Assembly: GCF_014646055.1 (NCBI RefSeq)
Contig: NZ_BMMS01000022.1
Location: forward strand, 62,264 to 126,263
Length of the DNA stretch: 64,000 nt
Reading direction: 5' to 3'
Source: Wenjunlia tyrosinilytica
GTDB taxonomy: Bacteria > Actinomycetota > Actinomycetes > Streptomycetales > Streptomycetaceae
Shown here: positions 1 to 64,000 of the stretch, in pieces
Layout of the letters: every line of letters starts with the position of its first letter
Position numbering within the stretch: position 1 is the stretch's first letter
The notes under the pieces: generated by a model
Told to the model about the DNA's origin: nothing
Seen by the model: only the letters and a program-made list of their open reading frames with translations
Database searches by the model: none
Made by a program: the position numbers and the translations under genes

Positions 1-62
1 CCGCGATGCCCGCCGGGGCTGCCACGTCACCCCGGCAGGCACGACCGCGACGCCCGCGCCGA

Positions 63-710
63 TCAGGCGATGTTGAGCACGAAGTCGAACGTGCCCTCCT
101 TCTCCGAGCCGACGGACCTGACGGTCATCAGCAGTGCCGGGTCGAACAGCGGGTCGGTGTTGTTGCGCGGCTCACCCGGGAAGTACAACTGCGTGGTGAG
201 CACCGGCCGGTTGGGGGCCTGCACCTTCACATGGATGTGGCGGGTGCGTCCCGGATACAGCCCCGGCACGATGGTGCTGAGTGTGAACGCCCCCTGGGCG
301 TTGGTGAACTGGTGGCCACGCAGCCGGAAGCCGGTGTTGTCGTAGGCGCCGGCGTTGTCGGCCTGCCAGAAGTCCAGCAGGGCGTTCGCGATCGGCCGGC
401 AGGACAGGCTGAACACGAATCCGCTGACCGTCAGCCGTGTGCCCGTGGTACCGGCCTCGATGAGCGAGGTGCGCAGCGGTGAGTTGCGCTTGAAGTACGG
501 CCCTTCGGTCTGCGGCGGTGTCGGGTCGTCCCCGTCGTCGCAGGAAGGTGTGGGAGCCGGCGGCCGGTCGGAGCGCACGGAGTCCCTGGCCAGGGCGGGG
601 GCGGCACCGAGCAGGAACGGCACCGGAGCGGCCGCCAGCGCGGCCTTGAGCACATTCTTGCGGCTGATCATGCCGGTCGCCTTTTCCTCGTGCGGGTTCT
701 CGCCTTCCAT
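63..710 (-). CDS. exported intradiol ring-cleavage dioxygenase
   Basis: About 215 residues. Intradiol dioxygenases are non-haem Fe(III) enzymes that open catechol-type rings between the two hydroxyls. The fold is recognised from the segments TEGPYFKRNSPLR, LDFWQADNAGAYDNTG, and GLYPGRTRHIHVKV, which hold the expected Tyr/Tyr/His/His iron ligands. The N-terminus (MISRKNVLKAALAAAPVPF, then an Ala-rich stretch ending ALA) looks like a signal peptide, so the enzyme probably acts outside the cell; export is inferred. The start is set by a GGAGG five bases upstream of ATG at 710; an in-frame start further upstream has no such site. The gene lies downstream of a same-strand AraC regulator. The substrate cannot be told from sequence; exported family members occur widely in Streptomyces. 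Confidence 0.85.
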   Translation of the reverse strand: MEGENPHEEKATGMISRKNVLKAALAAAPVPFLLGAAPALARDSVRSDRPPAPTPSCDDGDDPTPPQTEGPYFKRNSPLRTSLIEAGTTGTRLTVSGFVFSLSCRPIANALLDFWQADNAGAYDNTGFRLRGHQFTNAQGAFTLSTIVPGLYPGRTRHIHVKVQAPNRPVLTTQLYFPGEPRNNTDPLFDPALLMTVRSVGSEKEGTFDFVLNIA

Positions 711-732
711 CGGGGCCTCCTCGGCGTGGGGG

Positions 733-758
733 CATGGCCGGGCGCGCGCCCGGCCATG
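733..758. repeat. perfect 26-bp palindrome in the dioxygenase leader
   Basis: A perfectly self-complementary GC-rich sequence (CATGGCCGGG repeated in inverse around GCGCGC) ends about 13 bases before the Shine-Dalgarno of the dioxygenase. It could fold into a very stable hairpin in the mRNA leader, or terminate read-through from the AraC gene upstream. No T-run follows it on either strand. Confidence 0.6.
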
Positions 759-763
759 AGTGC

Positions 764-793
764 GGGGAGTGCGGGGGTGCGGGGGTGCGGGGG
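764..793 (+). other. G-quadruplex-forming tract
   Basis: Four runs of 4, 5, 5 and 5 G with loops of 5, 3 and 3 bases meet the usual G-quadruplex pattern. The tract is on the strand opposite the dioxygenase message, inside its upstream region and immediately next to a 26-bp palindrome. The rest of the space up to the AraC stop codon holds no gene. Confidence 0.5.
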
Positions 794-1008
794 TGCGTGA
801 AGAGGTGCTCAACGCCTGTGCGTTGCCTGTCGGCCACGCCTGTGCGTTCGAGCGCGGCGGGGCATGCCTGCCGTCGGCAGACGCATGACTGCCACGGCAC
901 GTGGCCGATTCGGCCGAGGCCGCGCGTGGCCGCCGCTGGGAACGGTTCCGAATCTAGGCGGGCGCACCGATGCCGTCGATGGACGCAATGCGGCCGCGAT
1001 GGTGATTC

Positions 1009-1872
1009 TCACCGATTCCCGCGCCGGAAGGCCCCGGGGGAGGTGCCGGTCTCGCGGCGGAAGAAACGGCAGAAGTACGCCGCGTCGGCGAAGCCCAGCT
1101 GGTGGGAGATCCGGGTCAGCGCCAGGTCCGTGTGCGCCAGCAGCCGCTTGGCCTCGAGGACCTGGACCTGACGGATGAGCCGGCCCGGGGTGTGGCCCGT
1201 GGCCTGCTTGACGGCTTCGTTGAGGTGGCTGACCGACACCCCGACCTCGGCGGCGTACTCGCGCACGCTCCTCGGCGTCCGCTCGGGGAGGGCCAGCAGC
1301 CGGACGAAGTGCTGGGCGACGACGGCGGCCCGGCCGGCGCGAGAGTCGGGCGGTGCCGCGCCGGGCAGCCGCAGCGCCCAGGTGATCAGCACATGCAGAT
1401 AGGCCCGAAGGACCGAGGCGAAGCCGTCCTTCCGCGCGCAGTACTCGCGCTTCATGTCCGCCACCAGGGCGGACAGGCCCGGCTCGTCCTCCTCGGCCAC
1501 ATGCGCCCAGGGACGCTCGGTGAGCCTGCGCAGGGCGGGCACATCACCCGGATGGGAGATCAGGAAGTCGTCGGTGAACAGGACCAGCGATCCGCACAGC
1601 TCCGATTCGAGCTCCCAGTGGTGCACCTGCCCCGGGGCGACGTAGGAGAGCTGGGGAGGCCGCAGCGGCCACTCGACGAGGTCGACGAAGTGCCTGCCCC
1701 GGCCACCGGTCACGAAGGCGATCTCATGGAAGGTGTGGCGGTGCGGGTAACAGGCCCGTGCCATCGGCCCCAGCGCGTCGAACGTCCCGATGGAGAACGC
1801 CGACGGGCGTGGTGCGGGGGGACCGTCGTCGAGGTGGTGCACGGGTAACGGGGCGCTTCGCAGGCTCGTCAT
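1009..1872 (-). CDS. AraC-family transcriptional regulator (AraC-type cupin N-domain)
   Basis: 287 residues. The N-terminal half carries an AraC-binding cupin (PHRHTFHEIAFVTGGRGRHF, then YVAPGQVHHWE), which usually senses a small ligand. The C-terminal 100 residues hold the two helix-turn-helix motifs: VREYAAEVGVSVSHLNEAVK, then ALTRISHQLGFADAAYFCRF with the family tail TGTSPGAFR. The start at 1872 has AAGGAG a little upstream. It lies directly upstream of the exported dioxygenase on the same strand, which makes that gene a plausible target, and is divergent from gltD. The ligand is unknown. Confidence 0.9.
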   Translation of the reverse strand: MTSLRSAPLPVHHLDDGPPAPRPSAFSIGTFDALGPMARACYPHRHTFHEIAFVTGGRGRHFVDLVEWPLRPPQLSYVAPGQVHHWELESELCGSLVLFTDDFLISHPGDVPALRRLTERPWAHVAEEDEPGLSALVADMKREYCARKDGFASVLRAYLHVLITWALRLPGAAPPDSRAGRAAVVAQHFVRLLALPERTPRSVREYAAEVGVSVSHLNEAVKQATGHTPGRLIRQVQVLEAKRLLAHTDLALTRISHQLGFADAAYFCRFFRRETGTSPGAFRRGNR

Positions 1873-2336
1873 CTCCGGCAGGCTCCTTGAGGCTCCCGGA
1901 GACCATACGGCGTCCGGGCCGCCTCGCAAAGGCCGCCAACTCCCCCGGCGGAGCAAGCGGTTCCGCCTTGTGGCGAGATCAGCCGGGATGTCCGCGCCAG
2001 TGCGGCCGACCGGCTGGTGCGGGTCACGTCTGCGGCCGGTGACCAGCGGCTTCACCGGGGGCGGGCGTCGCCCTTCGGGTGGGTCCCGCGTGCCGGTCAT
2101 GGATCCGCTTGCACGTGCTCGCCTTCCCCCCGCCGCGCCGCGCGGTGGGACGGTGCCGGATCGGCGCGGGCACCCGGGGCGGGCCGAAGCTTTAAAAATG
2201 CCGCAAAGCGGACGTACGCTTGTCGGACGACACCTGGCTCCCGCAGTGGAGCACGTGCCCCGAGCCGGGCTGGGGGACAGCCGCACATCCGAGATCCCGC
2301 ACATCCGGGATCGCCGCCCAGCTGCCGGAGGCCGCG
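1873..2336. other. divergent intergenic region, AraC gene / gltD
   Basis: No gene-like reading frame. It must hold the promoters of both flanking genes. The only AT-rich stretch is around 2190-2200 (a TTTAAAAA run). No confident promoter was assigned. Confidence 0.5.
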
Positions 2337-3860
2337 ATGGCCGACCCGAAAGGGTTCCTCACCACGCCCCGCCGCGGTCTCGCCCGCCGCCCCGTCCAGG
2401 AAAGGGTGCGGGACTGGCATGAGGTCTACGTCGGCCAGGACCTGCTGCCGCTCATCAGCGAGCAGGCGAACCGCTGCATGGACTGCGGGATCCCGTTCTG
2501 CCACAGCGGCTGCCCCCTGGGAAACCTGATACCCGAGTGGAACGAGCTCGTCTCCCGTGACGACTGGGAGACCGCGAGCGAGCGCCTGCACGCCACCAAC
2601 AACTTCCCGGAGTTCACCGGACGACTGTGCCCGGCCCCGTGCGAGTCCGCCTGCGTTCTCGCCATCAACGCCGACCCCGTGACGATCAAGGACATCGAGG
2701 TCGCCGTCGCCGACTACACCTGGGACCACGGCGGCCTGCCGCCCCGGCCCGCGAAGCGTCCGTCCGGAAGGACCGTCGCCGTCATCGGCTCGGGACCGGC
2801 GGGTCTGGCCGCCGCCCAGCAGCTCACGCGGGCCGGGCACTCGGTGGAGGTCTTCGAGCGGGCCGACCGCCCCGGTGGGCTGCTGCGCTACGGCATCCCC
2901 GAGTTCAAGATGGAGAAGTGCCACGTCGACCGCCGCATCCGTCAGATGCGCGAGGAGGGCACCCGCTTCCGCACCGGCGTCGACGTCGGCACCGATCTCC
3001 ACGCCGGGCGCCTGCGGGAGGAGCACGACGCGGTGGTGGTCGCGGTCGGCGCCACCGCCTGGCGCGAGTTGCCCGTACCCGGCCGGGAGCTGGCCGGTGT
3101 CCATCAGGCGATGGAGTACCTGCCCATGGCCAACCGGGTACGGGAGGGGGACTACGCCGTGCCCCCGGTCAACGCCGAGGGCAGGCATGTCGTCATCGTC
3201 GGCGGCGGGGACACCGCGGCGGACTGCCTGGGCACCGTGCTGCGCCAGGGGGCCGCCTCCGTCGTCCAGCTCGACATCAACCCCATGCCCGGGGAGGACC
3301 GGGCCTTCGCCGAGCCATGGCCGGTGTACCCGAAGGTGTACCGTGTCTCGCCCGCTCACGAGGAGGCCAGGGAAGTGGCCCGGCTGCACGGTGAGGAGCC
3401 CGACAGCCAAGGCGTGCCGCTCCCGGGTCCGGACGGCGATGTTCGGATGTTCTCGGCCTCCACCCTGCGCTTCGAGGGCGACGGGACGGGCCATGTGCGG
3501 TCGCTGCGCCTGGTCGGGGTCGAGGCGGAGGGCAGGCGGCCGGCCCAGGGCACCGAACGGCTCCTGCCCGCCGATCTGGTCCTGCTGGCGCTGGGGTTCA
3601 GGGGACCGGAGCCCGACAGCCCGCTGATCCACCAGCTCGGACTGCGCCTCGGCGCTCGCCGCACCCTCGCCCGCGGTGAGGACTTCACCACCGACGTGGA
3701 CGGCGTGTTCGTGGCGGGCGACGCCGGGCGCGGCCAGTCGCTGATCGTCTGGGCCATCGCCGAGGGCCGCTCCGCCGCCGCCGCGGTGGACCGGTATCTG
3801 GCCGGGTCCACGGCGCTTCCGGCGCCGATAGGAGCGACGGACCGGCCCCTCGTGCTGTGA
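2337..3860 (+). CDS. gltD: glutamate synthase small subunit (NADPH, FAD, 4Fe-4S)
   Basis: 507 residues, normal length for GltD. The subunit oxidises NADPH on FAD and passes electrons through iron-sulfur clusters to the large GltB subunit. Two Cys clusters are clear near residues 48-60 (CMDCGIPFCHSGCPLGN) and 100-112 (CPAPCESACVLAIN). They are followed by the FAD Rossmann motif VAVIGSGPAGLAAAQQL, the NADPH motif HVVIVGGGDTAADCLG, and a C-terminal FAD motif GVFVAGDAGRGQSLIVWAI. The ATG is preceded by GGAG. No gltB is adjacent, whereas the two usually form an operon; the partner would have to be elsewhere, or this is a stand-alone GltD-like oxidoreductase. Confidence 0.92.
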   Translation: MADPKGFLTTPRRGLARRPVQERVRDWHEVYVGQDLLPLISEQANRCMDCGIPFCHSGCPLGNLIPEWNELVSRDDWETASERLHATNNFPEFTGRLCPAPCESACVLAINADPVTIKDIEVAVADYTWDHGGLPPRPAKRPSGRTVAVIGSGPAGLAAAQQLTRAGHSVEVFERADRPGGLLRYGIPEFKMEKCHVDRRIRQMREEGTRFRTGVDVGTDLHAGRLREEHDAVVVAVGATAWRELPVPGRELAGVHQAMEYLPMANRVREGDYAVPPVNAEGRHVVIVGGGDTAADCLGTVLRQGAASVVQLDINPMPGEDRAFAEPWPVYPKVYRVSPAHEEAREVARLHGEEPDSQGVPLPGPDGDVRMFSASTLRFEGDGTGHVRSLRLVGVEAEGRRPAQGTERLLPADLVLLALGFRGPEPDSPLIHQLGLRLGARRTLARGEDFTTDVDGVFVAGDAGRGQSLIVWAIAEGRSAAAAVDRYLAGSTALPAPIGATDRPLVL

Positions 3861-3897
3861 CGGCTCGGGGACGCTCGGCTCCGGACCACGCACGTCC

Positions 3898-4015
3898 CAC
3901 CGGCCCCCCGCGCACCGGCCTCGCGCACCGGCCTCGCGCACCGGCCTCGCGCACCGGCCCCCCGCGCACCGGCCCCGCGCACCGGCCCCGCGCGCACCGG
4001 CCCCTCACGCACCGG
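3898..4015. repeat. GC-rich imperfect tandem repeat after gltD
   Basis: About nine imperfect copies of a 12-14 bp unit of the type GCGCACCGGCCTC fill most of the space behind gltD. Frames across it code only for Pro/Arg/Thr-rich peptides, so it is treated as non-coding. No separate terminator is visible. Confidence 0.75.
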
Positions 4016-4141
4016 TCACTCGCGGGGGTGGACGGCGGGGGTGGACGGTGGTGAGCCGCGACGGTCGGGGAACCGAATCGTGGGGTGGCGCGTCCCATCG
4101 TCGGCCCACACTCCGGGGGCACCTGAGGAGGAACGAAATCG

Positions 4142-4345
4142 ATGCGCAAGCCTCTTGTTCTGGTCGCCATCGGCTCGGCAGCGGTGATCGTCGCCGGGTC
4201 CGCCGCCATTGCCGTCGCGCAAGGCGACTCCGACGGCCGTCCCTCGCACCGGGACGCACCGGACGCCGTGGTGAAGTCGGACGTCATGACGCCCGACCCC
4301 GGCTACTGGACCCCGGACAGGATGAAGGACGCGCAGGCCGGATGA
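4142..4345 (+). CDS. small exported protein resembling a serine-protease pre-pro segment
   Basis: 67 residues with a good ribosome site (GAGGAAC) before the ATG. Residues 1-27 form a signal peptide (MRKPLVLVAIGSAAVIVAG, then AIAVAQG). After a short charged linker the protein ends DPGYWTPDRMKDAQAG. The YWTP(D/E)RM box is one I know from the N-terminal region of secreted actinobacterial trypsin-like serine proteases, just ahead of the catalytic domain. Here the frame stops immediately after it, and no protease domain follows in any frame. It may be the leftover 5' end of a protease gene or a separate small secreted peptide; the sequence does not decide. Confidence 0.6.
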   Translation: MRKPLVLVAIGSAAVIVAGSAAIAVAQGDSDGRPSHRDAPDAVVKSDVMTPDPGYWTPDRMKDAQAG

Positions 4346-4404
4346 GACCTCGGCGCCCGCGTACGGGCGGGTGAAGGTATGAGCGCCTGAGCGCCGAAAG
4401 ACGG

Positions 4405-4442
4405 CGGGCCTGTGCTACCACCTCCGCGGTGGCACAGGCCCG
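4405..4442. terminator. strong stem-loop terminator
   Basis: Inverted repeat CGGGCCTGTGC / GCACAGGCCCG with an inner CCACC/GGTGG extension. It lies 60 bases behind the small exported protein and has no long T-run, as is common in Streptomyces. Confidence 0.65.
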
Positions 4443-4499
4443 TCCCCGTACCTCCGTGCTCAGGCCGACTGCCGATCGGCGACGGCACGGCTGCGGTCG

Positions 4500-4732
4500 C
4501 CGGCGTCGTCCCCGCCCGCCGCCTCACCGGATTGGTCGGTGAGCCGCCCATGGCCTACCTGACCGGCCGGCGGCTGGCCATGGCCGCCGACCTTCTGCGT
4601 GAGCCCGGCACCACCATCGGCGCGGTGGCCCGACAGGTCGGCTACGGCAGCTCGTTCGCCCTCAGCGCCGCGTTCAAGCGCGTTCGCGGCGTCAGCCCCA
4701 GGGAGCGCCGCGTCGGAGCCGCCCGGGAGTGA
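4500..4732 (+). pseudogene. AraC-family regulator remnant (C-terminal DNA-binding part)
   Basis: The frame encodes only the last ~75 residues of a cupin-type AraC regulator: RLTGLVGEPPMAYLTGRR, then GAVARQVGYGSSFALSAAFK and the end RVRGVSPRERR. The second helix-turn-helix is intact, the first is incomplete, and the N-terminal cupin is absent. Upstream sequence in this frame is unrelated Pro-rich filler running into the terminator hairpin, so the gene appears truncated by deletion. Confidence 0.7.
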
Positions 4733-4763
4733 GGCGGGCTCAATTCCCTTGAAAAGACGGCCG

Positions 4764-4780
4764 ATTGGTCTAGGCCTAGT
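4764..4780 (+). promoter_or_regulatory. possible DasR-like (dre) site
   Basis: ATTGGTCTAGGCCTAGT shares the TGGTCTAG core of the DasR operator consensus (ACTGGTCTAGACCAGT) but diverges in the right half. It contains a perfect 10-bp palindrome CTAGGCCTAG. It is about 75 bases ahead of the small secreted protein gene. Confidence 0.35.
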
Positions 4781-4855
4781 GTCTCCGGCGCGCCATAGTG
4801 GTCACCGCACGAGATCTTGCTCCGCCCACCACGGCAACAAGAAAGAGGTTCATCC

Positions 4856-5164
4856 GTGCGAGTGAAGACCCTGCTGGGCCTGGCGGCGTGCGCCGCGGCG
4901 ACCGCCGGAGTGCTCACGGTCCCTCCCGCCCAGGCCGCGCAGCTGCCGTGCTTCCTGTCCGGAAGCGGCAGCTCCGCCAGTGCCACCTGCTACAGCGGAG
5001 CGTCGTACACCTGGCGGCTCGTGGTCGACTGCGTCGACACCAGCAATGCGCGGTGGCCGAAGATCGTCAGCACGCTGCGCGGCGACTACATCACCGGTGA
5101 CGGCACCGAGACCCTGTCCTGCTCGGGATCACTGCGCGCCGACGGGCGGATCGAGACGAAGTAG
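4856..5164 (+). CDS. small secreted protein with four cysteines
   Basis: 102 residues from a GTG preceded by AAGAGG. A signal peptide (VKTLLGLAACAAATAGVLT, cleaved after AQA) leads into a ~75-residue mature domain with Cys in LPCFLSG, ATCYSG, VVDCVD and LSCSGS, enough for two disulfides. I do not recognise a family. The fold is probably a small beta-rich extracellular domain, by composition only. A DasR-like site upstream would link it to chitin or aminosugar use, which is speculative. Confidence 0.75.
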   Translation: MRVKTLLGLAACAAATAGVLTVPPAQAAQLPCFLSGSGSSASATCYSGASYTWRLVVDCVDTSNARWPKIVSTLRGDYITGDGTETLSCSGSLRADGRIETK

Positions 5165-5784
5165 CGACCCTTCCGCGGCGCCCCCTTCCGCACCGCCGGC
5201 CGGTTTCCCGACCCGCCTCCACCGGCCTCCACGGCCTCGGTGCCCGGACGCCGGCCCGCTCGTGCGCGCCGGTTGTCCGGGCGCCCCGCCGTTCGATGTC
5301 CCTGGGGCCTCCATTCGCCCGTGCCCGCCCGGGACGGGCCCGGGATTCGGGTGCTCCGTCTCCCACGCCGTTCTTGCGGTCCGGGCGGATGAATTCGGCC
5401 ATCGGGTCGTCCGGAAAGAGGGCGGCCGGACACGGGAGCGGTAATCACGGATTCCGTTAATCCGATTGCTGTTCGCATCGTCATCATTTCGGTGGGCTGC
5501 TGCGGATCCGATGAATCCGGCCGACCACCTGCGGCTCGCGTGTATCTTGATGCGAAAGAGTCTCTGTTTGGCGACGAGATGCGCATGGACAGTTCCGTCG
5601 AGTCCGCGGCCCGGGGCCGCATTGAGACCCCCCACGCCCCTCTTGTCGTGCAATTGCTCGCACCGCGCAGACAAAGCCGTTCACACGCCGCCTATTTTCG
5701 TTCACCTTCTGTAGGCGTCCACCTGTCCGGTTATCGTTTGAAAATGCATCTGTGCCTTGTCGGCAGCCACATCGGGGGGCGTTG
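5165..5784. other. gene-free region ahead of the PP2C phosphatase gene
   Basis: About 620 bases. Frames crossing it lack a start, ribosome site or coding bias. The right half (5440-5760) is clearly richer in A+T than its surroundings and probably carries the phosphatase promoter. No terminator or operator was assigned. Confidence 0.5.
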
Positions 5785-8016
5785 ATGGCGGGCCGCGGGG
5801 CCAGTGGTGCCCCTGGCTCCCTCGGCGCCGAATCGGTGCTGCCGGACGCCCCCGACACCTGGTTGACGTCGCTGCACGAGGCCGCCCAGTCGGTCGCCGC
5901 GGCCACCACGGCCCAGCAAGCCCTTTCCGCGGCTCTCGCGGCGTCCAAGCCCTGCCTGGGGCCGACCGGGGGAGCGCTTCTCGTGCTGGACGCGTCGGGG
6001 GAGTACCTGTCCATGGACGCCATGGAAGGGCTTCCGGAGACGTTCTCCCGGCCGTGGGAGGCCATAGGGCTCGGCGAGGGCCTGCCGGTCACGGACGCCG
6101 TCCGCACCAGCGAGCCGGTGTGGCTCGAGGCGTTCGGGGAGCGCTTCCTGCGCTATCCGGACGCGCTGCCGGAGCTCACGGACCAGCCGACCGACGTGGC
6201 CACCGGCTCGCTGCCCCTGCTGCGTGCGGGCAGCTGCGTCGGAGTGCTGGCCGTCGTCCGGAGCAGGGATGAGCCCTTCTCCGAGGTCGAGCGCGTCTTC
6301 CTGATGTGCCTGGCCGACCAGCTCGCGGTGTTGGTGGCCTCGCTGAACGGCCGTCTGCCCCAGCGGCCGAGCACGGCATCGTGGGAGGAGAGCGCGGACG
6401 CGCAGGCCACCGGCACGGTCGAGCTCGGCTACTTCAGCTGGAACATGCGCACGGGCCGGGTCGAGTGCGACGAGACGACCCTTCGCCTGCACGGCCTCAC
6501 CCCGCCGGCCGTCAGGCCCGTCGAGGACTTCATCGCCCAGCTCGAGTCCGAGGACCTGCCCGACGTTCGCAACGCGCTGGAGCGGATGGGGCAGCTGTGC
6601 GGCGACTACCAGGTGCACTACCGCATCCGCGAACCGGGCGGCCGTATCCGCGTCCTGGAGGCCCGCGGGCGGGTGCACCCCGGGGCCGACGGCATCCCCG
6701 AGCGCATGAGCGGTGTCGTCACCGATGTCACGGTGGCCGAGGCCCGGCGTGAAGCCGACCAGCAGACGCTGCGCCACCAGGCCGAACAGGCCGACAAGCT
6801 GCGTGAGTTCGCCCGTTTGCTGTCCGCGGCGGTGACCGTGCAGGACATCGCCCGCACCGCCCGCACCGCCCTCCAGGCGTTCGACGCCGACGCCCTGCTC
6901 CTCGCCGAACAGCAGGAGGACCGTATCTCCGTCGTCGCTTCCTGCGGGTACTCGCGGGAGAAGACCGAGATCCTGCGGAGCCTGCCCCTGACCATCGGGT
7001 CGCCCATCGGTGACGCGCTGCGGCGGCACGTCCCCGTCTTCCTCGACTCCCTGGAAGCCCTGCTGGCCGCGTATCCCCGTCTGGAGTCGATCGCCGGCCA
7101 GATCGTCCACCGCTCCTGGGCGGCACTGCCCCTGCCCAGCACCGCAGGCCCCCCGGCCGCGTGCCTGATCGGCTTTCCGGACTCCCATGCCTTCAGCGCG
7201 TCCCAGCGCTCCCTGCTCTCCGTCGCGGCGGGACTGCTCGCGCAGTCGCTGGACCGGGCCCGCCTGTACGAGGCCGAGCACCGCCTGGCCCGCGAACTCC
7301 AGCGCGGACTGCTGCCCCAGGCCCTGCGGGGCCCGGCGAGCACGGAGGTGCACGCGCACTACCGGCCCGCCACGAGCGGCATGCTCATCGGCGGGGACTG
7401 GTACGACGCCTTCCCCACCCCCGACGGCGGACTCGCCCTGGTCATCGGCGACGTCCAGGGCCACAGCGTCGTCGGCGCCACCCTCATGGGGCAACTGCGC
7501 ACCGCCGTACGCGCCTACACCAACGAGGGACACGACCCGGCCGCCGTCCTGGAGCGCACCAACCAGCTCCTGACGCACCTCAACCCCATCCCGGAAACCG
7601 CTCTCTTCGCCACCTGCTGCTATGCCCACCTGGACCCCGGCACCGGTGACCTGGCCATCTGCCGGGCCGGCCATCCCACGCCGATCGTCACCGAGCCCGG
7701 ACAGGAGCCGCGCTGCCTCGAGGTGGCCGGCGGGACACCGCTGGGCGTCGACGCCGGCGCCACCTACCCCACCACCCGGGTCCGGCTGCCCGTCGGCGCC
7801 CAACTCCTGCTCTACACCGACGGCCTGATCGAGGACCGGGGCCACGACATCGACGAGGGCATCGCCTGTGTCCTCGCCGCGCTGGCCACGCCCGCCCCCA
7901 GCCCGGAGGAATGCCTCGGCGAGCTCATCCGCACGTGCGCCCCGGCGCCGGGACGCCTCGACGCCGACGACGTGGCAGCGCTTCTCGTGCGCTACATCGG
8001 ACCCGACGGCGGCTGA
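5785..8016 (+). CDS. GAF-PAS-GAF-PP2C (SpoIIE-type) serine phosphatase
   Basis: 743 residues. Order: GAF domain (about 25-190, PLLRAGSCVGVLAVVRS), PAS domain (about 215-320, GYFSWNMRTGRVECDETTLR), second GAF (about 345-500), then a PP2C/SpoIIE phosphatase domain (about 515-740) with LQRGLLPQAL, GGDWYDAF, VIGDVQGH and the Asp-rich end DADDVAALLVRY. Such RsbU-like proteins dephosphorylate anti-sigma-factor antagonists in partner-switching pathways. No transmembrane segment is seen, so it should be cytosolic. The start at 5785 follows a GGGGGG run; a GTG 33 bases upstream is an alternative. No antagonist or anti-sigma gene is adjacent. Confidence 0.92.
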   Translation: MAGRGASGAPGSLGAESVLPDAPDTWLTSLHEAAQSVAAATTAQQALSAALAASKPCLGPTGGALLVLDASGEYLSMDAMEGLPETFSRPWEAIGLGEGLPVTDAVRTSEPVWLEAFGERFLRYPDALPELTDQPTDVATGSLPLLRAGSCVGVLAVVRSRDEPFSEVERVFLMCLADQLAVLVASLNGRLPQRPSTASWEESADAQATGTVELGYFSWNMRTGRVECDETTLRLHGLTPPAVRPVEDFIAQLESEDLPDVRNALERMGQLCGDYQVHYRIREPGGRIRVLEARGRVHPGADGIPERMSGVVTDVTVAEARREADQQTLRHQAEQADKLREFARLLSAAVTVQDIARTARTALQAFDADALLLAEQQEDRISVVASCGYSREKTEILRSLPLTIGSPIGDALRRHVPVFLDSLEALLAAYPRLESIAGQIVHRSWAALPLPSTAGPPAACLIGFPDSHAFSASQRSLLSVAAGLLAQSLDRARLYEAEHRLARELQRGLLPQALRGPASTEVHAHYRPATSGMLIGGDWYDAFPTPDGGLALVIGDVQGHSVVGATLMGQLRTAVRAYTNEGHDPAAVLERTNQLLTHLNPIPETALFATCCYAHLDPGTGDLAICRAGHPTPIVTEPGQEPRCLEVAGGTPLGVDAGATYPTTRVRLPVGAQLLLYTDGLIEDRGHDIDEGIACVLAALATPAPSPEECLGELIRTCAPAPGRLDADDVAALLVRYIGPDGG

Positions 8017-8349
8017 ACGCGTGGACGCGGCTCGCCAAGGCGTCAGCCGGAGGAGCGCGGCGGTGAGCCGGCGCAGCCGCACGGGCGTGCTGGCCGGACC
8101 GGTGGCCGCGTCGGCCAGACCGAGTCCTACCAGCCAACGGGACCGTCCGGTCCGCACGCCCTCCGCGCCCGTACTCGGCGCCCCTGCCCGCACCGCGCTG
8201 CCCGCCACGCCCGATCCCCCGAACCGGCTGTCGTGATGATCTCCTCGAGTGCGCCACGGCAACGGCCGCACGCCGCGGTGGGGTCGTCCTTGTGTGCGGT
8301 GTCCGTGCCGAGGCCTGCCGTCGCGGCCCCGGAGGGCATCCTCCGGCCG
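8017..8349. other. convergent intergenic region with terminator 8329-8346
   Basis: No credible gene. CCGGAGG-GCAT-CCTCCGG at 8329-8346 is a perfect stem-loop just behind the aldehyde dehydrogenase stop and probably serves as its terminator. Nothing else was recognised. Confidence 0.55.
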
Positions 8350-9696
8350 TCAGTCGAGGGGCTTGTCCAGAACGGCCTTGCGGTGGCTGAACGTCTCCAG
8401 CGAGTACCGGCCGTGGTAGCTGCCCATGCCGCTCTCGCCCACTCCGCCGAACGGCAGGTCGGACACGGTCAGATGGGCCAGCGCCACTCCCAGGCCCACG
8501 CCGCCCGAGGAGGTCTCGGCGACGAGCCGTTCCCTCACGGCCGCCGAGTCGGTGAAGGCGTAGAGAGCCAGCGGCTTGTCCCGGTCGTTGATGAAGTCGA
8601 TGGCGGCGTCGACGCCGTCGACCTCGACGATCGGCAGGATCGGACCGAAGATCTCCTCCCGCATGACCGGAGCGTCCGGCTTCACACCGGCCAGGACCGT
8701 CGGCGCGATGTACTTGCTCGCGCGGTCGTGCTCACCGCCGACGGCGGGACGACCGGAGTCCAGCAGCGCACTGAGCCGGTCGAAGTGCCGCTGGTTGACG
8801 ATCCGGCCGTACTGCGGTGACTCGGCGGGGTCGGAACCGTACAGGGCTTCGACCGCCTTGCCGAGGGCGGCTTCGAGTCCACGCGCCGTCTCGGGGTCGG
8901 TCAGGACGTAGTCGGGGGCGACGCAGGTCTGCCCGGCGTTGAGGAACTTGCCCGCCGCCAGCCGTGAGGCCACCGTCTCGAGGTCCGTGCCGCGGTCCAC
9001 GAAGGCCGGGGACTTGCCGCCGAGCTCCAGGGTGACCGGGGTGAGGTGCTTGGCGGCGGCGCTCATCACGATGCGGCCCACCGTGCCGTTGCCGGTGTAG
9101 AAGATGTGGTCGAACCGCTGCTCCAGCAGGGCGGTGGTCTCGGGAATCGCTCCTTCGACAACGGCGACCGCCTCGGTGTCGAGGTAGTCCGGAAGGTACT
9201 CGGCCACGGCGTCGGAGGTGGCCGGAGCCAGTTCGCTGGGCTTGAGGACCACGCAGTTGCCCGCGGCGAGGGCGCCCACCACGGGGGCGAGCAGCAACTG
9301 GAGCGGGTAGTTCCAGGGAGCGATCACCAGGACGACACCCAGAGGGTCGTACACCGTCCAGGCATCGGCCCGCCCCAGGAACTCGGGAACGGGCGCGGGC
9401 TCCGGGCGCAGCCACTCATCCAGGTGTTCGAGGGTGTGGTCGATCTCCCGGACGGTGAAGTCGATCTCGGTGCGGTAGGCCTCCGCACTGCTCTTTCCCA
9501 GGTCCGCGTGGAGGGCCGCGGCGAAGTCCTCGGCGTGGTCGGTGAGCAGGGAGCGCAGTTGGCGCAGCTGGTGGGTGCGCCATCGCGCGGGCCGGGTGCG
9601 GCCGGTGCGGAATGTGGTGCGCAGGCGGGCGACGAGATCCGCGCTGCGTTCGCCGAGGGTGGCCGGGGCGTCGGTCTCGGATGTGGCGGGGGTCAT
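8350..9696 (-). CDS. aldehyde dehydrogenase (ALDH3-like)
   Basis: 448 residues, NAD(P)-dependent oxidation of an aldehyde to an acid. Seen: VIAPWNYPLQLLLAPVVGAL (cofactor region), the general-base Glu in VTLELGGKSP, the catalytic Cys in NAGQTCVAPDYVL, and the FGPILPI and PFGGVGESG motifs. Length and motif style fit the class 3 / fatty-aldehyde group. The DJ-1-like gene is 70 bases upstream on the same strand, so the two probably form an operon for reactive-aldehyde detoxification; that role is inferred. Confidence 0.93.
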   Translation of the reverse strand: MTPATSETDAPATLGERSADLVARLRTTFRTGRTRPARWRTHQLRQLRSLLTDHAEDFAAALHADLGKSSAEAYRTEIDFTVREIDHTLEHLDEWLRPEPAPVPEFLGRADAWTVYDPLGVVLVIAPWNYPLQLLLAPVVGALAAGNCVVLKPSELAPATSDAVAEYLPDYLDTEAVAVVEGAIPETTALLEQRFDHIFYTGNGTVGRIVMSAAAKHLTPVTLELGGKSPAFVDRGTDLETVASRLAAGKFLNAGQTCVAPDYVLTDPETARGLEAALGKAVEALYGSDPAESPQYGRIVNQRHFDRLSALLDSGRPAVGGEHDRASKYIAPTVLAGVKPDAPVMREEIFGPILPIVEVDGVDAAIDFINDRDKPLALYAFTDSAAVRERLVAETSSGGVGLGVALAHLTVSDLPFGGVGESGMGSYHGRYSLETFSHRKAVLDKPLD

Positions 9697-9766
9697 GGAT
9701 GCCTCGATGGGTGGAGTGTGCGGGGTGCGGGGTGCGCTGGGCGGTGTGCGCTCGGCGTCGCGCGGG

Positions 9767-10471
9767 TCAGTCGCGGCTCAGGACGGAGACGAGTTCGCGG
9801 GCGAGCCGCTCGGACGAGGCGGGGTTCTGCCCCGTGTACAGATTCCGGTCGGTGACGGTGTGGGTGGTGAACGGGTCGGCCGCGACGTAGTCGGCGCCCA
9901 GCTCCACCAGGCGGTCCTCGAGCAGCCAGGGGGCCTTGTCGGCGAGGCCGACGGCGTTCTCCTCGGCGTTGCTGAAGCCGGTCAGGCGGTATCCGGCGAA
10001 CGGCCAGCTGCCGTCCTCGCGGCGGGCGGCGAGCAGGGCGGCGGGGGCGTGGCACAGCACGGCGACCGGCTTGCCCGAGTCCAGGGCGTCGGTGAGGAGC
10101 CGACCCGAGGTCTCGTCGACGGCGAGATCCTCCATGGGGCCATGCCCTCCGGGGTACAGCACCGCGTCGAACCGGTCGAGGTCCACCTCCTCGAGCTTGG
10201 CCGGGTGCTCCAGCTCGCCGCTGACCGACTTCAGGTAGGCGCCTGTCTCGTCCGCGCGGTCCTGTCCGCCGTTGGCCTCGGCGGTCAGGCTGCCCGCGTC
10301 GACGGTGGGGGTGACGCCGCCGGGCGTCGCGAAGGTGATGTCATGGCCCGCCTCGCGCAGGATGCGGTGGGGAGCGGCGAGCTCTTCGGCCCAGAAGCCG
10401 GTGGGGTGCGCGGTGCCGTCCGCGAGTGTCCAGTGGTCGGCGCCGGAGACGACGAAAAGGATGGAAGTCAC
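9767..10471 (-). CDS. DJ-1/PfpI family protein (Hsp31-like)
   Basis: 234 residues from a GTG with GGAGACCCC upstream. The nucleophile elbow is AVLCHAPAALLA, with the Cys near residue 130. The early Glu in TGFWAEELAAPH and the YPGGHGPM loop fit the Hsp31/type III glyoxalase subgroup, whose members turn methylglyoxal into lactate or act as chaperone-like proteins. Pairing with an aldehyde dehydrogenase supports a role in carbonyl stress. The exact activity is not decided by sequence. Confidence 0.88.
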   Translation of the reverse strand: MTSILFVVSGADHWTLADGTAHPTGFWAEELAAPHRILREAGHDITFATPGGVTPTVDAGSLTAEANGGQDRADETGAYLKSVSGELEHPAKLEEVDLDRFDAVLYPGGHGPMEDLAVDETSGRLLTDALDSGKPVAVLCHAPAALLAARREDGSWPFAGYRLTGFSNAEENAVGLADKAPWLLEDRLVELGADYVAADPFTTHTVTDRNLYTGQNPASSERLARELVSVLSRD

Positions 10472-10524
10472 GAGGGGTCTCCTCCGAAGGGATTGCGGAC
10501 CTTGCAGAGCTTGAGGTGGTCAAG

Positions 10525-10563
10525 CACTTAATGCATGTAACTAGCAATGATTGAGAAAGTCAA
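10525..10563 (-). promoter_or_regulatory. probable promoter and operator for the DJ-1/ALDH operon
   Basis: Reading leftward, TTGACT (10563-10558) is followed after 17 bases by TTACAT (10540-10535), a fair -35/-10 pair. The -10 lies in an AT-rich imperfect palindrome around ATGCAT (TTAATGCATGTAA), the kind of site bound by MarR or HxlR repressors. No such regulator is adjacent. Confidence 0.45.
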
Positions 10564-11121
10564 GTAGTTGTCGGTCCGCGCTGCCGACCTGTCGGCCGTG
10601 GACGGCCCGTGAAGCCAGCCTTGCACGATCGCCGCCGGGTGGCGGGGCGGCGAGACAGGCGGACCGCCCGCCGCACGGGTCCGCCACCGCGGCGGGGCGC
10701 AGGTGAGTGCCCATCAGCGGCAGACAGCGGCAGACAGCGGCGATCCACGGCAGCCCGCGTCACAGGCAACGCGGTCGAACCGCACCGCCGGGTGCTCCGG
10801 CTCGACAGCGGTGCCCACACGGTGGCGGAGCAGGCTCGGAGCGTCGGAACCTCGATCCGCGCGGGCGCGGCCGGCACCGCCAACGGCCCGGCCGACGCTC
10901 GGGCCGGGCCCGCGGTCAGGCCAGGATGCGGGCGACCGCACGGGCGACGACCTCGCCGAGGTCGTCGGTCTCGGAGAACGCACGACGCTGGACATCGGCT
11001 CGGTTGCCGCGCTCCAGCACGCGGTTCAGGCCTTCCTGGAGGCCGTTCCCCGCAGGCCGTTCCTCGGAGGCCGTTCCCCCGAGGCCGCTGCCAGGGACCG
11101 CTTCCCGCCGGCGCCCGGCGC
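10564..11121. other. gene-free region with short repeats and a coding-like remnant
   Basis: No full gene. Three copies of a 10-bp unit (CAGACAGCGG type) lie at 10713-10740. A minus-strand frame ending at 10916 reads RGNRADVQRRAFSETDDLG and then VVARAVARILA with about 88% G/C at third positions. It lacks a good start and merges into 14-bp repeats, so it may be the decayed 3' end of a gene. Confidence 0.4.
11038..11079. repeat. three 14-bp tandem repeats
   Basis: Three head-to-tail copies: GGAGGCCGTTCCCC, GCAGGCCGTTCCTC, GGAGGCCGTTCCCC, followed by a broken fourth. They lie just behind the bacterioferritin gene. Confidence 0.7.
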
Positions 11122-11655
11122 TCAGACCCCGAGGAGGTCGATGATGTCGTCGGCGTGCTCCTCCTCCTGCTCGAGGATCGTCTCCATCATCCGGCGCGTG
11201 GTCGGGTCGTGGTCACCCAGCCAGCGAATGATCTCCTGGTAGGTGGAGATGGCGATGCGCTCGGCGAGCAGATTGTTCTCCAGCATCGTCCTCAGGTCCT
11301 CGTCCGACGGCGTGGTGTAGTCGGTGTGGGCCCGCTGGGCCAGCGTCGTCGGATCGAAGTCGGGCGCGCCACCGAGCTGCGAGATCCGTTCGGCGGCCAT
11401 GAGCGCGTGCTGCATCTCCTCCGCGGCGTGCTCCGTGAACTCCTGCGACACCTGTGCCCGGTCGATGCCCGTGGCCGAGATGGCGTGGCGGGTGTACCTC
11501 AGCCAGCAGACCACCTCGGTCGCGATGACCTCGTTGAGGACACCGATCACACGGTGCTTGTCGAGGCCGTAGGTGTCGGTGACCGCACCGGCCTCCATCT
11601 TCTGCCGGGCCTCTTCGCGGATCCTAGTGACGTCCAGGACGAAGTCGTCGGTCAT
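11122..11655 (-). CDS. bacterioferritin-like ferritin-fold protein
   Basis: 177 residues, a four-helix ferritin-like di-iron protein. Metal-ligand motifs are EVVCWLRYTRHA, EHAAEEMQHALMAAERI and the late EEEHADDIIDLL, with Glu/His in the expected helices. Members store iron or protect DNA from oxidants. The start is the ATG at 11655 (MTDDFVLDVTRIREEARQ). No haem-ligand Met is evident at the usual bacterioferritin position, so a DNA-protection or ferritin-like role is as likely as a true bacterioferritin. Confidence 0.88.
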   Translation of the reverse strand: MTDDFVLDVTRIREEARQKMEAGAVTDTYGLDKHRVIGVLNEVIATEVVCWLRYTRHAISATGIDRAQVSQEFTEHAAEEMQHALMAAERISQLGGAPDFDPTTLAQRAHTDYTTPSDEDLRTMLENNLLAERIAISTYQEIIRWLGDHDPTTRRMMETILEQEEEHADDIIDLLGV

Positions 11656-11806
11656 GCCTGCCCAATCCTCTGCTCGCACCCGCACGGACAGGCCGGAGCG
11701 TTCCCCGGGGCCCCAGGACCGTCACGTGCGGTGGCGCAAGTTGACCGGTTCGCCGCAACCTCGACAGGCCCCGTCCCGGGCGTGGCGCCACCGCACCCGA
11801 AACGAC

Positions 11807-11844
11807 GGCTGCGCCGGACCCGCTCTCACGGGTCCGGCGCAGCC
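11807..11844. terminator. perfect 15-bp stem-loop between bacterioferritin and helicase genes
   Basis: GGCTGCGCCGGACCC pairs perfectly with GGGTCCGGCGCAGCC across an 8-base loop, 20 bases behind the helicase stop codon. It should terminate helicase transcription. Confidence 0.8.
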
Positions 11845-11863
11845 GGGTCAATCGGGTGGGCGC

Positions 11864-13366
11864 CTACGCGGCGGTGCGGCGGGGAGCCGACCGCTCCGAG
11901 AATCCGGCGCGCGAGCCGGAGCCGCGGCGCACCTGAGCCGAACGGCTGCGGCGGCCGCGGCTCGAGGAGGCGCTGCGCGAGGGGCGCTCGGGAGCGGGCG
12001 CGGTGACGGTGACCGGGACGCCCGAGGGCACCCGGGCACCGGTGACCCTGGTGAGCTCGGAGTCACCGGGGCGCACCTGGGCGACGCGGGCGGTGATGCC
12101 GGCGGTGGCCATCAGCCGGGTCATCTCGCGCCGCTGGTTCGGCAGGACGAGGGTGACGACGCTGCCCGACTCGCCGGCGCGGGCGGTGCGTCCGCCGCGG
12201 TGCAGGTAGTCCTTGTGGTCGGTGGGCGGGTCGATGTTGACGACCAGGTCCAGGCCGTCCACGTGGATGCCGCGGGCCGCCACGTTCGTCGCGACGAGCG
12301 CGGTGACATGCCCGTTCTTGAACTGCTCCAGGGTGCGGTTGCGCTGGGGCTGGGACTTGCCGCCGTGCAGGGCGGCCGCCCGCACTCCGTTGGACAGCAG
12401 ATGCCGCGTCATGCGGTCGACGGCGTGCTTGGTGTCCATGAACATGATCACCCGGCCGTCGCGGGCCGCGATGTGCGTGGCGGCGGCGTGCTTGTCGCCG
12501 TCCGAGACGTGCAGCACGTGGTGCTCCATCGTCGTCACGGCCCCGGCGGACGGGTCGACCGAGTGGACCACGGGGTCCGACAGGAACCGGCGCACCAGCT
12601 TGTCGACATTGCGGTCCAGCGTGGCCGAGAACAGCATCCGCTGCCCATCGGCCCGCACCTGCTGGAGCAGGGCGGTGACCTGCGGCATGAAGCCCATGTC
12701 GGCCATCTGGTCGGCCTCGTCGAGCACGGTGATGCCCACCTGGTCGAGGTGGCAGTCGCCGCGGTTGATCAGGTCCTTGAGCCGTCCGGGGGTGGCCACG
12801 ACGACCTCGGCGCCATTGCGCAGCGCGTTGGCCTGCCGCGAGATCGACATACCGCCGACCACGGTGGCCGTGCGCAGGCGCACGGCCTGGGCGTAGGGGG
12901 TCAGGGCGTCGGTGACCTGCTGGGCGAGCTCACGGGTGGGGACGAGCACCAGGGCCAGCGGCCGGCGGGGCTCGGCTCGCCGGCCGGTGGTGCGGGCGAG
13001 CAGGGCCAGCCCGAAGGCGAGGGTCTTGCCGGAGCCGGTGCGGCCGCGGCCGAGGACGTCACGGCCGGCCAGCGAGTTCGGCAGCGTCGCCGCCTGGATC
13101 GGGAACGGGGCCGTTACGTCGTTGCGGGTGAGCGCGGACAGCAGCGGGGCCGGCATGTCCAGATCGGCGAAGGCCTCGACCGGGGGAAGGGCCGGGGTGG
13201 TGCTGACCGGCAGAGCGAACTCGCCGTGCGCGGCGGCGGCCGGCTTGCGGCGGCCCGGAGCCTGGGTACGGGGGTGCTGACGGCCGCCGGGGCCGCCGCC
13301 CTGGCCCCGCGAGGAGAAACGCTCGTTGGATCGGGTGGAGCGGGTGGATCGGGTGGTGCGGTTCAT
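11864..13366 (-). CDS. DEAD-box ATP-dependent RNA helicase
   Basis: 500 residues. Motif I is GRGRTGSGKT, motif II VLDEADQMADMG, motif III FSAT, and motif VI HRGGRTARAGESG; the Q-motif region reads PFPIQAATLPNS. N- and C-terminal tails (about 75 and 70 residues) are basic and rich in Arg, Ser and Gly, as in cold-shock helicases that unwind structured mRNA or assist ribosome assembly. The start has GAGGAAGG upstream. It lies 300 bases behind the cold-shock protein gene on the same strand with a strong terminator between, so the two are neighbours but probably separate transcripts. Confidence 0.95.
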   Translation of the reverse strand: MNRTTRSTRSTRSNERFSSRGQGGGPGGRQHPRTQAPGRRKPAAAAHGEFALPVSTTPALPPVEAFADLDMPAPLLSALTRNDVTAPFPIQAATLPNSLAGRDVLGRGRTGSGKTLAFGLALLARTTGRRAEPRRPLALVLVPTRELAQQVTDALTPYAQAVRLRTATVVGGMSISRQANALRNGAEVVVATPGRLKDLINRGDCHLDQVGITVLDEADQMADMGFMPQVTALLQQVRADGQRMLFSATLDRNVDKLVRRFLSDPVVHSVDPSAGAVTTMEHHVLHVSDGDKHAAATHIAARDGRVIMFMDTKHAVDRMTRHLLSNGVRAAALHGGKSQPQRNRTLEQFKNGHVTALVATNVAARGIHVDGLDLVVNIDPPTDHKDYLHRGGRTARAGESGSVVTLVLPNQRREMTRLMATAGITARVAQVRPGDSELTRVTGARVPSGVPVTVTAPAPERPSRSASSSRGRRSRSAQVRRGSGSRAGFSERSAPRRTAA

Positions 13367-13609
13367 GGTGAACCTTCCTCGAGACGGCACGTGTCGAGGA
13401 AGTCCCGGCGGCCGCGGGCCGCGCGAGGAATCACAAGAGACGAACCGGATGTCGAATGCGAAGCATGGACGGTGGAAAGCCGTGCGATGGGCTTCGAAAC
13501 AACGGTCGGCGCCTGCCGTCGAACGGCGGCCGAATTGCCGGACCGTGGAGATGTGCCGTCCGGCAATGCCCGCGATCGGGCGGCGCGCCCGTGCCGGACG
13601 GCAACGGCT

Positions 13610-13636
13610 CGGGCCCGCACCTCGGGTGCGGGCCCG
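13610..13636. terminator. perfect 11-bp stem-loop behind the cold-shock gene
   Basis: CGGGCCCGCAC and GTGCGGGCCCG enclose a 5-base loop, 30 bases behind the cold-shock stop codon. Confidence 0.75.
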
Positions 13637-13665
13637 TGCTGCGCGGCAGGTGCCGCGCTCTCGGA

Positions 13666-13869
13666 TCAGACGACGGTGATGTTCTCGGCCTGCGGGCCCT
13701 TGGGGCCCTGCGTGACGTCGAACTCCACCTTCTGGCCCTCGGCCAGCTCACGGAAGCCCTGAGCGTTGATGTTGGAGTAGTGGGCGAAGACGTCGGCGCC
13801 GCCGCCGTCCTGGGCAATGAAGCCGAAGCCCTTTTCGCCGTTGAACCACTTCACGGTTCCAGTAGCCAT
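13666..13869 (-). CDS. cold-shock protein (CspA family)
   Basis: 67 residues, the whole protein one cold-shock domain: [18 protein letters not shown] (RNP1) and DVFAHYSNI (RNP2). It binds single-stranded RNA/DNA and acts as an RNA chaperone. AAGGAG lies before the ATG. The leader is unusual: about 100 bases upstream a hairpin is followed by a run of T, so expression may be set by attenuation. Confidence 0.97.
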
Positions 13870-13963
13870 GTCAATCTCCTTCGGGGGCTGTTCGGGAGGC
13901 CCGCACCGTGCGGGCTCCTTGTCGCCGCGATGATCACCCGACCGGAGAAGAACACCGGAAAAC

Positions 13964-14000
13964 AAAAAATGCGCCTGGAGGTTCAGAACCAGCAGGCGCA
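13964..14000 (-). terminator. terminator-like hairpin in the cold-shock leader
   Basis: On the minus strand TGCGCCTG pairs with CAGGCGCA and an inner GGTT with AACC; TTTTTTG and more T follow directly. This is the best intrinsic-terminator shape in the window, yet it lies upstream of the cold-shock gene, between it and a TAGACT -10-like box (14011-14006). It may attenuate transcription or cap the 5' end of the message. Confidence 0.6.
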
Positions 14001-14079
14001 CACAAAGTCTATGGGAACCACAACTGCAACTGAGATCGACTCTAGCACGGGGCAGTGCCGGGGCAGCCGGTCGAGGCCG

Positions 14080-14093
14080 GTGACCGTGGTCAC
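14080..14093. promoter_or_regulatory. 14-bp palindrome in the csp / DUF5996 divergent region
   Basis: GTGACC-GT-GGTCAC is a perfect inverted repeat of the kind bound by dimeric repressors. It lies between the divergent cold-shock and DUF5996 genes. The rest of 13870-14220 holds no gene. Confidence 0.35.
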
Positions 14094-14220
14094 AGGCAGT
14101 GAGCGTGGTGGGTGTGCGTCGTCTCGGAGGAAGCGGCGCGAGATGCCACGGCTGCCCCGGCGTGGTCATGATTGACATGGCCGGGCCCGCAGGAGCGCCC
14201 GGGCAGGGAAGGGAAGCGCG

Positions 14221-15165
14221 ATGGAGTTGTTCCCGCCTATGCCGCTCGGCGAGTGGCAGGACACCAAAGAGACGCTGCACCGGTTCGCGCAGGTCGTCGG
14301 CAAGGTCCGCCTGGCCGCGAGTCCGCGGCGCAACCACTGGTGGAACGTCCCCTTCCACCTCACCGGGCGGGGGATCACCACTCGGCCCATGGGCCAGGTG
14401 GACGGCAATCCGATCTTCACCGTCGACTTCGACTTCGTGGGCCACCGGCTGGTCGTGAGCACGGTCGACGGCGCGTCGATGTCCTTCCCGCTCCTGGGCC
14501 AGTCCGTGGCGTCGTTCCACCGCGCCACCATGGACGCCCTGGCCGCGCTCGGAGTCCGGGTGGACCTCGACGTCCCGAGGCCGTACGACCTGCCGGACGC
14601 CGACCGGCCGTTCGCCGAGGACACCGAGCACGCGGCCTACGACCCGGTCAAGGCCAACCGCTACTGGCAGGTCCTCAGCCAGGTGAGCCTCGTGCTGGAC
14701 GAGTTCGGGTCGGGCTTCTCGGGGAAGGTGAGCCCGGTCCACCACTTCTGGCACACCTTCGACATCGCCTACACCCGGTTCTCCGACCGGCAGATCGAGC
14801 AGCCGCCGCAGCTCGACCCGGTGACCCGGGAGGCGTACTCGCGTGAGCTGGTGAGTTTCGGCTTCTGGTTCGGGGACGACAATTTCGGCGAACCCGCGTT
14901 CTACTCCTACACCGCTCCGGAGCCGGAGGGCCTGGCGGGGGAGCCGCTCGTCCCGCCCTCCGCGCGGTGGGTCCCCTTCAGGGGCAGCCATCTCGCCGTC
15001 CTGCCCTACGACGGCGTCCGGGCGCAGGACGATCCGCGGGCCGCCGTCCTGGGCTTCTACGAGAGCGCCTACCAGGCCGGAGCGGCACGCGCCGGCTGGG
15101 ACGTCGCGCGGCTCGCGAGCCCAGGAGGGGTGACGGATCCGCAGCTGCGGGTGCCCCCGGGCTGA
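14221..15165 (+). CDS. DUF5996 family protein
   Basis: 314 residues with GGAAGGGAAG before the ATG. The sequence ([74 protein letters not shown]) matches a conserved actinobacterial family of unknown function. His and Trp are clustered in the HHFWHTFD segment and could bind a metal, which is a guess. No signal peptide or membrane segment. It stands alone, facing the TetR gene. Confidence 0.8.
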
Positions 15166-15250
15166 ACACGGCAGCACGCGGCCGTGCTCCGCCGCGTGCA
15201 TCCGGCCCACCCGTCGTCCACCCGGTGGTCCGGTCGGTTGCGGTGGTGCG

Positions 15251-15874
15251 TCAGGGGGACGCTCGGACGATGTCCCGGAAGGCGTCGGCCGGATCGCGCT
15301 CGCCGATGAACCGGCTCACATTGCCGGACAGGCACAGCGTCGCGAACCCATGGGCCAGCGACCACGCGGCCAGGGCCGAGGACTCGGCATCGGGTACGGG
15401 GGTGCCGAGGGGGAGTCCCGAGCGCAGCAGTTCACCGGTCTGCGCCTGCGCCGCACGGAGGTCGGGGTCGTCCCGGCGCAGCAGGCCGGGCTGGAACATC
15501 ACCTCGAAGTGCGCCGGATGGGCGAGTGCGAACCGCACGTACCGCACACCCATCTCGAGCAGTTCCTTCGACGCGGGCACTGCCTCCGCTTCGATCGAGG
15601 CGGCGAGAAGCCGGTGCCCCTCGGCGGCGATCGCGGTGAACAGCCCGCTCTTGTCCTTGAAGTGGTGGGCGGGGGCCGCGTGCGAGACACCGGCCCGCCG
15701 CGCCAGGTCCCGCAGGCTGATCGCCGCGGTCCCCCGTTCGGCGATCAGCGCGACGGCCGCGTCGAGCAGGGCGCGACGCAGATCGCCGTGGTGGTAGGCG
15801 CGTTCTTCCGGTGCACGCGTCTGCGGCGTCCGCGCCTGCGGCATCCGGGCTTCCGGCGGGGGTGCTTCTGGCAT
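15251..15874 (-). CDS. TetR-family repressor
   Basis: 207 residues. After a 25-residue Pro/Ala/Glu tail comes the TetR helix-turn-helix ([20 protein letters not shown], then [20 protein letters not shown]). The C-terminal ligand domain has the late [14 protein letters not shown] segment typical of the WHG-type subgroup. It is divergent from the SCO6745-family gene, with two perfect palindromes between. A TAGACT box ends six bases before the ATG, so the message may be leaderless. It very probably represses itself and the divergent gene. Confidence 0.92.
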
Positions 15875-15893
15875 GAGGGGAGTCTACTCGAAT

Positions 15894-15942
15894 CTTGTCG
15901 TTGACAAGTTCGGTTTCGCCCGGCAATCTTGACAGTGTCAAG
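15894..15942. promoter_or_regulatory. two perfect TetR-type operators
   Basis: CTTGTC-GTT-GACAAG (15894-15908) and CTTGACA-G-TGTCAAG (15928-15942) share the half-site CTTG(A/T)C. Their centres are 34 bases apart, close to three helical turns. They overlap the only room for promoters of the TetR and SCO6745 genes, so both would be shut by the same repressor. Confidence 0.8.
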
Positions 15943-16009
15943 GTGTGATGAGGGTGCGACGGCTCGGAGGCGTTCTGGGCGTCGACGCACAACGGGAGGA
16001 GATACGGCC

Positions 16010-16894
16010 ATGGCCGACGAACCGGGTCCGACCCGGCGGATGTGGTGGATGCTGGAGCCGGTGCACGCGGTGCTCTACTACGCCCCCGAGGTGTTCGAGG
16101 AGGCGGCCGCCCTCGGCTACGCCGTGGACACCCGGTGGCCCAGCTACTTCGCGTGGCGGTCGGCTCCTCTGGGTGTACCGAGCGCCGAGCTGGTGGCGTC
16201 GTCGTTCTACAGCTTCAGCCCGCGGATGGTCGAGGAGCATGTCAGGGGCGCCTGGGCGGTGGCCGCTCCCCAGCGGGTCCTGGAGGCTCGGACGCACGCG
16301 ATGGACCGGGCGCTGCGCGCCGTACTGGGTGAGCTGATCGGTTCCCCGGAGCTGGCCGAGGCGGCCGCGTCGGCGCGCAGGGCGGCGGAGGCGGCCATGA
16401 CCGCGGGACGGCCCCTCGGTGCGGCCAACGCCGGGCTGTCCTGGCCGCAGGAGTCGCATCTGGTGCTGTGGCAGGCCGCGACGGTGCTGCGCGAGCACCG
16501 CGGCGACGGGCATGTGGCGGCCCTGCTGACGGCGGGGCTCGACCCGCTCGAGTCCCTGGTGTCGTTCGCCGCGGTCGGCGCCGCGTCCACCGAGGTGTTC
16601 GGCAGCCGCGGGTGGAGCGACCAGGAGTGGAAGGAGGCCCGGGAGCGGCTGGCGTCGCGCGGCTGGCTCGACGCCGAGGGCCGCGCCACGGAAGCGGGCC
16701 TCGAGGGTCGCGCGGCGATCGAGCGCCTCACCGACGAACTGGCCGCCGGTCCCTGGCGGGAACTCGGGCAGCGGGACACCGGCAGGCTCGCCCAGCTCCT
16801 CGGACCGGTCGTGCACGCGGTCCTCGCCTCCGGGCTCCTTCCGGGCGAGAGCACGCTGGGCATCGGCAGGGCCCCAACCCCCACCGCGGTCTAG
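16010..16894 (+). CDS. SCO6745 family protein (SalK-like helix-turn-helix)
   Basis: 294 residues with GGGAGGAG before the ATG. It reads as an all-helical protein: MWWMLEPVHAVLYYAPEVF at the start, FYSFSPRMVEEHVRGAW, and a winged-helix-like C-terminal third (WKEARERLASRGWLD, ATEAGLEGRAAIERLTDELA). The family is common in Streptomyces and of uncertain function. The PVHAV opening is a known family hallmark. Control by the divergent TetR protein is strongly suggested by the operators. Confidence 0.82.
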   Translation: MADEPGPTRRMWWMLEPVHAVLYYAPEVFEEAAALGYAVDTRWPSYFAWRSAPLGVPSAELVASSFYSFSPRMVEEHVRGAWAVAAPQRVLEARTHAMDRALRAVLGELIGSPELAEAAASARRAAEAAMTAGRPLGAANAGLSWPQESHLVLWQAATVLREHRGDGHVAALLTAGLDPLESLVSFAAVGAASTEVFGSRGWSDQEWKEARERLASRGWLDAEGRATEAGLEGRAAIERLTDELAAGPWRELGQRDTGRLAQLLGPVVHAVLASGLLPGESTLGIGRAPTPTAV

Positions 16895-16904
16895 GCGGTT
16901 GGGG
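16872..16904. terminator. stem-loop overlapping the SCO6745 stop codon
   Basis: CCCCAAC...CCGC pairs with GCGGTTGGGG, with a bulge on the left arm; the TAG stop is in the loop region. Likely terminator. Confidence 0.5.
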
Positions 16905-16933
16905 TGGACCCCCGATTCGGGCCGCCCCCGCCG

Positions 16934-17146
16934 CTATCTGAGCAGACTTCCCATGAGGCTGAGGACGCCCAGGAGAAGGGTGAGGGTGGCGCCGAAGGTC
17001 ACGGCTCCACGATGGATGGCGGAGGGAAGCGTGGCTCCGTCGATGCGGGCCAGGCAGCCGGCGGCGGTGCCGATCATGGCGGCCACCAGTGCCGCGGTTG
17101 TCAGTGCGAGCAGGAGCAACGCCACATGGGTCATTGAGTCGTGCAC
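16934..17146 (-). CDS. small membrane protein, two transmembrane helices
   Basis: 70 residues. A GTG start is fixed by an excellent GAAGGAGG seven bases upstream. Two hydrophobic helices (VALLLLALTTAALVAAMIG and TFGATLTLLLGVLSLMGSL) flank a short loop AGCLARIDGATLPSAIHRG, suggesting an inner-membrane hairpin. I do not recognise the family. No operon partner. Confidence 0.7.
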   Translation of the reverse strand: MHDSMTHVALLLLALTTAALVAAMIGTAAGCLARIDGATLPSAIHRGAVTFGATLTLLLGVLSLMGSLLR

Positions 17147-17400
17147 GATGCCTCCTTCTACGAGGTGCCCGGCAGGTCTTCACCGAAGCGTTCGGCACCT
17201 TTCGTGAGCCGGTGGACGCATGCGGCAGTGGAGCATTGCCGAACGAGGTGACGTCGCAGCAGGTCAGGCCTCCACTATGAGCTTTCGACACGGTTGACTG
17301 CCGGAAGCGCACCGGAAGCGGGGCCGGTGCCGCGGCGCGGCCGGGGGGCCGGAGGCGAGGGCCGGGCCGGGAAGGCGCGCGCTGCGGCAGCTGCCGAGCC

Positions 17401-17529
17401 TCACGGCATGGTGCCGGACAGGCGGTCGAGGAAGCGCCAACTGCCGCCGCACGCCGGGTCGGTGAGATATCCCGAGCCGACCGGCCGTTCTCCGTCGCGC
17501 GGGAGCGCCGGCCCGCTCAGCCTCGCCAC
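17401..17529 (-). CDS. possible small ORF coupled to the acetyltransferase gene
   Basis: 42 codons from a GTG that overlaps the end of the acetyltransferase gene by 13 bases, preceded by GGAG. The peptide (MARLSGPALPRDGERPV, then GYLTDPACGGSWRFLDRLSG) has a coding-like third-position G/C of about 88%, in a stretch otherwise free of genes (17147-17516). It could be a real small protein or the 3' remnant of a longer one. No family recognised. Confidence 0.35.
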   Translation of the reverse strand: MARLSGPALPRDGERPVGSGYLTDPACGGSWRFLDRLSGTMP

Positions 17530-18047
17530 TGCTCCACGAGGAGACCGAAGAGCACGTCGTCCACCCACTCACCCTTGATCCAGGTGTAGGCGGGCCGGTA
17601 TCCCTCGTGCTGGAAGCCCACGCGCTGAAGCAACCGGGCCGAGCGGACATTCCGTGCGTCGCACTCCGCCGACACCCGCCGCAGCCCCTGCTCGAACAGA
17701 TGGCTGAGCAACGCCTGTACGGCTTCGGTGGCGTAGCCCCGGCCCTGCCGGTCGGCTGCGAGGGTGAAGCCGAGGTCCGCCTGCATCAGGTTGGAGTGCA
17801 GATGGACTCCGATGTCGCCGATGAGGCACCGGTCGTCGCGGTGCTCGATGGCGTACTGGAACCAGCCCGGTTGCCGAGGGTCGCCCGCCGCGAACGCGCG
17901 GACGAGGCCGATGGCGGCCGTGGTCGGCACCGGAGGCGTCCAGGACTGGTAGCGGGCGACGGAGGGGTCCGACCGGTAGGCGGCCAGTGCTGCCGCGTCG
18001 CCGGGCCGGAAGCGGCGAAGGATCAGCCGAGGGGTTTCGAGGAGCAC
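17517..18047 (-). CDS. GNAT N-acetyltransferase, RimJ/RimL type
   Basis: 176 residues. Opening LETPRLILRRFRPGDAAALA and the acetyl-CoA motif GFTLAADRQGRGYATEAVQA are typical of the RimL group, which acetylates protein N-termini or small amines; LLQRVGFQHEGYRPAY is the conserved end. The substrate cannot be told. The start is a GTG with no clear ribosome site. Confidence 0.9.
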   Translation of the reverse strand: MLLETPRLILRRFRPGDAAALAAYRSDPSVARYQSWTPPVPTTAAIGLVRAFAAGDPRQPGWFQYAIEHRDDRCLIGDIGVHLHSNLMQADLGFTLAADRQGRGYATEAVQALLSHLFEQGLRRVSAECDARNVRSARLLQRVGFQHEGYRPAYTWIKGEWVDDVLFGLLVEQWRG

Positions 18048-18160
18048 CGTCGCAGTGTCGCAGGGCCAAAGGTGTCCCCATGCGGGAAAGGTGCGACCTG
18101 TGCGTGAGGGCGCATTAGCCCGAAGGGAGACAGTTGGGCGACACGGGCGAGCGCCGGTGT

Positions 18161-18173
18161 CATTTTATTAATG
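18161..18173. promoter_or_regulatory. AT-rich operator-like palindrome
   Basis: CATTTTATTAATG (CATT...AATG inverted repeat) continues into GCTTATC; it is a sharp AT-rich island. It lies between the divergent acetyltransferase and secreted-protein genes, about 75 bases before the latter. It somewhat resembles Fur-family sites but matches no consensus well. Confidence 0.3.
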
Positions 18174-18247
18174 CTTATCGCCTTTGCGTGTTTGGCTGTC
18201 CGACGGAACGACGGAACGACGGACTCGGCGACGCAAGGGAGACGATC

Positions 18248-19180
18248 GTGCGGAGACGAAGGGCGATCGCTCTCTCGGTGTGCGTGGCCACCGCCGCCGC
18301 CATGGCGTTCTCGGCGGGTCCCGCCGCCTCCCGGGCACGGGCGGCAGCGGCCGCGTGCCGGCCGAGCGAGGTGTTCGCCTCCGCCGACGGGGGTGACGAC
18401 TCCGCGGACATCCACGCCCACGACGCACGGCAGGGCTACGCGCGAGTGCGCACCTCCGTCGACAACGCCAAGGGCACGGCTCATGCGAACGCCGTCAACC
18501 CGAAGACCGGTGTCCACTGGTTCAGCGGGCCGGGCGGCCAGGTCTTCTCGGCCGAGGAGCAGGGACGCCCCTACCCGTGGACCGACCTGTCGGGGACGCC
18601 GCGGGACGCCGCCGGCCTCACGGCTGCGGGGAAGGGCCCGGAGAAGGAGGGGTTCGGCTTCCGCAAGGACGCGCGCGCGTACATCCTCGAACCCGGTGGG
18701 ACCGGAAGGATCATCACCTTCGCCGCCGACCGGCCGAAGACCTGGTCCACCGTGCGGCTCGTGGCCGCCGCCGACGACCCCCTCGCCGCATCGTTGCGCT
18801 ACGGCTCCCTCTCCGACCTGGCCTTCGACGGCCATGACCGCGCCTGGTTGTCGAGCCTGGACGGGATCATCTGGCGGGTCGACGACACCGAGGGCGCCCG
18901 ATGGCAGGCCCACAGCGTCGTGCGGCTCGACACGGGGGACACCGCGCTCACCGGGATCGCCTTCGCCACCGACCGGGACCGCCTCGGCGCACTGCTCGTC
19001 TCGACGGCCGGTACCACGCGCACCATTCGCGAGGTGCTCGGTGTCGGCGGGAACGGCCACTACCTCAGCGAACCCCTCTACAGCGGCGACGCCGGGAGCT
19101 ACACCGACCTGGCCTCCTGCGCCTACCCGAAGGACCTGCCGGGGCTGAGCGCGGGACCCTCCCGTGCACGCCGCGCCTGA
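18248..19180 (+). CDS. secreted protein of unknown function
   Basis: 310 residues from a GTG after AAGGGAG. Signal peptide: VRRRRAIALSVCVATAAAM, cleaved near ARA. The mature part has repeating beta-type stretches (TGVHWFSGPGGQVFSAEEQG, LSDLAFDGHDRAWLSSLDG, IWRVDDTEGARW, LTGIAFATDRDRLGALLVST), which suggests a propeller-like or WD-type extracellular fold; this is judged by eye only. Two Cys (CRPSEVF near the start, SCAYPKD near the end) may link the ends. No family recognised. Confidence 0.75.
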   Translation: MRRRRAIALSVCVATAAAMAFSAGPAASRARAAAAACRPSEVFASADGGDDSADIHAHDARQGYARVRTSVDNAKGTAHANAVNPKTGVHWFSGPGGQVFSAEEQGRPYPWTDLSGTPRDAAGLTAAGKGPEKEGFGFRKDARAYILEPGGTGRIITFAADRPKTWSTVRLVAAADDPLAASLRYGSLSDLAFDGHDRAWLSSLDGIIWRVDDTEGARWQAHSVVRLDTGDTALTGIAFATDRDRLGALLVSTAGTTRTIREVLGVGGNGHYLSEPLYSGDAGSYTDLASCAYPKDLPGLSAGPSRARRA

Positions 19181-19231
19181 GGTCCCGAATTCGACCGCCC
19201 GCAATCGACTGTGCTCGTCGACTGCCAGACA

Positions 19232-19284
19232 ACGACTGGCCCGAACACGACTGGCCCGAACACAACTGGCCCGAACACGACTGG
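19232..19284 (+). repeat. 3.5 copies of a 15-bp repeat in a 5' leader
   Basis: Units ACGACTGGCCCGAAC, ACGACTGGCCCGAAC, ACAACTGGCCCGAAC and a partial ACGACTGG run directly into the GGAGG ribosome site of the next gene. They may form an RNA or protein-binding array controlling translation. Confidence 0.8.
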
Positions 19285-19296
19285 AGGAACCCACAG

Positions 19297-20292
19297 ATGC
19301 ATGGATCCGTACGGGGCGCTCGGGCCGACCGGGCCATGTGCTGTGTGGCGGCGGCCGGACTGGCCGTGGCGCTGTCCGGGGGCATCGGCACGGTCCACGC
19401 CGTGCAACAGGCAGGCGTGGAACACAACGCCGGGGTGCGACGGGCGGATCCGACGGTGTCGTGCGAGAACGTCACCGGCCTCATCGAGGCGATCGACAAC
19501 GCCAACAAGGGCGCTTCGGGGCCGATCACCCTCGCGGAGGGCTGCACCTACGACATCAACGACAAGCCGCTGCCGAGGATCACCGGCACGGTCGGCATCG
19601 AGGGTCACGGCTCCCAACTGCTGCGGGAGCTGAAGAAGGACCGCTCCAGGATCCTCGAGGTGGCCGAGGGAGCCCGGCTGACCCTCACCGATGTCACGCT
19701 GACCGGCGGGCAGGCGGAAAGCGGTGGCGCGTTGTACATCGACGGCGGTGAGGTCGTGCTCAACGGGACCAGCCGACTGGCGAACGCGGCGGCGTCCGCC
19801 TCCGGTGCGGAGGTGTTCAACAAGCGGGGCACGCTGACCCTCAATGACACCGCCCTCGTCGAACACGGTGTCACCCCACTGGGCAAGGGCGGTGGCGTCT
19901 ACAACGACGGCGGTACGGTCACGGTCAACGACCGCGCCAGGATCGCGGGCAACAGGGGCCTGCGGGGCGGCGGCGGCATCTACAACAGCAAGGGCACCGT
20001 CACGCTGAACGACGACGCCCGGATCGAGGACAACGACGGCGGCCGGGGCAACGGCGGGGGAATCTACAACGACGGCGGCACGGTCGACTACAGGACGACC
20101 CATGCCATCACGGGCAACCGGCCCGACGACTGCCGCGACTGCTCCCCGGCCGCAGGCACCGGGAACAGCGGTACCGACAGCAGCGGTACCGACAGCAGCG
20201 GTACCGACAGCAGCGGTACCGACAGCAGCGGTACCGACAGCAGCGGTACCGGTGGCAGCGGCCCGGAGAACAGCGGTCCCGATCCCACCTGA
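19297..20292 (+). CDS. secreted beta-helix-like repeat protein with GTDSS tail
   Basis: 331 residues, GGAGG before the ATG. A signal peptide (ADRAMCCVAAAGLAVALSGG) leads to a body rich in short solenoid-like repeats: GGALYIDGGEVVLNG, GGGVYNDGGTVTVND, GGGIYNSKGTVTLND, GGGIYNDGGTVDY, about 30 residues apart, as in right-handed parallel beta-helices of polymorphic outer-membrane or adhesin type. The last 45 residues are SGTDS repeats. Function unknown; a surface or matrix role is plausible. Confidence 0.8.
   Translation: MHGSVRGARADRAMCCVAAAGLAVALSGGIGTVHAVQQAGVEHNAGVRRADPTVSCENVTGLIEAIDNANKGASGPITLAEGCTYDINDKPLPRITGTVGIEGHGSQLLRELKKDRSRILEVAEGARLTLTDVTLTGGQAESGGALYIDGGEVVLNGTSRLANAAASASGAEVFNKRGTLTLNDTALVEHGVTPLGKGGGVYNDGGTVTVNDRARIAGNRGLRGGGGIYNSKGTVTLNDDARIEDNDGGRGNGGGIYNDGGTVDYRTTHAITGNRPDDCRDCSPAAGTGNSGTDSSGTDSSGTDSSGTDSSGTDSSGTGGSGPENSGPDPT
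20167..20256 (+). repeat. 15-bp coding tandem repeat (SGTDS)
   Basis: Five identical copies of AGCGGTACCGACAGC and one variant encode the Ser/Gly/Thr/Asp tail of the beta-helix protein. Exact identity at the DNA level points to recent expansion and likely length variation between strains. Confidence 0.9.
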
Positions 20293-20423
20293 GCCCGCCG
20301 CTCACGCCTCGGCACCCAGCCTCGGCACAACAGCCTCAGCACGCAGCCACAGCGGCAGCCTCGATACGGAGCGCGCCATCCAGGCGGCCCACGGCGGCAG
20401 GGAGAGGCCCGCGGCCGCCGCCG

Positions 20424-22748
20424 TCAGTGGAGCTGAATGCCGACCAGGCAGGTGTCGTCGTCGGTGTCGGAGCGGCTGTGGGTCAGCAGCCGGTCCACGT
20501 GCTCGTCGAGGTCCGGCGACGCCGTGCCGACCGCCGCCAGAAGCTGCTCGAGGGACCGCTCCACCGAGCGGTCCCGGCGCTCGATCAGGCCGTCGGTGTA
20601 CATCAGCAAGCGGTCCCCGGAGGCCAGGGTGAGCCGCTGTTCCTCGTAGTGCGCCTCGCCGGTGGCCCCGAGCAGGATGCCGCGGGGCATCGGGAGGACG
20701 CCCGCGGCGCCGTCGCGGACCAGCACCGGCGGAGGGTGGCCCGCCCTCGCCCAGCGCAGCTCGCGGGTGTCCGGCGTGTACAGGCCGCAGACCGCGGTGG
20801 CGGTGACCTGCTCGGTCAGATGGTGGGCGACGGTGTTGAGCCAGGTCAGCAGCTGCGCGGGTCCGGCTCCCGTGGCGGCGAGCCCGCGCAACGCGTTGCG
20901 CAGCACGACCATGCCGGTGGCGGCCTCGATGCCATGGCCCGCGACATCACCGACGGCCAGCAGGACCTGCTTGGTGGGCAGGATGACGGCGTCGTACCAG
21001 TCGCCCCCGACGAGGTGCTCCTTCTCGGCGGGGCGGTAGCGCACCGCCACATCCAGCCCCGAGGCACCGATGGGAGCCCGGGCGGGAGGCATGATCGCCT
21101 GCTGGAGCTGGAGCGCCAGCCGGTTGCGCTCGGCGGCACGCTGCTCGGTGTCGGCCAGCTTGTCCCGGGTCGCGGCCAGGGCGACCTCGGTCCAGTGCTG
21201 GGCGGAGACATCCTGGTACGCGCCGCGAATGGCCAGCAGGCGCCCGGCCTGGTCGGTGACCGGTTCGGCGACCACGCGAATGTGCCGGACCACGCCGTCG
21301 GCCCGTCGCAGCCGGAACGCGGTCGAGGCGGCACGGCGGTGGTGGAGCAGGGCGCGCTGGAACCGGCCGATGGCCACCGAGTCGTCGGGGTGCGTGTGGT
21401 GGTGCAGCCGCTCCAGCGGGATGGGGGAGGATGTCGCGGGCAAGCCGTGGAGGGCGAACAGCCGGCTGTTCCAGATGATCTCGCCGGTGACGGTGTTCTC
21501 CTCGAAACCGCCGATACGGCCCAGGCGCTGGGCGTGCTTCAGCAGCGTGGCCAGCCGGGTGGCCTCGTCCTCGACACGCAGGCTCAGCAGCACCGTCTCC
21601 CCGTACCGGCCGATGCCCACGGCGGCGACGGCCTCCACCGTCGCCTCGTCGGCGATCGCGGCCAGGGTCATCCGCTCGGCGCGGAACGGCTCGCCCGTGG
21701 CGTGCACCCGCAGCACCCGCTCGTACAGGCCGCCGTCGCGAGCCTCGAGCGGATAGGCCTCCAACAGCCGCATCCCGGTGACCACGCCACGGGAGCGTCC
21801 GGCGAGGTCGGTGAAGTGCTCATTGGTGTGGACGATCCGGAAGTCCGTCACCTTCTCCCGCGGGTCGAGCACCGGCCGGAGCACCAGTGCGGCGTCCAGC
21901 AGCCCGTCGGCCAGGTCGATCACGGGAGTGCGGGTGCCCTCCGGTGCGCTGCCGGCCGATACGGCGCCCACGTCGTTCGCCGGAAGGGTGTGCGCGCACA
22001 GCTCCGCCAAGGCGTCGAGCTGGCGATCGGCCGCCGCCGTCAGCGGCGGCCGGGGCTTGGGCCAGCACACCTCCAGCACACCCAGCATCCGCCCGCCGAT
22101 CATCGCGGGCAGAAGGGCGCGTGCTCCGTCGGTGCCGGGGCGGCAGCCGATGCCCAGGGTCGCGGGCGGCAGCTCGCCGTACCACACGGGCCCACGCTCG
22201 GCCACCGCGCGCTGCGCCGGAACACCGACGCCCGGCGGAATGTACCGCCAGCGCTCCGCCTCCATGGGGGCGAACCCGGCGTGCCCGGCCAGCGTCAGGG
22301 CGCCGTCGCGGCTTGCCGCCCACACCGCGAGCGCGCACGCGCCGAGCGGGGCGAGCGCCTGGGCCAGCAGAGATTCGGCCGCGGCCTGGGAGTCCCCGAC
22401 AAGGGAGCCGGCCTCCGCCGAACGCAACCGAAGGACGGTCGGCGGGACCGGTCGGCCCTCCTGACCCGGCGTGGCCTTCGCGGGCAGCGCTTCGGCGACC
22501 GTGTCGTCCGCCGCCGCGTTGACGATGTCGGCGGCCAGTTCCCGCAGCGGCAGCCCGGCCGCCTCCGCCAGCGTCTCGAGATGGCGGGCCGCATGCATGG
22601 GGCCACCGTGCCCGCGTTCGACGAGGATGCCGGTGGCGATCCCCACCAGCGCCCTGGCGTCGGCCGACTCGCGCTCCAGCGCCACCTCGCGGCGCAATCG
22701 CTCGACGGCTCCCGCCAGCGCCCGTACGCCCGTATCGTCGTCCCTCAC
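20424..22748 (-). CDS. ANTAR-GAF-PAS-PP2C multidomain phosphatase
   Basis: 774 residues. The first ~75 residues resemble an ANTAR RNA-binding domain (RALVGIATGILVERGHGGPM, LETLAEAAGLPLRELAADIV). A GAF domain follows (about 105-250), then a region with PAS character (about 280-400), a clear PAS domain (about 405-520, IGGFEENTVTGEIIWNSRLF) and a PP2C/SpoIIE domain (about 545-774) with LQQAIMPPA, GGDWYDAVI, AVGDVAGHG and TDDDTCLVGIQL. Like other SpoIIE phosphatases it should act on an anti-sigma antagonist. The GTG start has no ribosome site of its own but overlaps the stop of a short upstream frame. Confidence 0.88.
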   Translation of the reverse strand: MRDDDTGVRALAGAVERLRREVALERESADARALVGIATGILVERGHGGPMHAARHLETLAEAAGLPLRELAADIVNAAADDTVAEALPAKATPGQEGRPVPPTVLRLRSAEAGSLVGDSQAAAESLLAQALAPLGACALAVWAASRDGALTLAGHAGFAPMEAERWRYIPPGVGVPAQRAVAERGPVWYGELPPATLGIGCRPGTDGARALLPAMIGGRMLGVLEVCWPKPRPPLTAAADRQLDALAELCAHTLPANDVGAVSAGSAPEGTRTPVIDLADGLLDAALVLRPVLDPREKVTDFRIVHTNEHFTDLAGRSRGVVTGMRLLEAYPLEARDGGLYERVLRVHATGEPFRAERMTLAAIADEATVEAVAAVGIGRYGETVLLSLRVEDEATRLATLLKHAQRLGRIGGFEENTVTGEIIWNSRLFALHGLPATSSPIPLERLHHHTHPDDSVAIGRFQRALLHHRRAASTAFRLRRADGVVRHIRVVAEPVTDQAGRLLAIRGAYQDVSAQHWTEVALAATRDKLADTEQRAAERNRLALQLQQAIMPPARAPIGASGLDVAVRYRPAEKEHLVGGDWYDAVILPTKQVLLAVGDVAGHGIEAATGMVVLRNALRGLAATGAGPAQLLTWLNTVAHHLTEQVTATAVCGLYTPDTRELRWARAGHPPPVLVRDGAAGVLPMPRGILLGATGEAHYEEQRLTLASGDRLLMYTDGLIERRDRSVERSLEQLLAAVGTASPDLDEHVDRLLTHSRSDTDDDTCLVGIQLH

Positions 22749-22837
22749 CGGCGCGGCCGACGGCGCCCGTGCGCCACGCCGCTCGACCGCCGCGGGGCGC
22801 TGCGCTCACCCGGCGCGTCCAGGACCCTGTCCGCCAT
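22745..22837 (-). CDS. 30-codon leader ORF coupled to the ANTAR-PP2C gene
   Basis: Starts at an ATG with GGGGAGCAGG upstream and ends in TGA inside the GTGA overlap with the phosphatase start. The peptide is MADRVLDAPGERS followed by an Arg-rich end (GRRRPRR). The overlap and the missing ribosome site of the downstream gene argue for translational coupling or a regulatory leader. A frameshift at the real N-terminus is the alternative. Confidence 0.45.
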   Translation of the reverse strand: MADRVLDAPGERSAPRRSSGVAHGRRRPRR

Positions 22838-22977
22838 CGCCTGCTCCCCTTGTCCCTCGCCCGCGCTGTCCGCGTCCGTGCTGTCCGAGTCCGTGCCTTG
22901 CGCACGTCCTCGCGCACCTGACCGGGAGAAGTCCGGTCCGCGGAAGCGGCGACACCGCGACCATCAGGCGTCCCTGG

Positions 22978-23006
22978 GACATAGTGCCACAGTTGCCGTG
23001 CTGCAA
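22978..23006 (-). promoter_or_regulatory. probable promoter for the ANTAR-PP2C transcript
   Basis: On the minus strand TTGCAG (23006-23001), 17 bases, then TATGTC (22983-22978). Good spacing and position for a housekeeping-type promoter upstream of the leader ORF. Confidence 0.5.
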
Positions 23007-23044
23007 TCATCGGATCACGGAAGGGCGTTCCGGCAGCCCTGTCC

Positions 23045-26000
23045 TCACCCGTCCTCGAGAGGCATGGCGGACCGGCCGGAGGGCGCCGGGGACAACCGCA
23101 GGGTGAGGATCTGGAACGGCCGGAGCGAGACGGACACGCCCTGCTCGTCGAACGTCGCCTCCTGCTCCGGCACGGGGCGTTCGAGGAGGTCGGTCACCTC
23201 GGCCCCGGCCAGGGGGAAGCCGGTCCGCAGCCTCGCACGTGCCCGCCCGCCCAGTGACTCGTACAGGCGTACGACCACGTCTCCCGAGCGGTCGTCGGCG
23301 AGCTTGACCGCCTCCACCGTCACGGCCGGGCTGTCGGTGCTCACCAGCGCGTCGCCCGCTGCGGCGGCGGGGGCGGAGCCCACTCTCAACGGCAGGTTGA
23401 GCGCGTAGCCCTCGGCGATCGCGTCCTCGATGGCCGCGCCGGGCAGTAGGGAGTAGGTGAAGGAGTGCGCTCCCTGATCGGCGCCCGGGTCGGGGACCCT
23501 GGGCGCGCGGACGAGACTGAGCCCGACCGTGGTGGTCGTGCCACCGTCCTCACGGGCGGAGCGGGAGACGTCATGGCCGTACGTCGAGTCATTGATGATC
23601 GCGACACCGTATCCGGGCTCGCCGATGTGGACCCAGCGGTGGCCGTACACCTCGAACCGGGCGGCCTCCCAACTGGTGTTGGTGTGGGTCGGCCGGTGGA
23701 CATGGCCGAACTGGATCTCCGCGGCGCTGCGTTCGGCGTGGACGTCCAGAGGGAAGAGGGCCTTGAGGATCTTCTCGGCCTCGTGCCAGTCGATCTCGGT
23801 GTGCACATCCACTCGGCGGCTGCCCGTTCGCACGGTGACCGTCTGGACCACGCGGGAGGAGCCGAAGGCCCGCTCGACGCGCACGGAGCCCATCAGCGGG
23901 CCGCGCTCCACGACGGTGACCGACCCGGCCTCGCGAAGGTCGCGGTACTGGTTGCGGTAGTGCTTGTCGATGTCCCAGGCGTCCCAGTAGTTGGGCAGGT
24001 CGCCGTGCAGCCGCAGCACATTGCCGCCGGTCCCGGGAGCGAGCACCTCGCGGTCGGCGACCAGATCGCGGACCGAGGCGAGGGTGCCGTCCTCGGCGAT
24101 CTCCACACGCACCAGGCCGTTGTCCAGCACCCGGCCGGTCACGGTCACCGGGGGCGTCGCCGGTACGGCGGCGCCGGAGAGCGGGGCACTGCCCGACGCG
24201 GGCACCTCGGCGACGACGGCGAGTGATCCGTCGGCCAGGCGCTGGACACCGGGGGACCGCTCGGTGACCGGCCCGGTGAGCCCGGCCGGGATCGCCAGGA
24301 CCTCGGTCCGGTCCCGCGGGCCGGTGTTGAAGGCATGGGGCTCGCCGCCGGCCGGTGCCGAGGCCGCGAGCGCGTCCAGGGCGCCCGCCGTGATCTCCTC
24401 GAGCTCCCTAGCCACCCGTGCGTACTCCGCCTCCGCCTCCCGGTGCACCCAGGCGATGGAGCTGCCGGGCAGGATGTCGTGGAACTGGTGCAGGAGCACC
24501 GTCTTCCAGAGCCCGTCGAGCGCCTCGTAGGGGTAGGCGAAGTCCGTGCGGAGCGCGGCCGTGGCCGCCCAGAGCTCCGCCTCGCGAAGCCTGTGCTCAC
24601 TGCGCCGGTTGCCGGCCTTCGTCCTGGCCTGGGAGGTGTATGTGGCGCGGTGCAGCTCCAGATACAGCTCGCCGGACCACACCGGAGCGTCCGGGTACTC
24701 GGCTCGCGCGGCCTCGAAGAAGGCGTCGGGGTGCTCGATCCTGACCTTGGCCGAGCCCTCCAGGTCCGCCAGCCGCCGTGCCCGCTCCATCATCTCCCGC
24801 GTGGGTCCGCCACCGCCGTCGCCGTGGCCGAAGGGAGCCAGCGAACGTGTGCCCCTGCCCTTGTCGGCGTAGTTGCGCACGGCGTGCGCCATCTCCTTGC
24901 CGGAGAACTGCGCGTTGTAGGTGTCGACCGGCGGGAAGTGGGTGAAGACCCGGCTGCCGTCGATGCCCTCCCACCAGAAGGTGTGGTGGGGCAGCCTGTT
25001 GGTCTGGTTCCACGACAGCTTCTGGGTGAGGAACCAGCGCATACCCGCGAGCTTGGCCAACTGCGGGTAGGCGGCGGTGTAGCCGAAGGAGTCCGGCAGC
25101 CACACCCCCTGGGCCTCGATGCCGAACTCGTCGAGGAAGAACCGCTTGCCGTGGACCAGCTGGCGGGCGAGCGCCTCACCGCCGGGCAGATTTCCGTCGG
25201 CCTCGACCCACATCCCGCCGACCGGTGCCCACTGGCCGTTCTCGACCGCCTCGTGGATCCGCTCGTGGATCACGGGGTGGTTCTCCTTCACCCACGCGTA
25301 CTGCTGCGCCTGCGAGCAGGCGAAGACGAAGTCGGGGTACTCCTCGGCCAGCGCGGTGACATTGGCGAAGGTGCGCGCGGTCTTGCGCTTGGTCTCGCGG
25401 ATCGGCCACAGCCAGGCGCTGTCGATGTGCGCGTGGCCGACACCCGAGATCGTGTGGGCGCTGGCGTTGGCGGGCCTCGACAGGACCTCGCGCAGCCGCT
25501 CCCGGCAGTCCGCCGCGGTGCCGGGGATGTCGTCGAGGTGGAGTGCGTCGAGCGCCCGGTCGATGGCGTGCATGATCTCGTGGCGCCGCGGGTCGCCGTC
25601 GCCGAGTTCGAGCATCAGCTCACGCAGCACCTGCAGATCGAGAGCGAGATGCCAGACGGTCTCGTCGAGCACGGCGAGGTCGGCGCGGATGAAGCGGTAG
25701 AGCGGGTCGGTGCTGGCGGTCGCCCTGTCCCCGAGCGGGGTCGGGCCGATGAAGTCATGGGCGAGGATGTCCGGGTTGGCCGCGGCTTCGAGGAGAAGGT
25801 GCACCCGCTCGCCGCCCTTGGCGGGGTTGCCCACGGGGATGTACTGGTTCTGCGGGTTGACCGCCTTGATCGGGACGCCCTCAAGCGTGTGTGCCAGCGC
25901 CTCGGCCTGGTTGCCGGGCCAGTCCCCGACGAAGCCGAGGTCGAAGACCGCTTCGACGCGGCGGCCCGCCCACTCGGCGGGGACCTCGCCGCGCACCCTG

Positions 26001-26212
26001 AACCACGCGGTGGACCAGGGGGCGCCCCACGCGGTCCCGGCCCGGAACGGCACGTAGTCGGCGGTGAGCGCCCGCGCCACGGGGACGGGCTCGCCGGGAA
26101 CGTGCCACACCTCGATCTCGAGCGGCACGGCGGCGGCGTGGACGGCGGGCCGGACGCGCTGGTCCAGGACGCGCTCGACGCGTTCTTCGATCCGGCGGCG
26201 TTCGTCGTGCAT
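23045..26212 (-). CDS. GH38 alpha-mannosidase
   Basis: 1055 residues, the usual size for cytosolic class II alpha-mannosidases. The catalytic domain (about 250-520) carries the metal-binding GVGHAHIDSAWLWPIRET, QQYAWVKENHP, GGMWVEADGNLPGGEAL and the nucleophile Asp in VWLPDSFGYTAAYPQ. C-terminal beta-sandwich domains follow. No signal peptide, so it works on imported mannosides. Last gene of a DeoR-GH4-GH38 row, next to a divergent ABC importer. A Zn/Ca-dependent retaining mechanism is known for the family. Confidence 0.95.
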   Translation of the reverse strand: MHDERRRIEERVERVLDQRVRPAVHAAAVPLEIEVWHVPGEPVPVARALTADYVPFRAGTAWGAPWSTAWFRVRGEVPAEWAGRRVEAVFDLGFVGDWPGNQAEALAHTLEGVPIKAVNPQNQYIPVGNPAKGGERVHLLLEAAANPDILAHDFIGPTPLGDRATASTDPLYRFIRADLAVLDETVWHLALDLQVLRELMLELGDGDPRRHEIMHAIDRALDALHLDDIPGTAADCRERLREVLSRPANASAHTISGVGHAHIDSAWLWPIRETKRKTARTFANVTALAEEYPDFVFACSQAQQYAWVKENHPVIHERIHEAVENGQWAPVGGMWVEADGNLPGGEALARQLVHGKRFFLDEFGIEAQGVWLPDSFGYTAAYPQLAKLAGMRWFLTQKLSWNQTNRLPHHTFWWEGIDGSRVFTHFPPVDTYNAQFSGKEMAHAVRNYADKGRGTRSLAPFGHGDGGGGPTREMMERARRLADLEGSAKVRIEHPDAFFEAARAEYPDAPVWSGELYLELHRATYTSQARTKAGNRRSEHRLREAELWAATAALRTDFAYPYEALDGLWKTVLLHQFHDILPGSSIAWVHREAEAEYARVARELEEITAGALDALAASAPAGGEPHAFNTGPRDRTEVLAIPAGLTGPVTERSPGVQRLADGSLAVVAEVPASGSAPLSGAAVPATPPVTVTGRVLDNGLVRVEIAEDGTLASVRDLVADREVLAPGTGGNVLRLHGDLPNYWDAWDIDKHYRNQYRDLREAGSVTVVERGPLMGSVRVERAFGSSRVVQTVTVRTGSRRVDVHTEIDWHEAEKILKALFPLDVHAERSAAEIQFGHVHRPTHTNTSWEAARFEVYGHRWVHIGEPGYGVAIINDSTYGHDVSRSAREDGGTTTTVGLSLVRAPRVPDPGADQGAHSFTYSLLPGAAIEDAIAEGYALNLPLRVGSAPAAAAGDALVSTDSPAVTVEAVKLADDRSGDVVVRLYESLGGRARARLRTGFPLAGAEVTDLLERPVPEQEATFDEQGVSVSLRPFQILTLRLSPAPSGRSAMPLEDG

Positions 26213-26329
26213 GGCGGACCTCTCGGGGTGCGGTGGCAAGGGGGAGCCGTGTGCGAGGTGTCGGGGCGGGGCCGTGGGGCCGTGGGGCCGGGCCGGGCCG
26301 CGGGGCCGGGTGTGGGGCGGGGCGCGCGG

Positions 26330-27787
26330 TCAGGGACGCAGGTAGGCGAGTCCGGGGTGCTCGGCCCGGTAGGCGTCGAGGAGCCGGCGGGCCACGTGCG
26401 CCGAGTCGACGAGCGGATGGAGGGCGAAGGCACCGACCGCCGCGGCGTACGAGTGGCCCTCGGCGGCGGCCATCACCTCGCGCTCGACCGCCTTCACCGC
26501 GCAGACCAGCCCGGTGGCGTGGAGGGGGAGCGGGGAGACGGACAGGGGATGGGCGCCGTCGGCGTCCACGGAGCAGGGCACCTCGATGACGGCGTCGGCG
26601 TCGAGTACCGGCAATGTGGTGCCGTTGCGGACGTTGAGGATCAGCGTGGTGCGCTCGTTCCCGGCGATGGCACGCATCAGAGCGAGGGCGACCTGCTCGT
26701 AGCCGCCCGACTCCAGATCGCAGGCGTCCCTCTCCCCGATCCCGGCGGCCTCGCGGTTCTCGGCCATGTAGGTCGCCTCGCGCTCGGCCCGGGTGCGGTC
26801 CCAGGCCCGGAGCGCGGGCTCGCCGCCGTGCTCCATCCGCTCGTAGAAGTGCCCTTGCTGGTCGCGCAGGAAGGCCCCGCGCGTCCGCTCGGCGGCGCGG
26901 GCGGCCTCCACGGCCTCCCGGGTGAAGTAGTAGTAGTGCAGGTACTCGTTGGGGATCGCGCCCAGGGAGCGGAGCCACTCGGCACCGAAGAGCCTGCCCT
27001 CCTCGAACGAGGTGAGGGCGTCGGAGTCGGCGAGCAGCCGCGGCAGTTCGTCACGGCCGTCGATCCGCAGCCCGCGCAGCCAGCCGAGGTGGTTCAGCCC
27101 CACGTAGTCGATCCAGGCACGGTCGGGGTCGGCGCCGAGGGCGCGGGCGACGCGGCGGCCGAGGCCCACGGGTGAGTCGCAGATGCCGATCACCCGGTCG
27201 CCGAGCACCCGGGACATGGCCTCGGTGACCAGTCCGGCCGGGTTGGTGAAGTTGATGACCCAGGCGTCGGGGGCGAGTTCGGCGATCCGCCGGGCGATCC
27301 GCGTGGCGACGGGGACCGTGCGCAGACCGTACGCCACCCCGCCCGCGCCGACCGTCTCCTGGCCCAGGACGCCTTCCGCCAGGGCGGTGCGCTCGTCGGC
27401 CGCGCGGCCCTCGAGTCCGCCGACGCGTATCGCGGAGAAGACGAAGTCGGCGCCCTTGAGCGCCGTGTCGAGATCGGTGGTGACCGTGACCTCGGGAGCG
27501 TCGGGGCCGCTCGGCCCCGTGGCGCCCCTGGGTCCGGCGGTCCGCCCCGGCCCCGCGGCGCTCCTCGGCCCGGCGTCGTCCCCCGGCCCCCCGGCGCCCG
27601 CCGCCCCACCGATCCCCGCGGCCTCGTCCGCCTGCTCGGCGAGCACCTGGCCGATGGCCGACAGCCGACCGGAGTCGAGGTCGTGCAGGGTCACCTGAGT
27701 GACGCGGCCCTCGCCCCGGTCGCCGAGCAGGGCCCGGTACACCAGGGGGACACGGAAGCCGCCGCCGCCCAGAATCGTCAGCTTCAT
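26330..27787 (-). CDS. GH4 family glycosidase (6-phospho-beta-glucosidase-like)
   Basis: 485 residues. GH4 enzymes use NAD+ and a divalent metal in an oxidation-elimination mechanism. Seen: NAD motif MKLTILGGGGFRVPLVYRAL, INFTNPAGLVTEA, metal-ligand segment GICDSPVGLGRR, and the His of YVGLNHLGWLRG. The start overlaps the DeoR stop (ATGA) with GGAGG upstream, so the two are translated together. Residues about 50-95 are a Gly/Pro/Ala-rich collagen-like insertion (GPRSAAGPGRTAGPRGATG) inside the NAD-binding half, absent from family members I know. No PTS gene is nearby, so whether the substrate is phosphorylated is open. Confidence 0.88.
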   Translation of the reverse strand: MKLTILGGGGFRVPLVYRALLGDRGEGRVTQVTLHDLDSGRLSAIGQVLAEQADEAAGIGGAAGAGGPGDDAGPRSAAGPGRTAGPRGATGPSGPDAPEVTVTTDLDTALKGADFVFSAIRVGGLEGRAADERTALAEGVLGQETVGAGGVAYGLRTVPVATRIARRIAELAPDAWVINFTNPAGLVTEAMSRVLGDRVIGICDSPVGLGRRVARALGADPDRAWIDYVGLNHLGWLRGLRIDGRDELPRLLADSDALTSFEEGRLFGAEWLRSLGAIPNEYLHYYYFTREAVEAARAAERTRGAFLRDQQGHFYERMEHGGEPALRAWDRTRAEREATYMAENREAAGIGERDACDLESGGYEQVALALMRAIAGNERTTLILNVRNGTTLPVLDADAVIEVPCSVDADGAHPLSVSPLPLHATGLVCAVKAVEREVMAAAEGHSYAAAVGAFALHPLVDSAHVARRLLDAYRAEHPGLAYLRP

Positions 27788-28563
27788 GCCTGAGCCACCT
27801 CCACTCCGGCCTCGCGCAGCGCGGCGCAGGTCGCCTTGTCCGCCGAGGGATTGGTCACCGTCACGTCGATCTCCTTCGGCCCGCACACGCGGGCCATGCC
27901 GGTGCCGGGGAACTTCCCGGCGTCCGCCAGCAGCACCACCCGCTCACTCGCTGCGATCATGGCCCGTTTGACCGGGACCTCGACCACCGTGGTGTCCATG
28001 ACCTGGCCGTCGGGCCGGACACCGCTGGTGCCGAGGAAGAGCCAGTCGGCGTGCAGCTGGCGCAGGTTGTCCTCGGTGAGGAAGCCGACCAGGGACTTGT
28101 AGTCGCGGCGGACCACACCGCCGAGCAGCACGAGTTCGATCGAGGTGTCGTCGGCGAGCTCCTCGTAGACCACCAGGTTGCTGGTGATCACGGTGAGGGT
28201 GCGGCCGTGCAGTTGGCGGGCCAGACGGAACGCGGTGGTGCCGATGTCGAGCAGGACGGTCTGGCCGTCCTCGATCATCCCCGCCGCGCGTTCGGCGATG
28301 CGGTCCTTGTCCGCCACCCGCACCTGGGCCACCTCGGCGAACGGGTCGTCACCGCCCGGCTCCAGCACAGCGCCGCCGTGGACCCGGGTCAGCAGCCCCT
28401 CCTCGTCGAGTCTGAGCAGGTCGCGCCGGATGGTCGCGGCGCTCACGCCGAGCCGTTCGGCCAGCGCCTCCACGGTCGCGTGGCCCTCGGATCTCAGCGC
28501 GCGAAGGATCAGTTGGTGTCGTCGCTCAGCAAGCACAGGACGCACACTACTCGTCAAGCTCAA
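27784..28563 (-). CDS. DeoR-family sugar repressor
   Basis: Up to 259 residues. The N-terminal helix-turn-helix reads ERRHQLILRALRSEGHATVE, LAERLGVSAATIRRDLLRLD. The sensor domain has the family phosphosugar-binding pattern DIGTTAFRLARQL, LLGGVVRRDYKSLVG and FLGTSGVRPDG. The far-upstream start is a TTG; GTG codons 18 or 27 bases downstream are alternatives. It begins a leftward operon with the GH4 and GH38 genes and is divergent from the PfkB/ABC operon; an inverted repeat lies between. It probably represses both arms until a sugar phosphate is made. Confidence 0.92.
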   Translation of the reverse strand: MSLTSSVRPVLAERRHQLILRALRSEGHATVEALAERLGVSAATIRRDLLRLDEEGLLTRVHGGAVLEPGGDDPFAEVAQVRVADKDRIAERAAGMIEDGQTVLLDIGTTAFRLARQLHGRTLTVITSNLVVYEELADDTSIELVLLGGVVRRDYKSLVGFLTEDNLRQLHADWLFLGTSGVRPDGQVMDTTVVEVPVKRAMIAASERVVLLADAGKFPGTGMARVCGPKEIDVTVTNPSADKATCAALREAGVEVAQA

Positions 28564-28603
28564 TCATTTCTATGCTTGTTTTTGATTGACCCTTGCCATT
28601 TCT
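28560..28603. promoter_or_regulatory. probable DeoR operator
   Basis: A perfect inverted repeat TCAATCA / TGATTGA spans 28560-28589, and CATTTCT occurs twice (28565 and 28597) as a direct repeat 32 bases apart. The segment is sharply AT-rich and adjoins the DeoR start, so the repressor would sit on its own promoter and on that of the divergent operon. Confidence 0.6.
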
Positions 28604-28718
28604 GTTCACGAGGCGCACGATCCTGTGCACACCCCGTCGGCTGGAAACGGCCGCCGCGGGTTCCTGCACACGACGGCGTACCCTCACCCGACGGCACGCC
28701 CGCAGAGAGGAAGAGCGC

Positions 28719-29789
28719 GTGGATCAGCGCCCGCCCCCGGACCCCACCGCGGTCCCCGCACCGGATGTCCTGCTGTCGGGACTGCTCTTCTTCGACCTCG
28801 TCCTCACCGGACTCGGGAAGCCGCCGACGCCGGGGCAGGAGGTCTGGACCCGCGGTATGGGCTGCGCACCCGGCGGTATCGCCAATCTCGCCGTCGCGGC
28901 CGCCCGCTACGGACTGCGCACCTCGCTCGCCGCCGCGTTCGGCGACGACCTGTACGGCGCGCACTGCTGGGAGGTGCTGTCCGAACAGGAGGGCATCGAC
29001 CTCTCCCTGTCCCGAACGGTCCCCGGATGGCACTGCCCGGTCACCGTCTGCCTCGCCCACGGTCACGACCGCGCCCTGGTCACCCATGGCCACGCACCCC
29101 CGTTCACCCCCGACCAGCTCGTCGGCGACCCGCCGGCGGCCCGGGCCGCGATCGTGCACATCGGCGCCGAGCCCCAGGGCTGGATGGAGAAGGCGCACGC
29201 GGCCGGGGCAAAGGTCTTCGCAGACGTCGGCTGGGACCCCTCCCAGCAGTGGTCCACCGAGGTCCTCGCCCAACTGTCGCTGTGCCATGCCTTCCTTCCC
29301 AACGAGGGCGAGGCGATGAGCTACACCCGCACCGGCTCTGCCGAGGCGGCCCTGTCGCGGCTCACCGAACTGGTGCCGGCGGCCGTGGTCACCCGCGGCC
29401 GGGAGGGAGCACTGGCCGTGGACCAGACCACGGGTGAGACCGCGGCCGTACCCGGGCTCGACATCGATGTCGTGGACGCGACCGGCGCGGGCGACGTCTT
29501 CGGCGCGAGCTTCGCCGCCGCCACCCTCGAGGGCTGGCCGCTCATCGAGCGGCTGCGCTTCGCCAACCTCGCCGCCGCCCTGTCCGTGCGGCACATCGGC
29601 GGCGCTCCCGCGGCACCCGGCTGGGCCGGAATCGCCGAGTGGTGGCGGGCGGTGGAGCGAGGCGCGGACGAGGACCTGCGCCGTGACTTCGGCTTCCTCA
29701 CCGAGCGCATCCCGCCACCCGAGCGGATCCGTGCCGTCCACCGAGCCCCGGTCACGCTCGGCTTCCCCGGCGGCGGACACCGGCCCTGA
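28719..29789 (+). CDS. PfkB-family carbohydrate kinase
   Basis: 356 residues from a GTG after AGAGGAAGAG. Ribokinase-like fold: GLLFFDLVLTGLGKPPTPG, APGGIANLAVAAARYGLRT (sugar site) and the catalytic signature DVVDATGAGDVFGASFAAA with the base Asp. It phosphorylates a sugar with ATP. As first gene of the import operon it probably traps or activates the sugar released by the glycosidases; the product could be the DeoR inducer. Specificity is unknown. Confidence 0.9.
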   Translation: MDQRPPPDPTAVPAPDVLLSGLLFFDLVLTGLGKPPTPGQEVWTRGMGCAPGGIANLAVAAARYGLRTSLAAAFGDDLYGAHCWEVLSEQEGIDLSLSRTVPGWHCPVTVCLAHGHDRALVTHGHAPPFTPDQLVGDPPAARAAIVHIGAEPQGWMEKAHAAGAKVFADVGWDPSQQWSTEVLAQLSLCHAFLPNEGEAMSYTRTGSAEAALSRLTELVPAAVVTRGREGALAVDQTTGETAAVPGLDIDVVDATGAGDVFGASFAAATLEGWPLIERLRFANLAAALSVRHIGGAPAAPGWAGIAEWWRAVERGADEDLRRDFGFLTERIPPPERIRAVHRAPVTLGFPGGGHRP

Positions 29790-29846
29790 GCCGAAGGGCC
29801 TCCTCTCCGGTTCACAGGGACCTTCTCTCCGATCGATCTCGAACAC

Positions 29847-31145
29847 ATGCGAAGGGTGGTGGGAGCGGTGCCGCTCTCACGAAGGGGACTGTTGCGGGCG
29901 GGCGGCCTCGGGGCGGCCGCGGCCGCGCTGGCGGGCACGCCGGCCTGCTCGGTCCCGACCGGCTCCACGGGCAGGCAGATGACCCTGTGGTACTGGACCA
30001 GCGGACTCAGCGACAAGGTGGTCGGCGAGGCCCGGCGGAAGTTCACCGCCGTGGACCTGCGGCCGGTCCAGATCGGCGGCTACTTCCGCTCGAAGCTGCT
30101 CACCAATATGGCCGGCCGGGCGTATGTGCCGGACATCACCGGCCTCAAGGGCGAGGACATGGCCTCGTACCATGCCAACGCCGACCAGTTCATGGACCTG
30201 CGCGCCCTCGGCGCCGACGCGCTGGCCGACCGCTACCTGCCCTGGAAATGGCGCGAGTGCATCACCTCGCAGGGCCGCATGATCGGCTTCCCCATCGACG
30301 TGGGCCCCACCGCGCACTACTACCGGCCCGATGTCTTCGAGCGGGCCGGACTGCCCACCGAGCCGGACGACGTGGCCGCGCAGATGTCCAGCTGGGACAC
30401 CTACTTCGCGGCCGGGCGACGGCTGAGGAAGAAGGTGCCCGGCGCCTCGATGATCCTGGGCATGACCGATGTGTTCCAGTACGCCATCGGCCAGAGCACC
30501 GAGCGGTTCGTCGACAAGGACAAGCACTTCATCGGCGACGGCGAGCACGTGCGCCACGCCTGGGACCTGGCCGTCCGGGCCAAGCGCATGGGCATCACCT
30601 CGCATCTGCGGCCGGGAAGCCCCGACCAGACCGCCGCCCTCGCCAAGGGGCGGCTGCCCAGCCAGCTCAACCCCTCCTGGTGGAGCGCCGACCTCAAGCT
30701 CTCCGCCCCCGGCAGCAAAGGCAAATGGCGGGTGGCACGGATGCCCGGCGGCCCCGCCAACTACGGCGGCTCCTTCCTCGCGATCACCAAGTACTGCCGC
30801 AAGCCCGAGCAGGCCTTCGAGATCATCACCTGGCTGCTCGACGCGGACAACCAGACGCGGGGCTTCACCGACGCCGGACTCTTCCCGTCCACCCCCGCGT
30901 CGTACACGCACAAGGCCATGCGGGCCCCCGATCCGTTCTTCGGCGGGCAGGTCACCGTTGACGTCTTCGGCCCCGCCGCCGAGAAGATCCCGGTCGCCTA
31001 CAACAGCCCCTACGACGTGGCCGTCTCCCAGCCGATCAGGGACGAGATCGTGAACATCAACGACCTGGGCAAGGACCCCGACGACGCCTGGAGGGACGCG
31101 ATGTCCAAGGTGCGCCGCATCGCCGACCACCTGGGGGTGAGCTGA
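29847..31145 (+). CDS. ABC sugar-binding lipoprotein
   Basis: 432 residues. RRGLLRAGGLGAAAAALAG is a twin-arginine-type leader and ends in the lipobox GTPAC, so the protein is probably a lipid-anchored extracytoplasmic receptor. The body is a family-1 type solute-binding protein (TLWYWTSGLSDKVVGEARRK; late PEQAFEIITWLLDADNQT). Both permease genes follow with almost no gap. The start (ATG at 29847, or GTG 21 bases later) is uncertain. Confidence 0.92.
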   Translation: MRRVVGAVPLSRRGLLRAGGLGAAAAALAGTPACSVPTGSTGRQMTLWYWTSGLSDKVVGEARRKFTAVDLRPVQIGGYFRSKLLTNMAGRAYVPDITGLKGEDMASYHANADQFMDLRALGADALADRYLPWKWRECITSQGRMIGFPIDVGPTAHYYRPDVFERAGLPTEPDDVAAQMSSWDTYFAAGRRLRKKVPGASMILGMTDVFQYAIGQSTERFVDKDKHFIGDGEHVRHAWDLAVRAKRMGITSHLRPGSPDQTAALAKGRLPSQLNPSWWSADLKLSAPGSKGKWRVARMPGGPANYGGSFLAITKYCRKPEQAFEIITWLLDADNQTRGFTDAGLFPSTPASYTHKAMRAPDPFFGGQVTVDVFGPAAEKIPVAYNSPYDVAVSQPIRDEIVNINDLGKDPDDAWRDAMSKVRRIADHLGVS

Positions 31146-32156
31146 GTGGCCGGAGTGGACACGACCAGCACCGCGGCCGGTGCGCCACGGGGACGACGAG
31201 CACACCTGCCCCGCCTGACGAGGCAGGCGCCGACCGGACCGGGAGCCGTCCGGCCGGACGGGCTGCGCCGGGCCCCGGCCGATCACTGGCCCAAGTACCT
31301 GGCCATCTCGCCCTTCTACCTCCTCTTCCTCGCCTTCGGCCTGATACCGGTGGTCTTCTCGCTCTACCTGGCCTTCCACCGCTGGGACGGCATCGGCGGG
31401 ATGGAGTACGCGGGGCTGTCGCAGTTCCGGTACCTGCTGACGGACAGCCAGTTCTGGAACTCCATCTCCGTGACCGTCCAGATCTGGGCCATGGCGACCG
31501 TCCCGACGCTGTTCCTCGCCATGGTGACCGCGGTCCTGATGAACTCCGCCGTCCGCTTCAAGGGCTTCTACCGCGTGGCGTACTTCGTGCCGAGCGTCAC
31601 CTCGATCGTCGCCATCGCCATCGTCTTCGGCTCCATCTTCAGCACCGAGTTCGGGCTCACCAACGCCGCCCTGCGGGCCGTCGGTCTCGACACCGTCCCA
31701 TGGCTCAACAGCCCCTGGGGCATCAAGACCGCCATCGCCGCCCTCATGACCTGGCAGTGGGTCGGCTACAACGCCATCATCTACCTCGCCGGTCTGCAGA
31801 CCATCCCCAGTGAGCTGTACGAAGCCGCCAGGGTGGACGGCGCGGGCCCCGTGCAGTCCTTCTTCCGCATCACCGTGCCCATGATGCGGCCGGTGATCCT
31901 GTTCACCCTCGTGGTCTCGACCGTCACCGGCCTGCAGAGCTTCTCCGAGTCGCAGGTGCTGCTCGCCAGCACCAGCAACACCTCCAACGCGGGCGGCCCG
32001 GACAACGCCGGACAGACCATGGTCCTGTACTTCTACCAGCAGACCTTCGACAACAACGACTTCGGGTACGGAGCCGCGATGGCCTGGGGGATCTTCCTGG
32101 TCGTCGCGCTGTTCGCCATCATCAACTGGCGCCTCGTCCAGCGCCGGGAACGGTAG
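31146..32156 (+). CDS. ABC sugar permease (MalF type)
   Basis: 336 residues; the GTG immediately follows the binding-protein stop. A 50-residue hydrophilic N-terminus is followed by six membrane helices, beginning YLAISPFYLLFLAFGLIPVV. The EAA loop reads ELYEAARVDGAGPVQSFFRI. It pairs with the next gene to form the channel. Confidence 0.95.
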   Translation: MAGVDTTSTAAGAPRGRRAHLPRLTRQAPTGPGAVRPDGLRRAPADHWPKYLAISPFYLLFLAFGLIPVVFSLYLAFHRWDGIGGMEYAGLSQFRYLLTDSQFWNSISVTVQIWAMATVPTLFLAMVTAVLMNSAVRFKGFYRVAYFVPSVTSIVAIAIVFGSIFSTEFGLTNAALRAVGLDTVPWLNSPWGIKTAIAALMTWQWVGYNAIIYLAGLQTIPSELYEAARVDGAGPVQSFFRITVPMMRPVILFTLVVSTVTGLQSFSESQVLLASTSNTSNAGGPDNAGQTMVLYFYQQTFDNNDFGYGAAMAWGIFLVVALFAIINWRLVQRRER

Positions 32157-32168
32157 AGGGAGACAACC

Positions 32169-33014
32169 ATGCGGCCGACCCCGCGTACGAAGGGCAGCAG
32201 GCGCAACGGCCTGGCCCTGCACCTGATCCTGATCACCGGCATGGTGCTCTCGCTGTTCCCGTTCTACTGGACGCTCGTCATGGCGACGAACACCACCGGC
32301 GACATCTTCCGCTACCCGCCGAAGCTCACGATCGGCTCGCACTTCGGCGACAACGTCTCCAAGGTCTTCGACAGCATCGACTTCCCGGGGTCGATGCTCA
32401 ACACCTTCGTCGTGGCCGTGTCCGTGACCGTCCTGGTGCTCTTCTTCGACTCGCTGGCCGCCTTCACCTTCGCCAAGTTCGACTTCCCCGGGCGGCGGGC
32501 GCTGTTCGTCGTCCTCATGGGCATCTTCATGGTCCCCACCCAGTTGCAGGCCATCCCGCAGTTCGTGATCATGGCCCGGCTCGGCTGGATCGGCTCACTG
32601 ACCGCACTGATCGTGCCCGCCGCCGCCAACGCGTTCGGCATCTTCTGGATGCGCCAGTACATGATGGGCGCGATCCACGACGAACTGCTGGACGCGGCAA
32701 GGCTCGACGGCTGCGGCTTCTTCCGGCAGTACTGGCACGTGGCACTGCCGGTGGTGCGGCCGGGCCTGGCCTTCCTCGGCATCTACACCTTCATCGCCTC
32801 CTGGAACGACTACATGTGGCCGCTGATCGCCCTGGTCAACCCGCACAACCTCACCCTCCAGGTCGCGCTGTCCCAGCTCAACGGCGTGCACAGCACGGAC
32901 TACAGCATGGTCATGGCCGGTGCGCTGCTGGCCATGATCCCTCTGCTCGTCGTGTTCGTCCTGGCCGCCCGGCACTTCATCGCCGACCTGGCCAAGGGGG
33001 CCGTGCGCGGCTGA
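32169..33014 (+). CDS. ABC sugar permease (MalG type)
   Basis: 281 residues, GAGGGAG before the ATG. Six membrane helices with the first at HLILITGMVLSLFPFYWTLV. EAA loop DELLDAARLDGCGFFRQYW. No ATPase gene is in the cluster; in Streptomyces such importers usually share the MsiK ATPase encoded elsewhere. Confidence 0.95.
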   Translation: MRPTPRTKGSRRNGLALHLILITGMVLSLFPFYWTLVMATNTTGDIFRYPPKLTIGSHFGDNVSKVFDSIDFPGSMLNTFVVAVSVTVLVLFFDSLAAFTFAKFDFPGRRALFVVLMGIFMVPTQLQAIPQFVIMARLGWIGSLTALIVPAAANAFGIFWMRQYMMGAIHDELLDAARLDGCGFFRQYWHVALPVVRPGLAFLGIYTFIASWNDYMWPLIALVNPHNLTLQVALSQLNGVHSTDYSMVMAGALLAMIPLLVVFVLAARHFIADLAKGAVRG

Positions 33015-33074
33015 GGCCCCCTCGCCGCCGCGGCCGCGGCCGAGTCCCCCGTCGAGACGCCGGCCGCGGCGCCC

Positions 33075-34406
33075 TCAGCCCGGCTGCCCCCCGTGCTGCG
33101 CCGAGGGCTCGACCACCGTGGCCGGCAGCATCACCAGCGCGGTCGTGCCCGTCGTCTCGGACGGTCTCAACTGGACCCGGACACCCTGGCGCTTGGCCAG
33201 GCGGCCAGCGATGAGCATGCCGATCCCGCCGGAGATCCGGCCGTCCACCGGCGGAGGATCGGCGAGGCGCTCATTGTGGACGGCGCAGTCCTCCGGCGAC
33301 ATCCCGATACCCGAGTCGTCGATCCTGACGACGATCCTCCCGTCCGGCAGCAGGTGGCCCGTGGCGTACACGCTCGTCCTCGGCCCGGAGAAGGAGGTCG
33401 CGTTCTCCACCAGCTCGGCGAGCAGATGGACGAGATCGTTGACGGCCGGGCCGGCGATCTCGACCTCCGGAACCCCGGAGAGCTCCACCCGCTCGTACTG
33501 CTCCACCTCCGAGGCGGCGGCGCGGAGCACGTCCACCAGCGGCGCCGGGCGGCGCCACCGCCGTCCGGGCTCCTGGTCCGCGAGGGCCAGCAGGGTCTCC
33601 CCGGTACGGCGCATCCGCGTACTGAGGTGGTCCAGCCGGAAGAGCCCCGACAACCGGTCCGGATCGCCCTCCTCGCGCTCGAGGTCCGACAGCAGCATCA
33701 GCTGACGCTGAATCAGGCGCAGGGTGCGCCTGGTGAGATCGACGAACACCGAGCCGACCTGGGCGGGCCGCGCCGCCACCTCCGCGCCCGGCTGCCCACC
33801 GGGCTGGAGTCCGAGCGCTGACATCTCCCGCGCGGTCTCCGCACGTGCCTGCTCCAGGCGCTCGCGGTCCCCGCGCACCAGGCGCAGAATCGCCTGGTTC
33901 TCCCGCAACTGCCCGTCCAGCACGGCAACACGCTCGCTCGCCCGGTCCCGCTGGGCGGACCACTGCCACGCCGCGTCGCCCGCGTCCTCGCGCGCGGGGT
34001 CGCTGTAGAGGCGCTCGATCTCCTCCTGCGCCCACTGCTCCCGTTCGCGCTCCAGTGCCAGCTCCTCGGTGAGCTTCACGAGGCTCTCGGACAGTTCCCC
34101 CTCCTGCTGCTCCACCCGCTCGGCCGCGGAGGCGAGTTCGTACTCACGCGCGTTTAAACGGCCCTTCGAACGCGCTGCCGCATAGAGCAACTCACGGCTT
34201 CTCATGAAGTACTCATGCGTGGGTGAGATGCCTGTTTGGGTGGCGAACAGTTGATGCAGCCGCTTCAGTACCTCGAGGGACGGAAGGCGCTCACCGCCCA
34301 GAAAGTTGGCCAGTTCCAGAGGATCCGTTCCCAGCCAAGCCGCCGACTCGCGCGGGGTGGCTCCGAGCTGGGCATGAAGGTCCCTCAAGTGCTCGACAAA
34401 AACCAT
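33075..34406 (-). CDS. helix-turn-helix / coiled-coil / HATPase protein, CvnA-like
   Basis: 443 residues from ATG 34406. Residues 3-55 form an XRE-like helix-turn-helix (EHLRDLHAQLGATPRESAAW, ELANFLGGERLPSLEVLKRL). Residues 75-200 are a coiled coil (EREREQWAQEEIERLY). Residues 205-290 match the dimer helix region of conservon CvnA proteins (TLRLIQRQLMLLSDLE, FRLDHLSTRMRRTGETLLAL). The C-terminus is a HATPase domain: N-box LLAELVENATSFS, G1 RIDDSGIGMS, G2 GGIGMLIAGRLAKRQGV. CvnA proteins normally have a membrane sensor and sit with CvnB-D; both are missing here. Divergent from a gene with a related helix-turn-helix. Confidence 0.8.
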   Translation of the reverse strand: MVFVEHLRDLHAQLGATPRESAAWLGTDPLELANFLGGERLPSLEVLKRLHQLFATQTGISPTHEYFMRSRELLYAAARSKGRLNAREYELASAAERVEQQEGELSESLVKLTEELALEREREQWAQEEIERLYSDPAREDAGDAAWQWSAQRDRASERVAVLDGQLRENQAILRLVRGDRERLEQARAETAREMSALGLQPGGQPGAEVAARPAQVGSVFVDLTRRTLRLIQRQLMLLSDLEREEGDPDRLSGLFRLDHLSTRMRRTGETLLALADQEPGRRWRRPAPLVDVLRAAASEVEQYERVELSGVPEVEIAGPAVNDLVHLLAELVENATSFSGPRTSVYATGHLLPDGRIVVRIDDSGIGMSPEDCAVHNERLADPPPVDGRISGGIGMLIAGRLAKRQGVRVQLRPSETTGTTALVMLPATVVEPSAQHGGQPG

Positions 34407-34843
34407 GATTTCGGGTGCTTCGTCATCCGCTGACGTGCGTACCCGCGCCTCGGGTTCCGGGAACCCCTGGTGCTGCCCCGGCTGCAATGGACGTACCCCC
34501 AAGAAGATGTTGACGTGGCTATTTTGACGATCACCGCCGTGATTGCCTATTCGGGCCGCGGAGCTCCGGCACTCGGGGCGTGGCGCCGGAGCGTACCGCC
34601 CTCTCCGTGGGCGCCGATGCGAACGATACGCAGCCTTCGCCCCCCGGGCCCGACATCCTCGGAGAGGCGCCGCCGACACGGCGAGGCGCGTAGGGTCTTC
34701 AAGCCAGGACGAGACGGAATGGCCGGATTCCAGGTGATTGCCAATTTGGCGAACATGCGGAGCCGACCGTGTGCGGTGCGTGACAATCGCAGCCTGGAGG
34801 TCGACGCGACCGTGGCGGGAGCCGGTGAGGAGGCAGGACGGCG
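34407..34843. other. divergent region with a promoter at 34524-34553
   Basis: No gene. On the plus strand TTGACG (34524) and TATTCG (34548) are 18 bases apart. Around 34739-34754 there is a near-palindrome TTGCCAAtTTGGCGAA, a candidate operator for the helix-turn-helix proteins encoded on either side. Confidence 0.45.
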
Positions 34844-36052
34844 GTGCACAGCGATGCGACGGGAGCCTGCGACGTGTCGGTCCAGGCGCAGCGCTACGCC
34901 TTGGCGTTGAAGGACCTCTTCAGCAGGTCGAAGGCTCCGCAGAGGGCGCTGGCCGAGACCTTGAACTACTCCGGCGCGGCCGTCTCCCGGTACTTCTCCG
35001 GTGAGCGGATCCCCGCCGCGGACTTCCATCAGGGCCTCGTCGACTTCCTCTCCGCGCGCGGTGTCACGGTGTCCGACAGCGAGCTTCGCGAGCTGGAGGA
35101 GCTGCGCGGGCAGGCACTCGCCGCGGGCTCCGCCATGGGCAGCCAACTCGCCTGCCTGCGTGAGGATGTCGAGCGCCTCACGGTTCAGCTGGCACAGGCC
35201 CACGAGACGAACCGGTCGGCCGCCCGCGACCTGAGCGCCCTGGGGCAGGAGCTGACGCAGCTCGGCCGGGCGCTGGAGGAGGCACTGGAGCGGGCCGCGG
35301 CCGCGGAGGCGGAACGCGACCGGCTGCGAACGGTCAACGCCGAACAGAGCCGCAGGCTCGAGGACGCCGCCGACTACAACCGCACGGTTGAGTCGGAGCT
35401 GGCGCAGGGCAAGGAGCGCATCGCCCGGCTGCACACCGAGGTGCAGGTGCTCCGGCGTCAGGTGCGGCGCCTCCAGGAGGAGGCCGCCGAACAGGAGAGA
35501 GCGGGCGAACAGGAGAGAGCGGGCGAACAGGAGAGAGCGGGCGAACAGGAGAGAGCCGGCGAGCCGGCCGAGCGGGCGGTCGCCGGGGCGGGCACGCGCA
35601 CGGGCGCCGGGGCGGGCACACGGACGGGCACCGCCACCGCCAAGGCCCGGACCCAGAGCCGCCCCCGTCGTACGCGGTCGGAGACGGCCGAGGGGTCCGA
35701 CGACATCACCGGCGGCGACTCGGTGACCGGTACCACGTCGCCCCGGCCGACCGGCGAGGGCCGCCTCGACGACGGGACGGGTGCCCCGCTCGACGACGGG
35801 CCGGGAATCCAGCGGGGGCAGGCGGAGCCGGTCGGTCGCCGCCGCCGCATGACCGACACGTGGGTGATCGCCGTGGCCGTGGTGATGGGCGCGGCAGGTG
35901 CGCTCGTGACGGAGACGGCCGCCCACGACATGGGCCAGGACATCGCCGCGGGCGCTGCCGTCGCCGCGGTCGTCTATGCCACCGAGCTCGCGAGCGAGGC
36001 CGTCGCCGACCGCGGTGCGAGACGCCGGAAAGGCACCGACGGCGGCGCATGA
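34844..36052 (+). CDS. helix-turn-helix / coiled-coil / membrane-anchored protein
   Basis: 402 residues from a GTG with GGAGG/AGGA upstream. Residues 15-65 are an XRE-like helix-turn-helix related to that of the divergent ATPase (LKDLFSRSKAPQRALAETLN, GAAVSRYFSGERIPAADF; shared F-x-GER-x-P end). Residues 75-215 form a long coiled coil, then four EQERAG repeats and a 100-residue disordered linker. The end has one or two hydrophobic segments (WVIAVAVVMGAAGALVTET, AAGAAVAAVVYATELA), so the C-terminus is membrane-bound with the DNA/partner-binding domain in the cytosol. Family unknown to me by name. Confidence 0.8.
   Translation: MHSDATGACDVSVQAQRYALALKDLFSRSKAPQRALAETLNYSGAAVSRYFSGERIPAADFHQGLVDFLSARGVTVSDSELRELEELRGQALAAGSAMGSQLACLREDVERLTVQLAQAHETNRSAARDLSALGQELTQLGRALEEALERAAAAEAERDRLRTVNAEQSRRLEDAADYNRTVESELAQGKERIARLHTEVQVLRRQVRRLQEEAAEQERAGEQERAGEQERAGEQERAGEPAERAVAGAGTRTGAGAGTRTGTATAKARTQSRPRRTRSETAEGSDDITGGDSVTGTTSPRPTGEGRLDDGTGAPLDDGPGIQRGQAEPVGRRRRMTDTWVIAVAVVMGAAGALVTETAAHDMGQDIAAGAAVAAVVYATELASEAVADRGARRRKGTDGGA
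35489..35560 (+). repeat. four 18-bp coding tandem repeats (EQERAG)
   Basis: GAACAGGAGAGAGCGGGC occurs three times exactly and once with one change, in frame. They lengthen the coiled-coil/linker of the membrane-anchored helix-turn-helix protein and look recently expanded. Confidence 0.9.
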
Positions 36053-36127
36053 CCATCTGCGGCGGCCCACCCGAACCGGGACACGTGGCCGCCGGTCGAC
36101 TGTGAACAGCATGTGGGGGATGTCTTG

Positions 36128-37933
36128 GTGTCAGCACGCTGGTCCCGGCTGCGGCCCATGGTCGCCGGCGTCACCGCCGGCGGTGTGGCGCTCGTGGGGA
36201 TGTACGTGTTCCTCAAGGGTTCCGGGGACGAACCTCCGCAGCCGATTCCGTGCGAGGTGTCGATCACGGTGGCGTCCTCGCAGGAGAAGGCGGACGTGCT
36301 GTCGGACCTGGCGGCGCGCTACAACCGCGCCAAGGGGTGCAAGCACGTGCAGGTCTTCGCCGACGGCTCCGGTGACGTCCTCGACTCACTGGCCCACGGC
36401 TGGAAACCGGAGGAGCACCAGGGCCACGATGTTCCCGAGGTGTGGAGCCCGGCGGCGACGGTCTGGGCGCGGATGCTGCCGAAGGAGGCGGACGGGCACG
36501 ACCGGTACCGCGTGATCAACTACTCCGAGGGCCGACTGCCCTCGGTGGCGCAGACCCCCGTGGTGCTCGCCATGCCCGAGACGATCGCGACCAAGCTCGG
36601 ATGGCCCGGCCGGGCGATCGGCTGGTCCACCTTGCAGCAGATGGCCGACGACCCCGCGAAGTGGAAGAAGGCCACCGGCGGCGGGGCGGGCACCTTCAAG
36701 CTCGGCAAGTCCAACCCCAACTACGCCACCACCGGCCTCACTTCGCTGTTCGAAGCCTATGCCGTGGCGAGCAACACGCCCACACAGGATCTGACCACCC
36801 GCACCCCGGAGGACGGGACGGTGCGGGAGCGGGTGAGGAGAGTGGAGGCCGCCACCATCCACTACGGGGAGACCTCACTGGTCTACCTGTGCAACCTCGC
36901 TCGCGCCGACGCCGCGCACAAGGCCCTGGGCTATGTGAGTGTGGTCCCGCTCGAGGAGAAGTCGGTCTACGAGTACAACCGGGGCCGCCGCGTCGGCTGC
37001 GAGGACACCCACCGACCGCACGAGCGGCTGGTGGCGGTCCACCCCGAGGAGGGCACCCTGGTCTCGGACGCCCCCTACGGCATCCTGTCCACCGTCAACA
37101 GAGACCAGCGCCTGCGCCCTCTGGCCGAGGACTTCCTCAAATTCCTGCACGAGTCGGCGCAGCAGGACACCATCAAGGACAGGGGTTTCCGCGGAGGCGT
37201 CGACGGCGAACTCGCCCCGAAGGTCGCCTCGGCCCTCAAACCGGCCGACACACGGATGCCGAAGGTCTCCGAGCTGCCGGCACCGGAGGCGCTCAACGCC
37301 ATCCGCAGGTCCTGGCAGAAGGTCCGCAAGCCGGCCCGTGTCCTGCTCGTCCTGGATGTGTCCGGTTCCATGAGTTACGACCCGCGCTCCCAGGCACCGC
37401 CCGCCCGGGGCAACCCCTCCCGGCTGGACCAGGTCAAGGCAGCCGCGAAGGCGGCCCTCGCCGACTTCGACGCCCACGACGAGGTCGGCCTGTGGAAGTT
37501 CTCCGGCGACAGGAGCACCTCCTCGACCCCCTACAGCGAACTCGTCGCGCCCGGCCCCATCGCCGCCACCGCCCCTCGGATAAGGGACGAGGTCTCCCAT
37601 CTGAGCCCCGAGCACGACACTGCCCTGTACGTCACCATCCGGGCCGCCCGCGAACGGCTGGCCCGGACCGCTCCGGACGCCATCAACGCCGTCGTCGTCC
37701 TGACCGATGGCCAGAACTTCTACAAGCCCGGCTACGGCATCAAGGATCTGACGAAGGACATCGACGCCTACGGCAAGGGGCGGCCGGTACGTGTCTTCAC
37801 CATCGCCTACAGCGGGAACGCACCGGTGGAGTCGCTGCTGGAGATCACCCGGGCGGGGGGAGGGTTCAACTACGACTCCACCGACCCCGACCGGATCGAG
37901 AAGGTTCTGCGGGAAGTGATCAGCAACTTCTGA
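36128..37933 (+). CDS. membrane-anchored solute-binding-protein / VWA fusion
   Basis: 601 residues. The GTG at 36128 follows GGGGGA with good spacing. A single N-terminal membrane helix (MVAGVTAGGVALVGMYVFL) is followed by a periplasmic-binding-protein-like domain (about 35-380: CEVSITVASSQEKADVLSDL, VWSPAATVWARM, QTPVVLAMPETIATKLGW). A von Willebrand A domain with a complete MIDAS motif (LVLDVSGSMSYD; later VVVLTDGQNFY) occupies about 410-600. The protein should face outward and bind a ligand and a metal-dependent partner. It lies 75 bases behind the coiled-coil gene and is probably co-transcribed. Function unknown. Confidence 0.85.
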   Translation: MSARWSRLRPMVAGVTAGGVALVGMYVFLKGSGDEPPQPIPCEVSITVASSQEKADVLSDLAARYNRAKGCKHVQVFADGSGDVLDSLAHGWKPEEHQGHDVPEVWSPAATVWARMLPKEADGHDRYRVINYSEGRLPSVAQTPVVLAMPETIATKLGWPGRAIGWSTLQQMADDPAKWKKATGGGAGTFKLGKSNPNYATTGLTSLFEAYAVASNTPTQDLTTRTPEDGTVRERVRRVEAATIHYGETSLVYLCNLARADAAHKALGYVSVVPLEEKSVYEYNRGRRVGCEDTHRPHERLVAVHPEEGTLVSDAPYGILSTVNRDQRLRPLAEDFLKFLHESAQQDTIKDRGFRGGVDGELAPKVASALKPADTRMPKVSELPAPEALNAIRRSWQKVRKPARVLLVLDVSGSMSYDPRSQAPPARGNPSRLDQVKAAAKAALADFDAHDEVGLWKFSGDRSTSSTPYSELVAPGPIAATAPRIRDEVSHLSPEHDTALYVTIRAARERLARTAPDAINAVVVLTDGQNFYKPGYGIKDLTKDIDAYGKGRPVRVFTIAYSGNAPVESLLEITRAGGGFNYDSTDPDRIEKVLREVISNF

Positions 37934-38169
37934 GGCCCAAGGTGGTCCGGCGGTGTGAGAGGGGGAGGAGACCCCGGCGGTGTGAGGAGGGGTGGACGCA
38001 GTGAAGCGCCCGGTCGGCGCCGCGTGACCTCCTCCCCATGCCGTGCGGGGCGGCCGGAGGCCCGACGCCTCGGCGCCGCTGCGCGGTCGTGCGCATGCGG
38101 TGGGCGTCCGGACGTGCCGGGGGCGACGACCTCTCACTCAATGGCCGGACGGCATGCTTCCATAGGCGT

Positions 38170-40914
38170 ATGGCCCGACCCATGGGTCTTCGCCGACCAA
38201 GTCGGCGCGAGCGCCCGCGTGACAGACGTGAGCACGACACACAGTACGAGCGACGCCAGGCCCCCTACACGCCGGGGCGGCGCTCGCGATTCGCGTTGAG
38301 CGTGCGCAGCGTCGCGGGCCAGGTCTTCGTCCTCCAAGTGGTCGTCGTCGTGCTGCTCGTCCTCGCCGCCGTGGTCGTCCTCCTTCTGCAGGCGCGGCAC
38401 GACACCACCCGCGAGGCCCGCAACCGGTCGGTCGCCGTCGCCGAGACCTTCGCGCACGCCCCCGGCATCCAGCAGGCGCTCAAGCTCCCGAACCCCACCG
38501 CGGTGCTCCAGCCGACGGCCGAGGCCGCGCGCAAGAGCTCGGGCGTGGACTTCATCGTCGTGATGAACACGGACGGCATCCGCTACACCCACCCCAAGCC
38601 GGACCGGATCGGGAAGAGGTTCGTGGGCACGATCCAGCCCGCGCTCGCCGGGCAGACCATCACCGAGACCGTCAATGGAACGATCGGCCGCCTGGTGCAG
38701 GCGGTGGTCCCCGTGCAGGACGCCCGCGGCCATGTCGTGGGCCTGGTGAGCGCGGGGATCACGATCAAGAAGATCAGCGGTGTGGTGGACCGGCAGCTGC
38801 CGATCCTCCTCGGCGCCGCCGCGGCCGCCCTCGCCCTGGCCACGGGCGGGACGGCACTGGTGACCCGGCGGCTGCGGCGGCAGACCCATGGGCTCGACCC
38901 CTCCGAGATGACCCGGATGTACGAGCACCATGACGCGGTGCTGCACAGTGTGCGCGAAGGTGTGATCATCGTCGGCGGGGACGACCGGCTCCTGCTGGCC
39001 AACGACGAGGCCTGCCGACTGCTCGATCTGCCCGCCGACGCCGAGGGCCGCCCGGTCGAGGAGCTGGGCCTCGAGCCGCGGGCCGCCGAGCTGCTGACCT
39101 CGCGCCGGGTCGTCACCGATGAGGTGCTGCCCGCCGGGGAGCGGTTGCTGGCGGTGAACAACCGCCCCACCGACCGTGACGGAGGGCCGCCCGGCAGCGT
39201 CGCCACACTGAGGGACTCCACCGAGCTGCGGGCGCTGTCCGGCCGGGCCGAGGGAGCGCGCAGGCGCCTCAACCTGCTCTACGACGCCAGTGTCGACATC
39301 GGCACCACGCTCGATGTGACCCGGACGGCGGAGGAGCTCGCACAGGTCAGCGTCCCCCGGTTCGCCGACTTCGTCACCGTCGATCTGGCGGAGCCGGTCC
39401 TGCGGGGGGACGAGCCCGCCTCGGCCGACGGCGCGCAAATGCGCCGGGTCGCGATCAGGGGCATTGACGCGGCCCATCCGTTCTACCCGACGGGATGGCT
39501 GATCGACTGGAGGCCTTCCACGCCGCAGGCATGGGGCTTGAGCGGGAACGCCGTGGTGGAACCCCACCTGGAGGCCGCCGGAGGATGGCGGGCGCAGGAT
39601 CCCGAGTGGACCGCGAAGATCCTGGACTCCGGGGTCCACTCGCTCATCGCCGCCCCCCTGCGGGCGCGCGGTGTCCTGCTGGGCGTGGTCAACTTCTGGC
39701 GCTCGAAGAAGCCCGACCCCTTCGAGGAGGACGACCTCTCCCTCGCCGAGGAACTGGCCGCCCGCGCCGCCGTCTGCATCGACAACGCCCGCCGCTACAC
39801 CCGCGAGCACACCATGGCCGTGACCCTTCAGCACAGCCTGCTGCCCCGAGGCTTCCCCGAGCAGGACGCGCTCGACATCGCCCACCGCTATCTGCCGGCG
39901 CAGGCGGGTGTGGGCGGCGACTGGTTCGACGTCATCCCTTTGCCCGGCGCCCGCGTCGCCCTGGTCGTGGGCGATGTCGTGGGCCATGGACTGCACGCCG
40001 CCGCCACCATGGGCCGGCTGCGCACCGCGGTGCACAACTTCTCGGCCCTCGACCTGCCGCCCGACGAACTGCTCGGACACCTCGACGAACTGGTCACCCG
40101 CATCGACCAGGACGAGGCGGCGGCGGGCGGGGACGCCGCGATCACCGGGGCCACATGCCTGTACGCCATCTACGACGCGGTCTCCGGGAACTGCACCCTC
40201 TCGCGGGCCGGGCACCTGCTGCCCGCGGTGGTGCGCCCCGACGGTACCGCGCGCTTCCTCGAGGTCCCGGCGGGTCCGCCGCTGGGGCTCGGCACGCTGC
40301 CCTTCGAGACCATGGAGCTGTCCCTGCCCGAGGGCAGCCAGCTGGTGCTGTACACCGACGGCCTTGTCGAGGACCGCAACCGGGACATCGACGCCGGGCT
40401 CGAACTCCTGCGCGGCGTGCTGGCTCACGCGGGGCGGGCCCCGGAGGAGACCTGCCGTGCGGTGTTCGAGGTCCTGCTGCCCGCCCATCCGAGCGACGAC
40501 ATCGCCCTGCTCGTCGCCCGCACCCGCAGGCTCGCCTCCGACCGGGTCGCCGAGTGGGAGGTGCCGTCCGTCCCGGAGGCGGTCGCCGGAGTGCGCGCCG
40601 CCGTGACCGGCCGTCTGGAGGGGTGGGGGCTGGACGACCTCGCGTTCAGCACGGAGCTGATCCTCAGTGAGCTGATCACCAACGCCATCCGCTACACCGG
40701 CGGCTCGATCCGCGTCCGCCTGCTCTGCGACCGCGCCCTGATCTGCGAGGTCTCCGACACGAGCAACACCTCCCCGCACCTGCGGTACGCGGCGACGATG
40801 GACGAGGGCGGCCGAGGCCTGTTCCTGGTGGCCCAGTTCGCCGAGCGCTGGGGGACGCGCTACACCACGACCGGCAAGGTCATCTGGGCCGAGCAGGCCC
40901 TGCCCCGCAGGTGA
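38170..40914 (+). CDS. membrane Cache-PAS-GAF-PP2C-HATPase sensor phosphatase
   Basis: About 914 residues. TM1 (FVLQVVVVVLLVLAAVVVLL) and TM2 (ILLGAAAAALALATGGTAL) bracket an extracytoplasmic Cache domain (FIVVMNTDGIRYTHPKPDRI). Then PAS (about 250-340), GAF (about 365-530), a PP2C/SpoIIE domain (about 545-760: LQHSLLPRGF, GGDWFDVIPL, VVGDVVGHGLHA, SDDIALLVAR) and a C-terminal HATPase of the anti-sigma-kinase kind (ELILSELITNAIRYTGG, GGRGLFLVAQFAERWG). It thus joins the switch phosphatase and kinase in one sensor. The exact start is uncertain because no ribosome site is clear. The region 37934-38169 before it has only a 24-bp direct repeat. Confidence 0.92.
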   Translation: MARPMGLRRPSRRERPRDRREHDTQYERRQAPYTPGRRSRFALSVRSVAGQVFVLQVVVVVLLVLAAVVVLLLQARHDTTREARNRSVAVAETFAHAPGIQQALKLPNPTAVLQPTAEAARKSSGVDFIVVMNTDGIRYTHPKPDRIGKRFVGTIQPALAGQTITETVNGTIGRLVQAVVPVQDARGHVVGLVSAGITIKKISGVVDRQLPILLGAAAAALALATGGTALVTRRLRRQTHGLDPSEMTRMYEHHDAVLHSVREGVIIVGGDDRLLLANDEACRLLDLPADAEGRPVEELGLEPRAAELLTSRRVVTDEVLPAGERLLAVNNRPTDRDGGPPGSVATLRDSTELRALSGRAEGARRRLNLLYDASVDIGTTLDVTRTAEELAQVSVPRFADFVTVDLAEPVLRGDEPASADGAQMRRVAIRGIDAAHPFYPTGWLIDWRPSTPQAWGLSGNAVVEPHLEAAGGWRAQDPEWTAKILDSGVHSLIAAPLRARGVLLGVVNFWRSKKPDPFEEDDLSLAEELAARAAVCIDNARRYTREHTMAVTLQHSLLPRGFPEQDALDIAHRYLPAQAGVGGDWFDVIPLPGARVALVVGDVVGHGLHAAATMGRLRTAVHNFSALDLPPDELLGHLDELVTRIDQDEAAAGGDAAITGATCLYAIYDAVSGNCTLSRAGHLLPAVVRPDGTARFLEVPAGPPLGLGTLPFETMELSLPEGSQLVLYTDGLVEDRNRDIDAGLELLRGVLAHAGRAPEETCRAVFEVLLPAHPSDDIALLVARTRRLASDRVAEWEVPSVPEAVAGVRAAVTGRLEGWGLDDLAFSTELILSELITNAIRYTGGSIRVRLLCDRALICEVSDTSNTSPHLRYAATMDEGGRGLFLVAQFAERWGTRYTTTGKVIWAEQALPRR

Positions 40915-40929
40915 GGGCCCGGCAGGCAG

Positions 40930-40999
40930 AACCGGCGGGCCAGAACCGGCGGGCCAGAACCGGCGGGCGAGAACCGGCAGATGAGAACCCGCAGGTGAG
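40930..40999. repeat. five degenerate 14-bp tandem repeats
   Basis: Units of the type AACCGGCGGGCCAG, the first two identical and the others diverging, directly behind the sensor phosphatase stop codon. Confidence 0.7.
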
Positions 41000-41030
41000 G
41001 GCCCGGAAGGCAGGGACTTCTCCCTCACAT

Positions 41031-41056
41031 GGTGCGGCGTGTGTGCCGCACCTTTT
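41031..41056 (+). terminator. intrinsic terminator behind the sensor phosphatase gene
   Basis: GGTGCGGC-GTGTGT-GCCGCACC followed by TTTT: perfect 8-bp stem with a T-run. Confidence 0.85.
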
Positions 41057-41143
41057 CCGCGCCCCCGGTCCGACCCCGCGTCAATCCCCTCCGGGTGCCC
41101 ACTGAGCGCGACAACCCGTCCCTTCACCTTCTCGCGCACGAAA

Positions 41144-41175
41144 ATTGGTCTGGACCTTGACTGGTATAGACCAAG
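41144..41175 (+). promoter_or_regulatory. two DasR/chitinase-type operator repeats
   Basis: ATTGGTCTGGACCTTG and ACTGGTATAGACCAAG lie side by side. Each resembles the DasR operator consensus and the 12-bp direct repeats known from Streptomyces chitinase promoters. They lie 45 bases ahead of the chitinase start and imply induction by chitin breakdown products. Confidence 0.8.
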
Positions 41176-41219
41176 GGCGGTTGAGTGCTGCCAATTCCCC
41201 CACGAGAAGGAGTGAACGA

Positions 41220-42290
41220 GTGTCGAAGAAGCGGATGGTGGCGTTTCTGACCGCTGCGACGCTGGCCGGCGGTCTCTCGCTTGTCATGCCCCTGAGCAAT
41301 GCCTCGGCCGCGAGCTGCGCTTCCGCGTGGAACGCCTCGACGGCGTACCAGGGTGGCGCGACGGTCTCCTACGGCGGTCACAACTGGTCCGCGAAGTGGT
41401 GGACCCAGAACGAGACCCCCAGCAGCGGCTCCCAGGTCTGGGCGGACCAGGGCGCCTGCGGCGGCGGTTCGACACCGACCGACCCCGGGACGTGCAACCA
41501 CCCGAACTGGGTCGCCGGAAAGTCCTATGCCACCGGTGACATCGTCAAGTACACCGACGGCAAGCTCTACCGGGCCACCCACGACAACCCGGGGTACGAC
41601 CCGGTGATCAGCACGTGGTACTGGGAGCCGTACTCCTGTGGCCCCACAACGCCGTCGGACCCCAACCCGTCGGGTTTCGTGGTGAGCGAGGCGCAGTTCA
41701 ACCAGATGTTCCCGAACCGCAACTCCTTCTACACCTACAGCGGTCTGAAGGCGGCCCTGAGCGCCTACCCCGCCTTCGCCAACACGGGCAGCGCCACCGT
41801 CAAGAAGCAGGAGGCCGCGGCGTTCCTGGCCAATGTCAGCCACGAGACCGGCGGGCTGGTCTACATCGTCGAGCAGAACACGGCCAACTACCCGCACTAC
41901 TGCGACGCGAGCCAGTCGTACGGGTGCCCGGCCGGCCAGTCCGCGTACTACGGCCGCGGTCCCATCCAACTGAGCTGGAACTTCAACTACAAGGCGGCGG
42001 GCGACGCGCTCGGCATCGACCTGCTCCACAATCCCAACCTGGTGCAGAACGACCCGGCCGTCGCCTGGAAGACCGGCCTGTGGTACTGGAACACGCAGAG
42101 CGGCCCCGGCACCATGACCCCGCACAACGCGATGGTCAACGGGGCCGGGTTCGGTGAGACGATCCGCAGCATCAACGGCTCGCTGGAGTGCAACGGCAGG
42201 AACCCCGCCCAGGTCCAGAGCCGGATCGACGCCTACCAGCGCTTCGTGCAGATCCTGGGCACCACGGCCGGCGGCAATCTGAGCTGCTGA
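41220..42290 (+). CDS. secreted GH19 chitinase with two chitin-binding modules
   Basis: 356 residues from a GTG with AAGGAG. Signal peptide ends at ASA. Two chitin-binding modules follow: CASAWNASTAYQGGATVSYG and GHNWSAKWWTQNETP (family 5/12), then WVAGKSYATGDIVKYTDGKL to TWYWEPYSC. The GH19 domain starts near residue 155 (VSEAQFNQMFPNRNSFYTY) with the catalytic Glu in NVSHETGGLVYIVEQN and the conserved YYGRGPIQLSWNFNY. It is an endochitinase, also active on fungal walls in known members. Two tandem carbohydrate-binding modules are more than the common single one. Confidence 0.96.
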   Translation: MSKKRMVAFLTAATLAGGLSLVMPLSNASAASCASAWNASTAYQGGATVSYGGHNWSAKWWTQNETPSSGSQVWADQGACGGGSTPTDPGTCNHPNWVAGKSYATGDIVKYTDGKLYRATHDNPGYDPVISTWYWEPYSCGPTTPSDPNPSGFVVSEAQFNQMFPNRNSFYTYSGLKAALSAYPAFANTGSATVKKQEAAAFLANVSHETGGLVYIVEQNTANYPHYCDASQSYGCPAGQSAYYGRGPIQLSWNFNYKAAGDALGIDLLHNPNLVQNDPAVAWKTGLWYWNTQSGPGTMTPHNAMVNGAGFGETIRSINGSLECNGRNPAQVQSRIDAYQRFVQILGTTAGGNLSC

Positions 42291-42335
42291 CCGAGCCGTG
42301 ACCGCCGGGGCCCTCACCGCCGGCCCATGGGCCGC

Positions 42336-42388
42336 CTGCCGTCCCTCCCGGCCGTCCGTACCCGCTCCGGACGCAGGGAGGGCGGCAG
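42336..42388. terminator. bidirectional stem-loop between chitinase and hydrolase genes
   Basis: CTGCCGTCCCTCCC pairs with GGGAGGGCGGCAG (one bulge), with an inner GTCCG/CGGAC stem. It lies between convergent genes. Confidence 0.65.
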
Positions 42389-42416
42389 TGCGGTTCTGCG
42401 TCGCCGCCGCCAGTTC

Positions 42417-43616
42417 CTACTTGGGCAGGCGCTCCAGGAGCCAGGTGCCCAGTTCCTCGGTCATCTTCGAGTGGAGCAGGTTGTCACTGGAGCAGATGAA
42501 CTCGTCCAGCTCGCTGTCCTCCGGAGGCAGAGCGCTGACGTCGGCGTAGAGGTTCGCAGCGGTGTCCAGGTCGCGGATGGCGACGGCGCTGACGGTCGGG
42601 ACGAAGCAGATGGAGGGATGGTCGGCCTGCGTGGCCCCGTACTTCACCAGTTCCTGGCGGGCGATCTCGAAGCTGTCCAGCGTTCCGCCGGGAGCGCCGT
42701 CGAACTCCAGCATGCCGTCGGTGCGCACCTCGATGGGGTCGGCGATGAGGACGCTCTTGAGCTTGGCGACGAGCCGGTCGTCCCCGGACGCCTGTGTGTA
42801 GAGGGTGGTGCCCTTCAACGGGTGGAGCGCCCCGGTGCACTTGAGCGCTTCCACGCCGGGCGGCACGCCGTTGCCGACGCCGTGCCCGGCTCCGTTGGCC
42901 AGACCGATCTTGCGCAGCTTGCGCGGCCAGCCCCCGACCTCCCGCAGGGCGTCCAGGAATTCGCCGCGCATGGGGTCCTCGCGCACCTGTGCGTCGTACT
43001 CGTCGATGTGGTGGACCAGGAGCTGGCGTGCCGCGTCGCTGTTGATCTGCTTGGACATGGCGTCGGTGAGCGGGCGCAGGAAGTGCGCCAGCGCCTGGAG
43101 GCCGATCGGGATCCACGCGCCCCGGTGGGGGCTGTCGTAGGAGAAGTAGACCTCCGTGCGGTGCTCGATGTCCTCGTGCTCCATCTTCGCCAGCGCGTAG
43201 CGGGTGACGAGTCCGCCCATGCTGAAGCCGCCGACCGCCAGCCCGGCCCGGCGCCCGGGAGCGTTGGCCGCCTTGTCGATGCACTCGGTGGCGGTCTCGG
43301 CGTTTGCGAGGATCGACGCGGAGCGCTCGGTGTATCCGAGCAGGATCAGGTCGTTGCCCCGCTCGCGCATACGGCTGATGAAGGGGAAGTCGCCGCGCTC
43401 CATCCCGTGCCAGAGCATGTCCATGTCGCTGCGGCCGGAGTTGAAGCCGTCGGAGAAGATCACGGGATTGACGACCTCGGAGTGCCCGGCGCCGTAGTAC
43501 ACCCATGCCTCGCCGCCCCGCAGGGGCCAGATGTCGTCCGGTTGCGGCGCCGGGGGCGGTGCCGGGACCGCGGTGGGCGTCAGCATGTTCCACGGCTGCA
43601 CGGTCGGCTCGCTCAT
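42417..43616 (-). CDS. alpha/beta-hydrolase, lipase-like
   Basis: 399 residues, AAGGGGATG before the ATG. The nucleophile elbow is GGFSMGGLVTRYAL (GxSxG) near residue 128, in the style of PGAP1/DUF676 lipases. SYDSPHRGAWIPIGLQA supports a lipase-type fold. No signal peptide. The catalytic Asp and His cannot be placed with certainty. Substrate unknown. Confidence 0.8.
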   Translation of the reverse strand: MSEPTVQPWNMLTPTAVPAPPPAPQPDDIWPLRGGEAWVYYGAGHSEVVNPVIFSDGFNSGRSDMDMLWHGMERGDFPFISRMRERGNDLILLGYTERSASILANAETATECIDKAANAPGRRAGLAVGGFSMGGLVTRYALAKMEHEDIEHRTEVYFSYDSPHRGAWIPIGLQALAHFLRPLTDAMSKQINSDAARQLLVHHIDEYDAQVREDPMRGEFLDALREVGGWPRKLRKIGLANGAGHGVGNGVPPGVEALKCTGALHPLKGTTLYTQASGDDRLVAKLKSVLIADPIEVRTDGMLEFDGAPGGTLDSFEIARQELVKYGATQADHPSICFVPTVSAVAIRDLDTAANLYADVSALPPEDSELDEFICSSDNLLHSKMTEELGTWLLERLPK

Positions 43617-43904
43617 GAGCCATCCCCTTTCAGTCTACTCAACGGAGAGTGTCCGCACATCACGGAGAGTGATGTCGACTGAGGGGAGTGTCGCGTACGG
43701 CCGGGGCCGGACACTCCCGCCGCACGGGAGCGGATTCCACCCGGTATCGGGTGATGTTCCTCCGGTATCGGCCGCCGAGGCCGACCTTCACAGTTTCATG
43801 ATTGTGTGACGGTTCGCCCCTCGTCGGTAACAGCGTGGCCTGTGCGTCCTTCCGGGTGCCTATGATCCACAGCGATCTACGAAGGACACGGAAACGGGGC
43901 AGCG

Positions 43905-44675
43905 GTGGGTATCGCGATCGACTGGGACAGGCGCACCTGCGCTCGCCGGGGGCACATCACCTATGAGCCCTCGGAACCGCTCCTGCGTGAAAGGCTCCAT
44001 GCCGCGACCGCCATGGGTGTGGCCTGGCGCTGCCTGCGCTGCGGAGACTTCGCGCTCGGCACACCCCATGGGTCCGGGCCCGCCTCCGACGCCCCGCTCG
44101 TGCCCCGGGGCAGGGCGCTGCGCGACTTGATCATCCTGCGCTTCATCGCGGTGGAACGCGCCCTGCGCGGAGTGTTCGTCCTGCTGGTCGCCTTCGCCGT
44201 CTGGCGGTTCAGCAACAGCCGTGGCTCCGTGCACCGGTTCTTCGAGGAGAATCTGACCGTCTTCCGGCCGGTCGCCCAGCACTTCCACTACGACCTCGAC
44301 CACTCACCCGTGGTCGACTCGATCCGCAGGGTCTTCGAGTACCAGCGCTCCACCCTGCTGATCGTGGCGGTCGCGCTGTTCGTCTACGCGGCCATCGAGC
44401 TCATCGAGGGCGTGGGGCTGTGGATGGCCAAGCGGTGGGCCGAGTACCTGGCCGTCGTGGCGACGGCGGCGTTTCTGCCGCTGGAGGTGTACGAGGTGGT
44501 GGAGAAGGCCAGTTGGTTCAAGGCCGCCACTTTGGTGCTCAACATCCTCGCCGTGCTGTACATCCTGCTGTCCAAGCGGCTGTTCGGACTGCGGGGCGGC
44601 CGCGAGGCCTTCGACGCCGAGCGGCACAGCGCGTCGCTCCTGGAAGTCGAAGTGGCGGCCGGAGCGACTGTCTGA
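43905..44675 (+). CDS. DUF2127 membrane protein with N-terminal CxxC module
   Basis: 256 residues. The first 60 hold CARRGH and WRCLRCGDFALG, a small Zn-ribbon-like segment. The rest is the DUF2127 membrane domain with four helices (IAVERALRGVFVLLVAFAVW, LLIVAVALFVYAAIELIEGV, YLAVVATAAFLPLEVYEVVE, LVLNILAVLYILL). Function unknown. It stands alone, with a gene-free 288 bases before it. Confidence 0.82.
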   Translation: MGIAIDWDRRTCARRGHITYEPSEPLLRERLHAATAMGVAWRCLRCGDFALGTPHGSGPASDAPLVPRGRALRDLIILRFIAVERALRGVFVLLVAFAVWRFSNSRGSVHRFFEENLTVFRPVAQHFHYDLDHSPVVDSIRRVFEYQRSTLLIVAVALFVYAAIELIEGVGLWMAKRWAEYLAVVATAAFLPLEVYEVVEKASWFKAATLVLNILAVLYILLSKRLFGLRGGREAFDAERHSASLLEVEVAAGATV

Positions 44676-45022
44676 GCCGTGCGCACCGGCGTGCGCCGGT
44701 GTGCGCGCGGCGACCGCTGCGCGCGGAGGCCGAATCCCGTTGCAGGCCGGAGGCCGAAGGAGCCTCGTTGCCCGCGCTCGCCTGTGTCCGCGTCCGCGGC
44801 CGGTGCCGACTCGTCGCGCTGACCTGCGCGCATTCGGGTGGGAGACGGCCGGATCCAGGGGCTGCCCGCCTCGACCGAGGCGGACGGTGAACAGCGTTTC
44901 CGGCCACCTGCGCCTGCCTCACGAGACAGACTTGAGATCGAATGGAGGGTGACGGACCACCCTGATCCGGTAGCTCATTCGCTCGGCGGATTGCGCGAGA
45001 ACGGTAGCGAAAGGGGTCCGGT
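44676..45022. other. gene-free region ahead of the cluster regulator
   Basis: A GC-rich hairpin at 44681-44706 (GCGCACCGGC / GCCGGTGTGCGC) probably ends the DUF2127 transcript. No coding frame and no clear promoter were found in the rest. Confidence 0.5.
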
Positions 45023-45532
45023 GTGGAGGTCAAGGTGTTGCGGTGGCCGTCCGAGGCCGAGCAACGGGCGGCCTGCAGGGCGCGAGGAGTGCCCTGTCTG
45101 ATGGTCCTCGAAGGGCGGGAGGTGTCGGCGCCGACCGGCCTCAATGTCCTCGAGGACTGGGTGCGGCCGCCCATAACCAGAGAGGATTTCTGGGCACGAC
45201 GGGCGACACTCCAGGCCCGTGCGCAGGCCGGGGCGATACCCAGCATCGACGGTGAGGGCGTGCTCCGGTTCGGCGGCCGCAGGCTCTCCCTCTCCCCGGC
45301 GGAGGCGGAGCTGATGCGGGTGCTCGTCGAGTCGTTCCAGGAGGTCGTGCCGAGGGAGACACTCATCCAGCAGGTCTGGCCGGACGACGGCCAGCCGCGC
45401 CGCAACGCGTTGGACCTGCGCATCCTGCGGCTGCGGCGCAGGCTCAGCTGCCTTCAGCTGTCCATCCGCACCGCCTGGGGGCGCGGCTATCTGCTCGACC
45501 TCCGCGATCCCCGCGAAGAACTCGTCGGCTGA
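45023..45532 (+). CDS. winged-helix transcriptional regulator (OmpR-type DNA-binding domain)
   Basis: 169 residues from a GTG. Residues 1-80 are an N-terminal domain I do not recognise (VLRWPSEAEQRAACRARGVP). Residues 80-165 are a Trans_reg_C winged helix: LSPAEAELMRVLVESFQEVV, ETLIQQVWPDD, RNALDLRILRLRRRL, IRTAWGRGYLLD. No receiver domain. It lies at the edge of the NRPS cluster, 32 bases from the convergent end of the leftward arm, and is a good candidate cluster regulator. Confidence 0.85.
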   Translation: MEVKVLRWPSEAEQRAACRARGVPCLMVLEGREVSAPTGLNVLEDWVRPPITREDFWARRATLQARAQAGAIPSIDGEGVLRFGGRRLSLSPAEAELMRVLVESFQEVVPRETLIQQVWPDDGQPRRNALDLRILRLRRRLSCLQLSIRTAWGRGYLLDLRDPREELVG

Positions 45533-45564
45533 CCCGCTGACCCGCTGATTCGCTGCCTCGTCGC

Positions 45565-47082
45565 TCAGGTCCCCGACGCCAGTTCCGTGAGCCGCCGCTC
45601 CACCAGATCGGCCAGCTCCCGTGCCCGCTGCTGCGGGACATCGGCCGGGCGGTATGCCAGCGAACCGCGCACCCCCGCATCCTCAGTGGTCAGCTCGAGG
45701 CTCAGCGACGACTTGGCGTGTCCGAAGTCCAGGTCGGCCACCCCCGTGCAGCCGGGCGGCAGCGCCTGGCCGTCGTCCTCGTCCAGGGTCAGCCGCACCC
45801 TGATGTCCTGGTCCTGCACCCCCGCCCGCCCGGTCAGCGCCCCGAACACGGTCTCGAAGGGGGCGTCCCCGTCACCCAGCGCCTCCACGAGGCGGTCCCG
45901 CGTCACGGCCACCAGCTCCGCGGACGAGCGGCCCGCGGCCGCCGGGACCGGCACGACCAGCGTATTGGCGAGATTTCCCAGGACCCCTGCCAGCTCCGGG
46001 CGATGACGGCCCGAGGTGCAGCAGCCCACGGCCACCTCGTCCCGGTCGTGGAAGCGCGCCACCACCGAACCCCAGGCCGCCAGGACCACCGCGAACAAGG
46101 TGGTGCCCGCGGCACGGGCGACCCGCGCCAGCCCCGGACCGACCTGCTCGCCGATCCGCAGGACGATCCGCTCCCCGGCGCGGTCCCCGTGGTCGGGCAT
46201 CGCCAGCACCGTCTCGGCCCGGAGCACGCGGGCCCGGCGGCGCGCCTGCTCGGCGATCAGCCCCGAACGGGCGCTCTCGCGCTGCCACTCGGCGACATCA
46301 CGCAGGCGCAACTGCTCCGGTCCGCCGTCCTGCCTGTCCTCGGGCCCCACGGCGCCCGGCTCCTCGGCAGCGCCGCCCCCCAGCTCGGAGCACAGCTCCG
46401 GCAGGAGAACGGTGCGCAGGCCGTAGCGGTCGCACGCGATGTCGTGCGCCACCACCGACAGCAGCACGGCGGACGGCCGCGCGTCGATCACCCGGCAGCG
46501 CACCGGCGGCCGGTCCAGGCAGAACCGCTCCCGGCCGTCGGCCAGCGCCGACTCCACGGCCCGGCGCAGCGCCCCGTCCTCGTCGGCGGCCTCCAACGAG
46601 AGGTGCCGCACCGGCAGTTCGCCCGCGTCCAGCACCCGCACCCGCACGGAGCCGCCGGCCGAGGCGTCGGCGAGGTAAGCGCTGCGCAGGACCTCGTGCC
46701 GCTCGGCGGCGCGGGAGACGGCGGCCGCCAGCGCCCGCGGATCGGTCCTCGGCCCGAACCGGAAGACGATCCCGGCGTGGTAGAAGTCCCCGTCGTCGCC
46801 GCCGGCGTGCAGCCGCCACAGCGCTTCCTGTTTGACGGTGACGGCGTCCGGATCGCCTGCCGCCCGCTCCGGACCGCTGTCCAGATAGTGCAGCAGTCCG
46901 CGCTCGGCCAACTGCGCGGCCAGCAGCGCCCGTTTGGCCGGGGACAGCGCCCGCATCCTCGCCCGCAGGTCCGCGCCCACATCCGGCGCGGCGTCCGGGA
47001 CAGCGGCGGGGGCGCCCGTTGCCGCTCCCACGGCCGTTCCCGCGCTCGTTCCCGTTTCCGCGCCCGCTCCGGTGACCGTCAA
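45565..47082 (-). CDS. stand-alone NRPS condensation-like domain, degenerate active site
   Basis: 505 residues from a TTG a few bases after the previous stop. A 75-residue Ala/Gly-rich lead is followed by a full condensation fold (VTVKQEALWRLHAGGDDGDF, FHDRDEVAVGCCTSGRHR, GNLANTLVVPVPA). The HHxxxDG motif is replaced by HDIACDR at about residues 211-217, so the second, catalytic His is Asp and the Gly is Arg. It is probably unable to condense in the normal way and may act as a scaffold, docking or recruitment domain. Last gene of the leftward NRPS arm. Confidence 0.85.
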   Translation of the reverse strand: MTVTGAGAETGTSAGTAVGAATGAPAAVPDAAPDVGADLRARMRALSPAKRALLAAQLAERGLLHYLDSGPERAAGDPDAVTVKQEALWRLHAGGDDGDFYHAGIVFRFGPRTDPRALAAAVSRAAERHEVLRSAYLADASAGGSVRVRVLDAGELPVRHLSLEAADEDGALRRAVESALADGRERFCLDRPPVRCRVIDARPSAVLLSVVAHDIACDRYGLRTVLLPELCSELGGGAAEEPGAVGPEDRQDGGPEQLRLRDVAEWQRESARSGLIAEQARRRARVLRAETVLAMPDHGDRAGERIVLRIGEQVGPGLARVARAAGTTLFAVVLAAWGSVVARFHDRDEVAVGCCTSGRHRPELAGVLGNLANTLVVPVPAAAGRSSAELVAVTRDRLVEALGDGDAPFETVFGALTGRAGVQDQDIRVRLTLDEDDGQALPPGCTGVADLDFGHAKSSLSLELTTEDAGVRGSLAYRPADVPQQRARELADLVERRLTELASGT

Positions 47083-47087
47083 CGCCG

Positions 47088-50000
47088 TCAGCCCCCGACC
47101 TCGTCGTCCGGCAGCGCGGCCACCTCGGCGAGCAGGGCCTGCGCGGTGGCCCCGGCGTCACGGTGCCGGTCGATCGCTGCGGCGAGGTCGGCGATCGCGC
47201 TCGACTCCAGCCAGGCCCGCAGCGGCAACCGCACCCCGAACCGCCGCCTGACCGCGGCGATCACCCGAGTGGCCAGCAGGGAGTTGCCGCCCACGCTGAA
47301 GAAGTCGTCCAGGACACCCGGATTGGGCAGACCCAGCACCTCCTGCCAGATCGCGGCCACCGCCCGCTCGGTCTCCGTGCGGGGCGGCACCGCGTGGCTG
47401 AGCTGTTCGCTGATGCTGCTCTCCGGCCGGGGAAGCGCCTTGCGCTCGATCTTGCCCGTGGGCCCGAGAGGGAAGGCGTCCAGCAGGGAGACCGAGGTCG
47501 GCACCATGTAACTGGGCACCCTGGTCGCCAGGAAGGCTCTCAGCTCGGCCGCGTCGAGACTGTCGTCGGAGGGCACGACATAGGCGGCCAGGCTCCGTTC
47601 GCTGCCCTCGCCCCACGGCACCACCAGGCACTCGCGGACCTTGGGGTGCTCGGTGATCTCGGCCTCGACCTCCAGCAGTTCGATCCTGATGCCCCGGATC
47701 TTCACCTGGTGGTCGCTGCGTCCGAGGAAGTGCAGATGACCGTCGGGCAGCAGCAGCGCCACGTCCCCGGTGCGGTACAGCCTGCGCCCGCCGCCCCCGA
47801 AGGGGTCGGGGATGAAGCGGTCGGCGGTCAGACCCGGCCGTCCCAGGTACCCCCGGGTGACGCTGTCGCCGCCGATGTAGACCTCGCCGCGGGCGCCGTA
47901 CGGCACCGGTTCGAGATTGCGGTCCAGTACATGGGTCGCCGTGTTGTTGATGGGCCGCCCGGAGCGGATGAACGGCAGGTCGGCGCCGCGCGGGACCACG
48001 TAGTAGGTGGAGTCGATGGACACCTCGGTGACGCCGTACAGATTGATCAGCTCGGCGTCCAGCAGCTCGTGGAAGCGGTCGGCCAGCGTGGTCGGAATGG
48101 GCTCGCCGCTGGCGAAGACGTACCGCAGGAGATGGCACTCGCCCGCGTCCTCGGCCGTCAGGAACGTCTGGAGCATCGCCGGGACGAAGTGCAGCGTCGT
48201 CACCCGCTCGGTGCGGATCAGCTCGGTGAAGCGGTTGAGGTCCAGATGCAGCCGCGGCGGGGCCAGGATCGCACGAGCCCCGACGAACAGCGGCCAGAAC
48301 AGCTCCCACACCGCCGCGTCGAAGCTGTACGCCGTCCACTGCAGGGCCGCGTCCTCGGGCCCCAGCGGGTACAGATGGCTGATCCACCAGACGAAGTTGA
48401 CCGCGCCACCGTGCTCGATCAGCACCCCCTTGGGGCGGCCGGTCGACCCCGAGGTGTACATCACATAGGCGAGATCGCCCGGACGGACCCCGGTCTCGGG
48501 CCGGGTGTCGGGGCAGTGCGCCCACAGGGCCGGCTCGTCCAGCGCGACCACACCGCGCACCGAGGGCAGCTTGCCGATCAGGTGGCTCTCGACCAGCACC
48601 ACCGGGCAGTCCAGGTCCTCGGCCAGGTAGTGGAGCCGGTCCGGGGGGAAGGACGGGTCCAACGGGGCGTAGGCGCCACCCGCCTTGAGGATCGCCAGGA
48701 TGGCGATGTTCAGGGCGAAGCCCGGTTCCGCGCACAGGCCGACGATCGTGCCGGGGACGACGCCCAGGTCCACCAGGTGGTTGGCCAGCCGGTTGGCGCG
48801 CCGCTCCATCTCGCCGTAGTCCAGGCTCTGCCCGTCGAAGACGAGGGCGGTGCGGTCCGGGGTGCGGTCCACCTGCTCCTCGACCAGTTGGTGCAGGCAG
48901 CGGTCGCTGGGATAGGCGACCGCGGTGGCGTTGTGCTCGGACGGTGCGGCCAGACCCCGCGCGCCCACCAGCGGCAGCGTGTCAATGGGCTTATCGGGAG
49001 TGGCCGCGGCCCCGGTGAGCACGGCCGCGGTGCAGCGCACCAGCCGCTCCACATGGTCGGCGTCGGTCACCGCCGGGTCGAAGCCCGCGACCAGCGCCAG
49101 GGTGTCACCGGAGTCCTCCACGCCGAGATGCAGCGGAGCGGTGCTGCTCGACGTCGGGGGCAGGACGGCGTCGTCACGGGCGTCGACCACGCTGTCGTAG
49201 AGCGCGACGCTGCGCTCGGCGCCGGTCAGGTCGTTGAGCGCGGCGCCCGGCAGATGGCCGAGCTCCCTGGCCTTCTCCATCCACTCGGAGCGGTCCGTCA
49301 GCCACGCGGCGGTGGAGGTGCCGTCGAGGAGGAACGGCGCCGGCAGGACTCGCTCGAAGGGGCCCAGGGCGTTCTTCAGACCGGGTGGGCGGGTGTCGAC
49401 GAGGAGTCCGACCACGGCGAGCGGTTCATTGCGGAACCGTGCCACGACCGAAGCCCAGGAGGCGGCGGTCAGCCGCAGCACGCACGAGCGTGTCGCCCAG
49501 GCCAGCTCACGCACCGCGGCCGTCTCCTGGGACGACAGCTCGACGCGCACGGTAGTGGAGCGGTCGGAACGCTCGTCGTCGGCGGCGAACAGCGGGGCCG
49601 GACCGCTGACTTCGGCGAGGGCGGCCTTCCAGAACGCCACTTCCTCCGGAGAAGCGCCGTCCTGGTGCTCCGGCAGGCCGCTCAGGTACGCGTCGAGGCA
49701 CGGGCGCTCCAGCACCCGGCCTCCCTCGGCCACCGCGGCGAGGTCGCCGAGCAGGAGGTGGGCGGCCAGGTCGTCGAGCAGGAGCGGATGGTAGGTGAGC
49801 ACGGCCTCGGCCGAGTCGGGCAGCCACAGCAGGCGCAGCAGCGGGCCGTCGAGTTCGGCGGGGAAGCCTTCCCGAAGGTCCCTCTCGGCGGCACCGGGGC
49901 CGTCCGACGTCGTGAACGGGGGCTCGGTGGCACCCGGTACCTGCGTCGGGCGCTCACCGTCCCAGGTGAGTCGAGCCGCGAGGACGGGCCTGGCGGCCAG

Positions 50001-50183
50001 CAGGCGGTGCCAGGCGGTGCGCACCTCGGCCTGCCCGCTCCCCGCGGGAAGCCCGATCCTGGCCTGGCGGGCGAGTCCGTGGGAGGTGCCGTCGAGTGCG
50101 GCGGAGACCAGTACGTCCTGCTGGGCGGCGGACAGGGGGAGGGCGGTGGGCGCCGGGCCCGCCGCGTCGGGGTTCACTGCCAT
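47088..50183 (-). CDS. NRPS C*-A-PCP module, predicted serine
   Basis: 1031 residues, GGAGG before the ATG, which overlaps the preceding stop. C region (about 15-430) carries HPLLLDD in place of HHxxxDG. The A domain (about 450-935) is complete: YVMYTSGSTGRPKG, FDAAVWELFWPL, INLYGVTEVSID, YRTGD, RSDHQVKIRGIRIE, GPTGKIERKAL. Read against the PheA scheme, the ten pocket residues are D-A-W-H-F-S-L-I-D-K, close to the known serine codes DVWHFSLVDK/DVWHLSLIDK. The PCP Ser is in FFSVGGNSLLAT. Intact loading capability with an inactive-looking C domain. Confidence 0.9.
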   Translation of the reverse strand: MAVNPDAAGPAPTALPLSAAQQDVLVSAALDGTSHGLARQARIGLPAGSGQAEVRTAWHRLLAARPVLAARLTWDGERPTQVPGATEPPFTTSDGPGAAERDLREGFPAELDGPLLRLLWLPDSAEAVLTYHPLLLDDLAAHLLLGDLAAVAEGGRVLERPCLDAYLSGLPEHQDGASPEEVAFWKAALAEVSGPAPLFAADDERSDRSTTVRVELSSQETAAVRELAWATRSCVLRLTAASWASVVARFRNEPLAVVGLLVDTRPPGLKNALGPFERVLPAPFLLDGTSTAAWLTDRSEWMEKARELGHLPGAALNDLTGAERSVALYDSVVDARDDAVLPPTSSSTAPLHLGVEDSGDTLALVAGFDPAVTDADHVERLVRCTAAVLTGAAATPDKPIDTLPLVGARGLAAPSEHNATAVAYPSDRCLHQLVEEQVDRTPDRTALVFDGQSLDYGEMERRANRLANHLVDLGVVPGTIVGLCAEPGFALNIAILAILKAGGAYAPLDPSFPPDRLHYLAEDLDCPVVLVESHLIGKLPSVRGVVALDEPALWAHCPDTRPETGVRPGDLAYVMYTSGSTGRPKGVLIEHGGAVNFVWWISHLYPLGPEDAALQWTAYSFDAAVWELFWPLFVGARAILAPPRLHLDLNRFTELIRTERVTTLHFVPAMLQTFLTAEDAGECHLLRYVFASGEPIPTTLADRFHELLDAELINLYGVTEVSIDSTYYVVPRGADLPFIRSGRPINNTATHVLDRNLEPVPYGARGEVYIGGDSVTRGYLGRPGLTADRFIPDPFGGGGRRLYRTGDVALLLPDGHLHFLGRSDHQVKIRGIRIELLEVEAEITEHPKVRECLVVPWGEGSERSLAAYVVPSDDSLDAAELRAFLATRVPSYMVPTSVSLLDAFPLGPTGKIERKALPRPESSISEQLSHAVPPRTETERAVAAIWQEVLGLPNPGVLDDFFSVGGNSLLATRVIAAVRRRFGVRLPLRAWLESSAIADLAAAIDRHRDAGATAQALLAEVAALPDDEVGG

Positions 50184-53100
50184 CGTGGCCTCCGGTCGGT
50201 GTCGGTGGGCTCGGGGAGTGCTTCCAGCGTGGAGAGCAGGTCGCCGACGGTGTCCAAGTCCTGCTCCCTCGTGGCGCCGGCCCGGTCCAGCAGCTCGGCG
50301 AGCCGCCGGACCGTGGGGGAGACGAAGAAGTCGGCCAGCGGGATGTCCACGCCGTGCAGGGCGCGGACCCGCACCAGCGCCTGGATGAGCTGGAGTGACG
50401 TACCGCCGAGTTCGAAGAAGTTGTCGTCGCGGCCGACCCGGGGCACCGCGAGCAGCGGGGCGAGGACGGTGTCGGCCAGCTCGCGTTCGATGCCGTCGGC
50501 CGGGGGTTCGTAGGGGCGGGCGTCGGCCTGGGCGGCGCGTTCCGCCAACCGCCGAGCTCCTCTTGGGTCCTGGCCGTGCCGTTCGTCGGCGGCGAGGACG
50601 CGCTCGGGGACGGCGGCGGGCGGCAGCAGCTCCGCCAACGACTCGCCCACGTCCGAGGGCGGTGCCGGGAGCTGCTGCCCGGGGGCCGGCCGAACGACCG
50701 CGTAGGGGTGTTCGGCGCGGCCCCACTCCAGCGGATGGGCCCCCGCCACCGCTGGAGCGCCGGTCCGCCCGGTCACGGCTGCGGCGATGTCGTCCGCCAG
50801 GACGGTGCGGCCCCCCACGGACACCCGGTCCTCGGGGAGACCGGCGAGGGTGAGCCCGCCGTCGGGGCCGACCCGCACCAGCGCCCCGGTACGGGCCATG
50901 CGGCTGCCGGGCGGACCGAACGGGTTGGGGCGCAGGCGGTCCGCCGTGGCGGCGGCGTCGCCGGGGTATCCGGAGCCGGGATCGGCGGCGGCCCACACCG
51001 TGCCGGTGCCCCCGGCGAGGACGGGCGCCAGGTCGTCATTGAGCACGAACAGCCGTGCGGCGTCTGTCACTTCAAGGGTGTCCGAACCGGCCAGTACGGC
51101 ATCGGGAGCCTCGGCCGCCCACCATCTGCGGAACACCGGCAGTCCGTCGGGGCCGCCCTCCCCGGCCAGCAGGGGCTCGGTCCTTCGCCGGTACGCGGCC
51201 CGCAGCCCCAGCAGGTGGACGGGTACGGACCCGGCCAGTTCGACGGGGAGCGCGGCGACGGTGGCCCCGGCGTCCGCCAGGGCGTCGAACCGGTCGTCGG
51301 CGCGGGCGTCCTGGTCGGGCAGGACGAGGGCCGCGCCCGAGCGGGCGGCTGCCAGCACGGCGACGGCGGCGTCCTCGCTTCCCCAGGTGAAGTCCGGGGC
51401 GAGGACGTCCTCGCGGGTCAGGCCCAGCAGGCGGCGATGGGCGTCGGCCGCACGGCGCAGTACGGCGGTCGGCAGGCGCAGGAGGCGGGGACGGGGACGG
51501 GCGCGCAGACCCACGAGGAGGGCCCCGGCGTCGTCGTCCCCCTCGCCGGTGGCCGCAATCGGTGCCAGGGCGGTCACCTCGCCGTTGGGCCGCAGCCTCA
51601 GATGCGGACGTGCGCCTTCCTCGACGGTCTCGGTCCAGGTTAGGGGGTCCCTCGGGTCATGGACCAGCACATCAACGCCCGCGGCGAGCGCCGCCAGGAG
51701 GGCGCCCACGGTGTCTGCGGTGCCGTCGGCGGTGAGGACGACCACCGTCCCCGCTCCCGCTCCGGCGGTGCGCAGGGCGTCTCGTACGCGCTCCATGTGG
51801 GCGGTGGTGTCCGCCGCCGACCGGCCGGCGCGGGAGCCGAGGACCACCGTGTCGCGGGGCGCGCGGTCGCCCCAGGCCGCCATGCCGTCACCGTACGAGG
51901 GGAGTTCTCGCGAGGCCGGGCGTGCGGTCGGCAGTGGATCGGATCCATGTCCCGTGAGAACGCGGCCGGTCGCCGTCAACAGCGCGTCGATCGTGGCGTC
52001 GTCGAACAGATGCGGCCGGTACTGGGCGGTGAGTTCGCGAGAGGAGCCGCCCGCCGTCCTGCTCTCGACCAGTACCAGTTCCACGTCGAAGGTCGGGACC
52101 GGGCTCTGGAGCAGGCGGACGCGGCTGCCGCCCCCGCCGATGCCCGGTGGCTCCAGGACCACGGCGTCCAGGCCCATGGGCAGGAAGGGCTCGGCACCCG
52201 GTGCGCGCTGTCCCAGCTCGGGCAGCCCGGCGATCGGGAACGACTCGTCGGCCAGCCCGGCCACCGCCTTCTCGGCACGGCCGAGCAGGGCCGTCGCGTC
52301 CGTTCCGGAGGCGATGTCGAACGCCACCGCCGCCGTCGTCGACAACTGGCCGATCAGGGCCCGGGTCGGTTCGGTGTGCCGCCCGCTCTCCCTCAGCCCC
52401 ACCCGCAGCGGGGAGGTGGCCCCCAGGCGCCGGAGCACCGTACCGGCGGCGGCCAGCAACGAGGCGGTGGGATCGCCGCCCTGTCCGCTGCCGCCGTGGC
52501 CGGTCGGGGAGTCGAGAGCCAAGCGGCGCACCGCGGACTCGGTCACCGGAGGTCCGGCGACCGGGGGCCGGTCGTACGGCAGCCGCGAGGCCCGGGGCCA
52601 ACCGAACCGCTCGGCGGCCCGCTCCGCGGCCTGCCTCAGCCGCTCCGGTGAGAACCGCCGCCGATGCCAGTGGGCGAAGTCCGCGAACCCGAAGGCTCCG
52701 GCCTCGGTCGGCCGGTTGTCGTAGAGGTCGGCGATCCGTGCGAACAGCGGTTGCAGGGACCGCCGGTCGAGCACCTGGCGGCTCGCGGCGACGAACAGGG
52801 CCGTGCCGGTGCCCCGTTCGACCACCGCGGCGCGCAGCGGGGAACCGCCTCGCGGGTCGAACGGTTCGGCCAGCAGGGCCGCCGTCACCGCGTCGTCCGT
52901 CACCGCGTCGTCCGTCACAGCGTCAGCGGCGGCCCCGTCCCCCGCCTCCCGCCAGTCGACCGAGGGACCCTGCCGCGGCAGCAGTACCAGCGAGCCGCCG
53001 CGTTCGCCGACGACCAGGTTCAACGCGTCGGTGATCCGGACCGCCGCCTTCACAGCGGCACGCAACCGCTGCCCGTCGAGCCTGCGTTCGCTCTCCATCA

Positions 53101-53305
53101 CACCCGCCGTCGCCAGCCGCCCCAGGTCCGGCACCGCCGAGGCCGCCGTGAACAGCCACTCCTGCTCCAGCGTCAGCGGAACCTCGGCGCCGGAGGGCCG
53201 AGGCCCCACGAACTCCAGACCGGCGGCTTCACGCGCCCTGCGGTTGACCACGGAGCGCAGTGCCCTGCGCCGAGCGGCCGGGTCGAGGCCGCGCTGCCCG
53301 CTCAC
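50174..53305 (-). CDS. NRPS C*-A*-PCP module with decayed adenylation domain
   Basis: 1043 residues; GTG overlaps the upstream stop (GTGA) with GGGAGG upstream. The C region has SRQVLDR where HHxxxDG belongs. The following ~440 residues have the length and order of an A domain but no A3 loop (GALLVGLRARPRPRLL in its place), no A7 TGD (RTGALVRVGPDGG), an altered A8 (GLPEDRVSVGGRTVLADDI) and no A10 Lys. The C-terminal PCP is sound (FFELGGTSLQLIQALVRV). The frame is open throughout with normal codon use, so it is a maintained protein, not a pseudogene. Its PCP must be charged in trans or stay empty. Confidence 0.85.
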   Translation of the reverse strand: MSGQRGLDPAARRRALRSVVNRRAREAAGLEFVGPRPSGAEVPLTLEQEWLFTAASAVPDLGRLATAGVMESERRLDGQRLRAAVKAAVRITDALNLVVGERGGSLVLLPRQGPSVDWREAGDGAAADAVTDDAVTDDAVTAALLAEPFDPRGGSPLRAAVVERGTGTALFVAASRQVLDRRSLQPLFARIADLYDNRPTEAGAFGFADFAHWHRRRFSPERLRQAAERAAERFGWPRASRLPYDRPPVAGPPVTESAVRRLALDSPTGHGGSGQGGDPTASLLAAAGTVLRRLGATSPLRVGLRESGRHTEPTRALIGQLSTTAAVAFDIASGTDATALLGRAEKAVAGLADESFPIAGLPELGQRAPGAEPFLPMGLDAVVLEPPGIGGGGSRVRLLQSPVPTFDVELVLVESRTAGGSSRELTAQYRPHLFDDATIDALLTATGRVLTGHGSDPLPTARPASRELPSYGDGMAAWGDRAPRDTVVLGSRAGRSAADTTAHMERVRDALRTAGAGAGTVVVLTADGTADTVGALLAALAAGVDVLVHDPRDPLTWTETVEEGARPHLRLRPNGEVTALAPIAATGEGDDDAGALLVGLRARPRPRLLRLPTAVLRRAADAHRRLLGLTREDVLAPDFTWGSEDAAVAVLAAARSGAALVLPDQDARADDRFDALADAGATVAALPVELAGSVPVHLLGLRAAYRRRTEPLLAGEGGPDGLPVFRRWWAAEAPDAVLAGSDTLEVTDAARLFVLNDDLAPVLAGGTGTVWAAADPGSGYPGDAAATADRLRPNPFGPPGSRMARTGALVRVGPDGGLTLAGLPEDRVSVGGRTVLADDIAAAVTGRTGAPAVAGAHPLEWGRAEHPYAVVRPAPGQQLPAPPSDVGESLAELLPPAAVPERVLAADERHGQDPRGARRLAERAAQADARPYEPPADGIERELADTVLAPLLAVPRVGRDDNFFELGGTSLQLIQALVRVRALHGVDIPLADFFVSPTVRRLAELLDRAGATREQDLDTVGDLLSTLEALPEPTDTDRRPRWQ

Positions 53306-54711
53306 CGCCGGCCTCCCGAGGTGCCCGCGCCGCCGTTGAGCAGATCCAGGACCCCTCGCCGCTGCGCCGGGCTCATCCACGGGACGTCGGCGACCGCCCG
53401 GTCCGGCCGGGCGACCGCCCAGTCCAGGAAGACGCCCAGCCGGGCGGCGAAGCCCTCTCCGGTCGCGTCGTCGAAGATGGACCTGCTGTAGTCGATCTGG
53501 ACCAGCGGGGACGACGGGTCGAGCACAAAGGTCGCGTTGATGTCGAACCTGCTCAACCCGTACTCGGGGGCGACGAGTTCGCACTCGATCCCGCCCAGCC
53601 GCACCGGCGGCGGCAGCCCGTCCACGGCCGAGCAGAACGCCCGGAAGAGCGGATTGCGGTCGCTGCGCCGATCGGGCCGTGCCCGGCGCACCAACTCCTC
53701 GAACGGCAGGGCCTGATGCGCCACCGCCCGGGCCAGCGTCCGGTGGGTGCGGCGCACCAGGTCGAGGAAGGACTCACGCGGCCGAACCGAGGCACGCAGG
53801 CACAGCGTATTGACGAAGCATCCGATCAGCGGCTCCAGCGACATGTCCGTGCGTCCGCTCACGGGCAGGCCCACCACGAAGTCCCGCTGCCCGCTGTACC
53901 GGCCGAGCACGGCGAAGTACGCGGCCAGGGCAACGGCGAACGGTGTCGCCCCCGCGCCGCGCGACACACTGCGCAGGCGCTCCCACGTGCCGGGGGACAG
54001 GGCATGGCGCACGGTCCCCATGGGCCCGCCCACGCCGTGTCCCGGCCGGTCGGCGGGCAGGTCCAGTTCCTCGGCGCCGTCCAGTTCCGCCAGCCAGTGC
54101 CGCAGCAGCTCCTCCCGCTCCCGTTCCAGGACCCGCCGCTCCCACCAGGCGTAGTCGCTGTACGACACCGGAAGCGGCTTGGCCTCGGCACCCGAGCACC
54201 CCTGGTCCAGTTCCTCCAGCAACAAGGCGGTGGACCAGCCGTCGAAAGCGAGATGGTGCAGGGTCAGCGCCAGCACCCACGCGTCGTCGGTGACGCGCGC
54301 CAGGCGCACCCGCAGCGGGGGTTCCCGTTCGAGATCGAAGACGGCGGCCAGTTCCTCGTCGGCGACCGCCACGGCCCGCGCCATGGTGTCGGCCCCCTCG
54401 GGAGCCGGCCGGCGGTCCACCGGTGGCCGCCGGCCGTCGAGTACGCGCTGCACGGGCAGGCCGTCCGGCCGGGGGGCGACGACCGTGCGCAGCGGCTCGT
54501 GCCGCTCCACCACGCGGTGGACGGACGCCAGGAGTGCCTCGGTGTCGGGCTCGCCGTGGAGCAGGAGCGCCACTTGGAGGTTGTACTCCGCCGTCGGCGG
54601 CCTGCTGCTGTGCACGAACCACAGCCGGGCCTGGGCGGTGGACAGCGGCGCGGGCCGCTCGGTGCCGGGTGTCACCGGGGGCCGCGCGGCGGTACCGGTC
54701 GGCCCGCTCAC
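53302..54711 (-). CDS. stand-alone NRPS condensation domain, intact
   Basis: 469 residues from a GTG that overlaps the aldolase stop (GTGA). Canonical motifs: LSTAQARLWFVHSS, RHEPLRT, TLHHLAFDGWS (active HHxxxDG near residue 150), DFVVGLPVSGRTD, IGCFVNTLCLR, HQALPFEELV. It is the only condensation domain of the leftward arm able to catalyse peptide-bond formation by motif, so it may serve the neighbouring modules in trans. Confidence 0.93.
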   Translation of the reverse strand: MSGPTGTAARPPVTPGTERPAPLSTAQARLWFVHSSRPPTAEYNLQVALLLHGEPDTEALLASVHRVVERHEPLRTVVAPRPDGLPVQRVLDGRRPPVDRRPAPEGADTMARAVAVADEELAAVFDLEREPPLRVRLARVTDDAWVLALTLHHLAFDGWSTALLLEELDQGCSGAEAKPLPVSYSDYAWWERRVLEREREELLRHWLAELDGAEELDLPADRPGHGVGGPMGTVRHALSPGTWERLRSVSRGAGATPFAVALAAYFAVLGRYSGQRDFVVGLPVSGRTDMSLEPLIGCFVNTLCLRASVRPRESFLDLVRRTHRTLARAVAHQALPFEELVRRARPDRRSDRNPLFRAFCSAVDGLPPPVRLGGIECELVAPEYGLSRFDINATFVLDPSSPLVQIDYSRSIFDDATGEGFAARLGVFLDWAVARPDRAVADVPWMSPAQRRGVLDLLNGGAGTSGGRR

Positions 54712-55778
54712 GCCCGTTCCCCCGCGGTGGCCAGGGGGGCGGCGAGCGTTTCGGGCGCGACCCGCGCGGCGGCGGCGACGGCCAGCTCCACCCCCGCGGA
54801 GTCGACGTCCCGGTGGGTCACAAAGCGCACCACGCCCGGGACGACCTCGGTCACCAGCACCCCGCGCTCGCGCAGGGCGGCGACGAACGGGGCGGCGCGC
54901 GGGCCGAGCCGCAGGGTCACGATGTTCGTGGAAGGCAGCGCGGGCGCGGCCCATTCGGGCAGCACATCGCGAAGACCGCGAGCGAGGCGGTGGGCGAGTT
55001 CGTGGTCCTCGGCCAGATGCTCGATCCCCTCCAGCGCGACCAGCCCGGCGGCGGCCATGGTGCCGATCTGCCGGAAGGTGCAGCCCAGTTGGCGCCGGGC
55101 CCGCGCGGCCGCGGTACGGACTTCCGCGCCGCAGCACAGCAGTGAGCCCATGGGCGCGCCCAGGCCCTTGTACAGGGAGAAGGTGACGGTGTCGCAGAGC
55201 GCGCCCACCTCATGGGCCGCGTAGCCGCCCGCCACGGCCGCGTTGAACAGCCGGGCTCCGTCGCAGTGCAGCGGCACCCCCGCGGCCCGGCACGCCGAGG
55301 CCACTTCCTCCAGGCGGTCCAGGGACCAGACCGAGCCGCCGCCGGCGCTGTGGGTGTTCTCCACGGCCACCATGCCCGTCTGCGGTGCCCGCCAGTCGTC
55401 GCGGGCCAGCAGCTCCTCCAGGTCGGCGGCGCCGAACATCCCGTCGGTGCCGTGCACGGCGGTCAGCTGCACTCCGGCCAGCCCGGCGACCGAGTGGGAC
55501 TCCCAGCGCACCAGATCGGTGTCGGCCTCCGCGATCAACTCCCGTCCCCGGGGCACGAGCGCGAGGATCGCCACCAGGTTCGCCATGGTCCCGCTCACCA
55601 CGAAGAGGGCGTCCTCGGTGCCCGCGAGTTCGGCCGCCCGCTCCTCCAGCGCGAGCACCGTGGGGTCCTCGCCGTAGAAGTCGTCGCCGACCCGCGCCGA
55701 GGCCATCGCCTCGAGCATCCGCCCGGTCGGCCGGGTCACCGTGTCGGACCGGAGATCGACCGGCGCCACGTCGCCCAC
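54708..55778 (-). CDS. low-specificity L-threonine aldolase
   Basis: 356 residues. The GTG at 55778 has a strong GGAGG five bases upstream and gives the typical start VAPVDLRSDTVTRPT. PLP-fold type I: FVVSGTMANLVAILAL, HCDGARLFNAAVAGG, PLP Lys in FSLYKGLGAPMGS. The family cleaves threonine to glycine and acetaldehyde, or joins glycine to aldehydes to make beta-hydroxy amino acids. As first gene of the leftward NRPS operon it may supply a beta-hydroxy amino acid or glycine; the direction is not shown by sequence. Confidence 0.92.
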   Translation of the reverse strand: MGDVAPVDLRSDTVTRPTGRMLEAMASARVGDDFYGEDPTVLALEERAAELAGTEDALFVVSGTMANLVAILALVPRGRELIAEADTDLVRWESHSVAGLAGVQLTAVHGTDGMFGAADLEELLARDDWRAPQTGMVAVENTHSAGGGSVWSLDRLEEVASACRAAGVPLHCDGARLFNAAVAGGYAAHEVGALCDTVTFSLYKGLGAPMGSLLCCGAEVRTAAARARRQLGCTFRQIGTMAAAGLVALEGIEHLAEDHELAHRLARGLRDVLPEWAAPALPSTNIVTLRLGPRAAPFVAALRERGVLVTEVVPGVVRFVTHRDVDSAGVELAVAAAARVAPETLAAPLATAGERA

Positions 55779-55998
55779 AGATTCCTCCTCGCGCTCCAAC
55801 ACGCTTCGACCGTCGTGCCTGGCGGGGAAATAGTGGTACGGAATTGCATTCCGGAAAGGATTTCTGTCCCGAACCCGTCACCTCTTTCCGAAGTGTTTCG
55901 GCGCGGCTTCGCGACGGTGCCGGTCAGGACTACTTTGTGGACTCACCGCGCTGAATTCACACGGGAGAACCACGGGAACCACGGGAGAGGAGCCCCCG
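55779..55998. promoter_or_regulatory. divergent promoter region of the two NRPS arms
   Basis: The leftward aldolase/NRPS operon and the rightward mbtH/NRPS operon share these 220 bases. It is less GC-rich than the flanks around 55830-55900. No -35/-10 pair was chosen. Confidence 0.5.
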
Positions 55999-56205
55999 AT
56001 GGACGAGCGGGAGGACGACCGCGAGTACAGCGTCGTGGTCAACGACGAGGAACAGTTCTCCATCTGGTTCGCCGACAGGCCGCTGCCCGACGGCTGGCGC
56101 GCCGAGGGGACCAGCGGGACCCGTCAGGAATGCCTGGACCACATCGAGCGGGTGTGGACCGACATGCGTCCGCGCAGCGTCCGCGAGCGCCTCGCGGCGG
56201 GCTGA
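55999..56205 (+). CDS. MbtH-like NRPS partner protein
   Basis: 68 residues, GAGAGGAG before the ATG. Family motifs FSIWFADRPLPDGWRAEG and CLDHIERVWTDMRP keep the conserved Trp residues. MbtH-like proteins bind adenylation domains and aid folding and activity. It is ten bases from the next NRPS gene. Confidence 0.95.
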   Translation: MDEREDDREYSVVVNDEEQFSIWFADRPLPDGWRAEGTSGTRQECLDHIERVWTDMRPRSVRERLAAG

Positions 56206-56215
56206 CGGCCGTCCC

Positions 56216-59200
56216 ATGGGTGTGACCGCAACTCGGGCGCTGCCCGCGATCCAGGAGCGCCTGCGGCGCAGCGAGCGCTGGGCCCCCGGGCACGGCTCGC
56301 ACACGGTCGCGGCGACCGTACCCCTGCCGCCGGGAGTCGGCCGCAGGGCCGTGGCCGCGGCTCTCGACGCGTGCACCGGCGCCCACCCGGCGCTGAGGAC
56401 CCGCCTGGCCGGCGGTGACCAGGACGCGGTGCTGTCGTGGGACGGCCCCGGGCCGAGCCTCGAGCCGTTGGCGGCGGGGGAGGACGGGAGCGCTCTGACG
56501 GCGAAGCCGTTCGACCTCGAACGGGGGCCGCTCGTGCGCGCGGCACTGGTCGAGGGGAGTCCCTCGACGCTCCACCTGGCCGCACACCGCTGCGCACTGG
56601 ACACCACGGCCCTGCGGCTGCTCGCCGCGGAGGTCGCGGCACGGGTGGAACCCGGGGCGCCCGGACCGTCCGGCCCGGGGCCCGCGCCGACGAGGCCGGC
56701 GACCGCACCGGCCGAAGCCGAAGCCGCCCCCGGCGCAAGCCGTGGGGCCGCAGCCCGTGAGTCCCGGGCGCCGCGGACGGCCGCGCGCACGCCTGCCGTA
56801 GCCCCCGGCGGCGGGTTCGTGCCTGCCGCGGCCCCCGACGCCCGGAACTCACCCATCACCGTGCCCGCGCGACCCCCCGCGCCCCTCACCGCGACAGCCG
56901 CCGAGGCGCAAGCCGCGCGGGAGGAGTTGGCGGGGGCGGCCGCCTTGCTGGACCTGCCGCTCGACGCGGCGCGCGGGGCCGGGGCCGCAGGGCCGGCGCG
57001 GACCGTCGCCGTGCCCGATCCGGACGGCGCACTCACCGGTCGTACCGAGCCGTCGGCCGTGCTCGCCGCCTACCTTGCCGTGCTTCACCGGTACACGGGC
57101 CGGGCCGATCTGCTCGTCGCCGTCGAGGTGGACCGGCGCCCCCACCCGGGTGCCATCGGCCAGTACACCGAACTGGTCCCCGTCCGCTTCCGGTTCGACG
57201 CCGCGGCCACCGCCTCCGACCTGCTGTCGGCCGTCGCCGACCGGCTGGCCGCGGTGAAGGGCGGCCCCGTGCTGCCCCACGACGTACTGGCGGAGCCCAC
57301 GGAACAGCCGCCGCGCTTCTCGGCCGCGTTCGGGGTCCGCCGCCTCGGCCCCGCCGGGGTCACCGCTGTCCCTGCCGCGGCCGCGGAGTCCGAGCTGGCC
57401 CTCACCGTGGTGGAGGCCGCCGGCGGTCCCGGGCTGGAGCTCACCCATGACACCGAGCTGGTCGTCGAGGAGAGCGCCGACCGCATCGGCCGCCATGTCC
57501 TCACGATGCTCCGGCAGTTGCTCGACCATCCGGACACGGCCGTGGGCGACCTCGACTTCCTCGGGCCCGAGGACCACGAGCTGCTGCGCCGCTGGGGCCG
57601 GACCGACGACGTGGTCGATCGGCTCAGGACCGTTCCCGAACTGGTGGCGAGGCGGGCGCGGGTGACTCCGGACGCCGTCGCCGCCGTGCTCGGCGAGCGG
57701 ACACTGACCTTCGCCGAGCTGGACCGGCGCGCCGACCGCCTCGCCCGTCACCTCGCCGCCGAGGGAATCGCACGGGGCGACGCGGTGGGGCTGTGCATGC
57801 CCCGCTGCCCCGAACTGCTGGTGGCCATGCTCGCGGTCCACCGGGCGGGCGCCGCCGCCCTGATGCTCGACCCCAAGGCGCCCGAGGCCTATCTGGGCCG
57901 GCTCCTCGCCCAGGCCGGGGTGTCGCTCGTGGTGACGACGGAACGCCTCCGGCGGGACTGGCCAGCCGAGGCCGCGCAGGTGCTCTGCCTGCTCGAATCG
58001 GGGGAGATCACCTCCGGCTCCGCCGACGCCGCCGACCCGCTGCCCGTCCCCGAACTCGACGACATCGCCTATCTGGTGCAGACCTCCGGCTCCACCGGCC
58101 TGCCCAAGCTCGTCGTCGTCACCCACCGCGGTGTCGCCCACTCCGCCCTCGCCCAGGTGCGCGCCCACCAAGTGCGGCGCGAGGAGCACGGCGGCTGGAC
58201 CTTCCCCCCGCACACCAATGTCTCCGTCACCGTCGTCGTCTGGGCGTTCCTCGTGGTCGGCGCGCCGCTGCACATCGCCGCCGATGACGAACTGTCCTCG
58301 CCGGAACGGCTGCGGGACTGGCTCATCGACTCGGGTGTGACGCAGGTCTTCGTCGTGGCGCCGCTCGCCGAGGCGCTGGTGACCGCCGACTGGCCGGAGC
58401 GGGTGCCCCTGCGCAGCCTGCTGACCGGAAGCGACCGGGTCCGCCGCTGGGCCCCCGCCCACCTCCCGTTCGAGGTCGGCAACTGGTACGGCGCCAACGA
58501 GGTCAACATCGTCACCACCCCCCTCCTGCCGTGGGAGGAGAGGATCACCTCGCACACCGCCACGGAACGCGACCGGGGCACCCCGCCGCCGATCGGCCGC
58601 CCCTGGCCGGGCGTTCGGCTGCACATCCTGGACCACCGGATGCGCCCCGTCCCGCCGGGCGTGGTCGGGGAGCTCGCGGTCACCGGACCGGAGCAGACCC
58701 GCGGCTATCTGACGGCCGCCCAGACGGCGGAGCGCTTTGTGCCCGACCCGTTCGGCACCGAGCCGGGCGGACGGCTCTATCTGACCGGTGACCTGGTCAG
58801 ATTCCGCCACGACGGGGCGCTGGAGCACCGCGGCAGGGCCGACCACCAGGTGAAGATCGCGGGTATGCGTGTGGAGGTCGCCGAGGTCGAGAACGCGCTC
58901 CTCGCCGCCCCCGGTGTGCGTGCGGCCGCGGTCACCGCACCCGACGACCCCTCGGGGACCCCGAGGCTCATCGCGTACCTCGTGGCCGACGACGGCCTGG
59001 ACACGGCGGCGCTGCGCCGAGCGCTCGCCGGGCAGTTGCCGGACCACATGGTGCCCCAGGCGTTCATTCTCCTGGACGCGCTGCCGCTCAACTCCGGCGA
59101 CAAGATCGACCGCCGTGCCCTTCCCGAGCCGGACTGGACGGCCCTGGCCTCGGCGTCCGCCCCGTCCTCCTCCGCCGACGGCGAAGAGGCGGTGGACAAC

Positions 59201-59434
59201 GCTCCCCGTACCGAGCTCGAGGCCGCCCTCGTCAAGGTGTGGGAGGAGATCCTCGGCCTGTCCGACCTGGGGGTGCACGACAACTTCTTCCTGCTCGGCG
59301 GTGACTCCCTCAGCGCGAACAGGGCCGTGCGGCTCGTGGTCGAAAGGGTCGGCACACCGCTGAAAGTGCGCGACCTGATGCTCAACCCCACACCGGCGGA
59401 GCTGTCCGAGGTCCTGTCCGGGGGCGCCGTGTAG
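56216..59434 (+). CDS. NRPS C*-A-PCP module with atypical adenylation pocket
   Basis: 1072 residues. The C region (1-460) is weak: HRCALDT in place of HHxxxDG, and an Ala/Pro-rich insertion at about 145-220. The A domain (about 475-975) has YLVQTSGSTGLPKLVVVTH, NWYGANEVNIV, YLTGDLVRF, GRADHQVKIAGMRVEV and LNSGDKIDRRAL (catalytic Lys kept). The A4 region reads HTNVSVTVVVWAF, so the Asp235 that holds the amino group of alpha-amino acids is missing (Val, or Asn one position earlier). Pocket by eye: V-S-V-F-L-T-W-I-V-K, which matches no code I know. PCP Ser in FFLLGGDSLSAN. Confidence 0.88.
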   Translation: MGVTATRALPAIQERLRRSERWAPGHGSHTVAATVPLPPGVGRRAVAAALDACTGAHPALRTRLAGGDQDAVLSWDGPGPSLEPLAAGEDGSALTAKPFDLERGPLVRAALVEGSPSTLHLAAHRCALDTTALRLLAAEVAARVEPGAPGPSGPGPAPTRPATAPAEAEAAPGASRGAAARESRAPRTAARTPAVAPGGGFVPAAAPDARNSPITVPARPPAPLTATAAEAQAAREELAGAAALLDLPLDAARGAGAAGPARTVAVPDPDGALTGRTEPSAVLAAYLAVLHRYTGRADLLVAVEVDRRPHPGAIGQYTELVPVRFRFDAAATASDLLSAVADRLAAVKGGPVLPHDVLAEPTEQPPRFSAAFGVRRLGPAGVTAVPAAAAESELALTVVEAAGGPGLELTHDTELVVEESADRIGRHVLTMLRQLLDHPDTAVGDLDFLGPEDHELLRRWGRTDDVVDRLRTVPELVARRARVTPDAVAAVLGERTLTFAELDRRADRLARHLAAEGIARGDAVGLCMPRCPELLVAMLAVHRAGAAALMLDPKAPEAYLGRLLAQAGVSLVVTTERLRRDWPAEAAQVLCLLESGEITSGSADAADPLPVPELDDIAYLVQTSGSTGLPKLVVVTHRGVAHSALAQVRAHQVRREEHGGWTFPPHTNVSVTVVVWAFLVVGAPLHIAADDELSSPERLRDWLIDSGVTQVFVVAPLAEALVTADWPERVPLRSLLTGSDRVRRWAPAHLPFEVGNWYGANEVNIVTTPLLPWEERITSHTATERDRGTPPPIGRPWPGVRLHILDHRMRPVPPGVVGELAVTGPEQTRGYLTAAQTAERFVPDPFGTEPGGRLYLTGDLVRFRHDGALEHRGRADHQVKIAGMRVEVAEVENALLAAPGVRAAAVTAPDDPSGTPRLIAYLVADDGLDTAALRRALAGQLPDHMVPQAFILLDALPLNSGDKIDRRALPEPDWTALASASAPSSSADGEEAVDNAPRTELEAALVKVWEEILGLSDLGVHDNFFLLGGDSLSANRAVRLVVERVGTPLKVRDLMLNPTPAELSEVLSGGAV

Positions 59435-59449
59435 CCCCCGCACGACGGC

Positions 59450-59476
59450 GGGGCGCGCACCCCTGGTGCGCGCCCC
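59450..59476. terminator. perfect 12-bp stem-loop behind the NRPS gene
   Basis: GGGGCGCGCACC and GGTGCGCGCCCC with a 3-base loop, between the rightward NRPS gene and the leftward thioesterase gene. Confidence 0.75.
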
Positions 59477-59522
59477 CGTTCGCCCTCTCTGCCGGCCCGC
59501 TCCGCTCGGGCGGGGAATCGGT

Positions 59523-60272
59523 TCAGGCGGGGAAGTCGGCCGCGATGACGTCCTTCAGCGACTGCGGGCAGCTGAGGAAGTCCAGATGCTTGCCCTCCAG
59601 ATGCTCGAAGCGGACCGGCGCGCACTCCTCCCATCCGGGCGGCACCGTGGCGGCGGGCACCACGTCGTCGTCCGACCACGACACCACCGTCACCGGGCAG
59701 GGCAGCCGCCGGCCGGCGTCGTAGCGGTAGGGGCGCTGCACCACCAGGTCCTCCTTGAGCACCCGGGCGGCTATCTCCGCCAGTTCGGGGGGTGGCTCGC
59801 CCTGCCCGGTGAGCAGGTACCGCTGCCGCACCTCGTGCACCAGATCGGCCGTGTCGAGGTCCACGAAGTTCAGCTCGCCGTAGAGCCCGCGGTGCGGCGC
59901 GCCCCAACTGGACGCGAACAGCCGCCGCGGCAACGGCAGTCCCCGGTCCTCCAGCGTCAGGATCGTCTCCAGGGCGAACGGCACCGCCCCGCAGTGCCCC
60001 GCGAACGCGAACGGCCGCTCCAGCAGTGGGGTGAGGAAGTCGACCAGGTCACGGGCGAAGGCCCCGTGGTCCGGATGCCCAGGTTCGCGGAAGCGGTTCT
60101 CCCGGCCCGGCGGTTGCAGCGCGCACACCGCGGTCCCGCCCGCCAGGGTCGGCGGCCAGTCCCGGTAGGACGACGCCCCGACTCCCGCGTAGGGGAAGCA
60201 GAACAGCAGCGAAGTGCTGTCCTGAGGCGGTTTTCTGAGCAGCCATTTTCCGGTCTGCGGAGTTGTTCTCAT
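59523..60272 (-). CDS. type II thioesterase with Cys nucleophile
   Basis: 249 residues. GrsT-like alpha/beta hydrolase: LLFCFPYAGVGASSYRDWP, CALQPPGRENRF, VSWSDDDVVPA (acid) and LEGKHLDFL (His). The nucleophile elbow is GHCGAVPFALE, with Cys where nearly all family members have Ser (GHSMG). Cys thioesterases in NRPS systems are known to favour beta-lactone or beta-lactam ring closure (obafluorin, sulfazecin), though those are terminal domains. Normal type II enzymes clear misloaded carrier proteins. It is on the opposite strand to its neighbours; a TACCGT box before ATG 60272 suggests a leaderless message. Confidence 0.88.
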   Translation of the reverse strand: MRTTPQTGKWLLRKPPQDSTSLLFCFPYAGVGASSYRDWPPTLAGGTAVCALQPPGRENRFREPGHPDHGAFARDLVDFLTPLLERPFAFAGHCGAVPFALETILTLEDRGLPLPRRLFASSWGAPHRGLYGELNFVDLDTADLVHEVRQRYLLTGQGEPPPELAEIAARVLKEDLVVQRPYRYDAGRRLPCPVTVVSWSDDDVVPAATVPPGWEECAPVRFEHLEGKHLDFLSCPQSLKDVIAADFPA

Positions 60273-60491
60273 CCGTTTCACGGTAGTCGGCCGCACCGGC
60301 CCGGCAAGTGTTCACGCAGCTTCCGGAAAGACCTCGGAAAGACCCTTGAAAGATTGCGCGGCCGAGCCCGCTGCCGATTCCTTTCCGGGCGGCGAAAGAA
60401 TGTTGCGCCGCTGTTCCGGGGACGAATAAATTCCGAACTGTGCGTCCGCCGCGCGAGGGGGCGCCAGGACGCAGGACGGGAGACCGCCGCG

Positions 60492-61814
60492 ATGCTGATG
60501 ACCGCCCCCGGGCCAGGCCAGCGGGTACCGCTGGACACGATCGACCTGTACGACCCGCGCCGTTTCCAGGAGTACCCGCAGCACGTCGCCTTCGCGACTT
60601 TGCGCGAGGAAGCACCGGTGTGGTCCCAGGAGGCGCCCAATGGCGCCCGGTTCTGGTCGGTGACCCGATACGCCGATGTGGTGCGCGTACTCAAGGACGT
60701 ACGCCGCTACAGCTCCGAGCACGGAACCATCCTCGCCGTCACGGGCGGGGACAGCGCGGGCGGACGCACCATCAACCTGATGGACCGCCCCCGCCACACC
60801 TGGGTGCGTGTGCCCACCTTCCGCACCATGACCACCAACATCCTCCACCAGCGCGTCGACCGTGTGCGCGCCCATGTCCGCAGGATCATCGAGCCCTGCT
60901 TCGACGGCGGTGAGCACGACTTCGCACAGCTGATGTTCGATCTGCCGATGGCCGCGGTCGGGGAGATCCTGGGCATCCCGGAGCGCTACTGGCCCGACAT
61001 CCCGCGCTGGACCATGGCCGGAGTCGCCCCGGACGACGAGGAGTTCACCAAGGGCGAGACCGCCGACACACTGCGGCAGGCGCACCACGACCTGTTCGCG
61101 ATGTTCAGCGAGCTGATCGAGGCCCGCAGGGCCGAGCCCAAGGACGACCTGGTCTCGATGCTGGTCCACCTCGACTTCGGCGGGCAGCCGATGGAGGACA
61201 GCCAGATCCTGCTCAACTGCTACAGCTTCGTCATGGGCGCGACCACCACCACCCCGCACACCGCCTCGCACATGATGCTCGCGCTGATGGAGCGCCCCGA
61301 TGTCTGGCAGGCGCTGCGCGACGCGCCGAACCGGGTCGGGGCCGCGATCCAGGAGTCCCTGCGCTGGTCCACCCCCACCAACCACCTCATGCGGCGCACC
61401 ACCACCGATGTGGAGATCGCGGGCACCCGCATCGGGGCCGGAGAGCTCGTCGTCGCCTGGGTGGCCTCCGCCAACCGTGACGAGAAGGTCTTCCACGACC
61501 CGTACTCGTTCACTCTCGGCCGCTCGCCGAACCCCCACATCGCCTTCGGCACCGGCCCCCACTACTGCGTGGGCGGTCCGGCCGCACGCGTCGCGCTCAC
61601 CGTCCTGCTCGAGGAACTGCTCGCCCGCTTCGACCGGTTCGAGCCCGCGGGCGACGCGGTGCACCTGCGGTCGAACTTCATCAACGGTCTGACCCGGCTG
61701 CCCGTCACGGCGCTACCGGCCTCCGGCCGCGGCCCGGCCGCCGCGGTGGGTGGGGCGGTGGGCGGCGCGGCGGCCGTGACGGCGGCCGTGGCCGCGAAGG
61801 AGGGGACCCGGTGA
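60492..61814 (+). CDS. cytochrome P450
   Basis: 440 residues. K-helix ESLRW (ExxR, near 287), haem loop FGTGPHYCVGGPAAR with the Cys ligand near 358. The I-helix reads FVMGATTTTPHTASHM: the usual acidic residue before the Thr (AGxE/DT) is Thr here. The last 30 residues are Ala/Gly-rich. It overlaps the next NRPS gene (GTGA), so it is co-expressed with it and probably oxidises a carrier-bound or free precursor. Target unknown. Confidence 0.93.
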   Translation: MLMTAPGPGQRVPLDTIDLYDPRRFQEYPQHVAFATLREEAPVWSQEAPNGARFWSVTRYADVVRVLKDVRRYSSEHGTILAVTGGDSAGGRTINLMDRPRHTWVRVPTFRTMTTNILHQRVDRVRAHVRRIIEPCFDGGEHDFAQLMFDLPMAAVGEILGIPERYWPDIPRWTMAGVAPDDEEFTKGETADTLRQAHHDLFAMFSELIEARRAEPKDDLVSMLVHLDFGGQPMEDSQILLNCYSFVMGATTTTPHTASHMMLALMERPDVWQALRDAPNRVGAAIQESLRWSTPTNHLMRRTTTDVEIAGTRIGAGELVVAWVASANRDEKVFHDPYSFTLGRSPNPHIAFGTGPHYCVGGPAARVALTVLLEELLARFDRFEPAGDAVHLRSNFINGLTRLPVTALPASGRGPAAAVGGAVGGAAAVTAAVAAKEGTR

Positions 61815-64000
61815 CGAATGTGCCCCCGGCCGACCTGCTGCCGGCCGCGCCCGTGCAGGAGCAGATGTGGCTGGTCGACAAGCTCGACCCCGAGGCCGCC
61901 GTCTACAACGAGCACCTGGTCTTCCGCCTCACCGGCCCGCTGTCGGTCCCCGCGCTGGAAGCCGGATTCACCCTGCTGGTGAGCCGTCACACCGCGCTGC
62001 GCACCATCCTGCCGGTGCACCGGGGCGGCCTGCGCCAGTGCCTGGTCGACCCCTGGACCGTGCGGCTGGACGCCCCGCCCGACTTCTCCGGGCGCCTCGA
62101 CGAGGCGGTCGAGTGGGCCCGCGCGCTCATCGAGGAGCCCTACAGCTCGACCGTCACCCCGCCGGTGCGCTTCGCCCTCGCCCGCCTGGGGCAGGACGAC
62201 CATCTGCTCGTCCTCGGCTTCCACCACGCCGTCATGGACGCGGGCGCGGCCGCGCAACTCCTGGAGGAGCTCGCCGTCGCCATGCCCGCGATCCTGGAGG
62301 GCCGCGAGCCTCAACTGCCGCCCGTGACCGCCGACTACCTGGACTTCACCCGCTGGCACGGCAAGCTCCTGGACTCCGGTGAGCTGGACGGCGAACGGCA
62401 CGCCTGGGTCGAGGAGCTGTCCGGCGCCCCGCACACCCTGCCGATACCCGAGGACCGGCCGCGCCCGGCCACCAAGGGCAGCAGGGGGAGCCTGGCCGTC
62501 CTGCCCTTCCCCGCCGGGATCGTGCCGCGGCTGCGCCGGTTCTCCGCGCGGCACCGGGTCACCCCGTTCCACACCCTGCTCGCCGCGGTCACCGCCGTGC
62601 TCCACCGGCACACCCGCGCCGACGACATGGTGGTGGGCATCTGCGGCGACGGGCGGCCGCAGGAGTACCGCGAGGTCGTCGGGCCGTTCTCCTGCATGAT
62701 CCCGGTGCGGATGCGCGCCCCCGGCGACCTGCGCTTCGCCGATCTGCTGGCCGCGGCCAGGGATGTGACGCTCACCGCGTACGAGCGCCAGTTCATCCCC
62801 TTCCGCCAGGTGGTCAACGAGACGCTGGAGCGCCGTGACCCCAGCCGCAATCCGCTGGTGCAGGTGGTCTTCAACGCGCCTCCGCTGCACTTCCGCGAGG
62901 ACACCCTGCCGGGGCTGGAGATGCGGACCGTGCATGTGCCGCGCGGGCGCTCCCGCTTCGACCTGCTGTTCAACCTCGAATGGCACGGCGACGACATCGT
63001 GGCGGCCGTCGAGTACGACAGCGAGATCTTCGAGGCCGGCACCGTACGGCGGTTCGTCGACCACTTCGTGTCCGCGATGGAGGCGGGCATGGCGGACCCC
63101 TCGGTGACTCTGGACGACATACGACTGACCGGCCGGGCGGACACCGGGCCGCCCCGCGTCACCGTGGAGGCGGCGGCCGCGGACGCCGCCCACCGGGTGC
63201 TGTCCACCCCGGCGGGCCCGGTCGTCCTGCGTGCCGACGACGGCGCGGGCGAGGACGGCGAGCGCGGCGAGGTGGTGTCCGTTCCCGCCCCGCCCGCGAT
63301 CCGCGAGCCCAACGGAGCGGCGGCGCCACGCGGCCTGGAGGGCACCCTGTTCACCGGCCCGCACGAGGTGGCGCTGCCCGAGGGCGACGGCGCACTGCGG
63401 GTGCGGCTGATGGAGGACGGGCGCCTGCTGTGGCGGGTCCTGAACGAGCCCCAGGCGCGCGCGGGCGGTGCCGGGGCGTCGCGCAGCCCCGCGCTGGAGC
63501 GGCGGATCGTGGAGCTGTGCCGGGAACTGCTGGAGGACGACACCATCGTCGCCGAGGACGACTTCTTCGCCGTGGGCGGGCACTCGATGGTCGCGGCGCG
63601 GCTGGTGCAGACGCTCTCGGAGGAGTTCGAGGCCGAGATCCCGTTGCTCTTCGTCTTCGAGAACCCCGAACTGCACGAACTGAGCACGGCCATTGCCGGC
63701 CGCCACCCGGACGTCGCGGCAGCGCTGGAGGAGTTGGAGCGGCTCACCCCCGAGGAGCTGGCCGCGCTCGCCGAGGAGGAGCGGGAGCCCGAAGGCGCGG
63801 ACGAGGACCCGGCGGCGCGGGACTCCTCGGCCGTGGACGGCCTCGGCGCCGCCGAGGAGCCGTTCTGGCTGATGGAGCAGTTCGCCCCGGGCAGCGCCGT
63901 CAACACCCTCACCCTCTCCTTCAGGATCGACGGACCGGTGGACCTGCCCTCGCTGGAATGGGCGCTCAACCAGGCCGTCGCCCGCCAGGAGATCCTGCGC
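61811..64000 (+). CDS. NRPS C-PCP-C protein without an adenylation domain (3' end outside window)
   Basis: At least 730 residues, open at the right edge. GTG with AAGGAGGGG. First C domain (1-430): LLPAAPVQEQMWLVDKLDP, GFHHAVMDAGAA (HHxxxD kept near 137-142, Gly to Ala). Residues 430-560 are a short segment with no A-domain motif. PCP near 560-640 (FFAVGGHSMVAARLVQTL). A second C domain begins near 680 (EPFWLMEQFAPGSAVN). The PCP therefore has to be loaded by another enzyme. Confidence 0.88.
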   Translation, partial: MTNVPPADLLPAAPVQEQMWLVDKLDPEAAVYNEHLVFRLTGPLSVPALEAGFTLLVSRHTALRTILPVHRGGLRQCLVDPWTVRLDAPPDFSGRLDEAVEWARALIEEPYSSTVTPPVRFALARLGQDDHLLVLGFHHAVMDAGAAAQLLEELAVAMPAILEGREPQLPPVTADYLDFTRWHGKLLDSGELDGERHAWVEELSGAPHTLPIPEDRPRPATKGSRGSLAVLPFPAGIVPRLRRFSARHRVTPFHTLLAAVTAVLHRHTRADDMVVGICGDGRPQEYREVVGPFSCMIPVRMRAPGDLRFADLLAAARDVTLTAYERQFIPFRQVVNETLERRDPSRNPLVQVVFNAPPLHFREDTLPGLEMRTVHVPRGRSRFDLLFNLEWHGDDIVAAVEYDSEIFEAGTVRRFVDHFVSAMEAGMADPSVTLDDIRLTGRADTGPPRVTVEAAAADAAHRVLSTPAGPVVLRADDGAGEDGERGEVVSVPAPPAIREPNGAAAPRGLEGTLFTGPHEVALPEGDGALRVRLMEDGRLLWRVLNEPQARAGGAGASRSPALERRIVELCRELLEDDTIVAEDDFFAVGGHSMVAARLVQTLSEEFEAEIPLLFVFENPELHELSTAIAGRHPDVAAALEELERLTPEELAALAEEEREPEGADEDPAARDSSAVDGLGAAEEPFWLMEQFAPGSAVNTLTLSFRIDGPVDLPSLEWALNQAVARQEILR

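Follow-up and report, generated by a model that had tools for sequence, protein, structure and literature searches.

Organization of the locus

The window analyzed here is a stretch of 64,000 nucleotides from Wenjunlia tyrosinilytica, a soil actinomycete of the Streptomycetaceae. Three of its open reading frames, P0001, P0002, and P0003 (Table 1), are real genes with the architectures first described for them. P0001 and P0002 are divergent, and a promoter/terminator scan recognized no sigma-70-like promoter or terminator between them. P0003 lies 60 bp downstream of P0002 on the same strand. As the initial annotation proposed, both divergent proteins contain coiled coils, P0001 ends in a CvnA-like ATPase (HATPase_c, PF02518, E=6.9e-12), and P0002 ends in membrane segments, a hairpin in the AlphaFold2 model. 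The P0001 frame is open further upstream, to position 34679. A plasmid search found no match to P0002, and a scan of genome contigs yielded a single locus.

Table 1. Features of the three genes (window coordinates)
Feature	Coordinates	Strand	Description or basis
P0001, HTH - coiled coil - CvnA-like kinase core	33075..34406	-	443 aa from its ATG start
P0001 CvnA-like kinase core	33099..33782	-	dimerization region (LDHLSTRMRR), then HATPase_c; motifs read from sequence
P0001 HATPase_c	33120..33440	-	N box, DSGIG, GGIG motifs
P0001 predicted coiled coil	33789..34166	-	sequence; similarity to other HTH-CC proteins reaches into it
P0001 N-terminal HTH, HTH-CC family	34179..34403	-	sequence/profile comparison
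Intergenic region, P0001/P0002 divergent	34407..34843		437 bp; several short inverted repeats
P0002, HTH - long coiled coil - linker - TM hairpin	34844..36052	+	402 aa
P0002 predicted XRE/lambda-repressor-like HTH, residues 13-94	34880..35125	+	profile comparison, AlphaFold2, Foldseek
P0002 single long helix, coiled coil, residues 98-239	35135..35560	+	AlphaFold2, pLDDT mostly >95
P0002 low-complexity disordered linker, including ERAGEQ repeats	35561..35839	+	AlphaFold2; sequence
P0002 DxW TM hairpin, residues 333-395	35840..36028	+	profile homology to hairpin of SBP-VWA partner proteins
P0003, TM-anchored extracellular SBP-VWA receptor	36113..37933	+	606 aa
P0003 solute-binding-protein (SBP) domain, residues 49-375	36257..37237	+	profile match; structure model
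P0003 VWA domain, residues 391-604, intact MIDAS	37283..37924	+	profile match; alignment; structure model

The exact trio is absent from every other genome sampled (about 125 neighbourhoods read). P0003 was sought in 249 genomes of the family and 395 of the class, and then in 251 and 399 further genomes; the trio is unmatched in all four sets, and a conserved three-gene operon was rejected on these samples. Close SBP-VWA proteins occur in 4 of the 249 family genomes, and P0002 adjoins only in the window's genome. Another Streptomycetaceae genome (L052) has a receptor 52% identical to P0003 without either HTH gene, and L096 and L116 have HTH-coiled-coil-kinase genes without an SBP-VWA receptor. 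Thus, for the exact trio, the result is one that the initial annotation had named as refuting its reading: the three do not occur side by side elsewhere. Outside the Streptomycetaceae, co-occurrence of P0002-type genes and SBP-VWA was assessed solely from the SBP-VWA side.

The receptor and its family

P0003 contains one N-terminal transmembrane (TM) segment and matches the profiles SBP_bac_11 (E=8e-15) and VWA_2 (E=5e-10); its structure model has a pLDDT of 88 and a pTM of 0.85. The MIDAS is composed of D415, S417, S419, T503, and D532, which are invariant or at least 90% conserved in 42-46 relatives. These features bear out the first description of the gene as a membrane-anchored ligand-binding domain joined to a MIDAS-bearing VWA domain. 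Its anchored SBP, a VWA whose MIDAS is complete, and an (I/V)xNF motif at the C-terminus place P0003 in the SBP-VWA family. Receptor genes of this family with an intact MIDAS are widespread in actinomycetes, and literature searches returned no description of them. Proteins of about 30% identity that are common in Streptomyces (L026-L051) form a separate branch and were left out; their neighbours are glutamate-cysteine-ligase-like and PhzF-like genes.

The characteristic membrane partner of SBP-VWA is a short DxW TM hairpin. A hairpin and helical (coiled-coil) protein is encoded directly downstream in 51 of 116 SBP-VWA loci, and about a fifth of the loci have no recognizable partner. In other lineages, the hairpin is borne by a Ser/Thr kinase whose gene lies upstream of SBP-VWA, mostly at 28-93 bp and once at 179 bp. 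Outputs are also found fused to TM-SBP-VWA: an XRE-HTH (L171, L229, L272), a kinase (L265, L266, L268, L269, L270), or a nucleoside phosphorylase (L053, L054). SBP-VWA appears to be a family of surface receptors in bacteria, apparently undescribed, whose outputs can be mixed and matched. The initial annotation had missed this modularity.

P0002 and the membrane hairpin

AlphaFold2 models P0002 as an XRE-type HTH followed by one helix of about 140 residues, from which a disordered linker leads to the TM hairpin. Foldseek matches of the HTH are ClgR, C.BclI, and lambda repressor (E about 0.01-0.05), and it is a predicted XRE fold and a candidate DNA binder. The SMC/JetC-like PADLOC matches and NCBIfam SMC matches of P0002 are coiled-coil artefacts.

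The DxW hairpin is short and rich in alanine and glycine. Against a profile of 20 SBP-VWA partner proteins from which P0002 was left out, P0002 ranks first (E=2.3e-5) over 655 real TM decoys and 1500 shuffles, followed by the hairpin of an upstream Ser/Thr kinase from another locus. Against a second profile, made from six kinase hairpins, P0002 (E=1.1e-5) lies above 1102 decoys and 1000 shuffles, with one standard partner hairpin higher. With one of the two profiles, an unrelated TM stretch reached E=1.2e-4, and hhalign run on single sequences gave the hairpin probabilities of only 40% and 81%. Together, the profile comparisons indicate that the C-terminal hairpin of P0002 is homologous to the one that partners SBP-VWA elsewhere, and P0002, like most of the kinase-hairpin genes, lies a short distance upstream of the adjoining receptor gene on the same strand. 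This homology and the fused or operonic outputs of other loci support the earlier proposal of an external SBP-VWA receptor with a coiled-coil membrane adaptor. The HTH-CC-2TM proteins of L059-L061 were rejected as P0002 orthologues, having no hairpin match and no receptor nearby.

The HTH-CC module and P0001

P0001 and P0002 both begin with an XRE HTH containing [FY]xxGxRxP, followed by helices and a coiled coil, with more than 100 alignable columns (the HTH-CC module). Direct BLASTP between the two HTHs is weak (E=0.02), whereas the profile-profile probability is 97.6%. Each HTH scores 99.2% against the HTH-CC-receiver family, compared with 0.03-40% for ordinary XRE controls that are somewhat weaker by construction because they are single sequences. 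These profile values indicate that the two HTHs are homologous beyond generic HTH likeness; the relationship seen initially persists under profile comparison, while its motif, given as F-x-GER-x-P, in fact aligns as [FY]-x-x-G-E-R-x-P (FLGGERLP and YFSGERIP). It is a broad actinobacterial module, which other proteins join to receiver, SpoIIE, trypsin-like, caspase, or TPR domains. Because enzymes and repeats are frequent fusion partners of HTH-CC, the HTH may act as an adaptor and not bind DNA.

Conservon-type kinases of the same genome share about 63% identity with the kinase half of P0001. A roadblock gene follows one of these kinases, and more distant paralogs are followed by full roadblock/DUF742-type/GTPase conservons. 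Streptomyces conservons (CvnABCD) are G-protein-like systems (Komatsu et al. 2006, as described in PMC4316618), and the latter paper gives CvnA TM segments/HAMP and a C-terminal LPxR. P0001 shares the kinase core, but it is soluble, with no TM segment; an HTH-CC replaces the TM/HAMP region, and the C-terminus is LPAT rather than the conserved LPxR. In the window gene calls, P0001 is flanked by a sugar ABC permease and P0002, with no CvnB roadblock, CvnC, or CvnD GTPase gene adjoining. P0001 is ruled out as a conservon CvnA by its C-terminus, topology, and neighbours. P0001-type genes have no receptor association in other genomes. The divergent adjacency and shared HTH-CC module make P0001 a plausible partner of the receptor; its role as the inside ATPase of a relay is unsupported as originally stated, and the relay interpretation as a whole is partly supported.

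The lack of conservation of the trio would also be expected if the three genes were independent, with P0003 a stand-alone surface binder and P0002 and P0001 two unconnected proteins from a large HTH-CC family. Such genes are indeed common (a search with the P0002 N-terminus finds them in 33 of 150 Streptomycetaceae genomes at E<=0.001), and P0001 and P0002 come from different HTH-CC subfamilies. However, the P0002 hairpin beats all decoys on the SBP-VWA partner profile and is missing from other HTH-CC-2TM proteins, P0002 and P0003 are closely spaced on one strand, and HTH-SBP-VWA fusions are known elsewhere. A coincidental assembly is, in our judgment, improbable.

Possible links of the outputs to conflict and envelope repair

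WD40-KAP NTPase genes, whose KAP is nearest to PifA and QatA models, adjoin SBP-VWA in 10 loci, a TIR gene does so at L169, and caspase-EACC1 genes do so at L022 and L273. The caspase hairpins and the TIR membrane region were rejected as members of the partner hairpin family; because the profiles give no hairpin support, the caspase and TIR links are positional only. In the tree, P0003 shares a clade with receptors linked to a kinase, to WD40-KAP, or to caspase, and after L052 its nearest relatives are the two caspase-linked receptors (100% branch support).

This position and these neighbours, together with the nucleoside phosphorylase fusions, are consistent with a modular family for immunity or stress-induced death in which SBP-VWA would sense the outside and HTH-CC would be a homotypic, death-fold-like adaptor recruiting an effector such as P0001 and not a transcription factor. 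The caspase-EACC1 effector of L087/L117 contains an HTH-CC insertion, and Kaur et al. 2020 (PMC7159879) report a TM segment with an extracellular PBP and a MoxR-independent vWA as variable domains in the EACC1-caspase system, which is likewise membrane-associated, modular, and actinobacterial. However, the SBP-VWA receptor has a gene and a hairpin partner of its own, its outputs are mostly other than caspase, and the caspase-EACC1 genes beside it are convergent rather than operonic. The window trio has no effector-type domain. Of the EACC1 and caspase genes that, in that order, mark EACC1-caspase conflict System 4, profile scans found none among the three proteins, and none was seen in the neighbours read by eye. 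The same reading recognized no MoxR AAA+ gene adjoining P0003, as MoxR-vWA ternary conflict systems would have. In PADLOC, P0003 had no match, and neither P0001 nor P0002 had a convincing one to a defence system. The partner seen most often is a helical protein, in a minority of loci with PspA close by, which looks more like envelope homeostasis. A conflict or cell-suicide role seems rather unlikely.

PspA_IM30 (PF04012, E=4e-32) follows the SBP-VWA and hairpin pair in 11 of the 51 hairpin-partner loci (11 of 116 overall), spread over several families. This would fit an ancestral envelope-integrity sensor linked by hairpin and coiled coil to PspA/IM30 repair, a role that the window copy would keep with a transcriptional output. 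ClgR, the nearest fold to the P0002 HTH, is the regulator in the actinobacterial psp operon (PMC11237479), although the match is to a generic XRE fold (E about 0.01). Most SBP-VWA loci lack PspA, no PspA-like gene was seen beside the trio (gene calls, read by eye), and no SBP-VWA partner was found in the text of PMC11237479. We consider this reading quite improbable.

A proposed two-part transmembrane receptor

The reading toward which we lean, with modest confidence, is that P0003 outside and P0002 in the membrane and cytosol each supply half of a transmembrane receptor whose output is of the XRE type. Its domains and topology signals come from sequence and structure prediction. The hairpin homology, the order and spacing of P0002 and P0003, the fusions and downstream hairpin proteins of other loci, the clade in which P0003 falls, and the homology of the two HTHs speak for it; the absence of the trio elsewhere, the short and compositionally biased hairpin, the loci with no partner, and the lack of a receptor link for P0001 in other genomes speak against it. 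P0003 would be held by one helix, with the SBP capturing a ligand and packed on the MIDAS-bearing VWA outside the cell, and the VWA may bind protein or peptide in a metal-dependent way. The DxW hairpin would seat P0002 in the same membrane and pair with the P0003 helix, forming the physical complex that we infer, while P0002 would carry its coiled coil and HTH into the cytosol. Binding of a ligand or partner outside would then affect both how P0003 contacts P0002 and how the P0002 coiled coil assembles, which in turn may alter DNA binding or recruit other HTH-CC proteins. The recruited protein would most plausibly be P0001, which is divergent and soluble and has a CvnA-like kinase core at its end.

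Receptor Ser/Thr kinases (PASTA) and tethered one-component regulators of the CadC/ToxR type join an extracellular sensor through a membrane helix to a cytosolic kinase or HTH. SBP-VWA relatives fused to Ser/Thr kinases and XRE-HTHs follow the same plan, but the sensor in the window is a combined SBP-VWA, and its HTH is in trans, hairpin-tethered, and XRE-type rather than winged. The window is the only case found of an HTH-coiled-coil output in trans, with a possible kinase partner adjoining; it is therefore a compact site for testing hairpin coupling of receptor and output.

Bacterial immunity is known mainly through cytosolic sensors. A broader idea, which we offer as speculative and think unlikely, is that SBP-VWA is the ligand-binding face of an undescribed actinobacterial receptor class, in which one sensor with the DxW hairpin as a conserved pairing device would trigger defence or envelope protection through a cytosolic output that is freely exchanged (kinase, XRE-HTH, nucleoside phosphorylase, KAP NTPase, PspA, and possibly TIR or caspase). 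These outputs overlap the effector repertoire of bacterial conflict and the membrane-repair protein PspA, and the architecture would be comparable to that of plant receptor kinases and animal Toll-like receptors. If true, multicellular actinomycetes would gain an outside-in pathway for sensing danger or the state of the envelope, and proteins whose present annotation says no more than "substrate-binding and VWA domain-containing protein" would gain a function.

The locus and its products

The three neighbouring genes P0001, P0002 and P0003 carry the domains first assigned to them, as open reading frames, domain matches and AlphaFold2 models confirm. P0002 and P0003 share a strand and are separated by 60 bp, and P0001 diverges from them across a 437-bp gap. 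If P0001 or P0002 binds DNA, an inverted repeat in this gap is a candidate operator.

Positions of features in the window or in the named locus of another genome
Feature	Locus	Position	Strand	Description
P0001	window	33075-34406	minus	HTH, coiled coil, HATPase_c kinase core
P0002	window	34844-36052	plus	HTH, ~140-residue helix, disordered linker, TM hairpin
P0003	window	36113-37933	plus	one N-terminal TM helix, then SBP_bac_11, VWA
P0001-P0002 gap	window	34407-34843
Inverted repeat	window	34445-34473		14 bp, 79%, 1-nt spacer
Big multidomain genes	window	47088-64000		non-ribosomal peptide cluster-like, with P450-like gene; truncated at window end
HTH-CC fusion	L108			receiver
HTH-CC fusion	L078			SpoIIE
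HTH-CC fusion	L065/L102			trypsin-like; assigned by reading, without Pfam match
HTH-CC fusion	L087			caspase; EACC1 gene precedes
HTH-CC fusion				TPR-like repeats
HTH-CC fusion	L096			CvnA-like kinase
HTH-CC fusion	L059-L061			2TM tails
Caspase - HTH-CC - TPR-like	L087	529-2589
Caspase - HTH-CC - TPR-like	L117	3205-5602
Phosphorylase - TM - SBP - VWA	L053	6863-10309		Streptomyces
Phosphorylase - TM - SBP - VWA	L054	7178-10273		Streptomyces
Trypsin-nSTAND1-WD40	L057	2472-7819		NZ_CP013744.1 plasmid; overlaps truncated SBP-VWA frame

P0003 belongs to a family of TM-anchored receptors with solute-binding-protein and VWA domains (SBP-VWA). Its AlphaFold2 model, from a 42-sequence alignment, packs the two domains together (pLDDT 88, pTM 0.85). 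In Foldseek, the SBP half alone retrieves AfuA/sulfate-/molybdate-binding proteins and the VWA half alone the LapA vWFA domain; relatives show little or no variation at the five MIDAS residues. Because a positive N-terminus precedes the single TM, the C-terminus is predicted to be extracellular, which fits the fusions, where the kinase, HTH or phosphorylase part precedes the TM.

A shared HTH-CC module

P0001 and P0002 both begin with a helix-turn-helix and coiled coil (HTH-CC). Direct BLASTP between the two HTHs is weak (E=0.02), and only P0002 matches Pfam HTH_3, below threshold (E=0.016). As separate queries against 150 genomes of Streptomycetaceae, the family of the window, the two N-termini retrieve overlapping protein sets. 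Profile-profile comparison of the two HTH families gives 97.6%, and a third family (HTH-CC-receiver proteins and relatives) scores 99.2% against each, while ordinary XRE HTH controls, somewhat handicapped as single sequences, reach 0.03-40%. Thus, the proposed kinship of the two HTHs survives, and these scores indicate that the module is real and wide. HTH-CC N-termini with receiver, SpoIIE, trypsin-like or repeat domains occur across Streptomycetaceae (L108, L100, L101, L072, L075, L077, L078, L065, L068, L063, L071, L105).

The N-terminus looks like an unnamed adaptor module. Since enzymes and repeats are frequent among its fusion partners, it may serve as an adaptor and not bind DNA. In L087 and L117, the caspase - HTH-CC - TPR-like gene immediately follows an EACC1 gene (PF19953, 4e-29) and adjoins a trypsin-STAND gene; judged by gene content, the module is employed there inside an EACC1-caspase conflict system. 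The variable domains of that system include TM plus extracellular PBP, and also MoxR-independent vWA (Kaur et al. 2020, PMC7159879).

The P0002 hairpin

The C-terminus of P0002 carries a DxW TM hairpin. An HMM from 20 downstream SBP-VWA partner proteins, P0002 left out, was run against this C-terminus, 655 real TM stretches of neighbouring proteins and 1500 shuffles. P0002 ranks first (E=2.3e-5) and an upstream-kinase hairpin (L173) second (3.6e-5). A second profile, from six kinase hairpins, matches the first at 87.5%; with it P0002 (E=1.1e-5) beats all 1102 decoys and 1000 shuffles, and one standard partner hairpin (L151) outscores it. Support for homology between the P0002 and partner hairpins is good but not overwhelming, since one decoy reached E=1.2e-4 with the first HMM and the segment is short and Ala/Gly-rich.

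The SBP-VWA receptor family

Searches of 249 family, 395 class and 251 + 399 further genomes, with neighbourhoods then fetched, yielded 116 classified loci; their counts mirror sampling and common descent and do not number independent events. Modules are exchanged around the receptor. The immediately downstream same-strand protein has a DPW-type TM hairpin and helical tail in 51 of the 116; these partners match no Pfam family, and PspA_IM30 is also present in 11 of the 51. A Ser/Thr kinase, mostly with a C-terminal hairpin, lies upstream in 12, and a kinase is fused in five (two distinct architectures, different families). Ten have an upstream WD40-KAP NTPase (PF07693) with TM segments; downstream of the receptor there is usually a small hairpin protein. 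WD40-KAP genes lie 35-78 bp upstream of SBP-VWA (L285, L286, L288-L291, L302, L303, L314, L315), their nearest PADLOC models being PifA and QatA.

The 38 loci left unlabelled by the classifying script were inspected one by one. XRE-HTH is fused to SBP-VWA in three (L171 and L272 pass the Pfam HTH_31 cut-off, L229 matches weakly) and nucleoside phosphorylase in two (L053, L054); a caspase-EACC1 pair is convergent with the receptor in two (L022, L273), a TIR protein lies downstream in one (L169), and five, all one family, have a different TM partner. Neither script nor inspection recognised a partner in ~25 of the 116.

In family f36 (L174-L176, L178, L179), a one-TM protein of ~280-340 aa, unlike the usual partner and without Pfam match, follows SBP-VWA, and several receptors are lipoprotein-like. 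One actinomycete family has tandem SBP-VWA gene pairs with a spacing of ~100 bp (L216; G758, G783, G778, G764, G655, G730, G769), possibly encoding heterodimeric receptors. The L057 overlap looks like a decayed fusion, and an in-frame TAG makes an HTH - TM - SBP-VWA homologue (L172, G264:C41) a probable pseudogene.

In a quick tree, whose deep joins are unsure because some branches are long, the upstream-kinase and caspase groups are each a single clade, and fused kinases arose at least twice. P0003 is sister to L052 (52% identity), next to caspase-linked receptors; the enclosing clade also contains the upstream-kinase and WD40-KAP groups.

P0001 and the proposed relay

The kinase half of P0001 shares 63% identity with other kinases of its genome, one of which is followed by a roadblock gene; more distant paralogs have complete sets of roadblock, DUF742-type and GTPase genes downstream. 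Read directly, its sequence contains the N box, G1 and G2 motifs and an LDHLSTRMRR helix. Conservon kinases have a C-terminal LPxR (PMC4316618), whereas P0001 has LPAT and lacks both TM segments and conservon neighbours. Conservon membership is ruled out on these grounds, and P0001 is better read as a CvnA relative. Its HTH-CC-kinase architecture recurs in one further genome (L096/L116), in a neighbourhood without an SBP-VWA gene, and the L052 neighbourhood has no HTH-CC gene; the three genes are not conserved as a set in the genomes sampled.

Of the sensor-to-cytosol relay in the initial annotation, the receptor-adaptor half (P0002-P0003) is strengthened by the hairpin match, and the link to the P0001 kinase stays a proposal. 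P0003 would bind a ligand or protein outside, and the signal would cross through its TM helix and the P0002 hairpin into the P0002 coiled coil, altering P0002 HTH activity. P0001 may dock via coiled coils or the HTH-CC region and act as a kinase or ATPase effector.

Text searches of PMC7159879, PMC8195603 and PMC11237479 did not find the SBP-VWA family, and the exact annotation phrase of its proteins retrieved no papers in a search excluding subscription papers and bioRxiv, where an earlier description is possible. The modular receptor family in which the P0002-P0003 pair has its home is a more interesting result than the trio itself.
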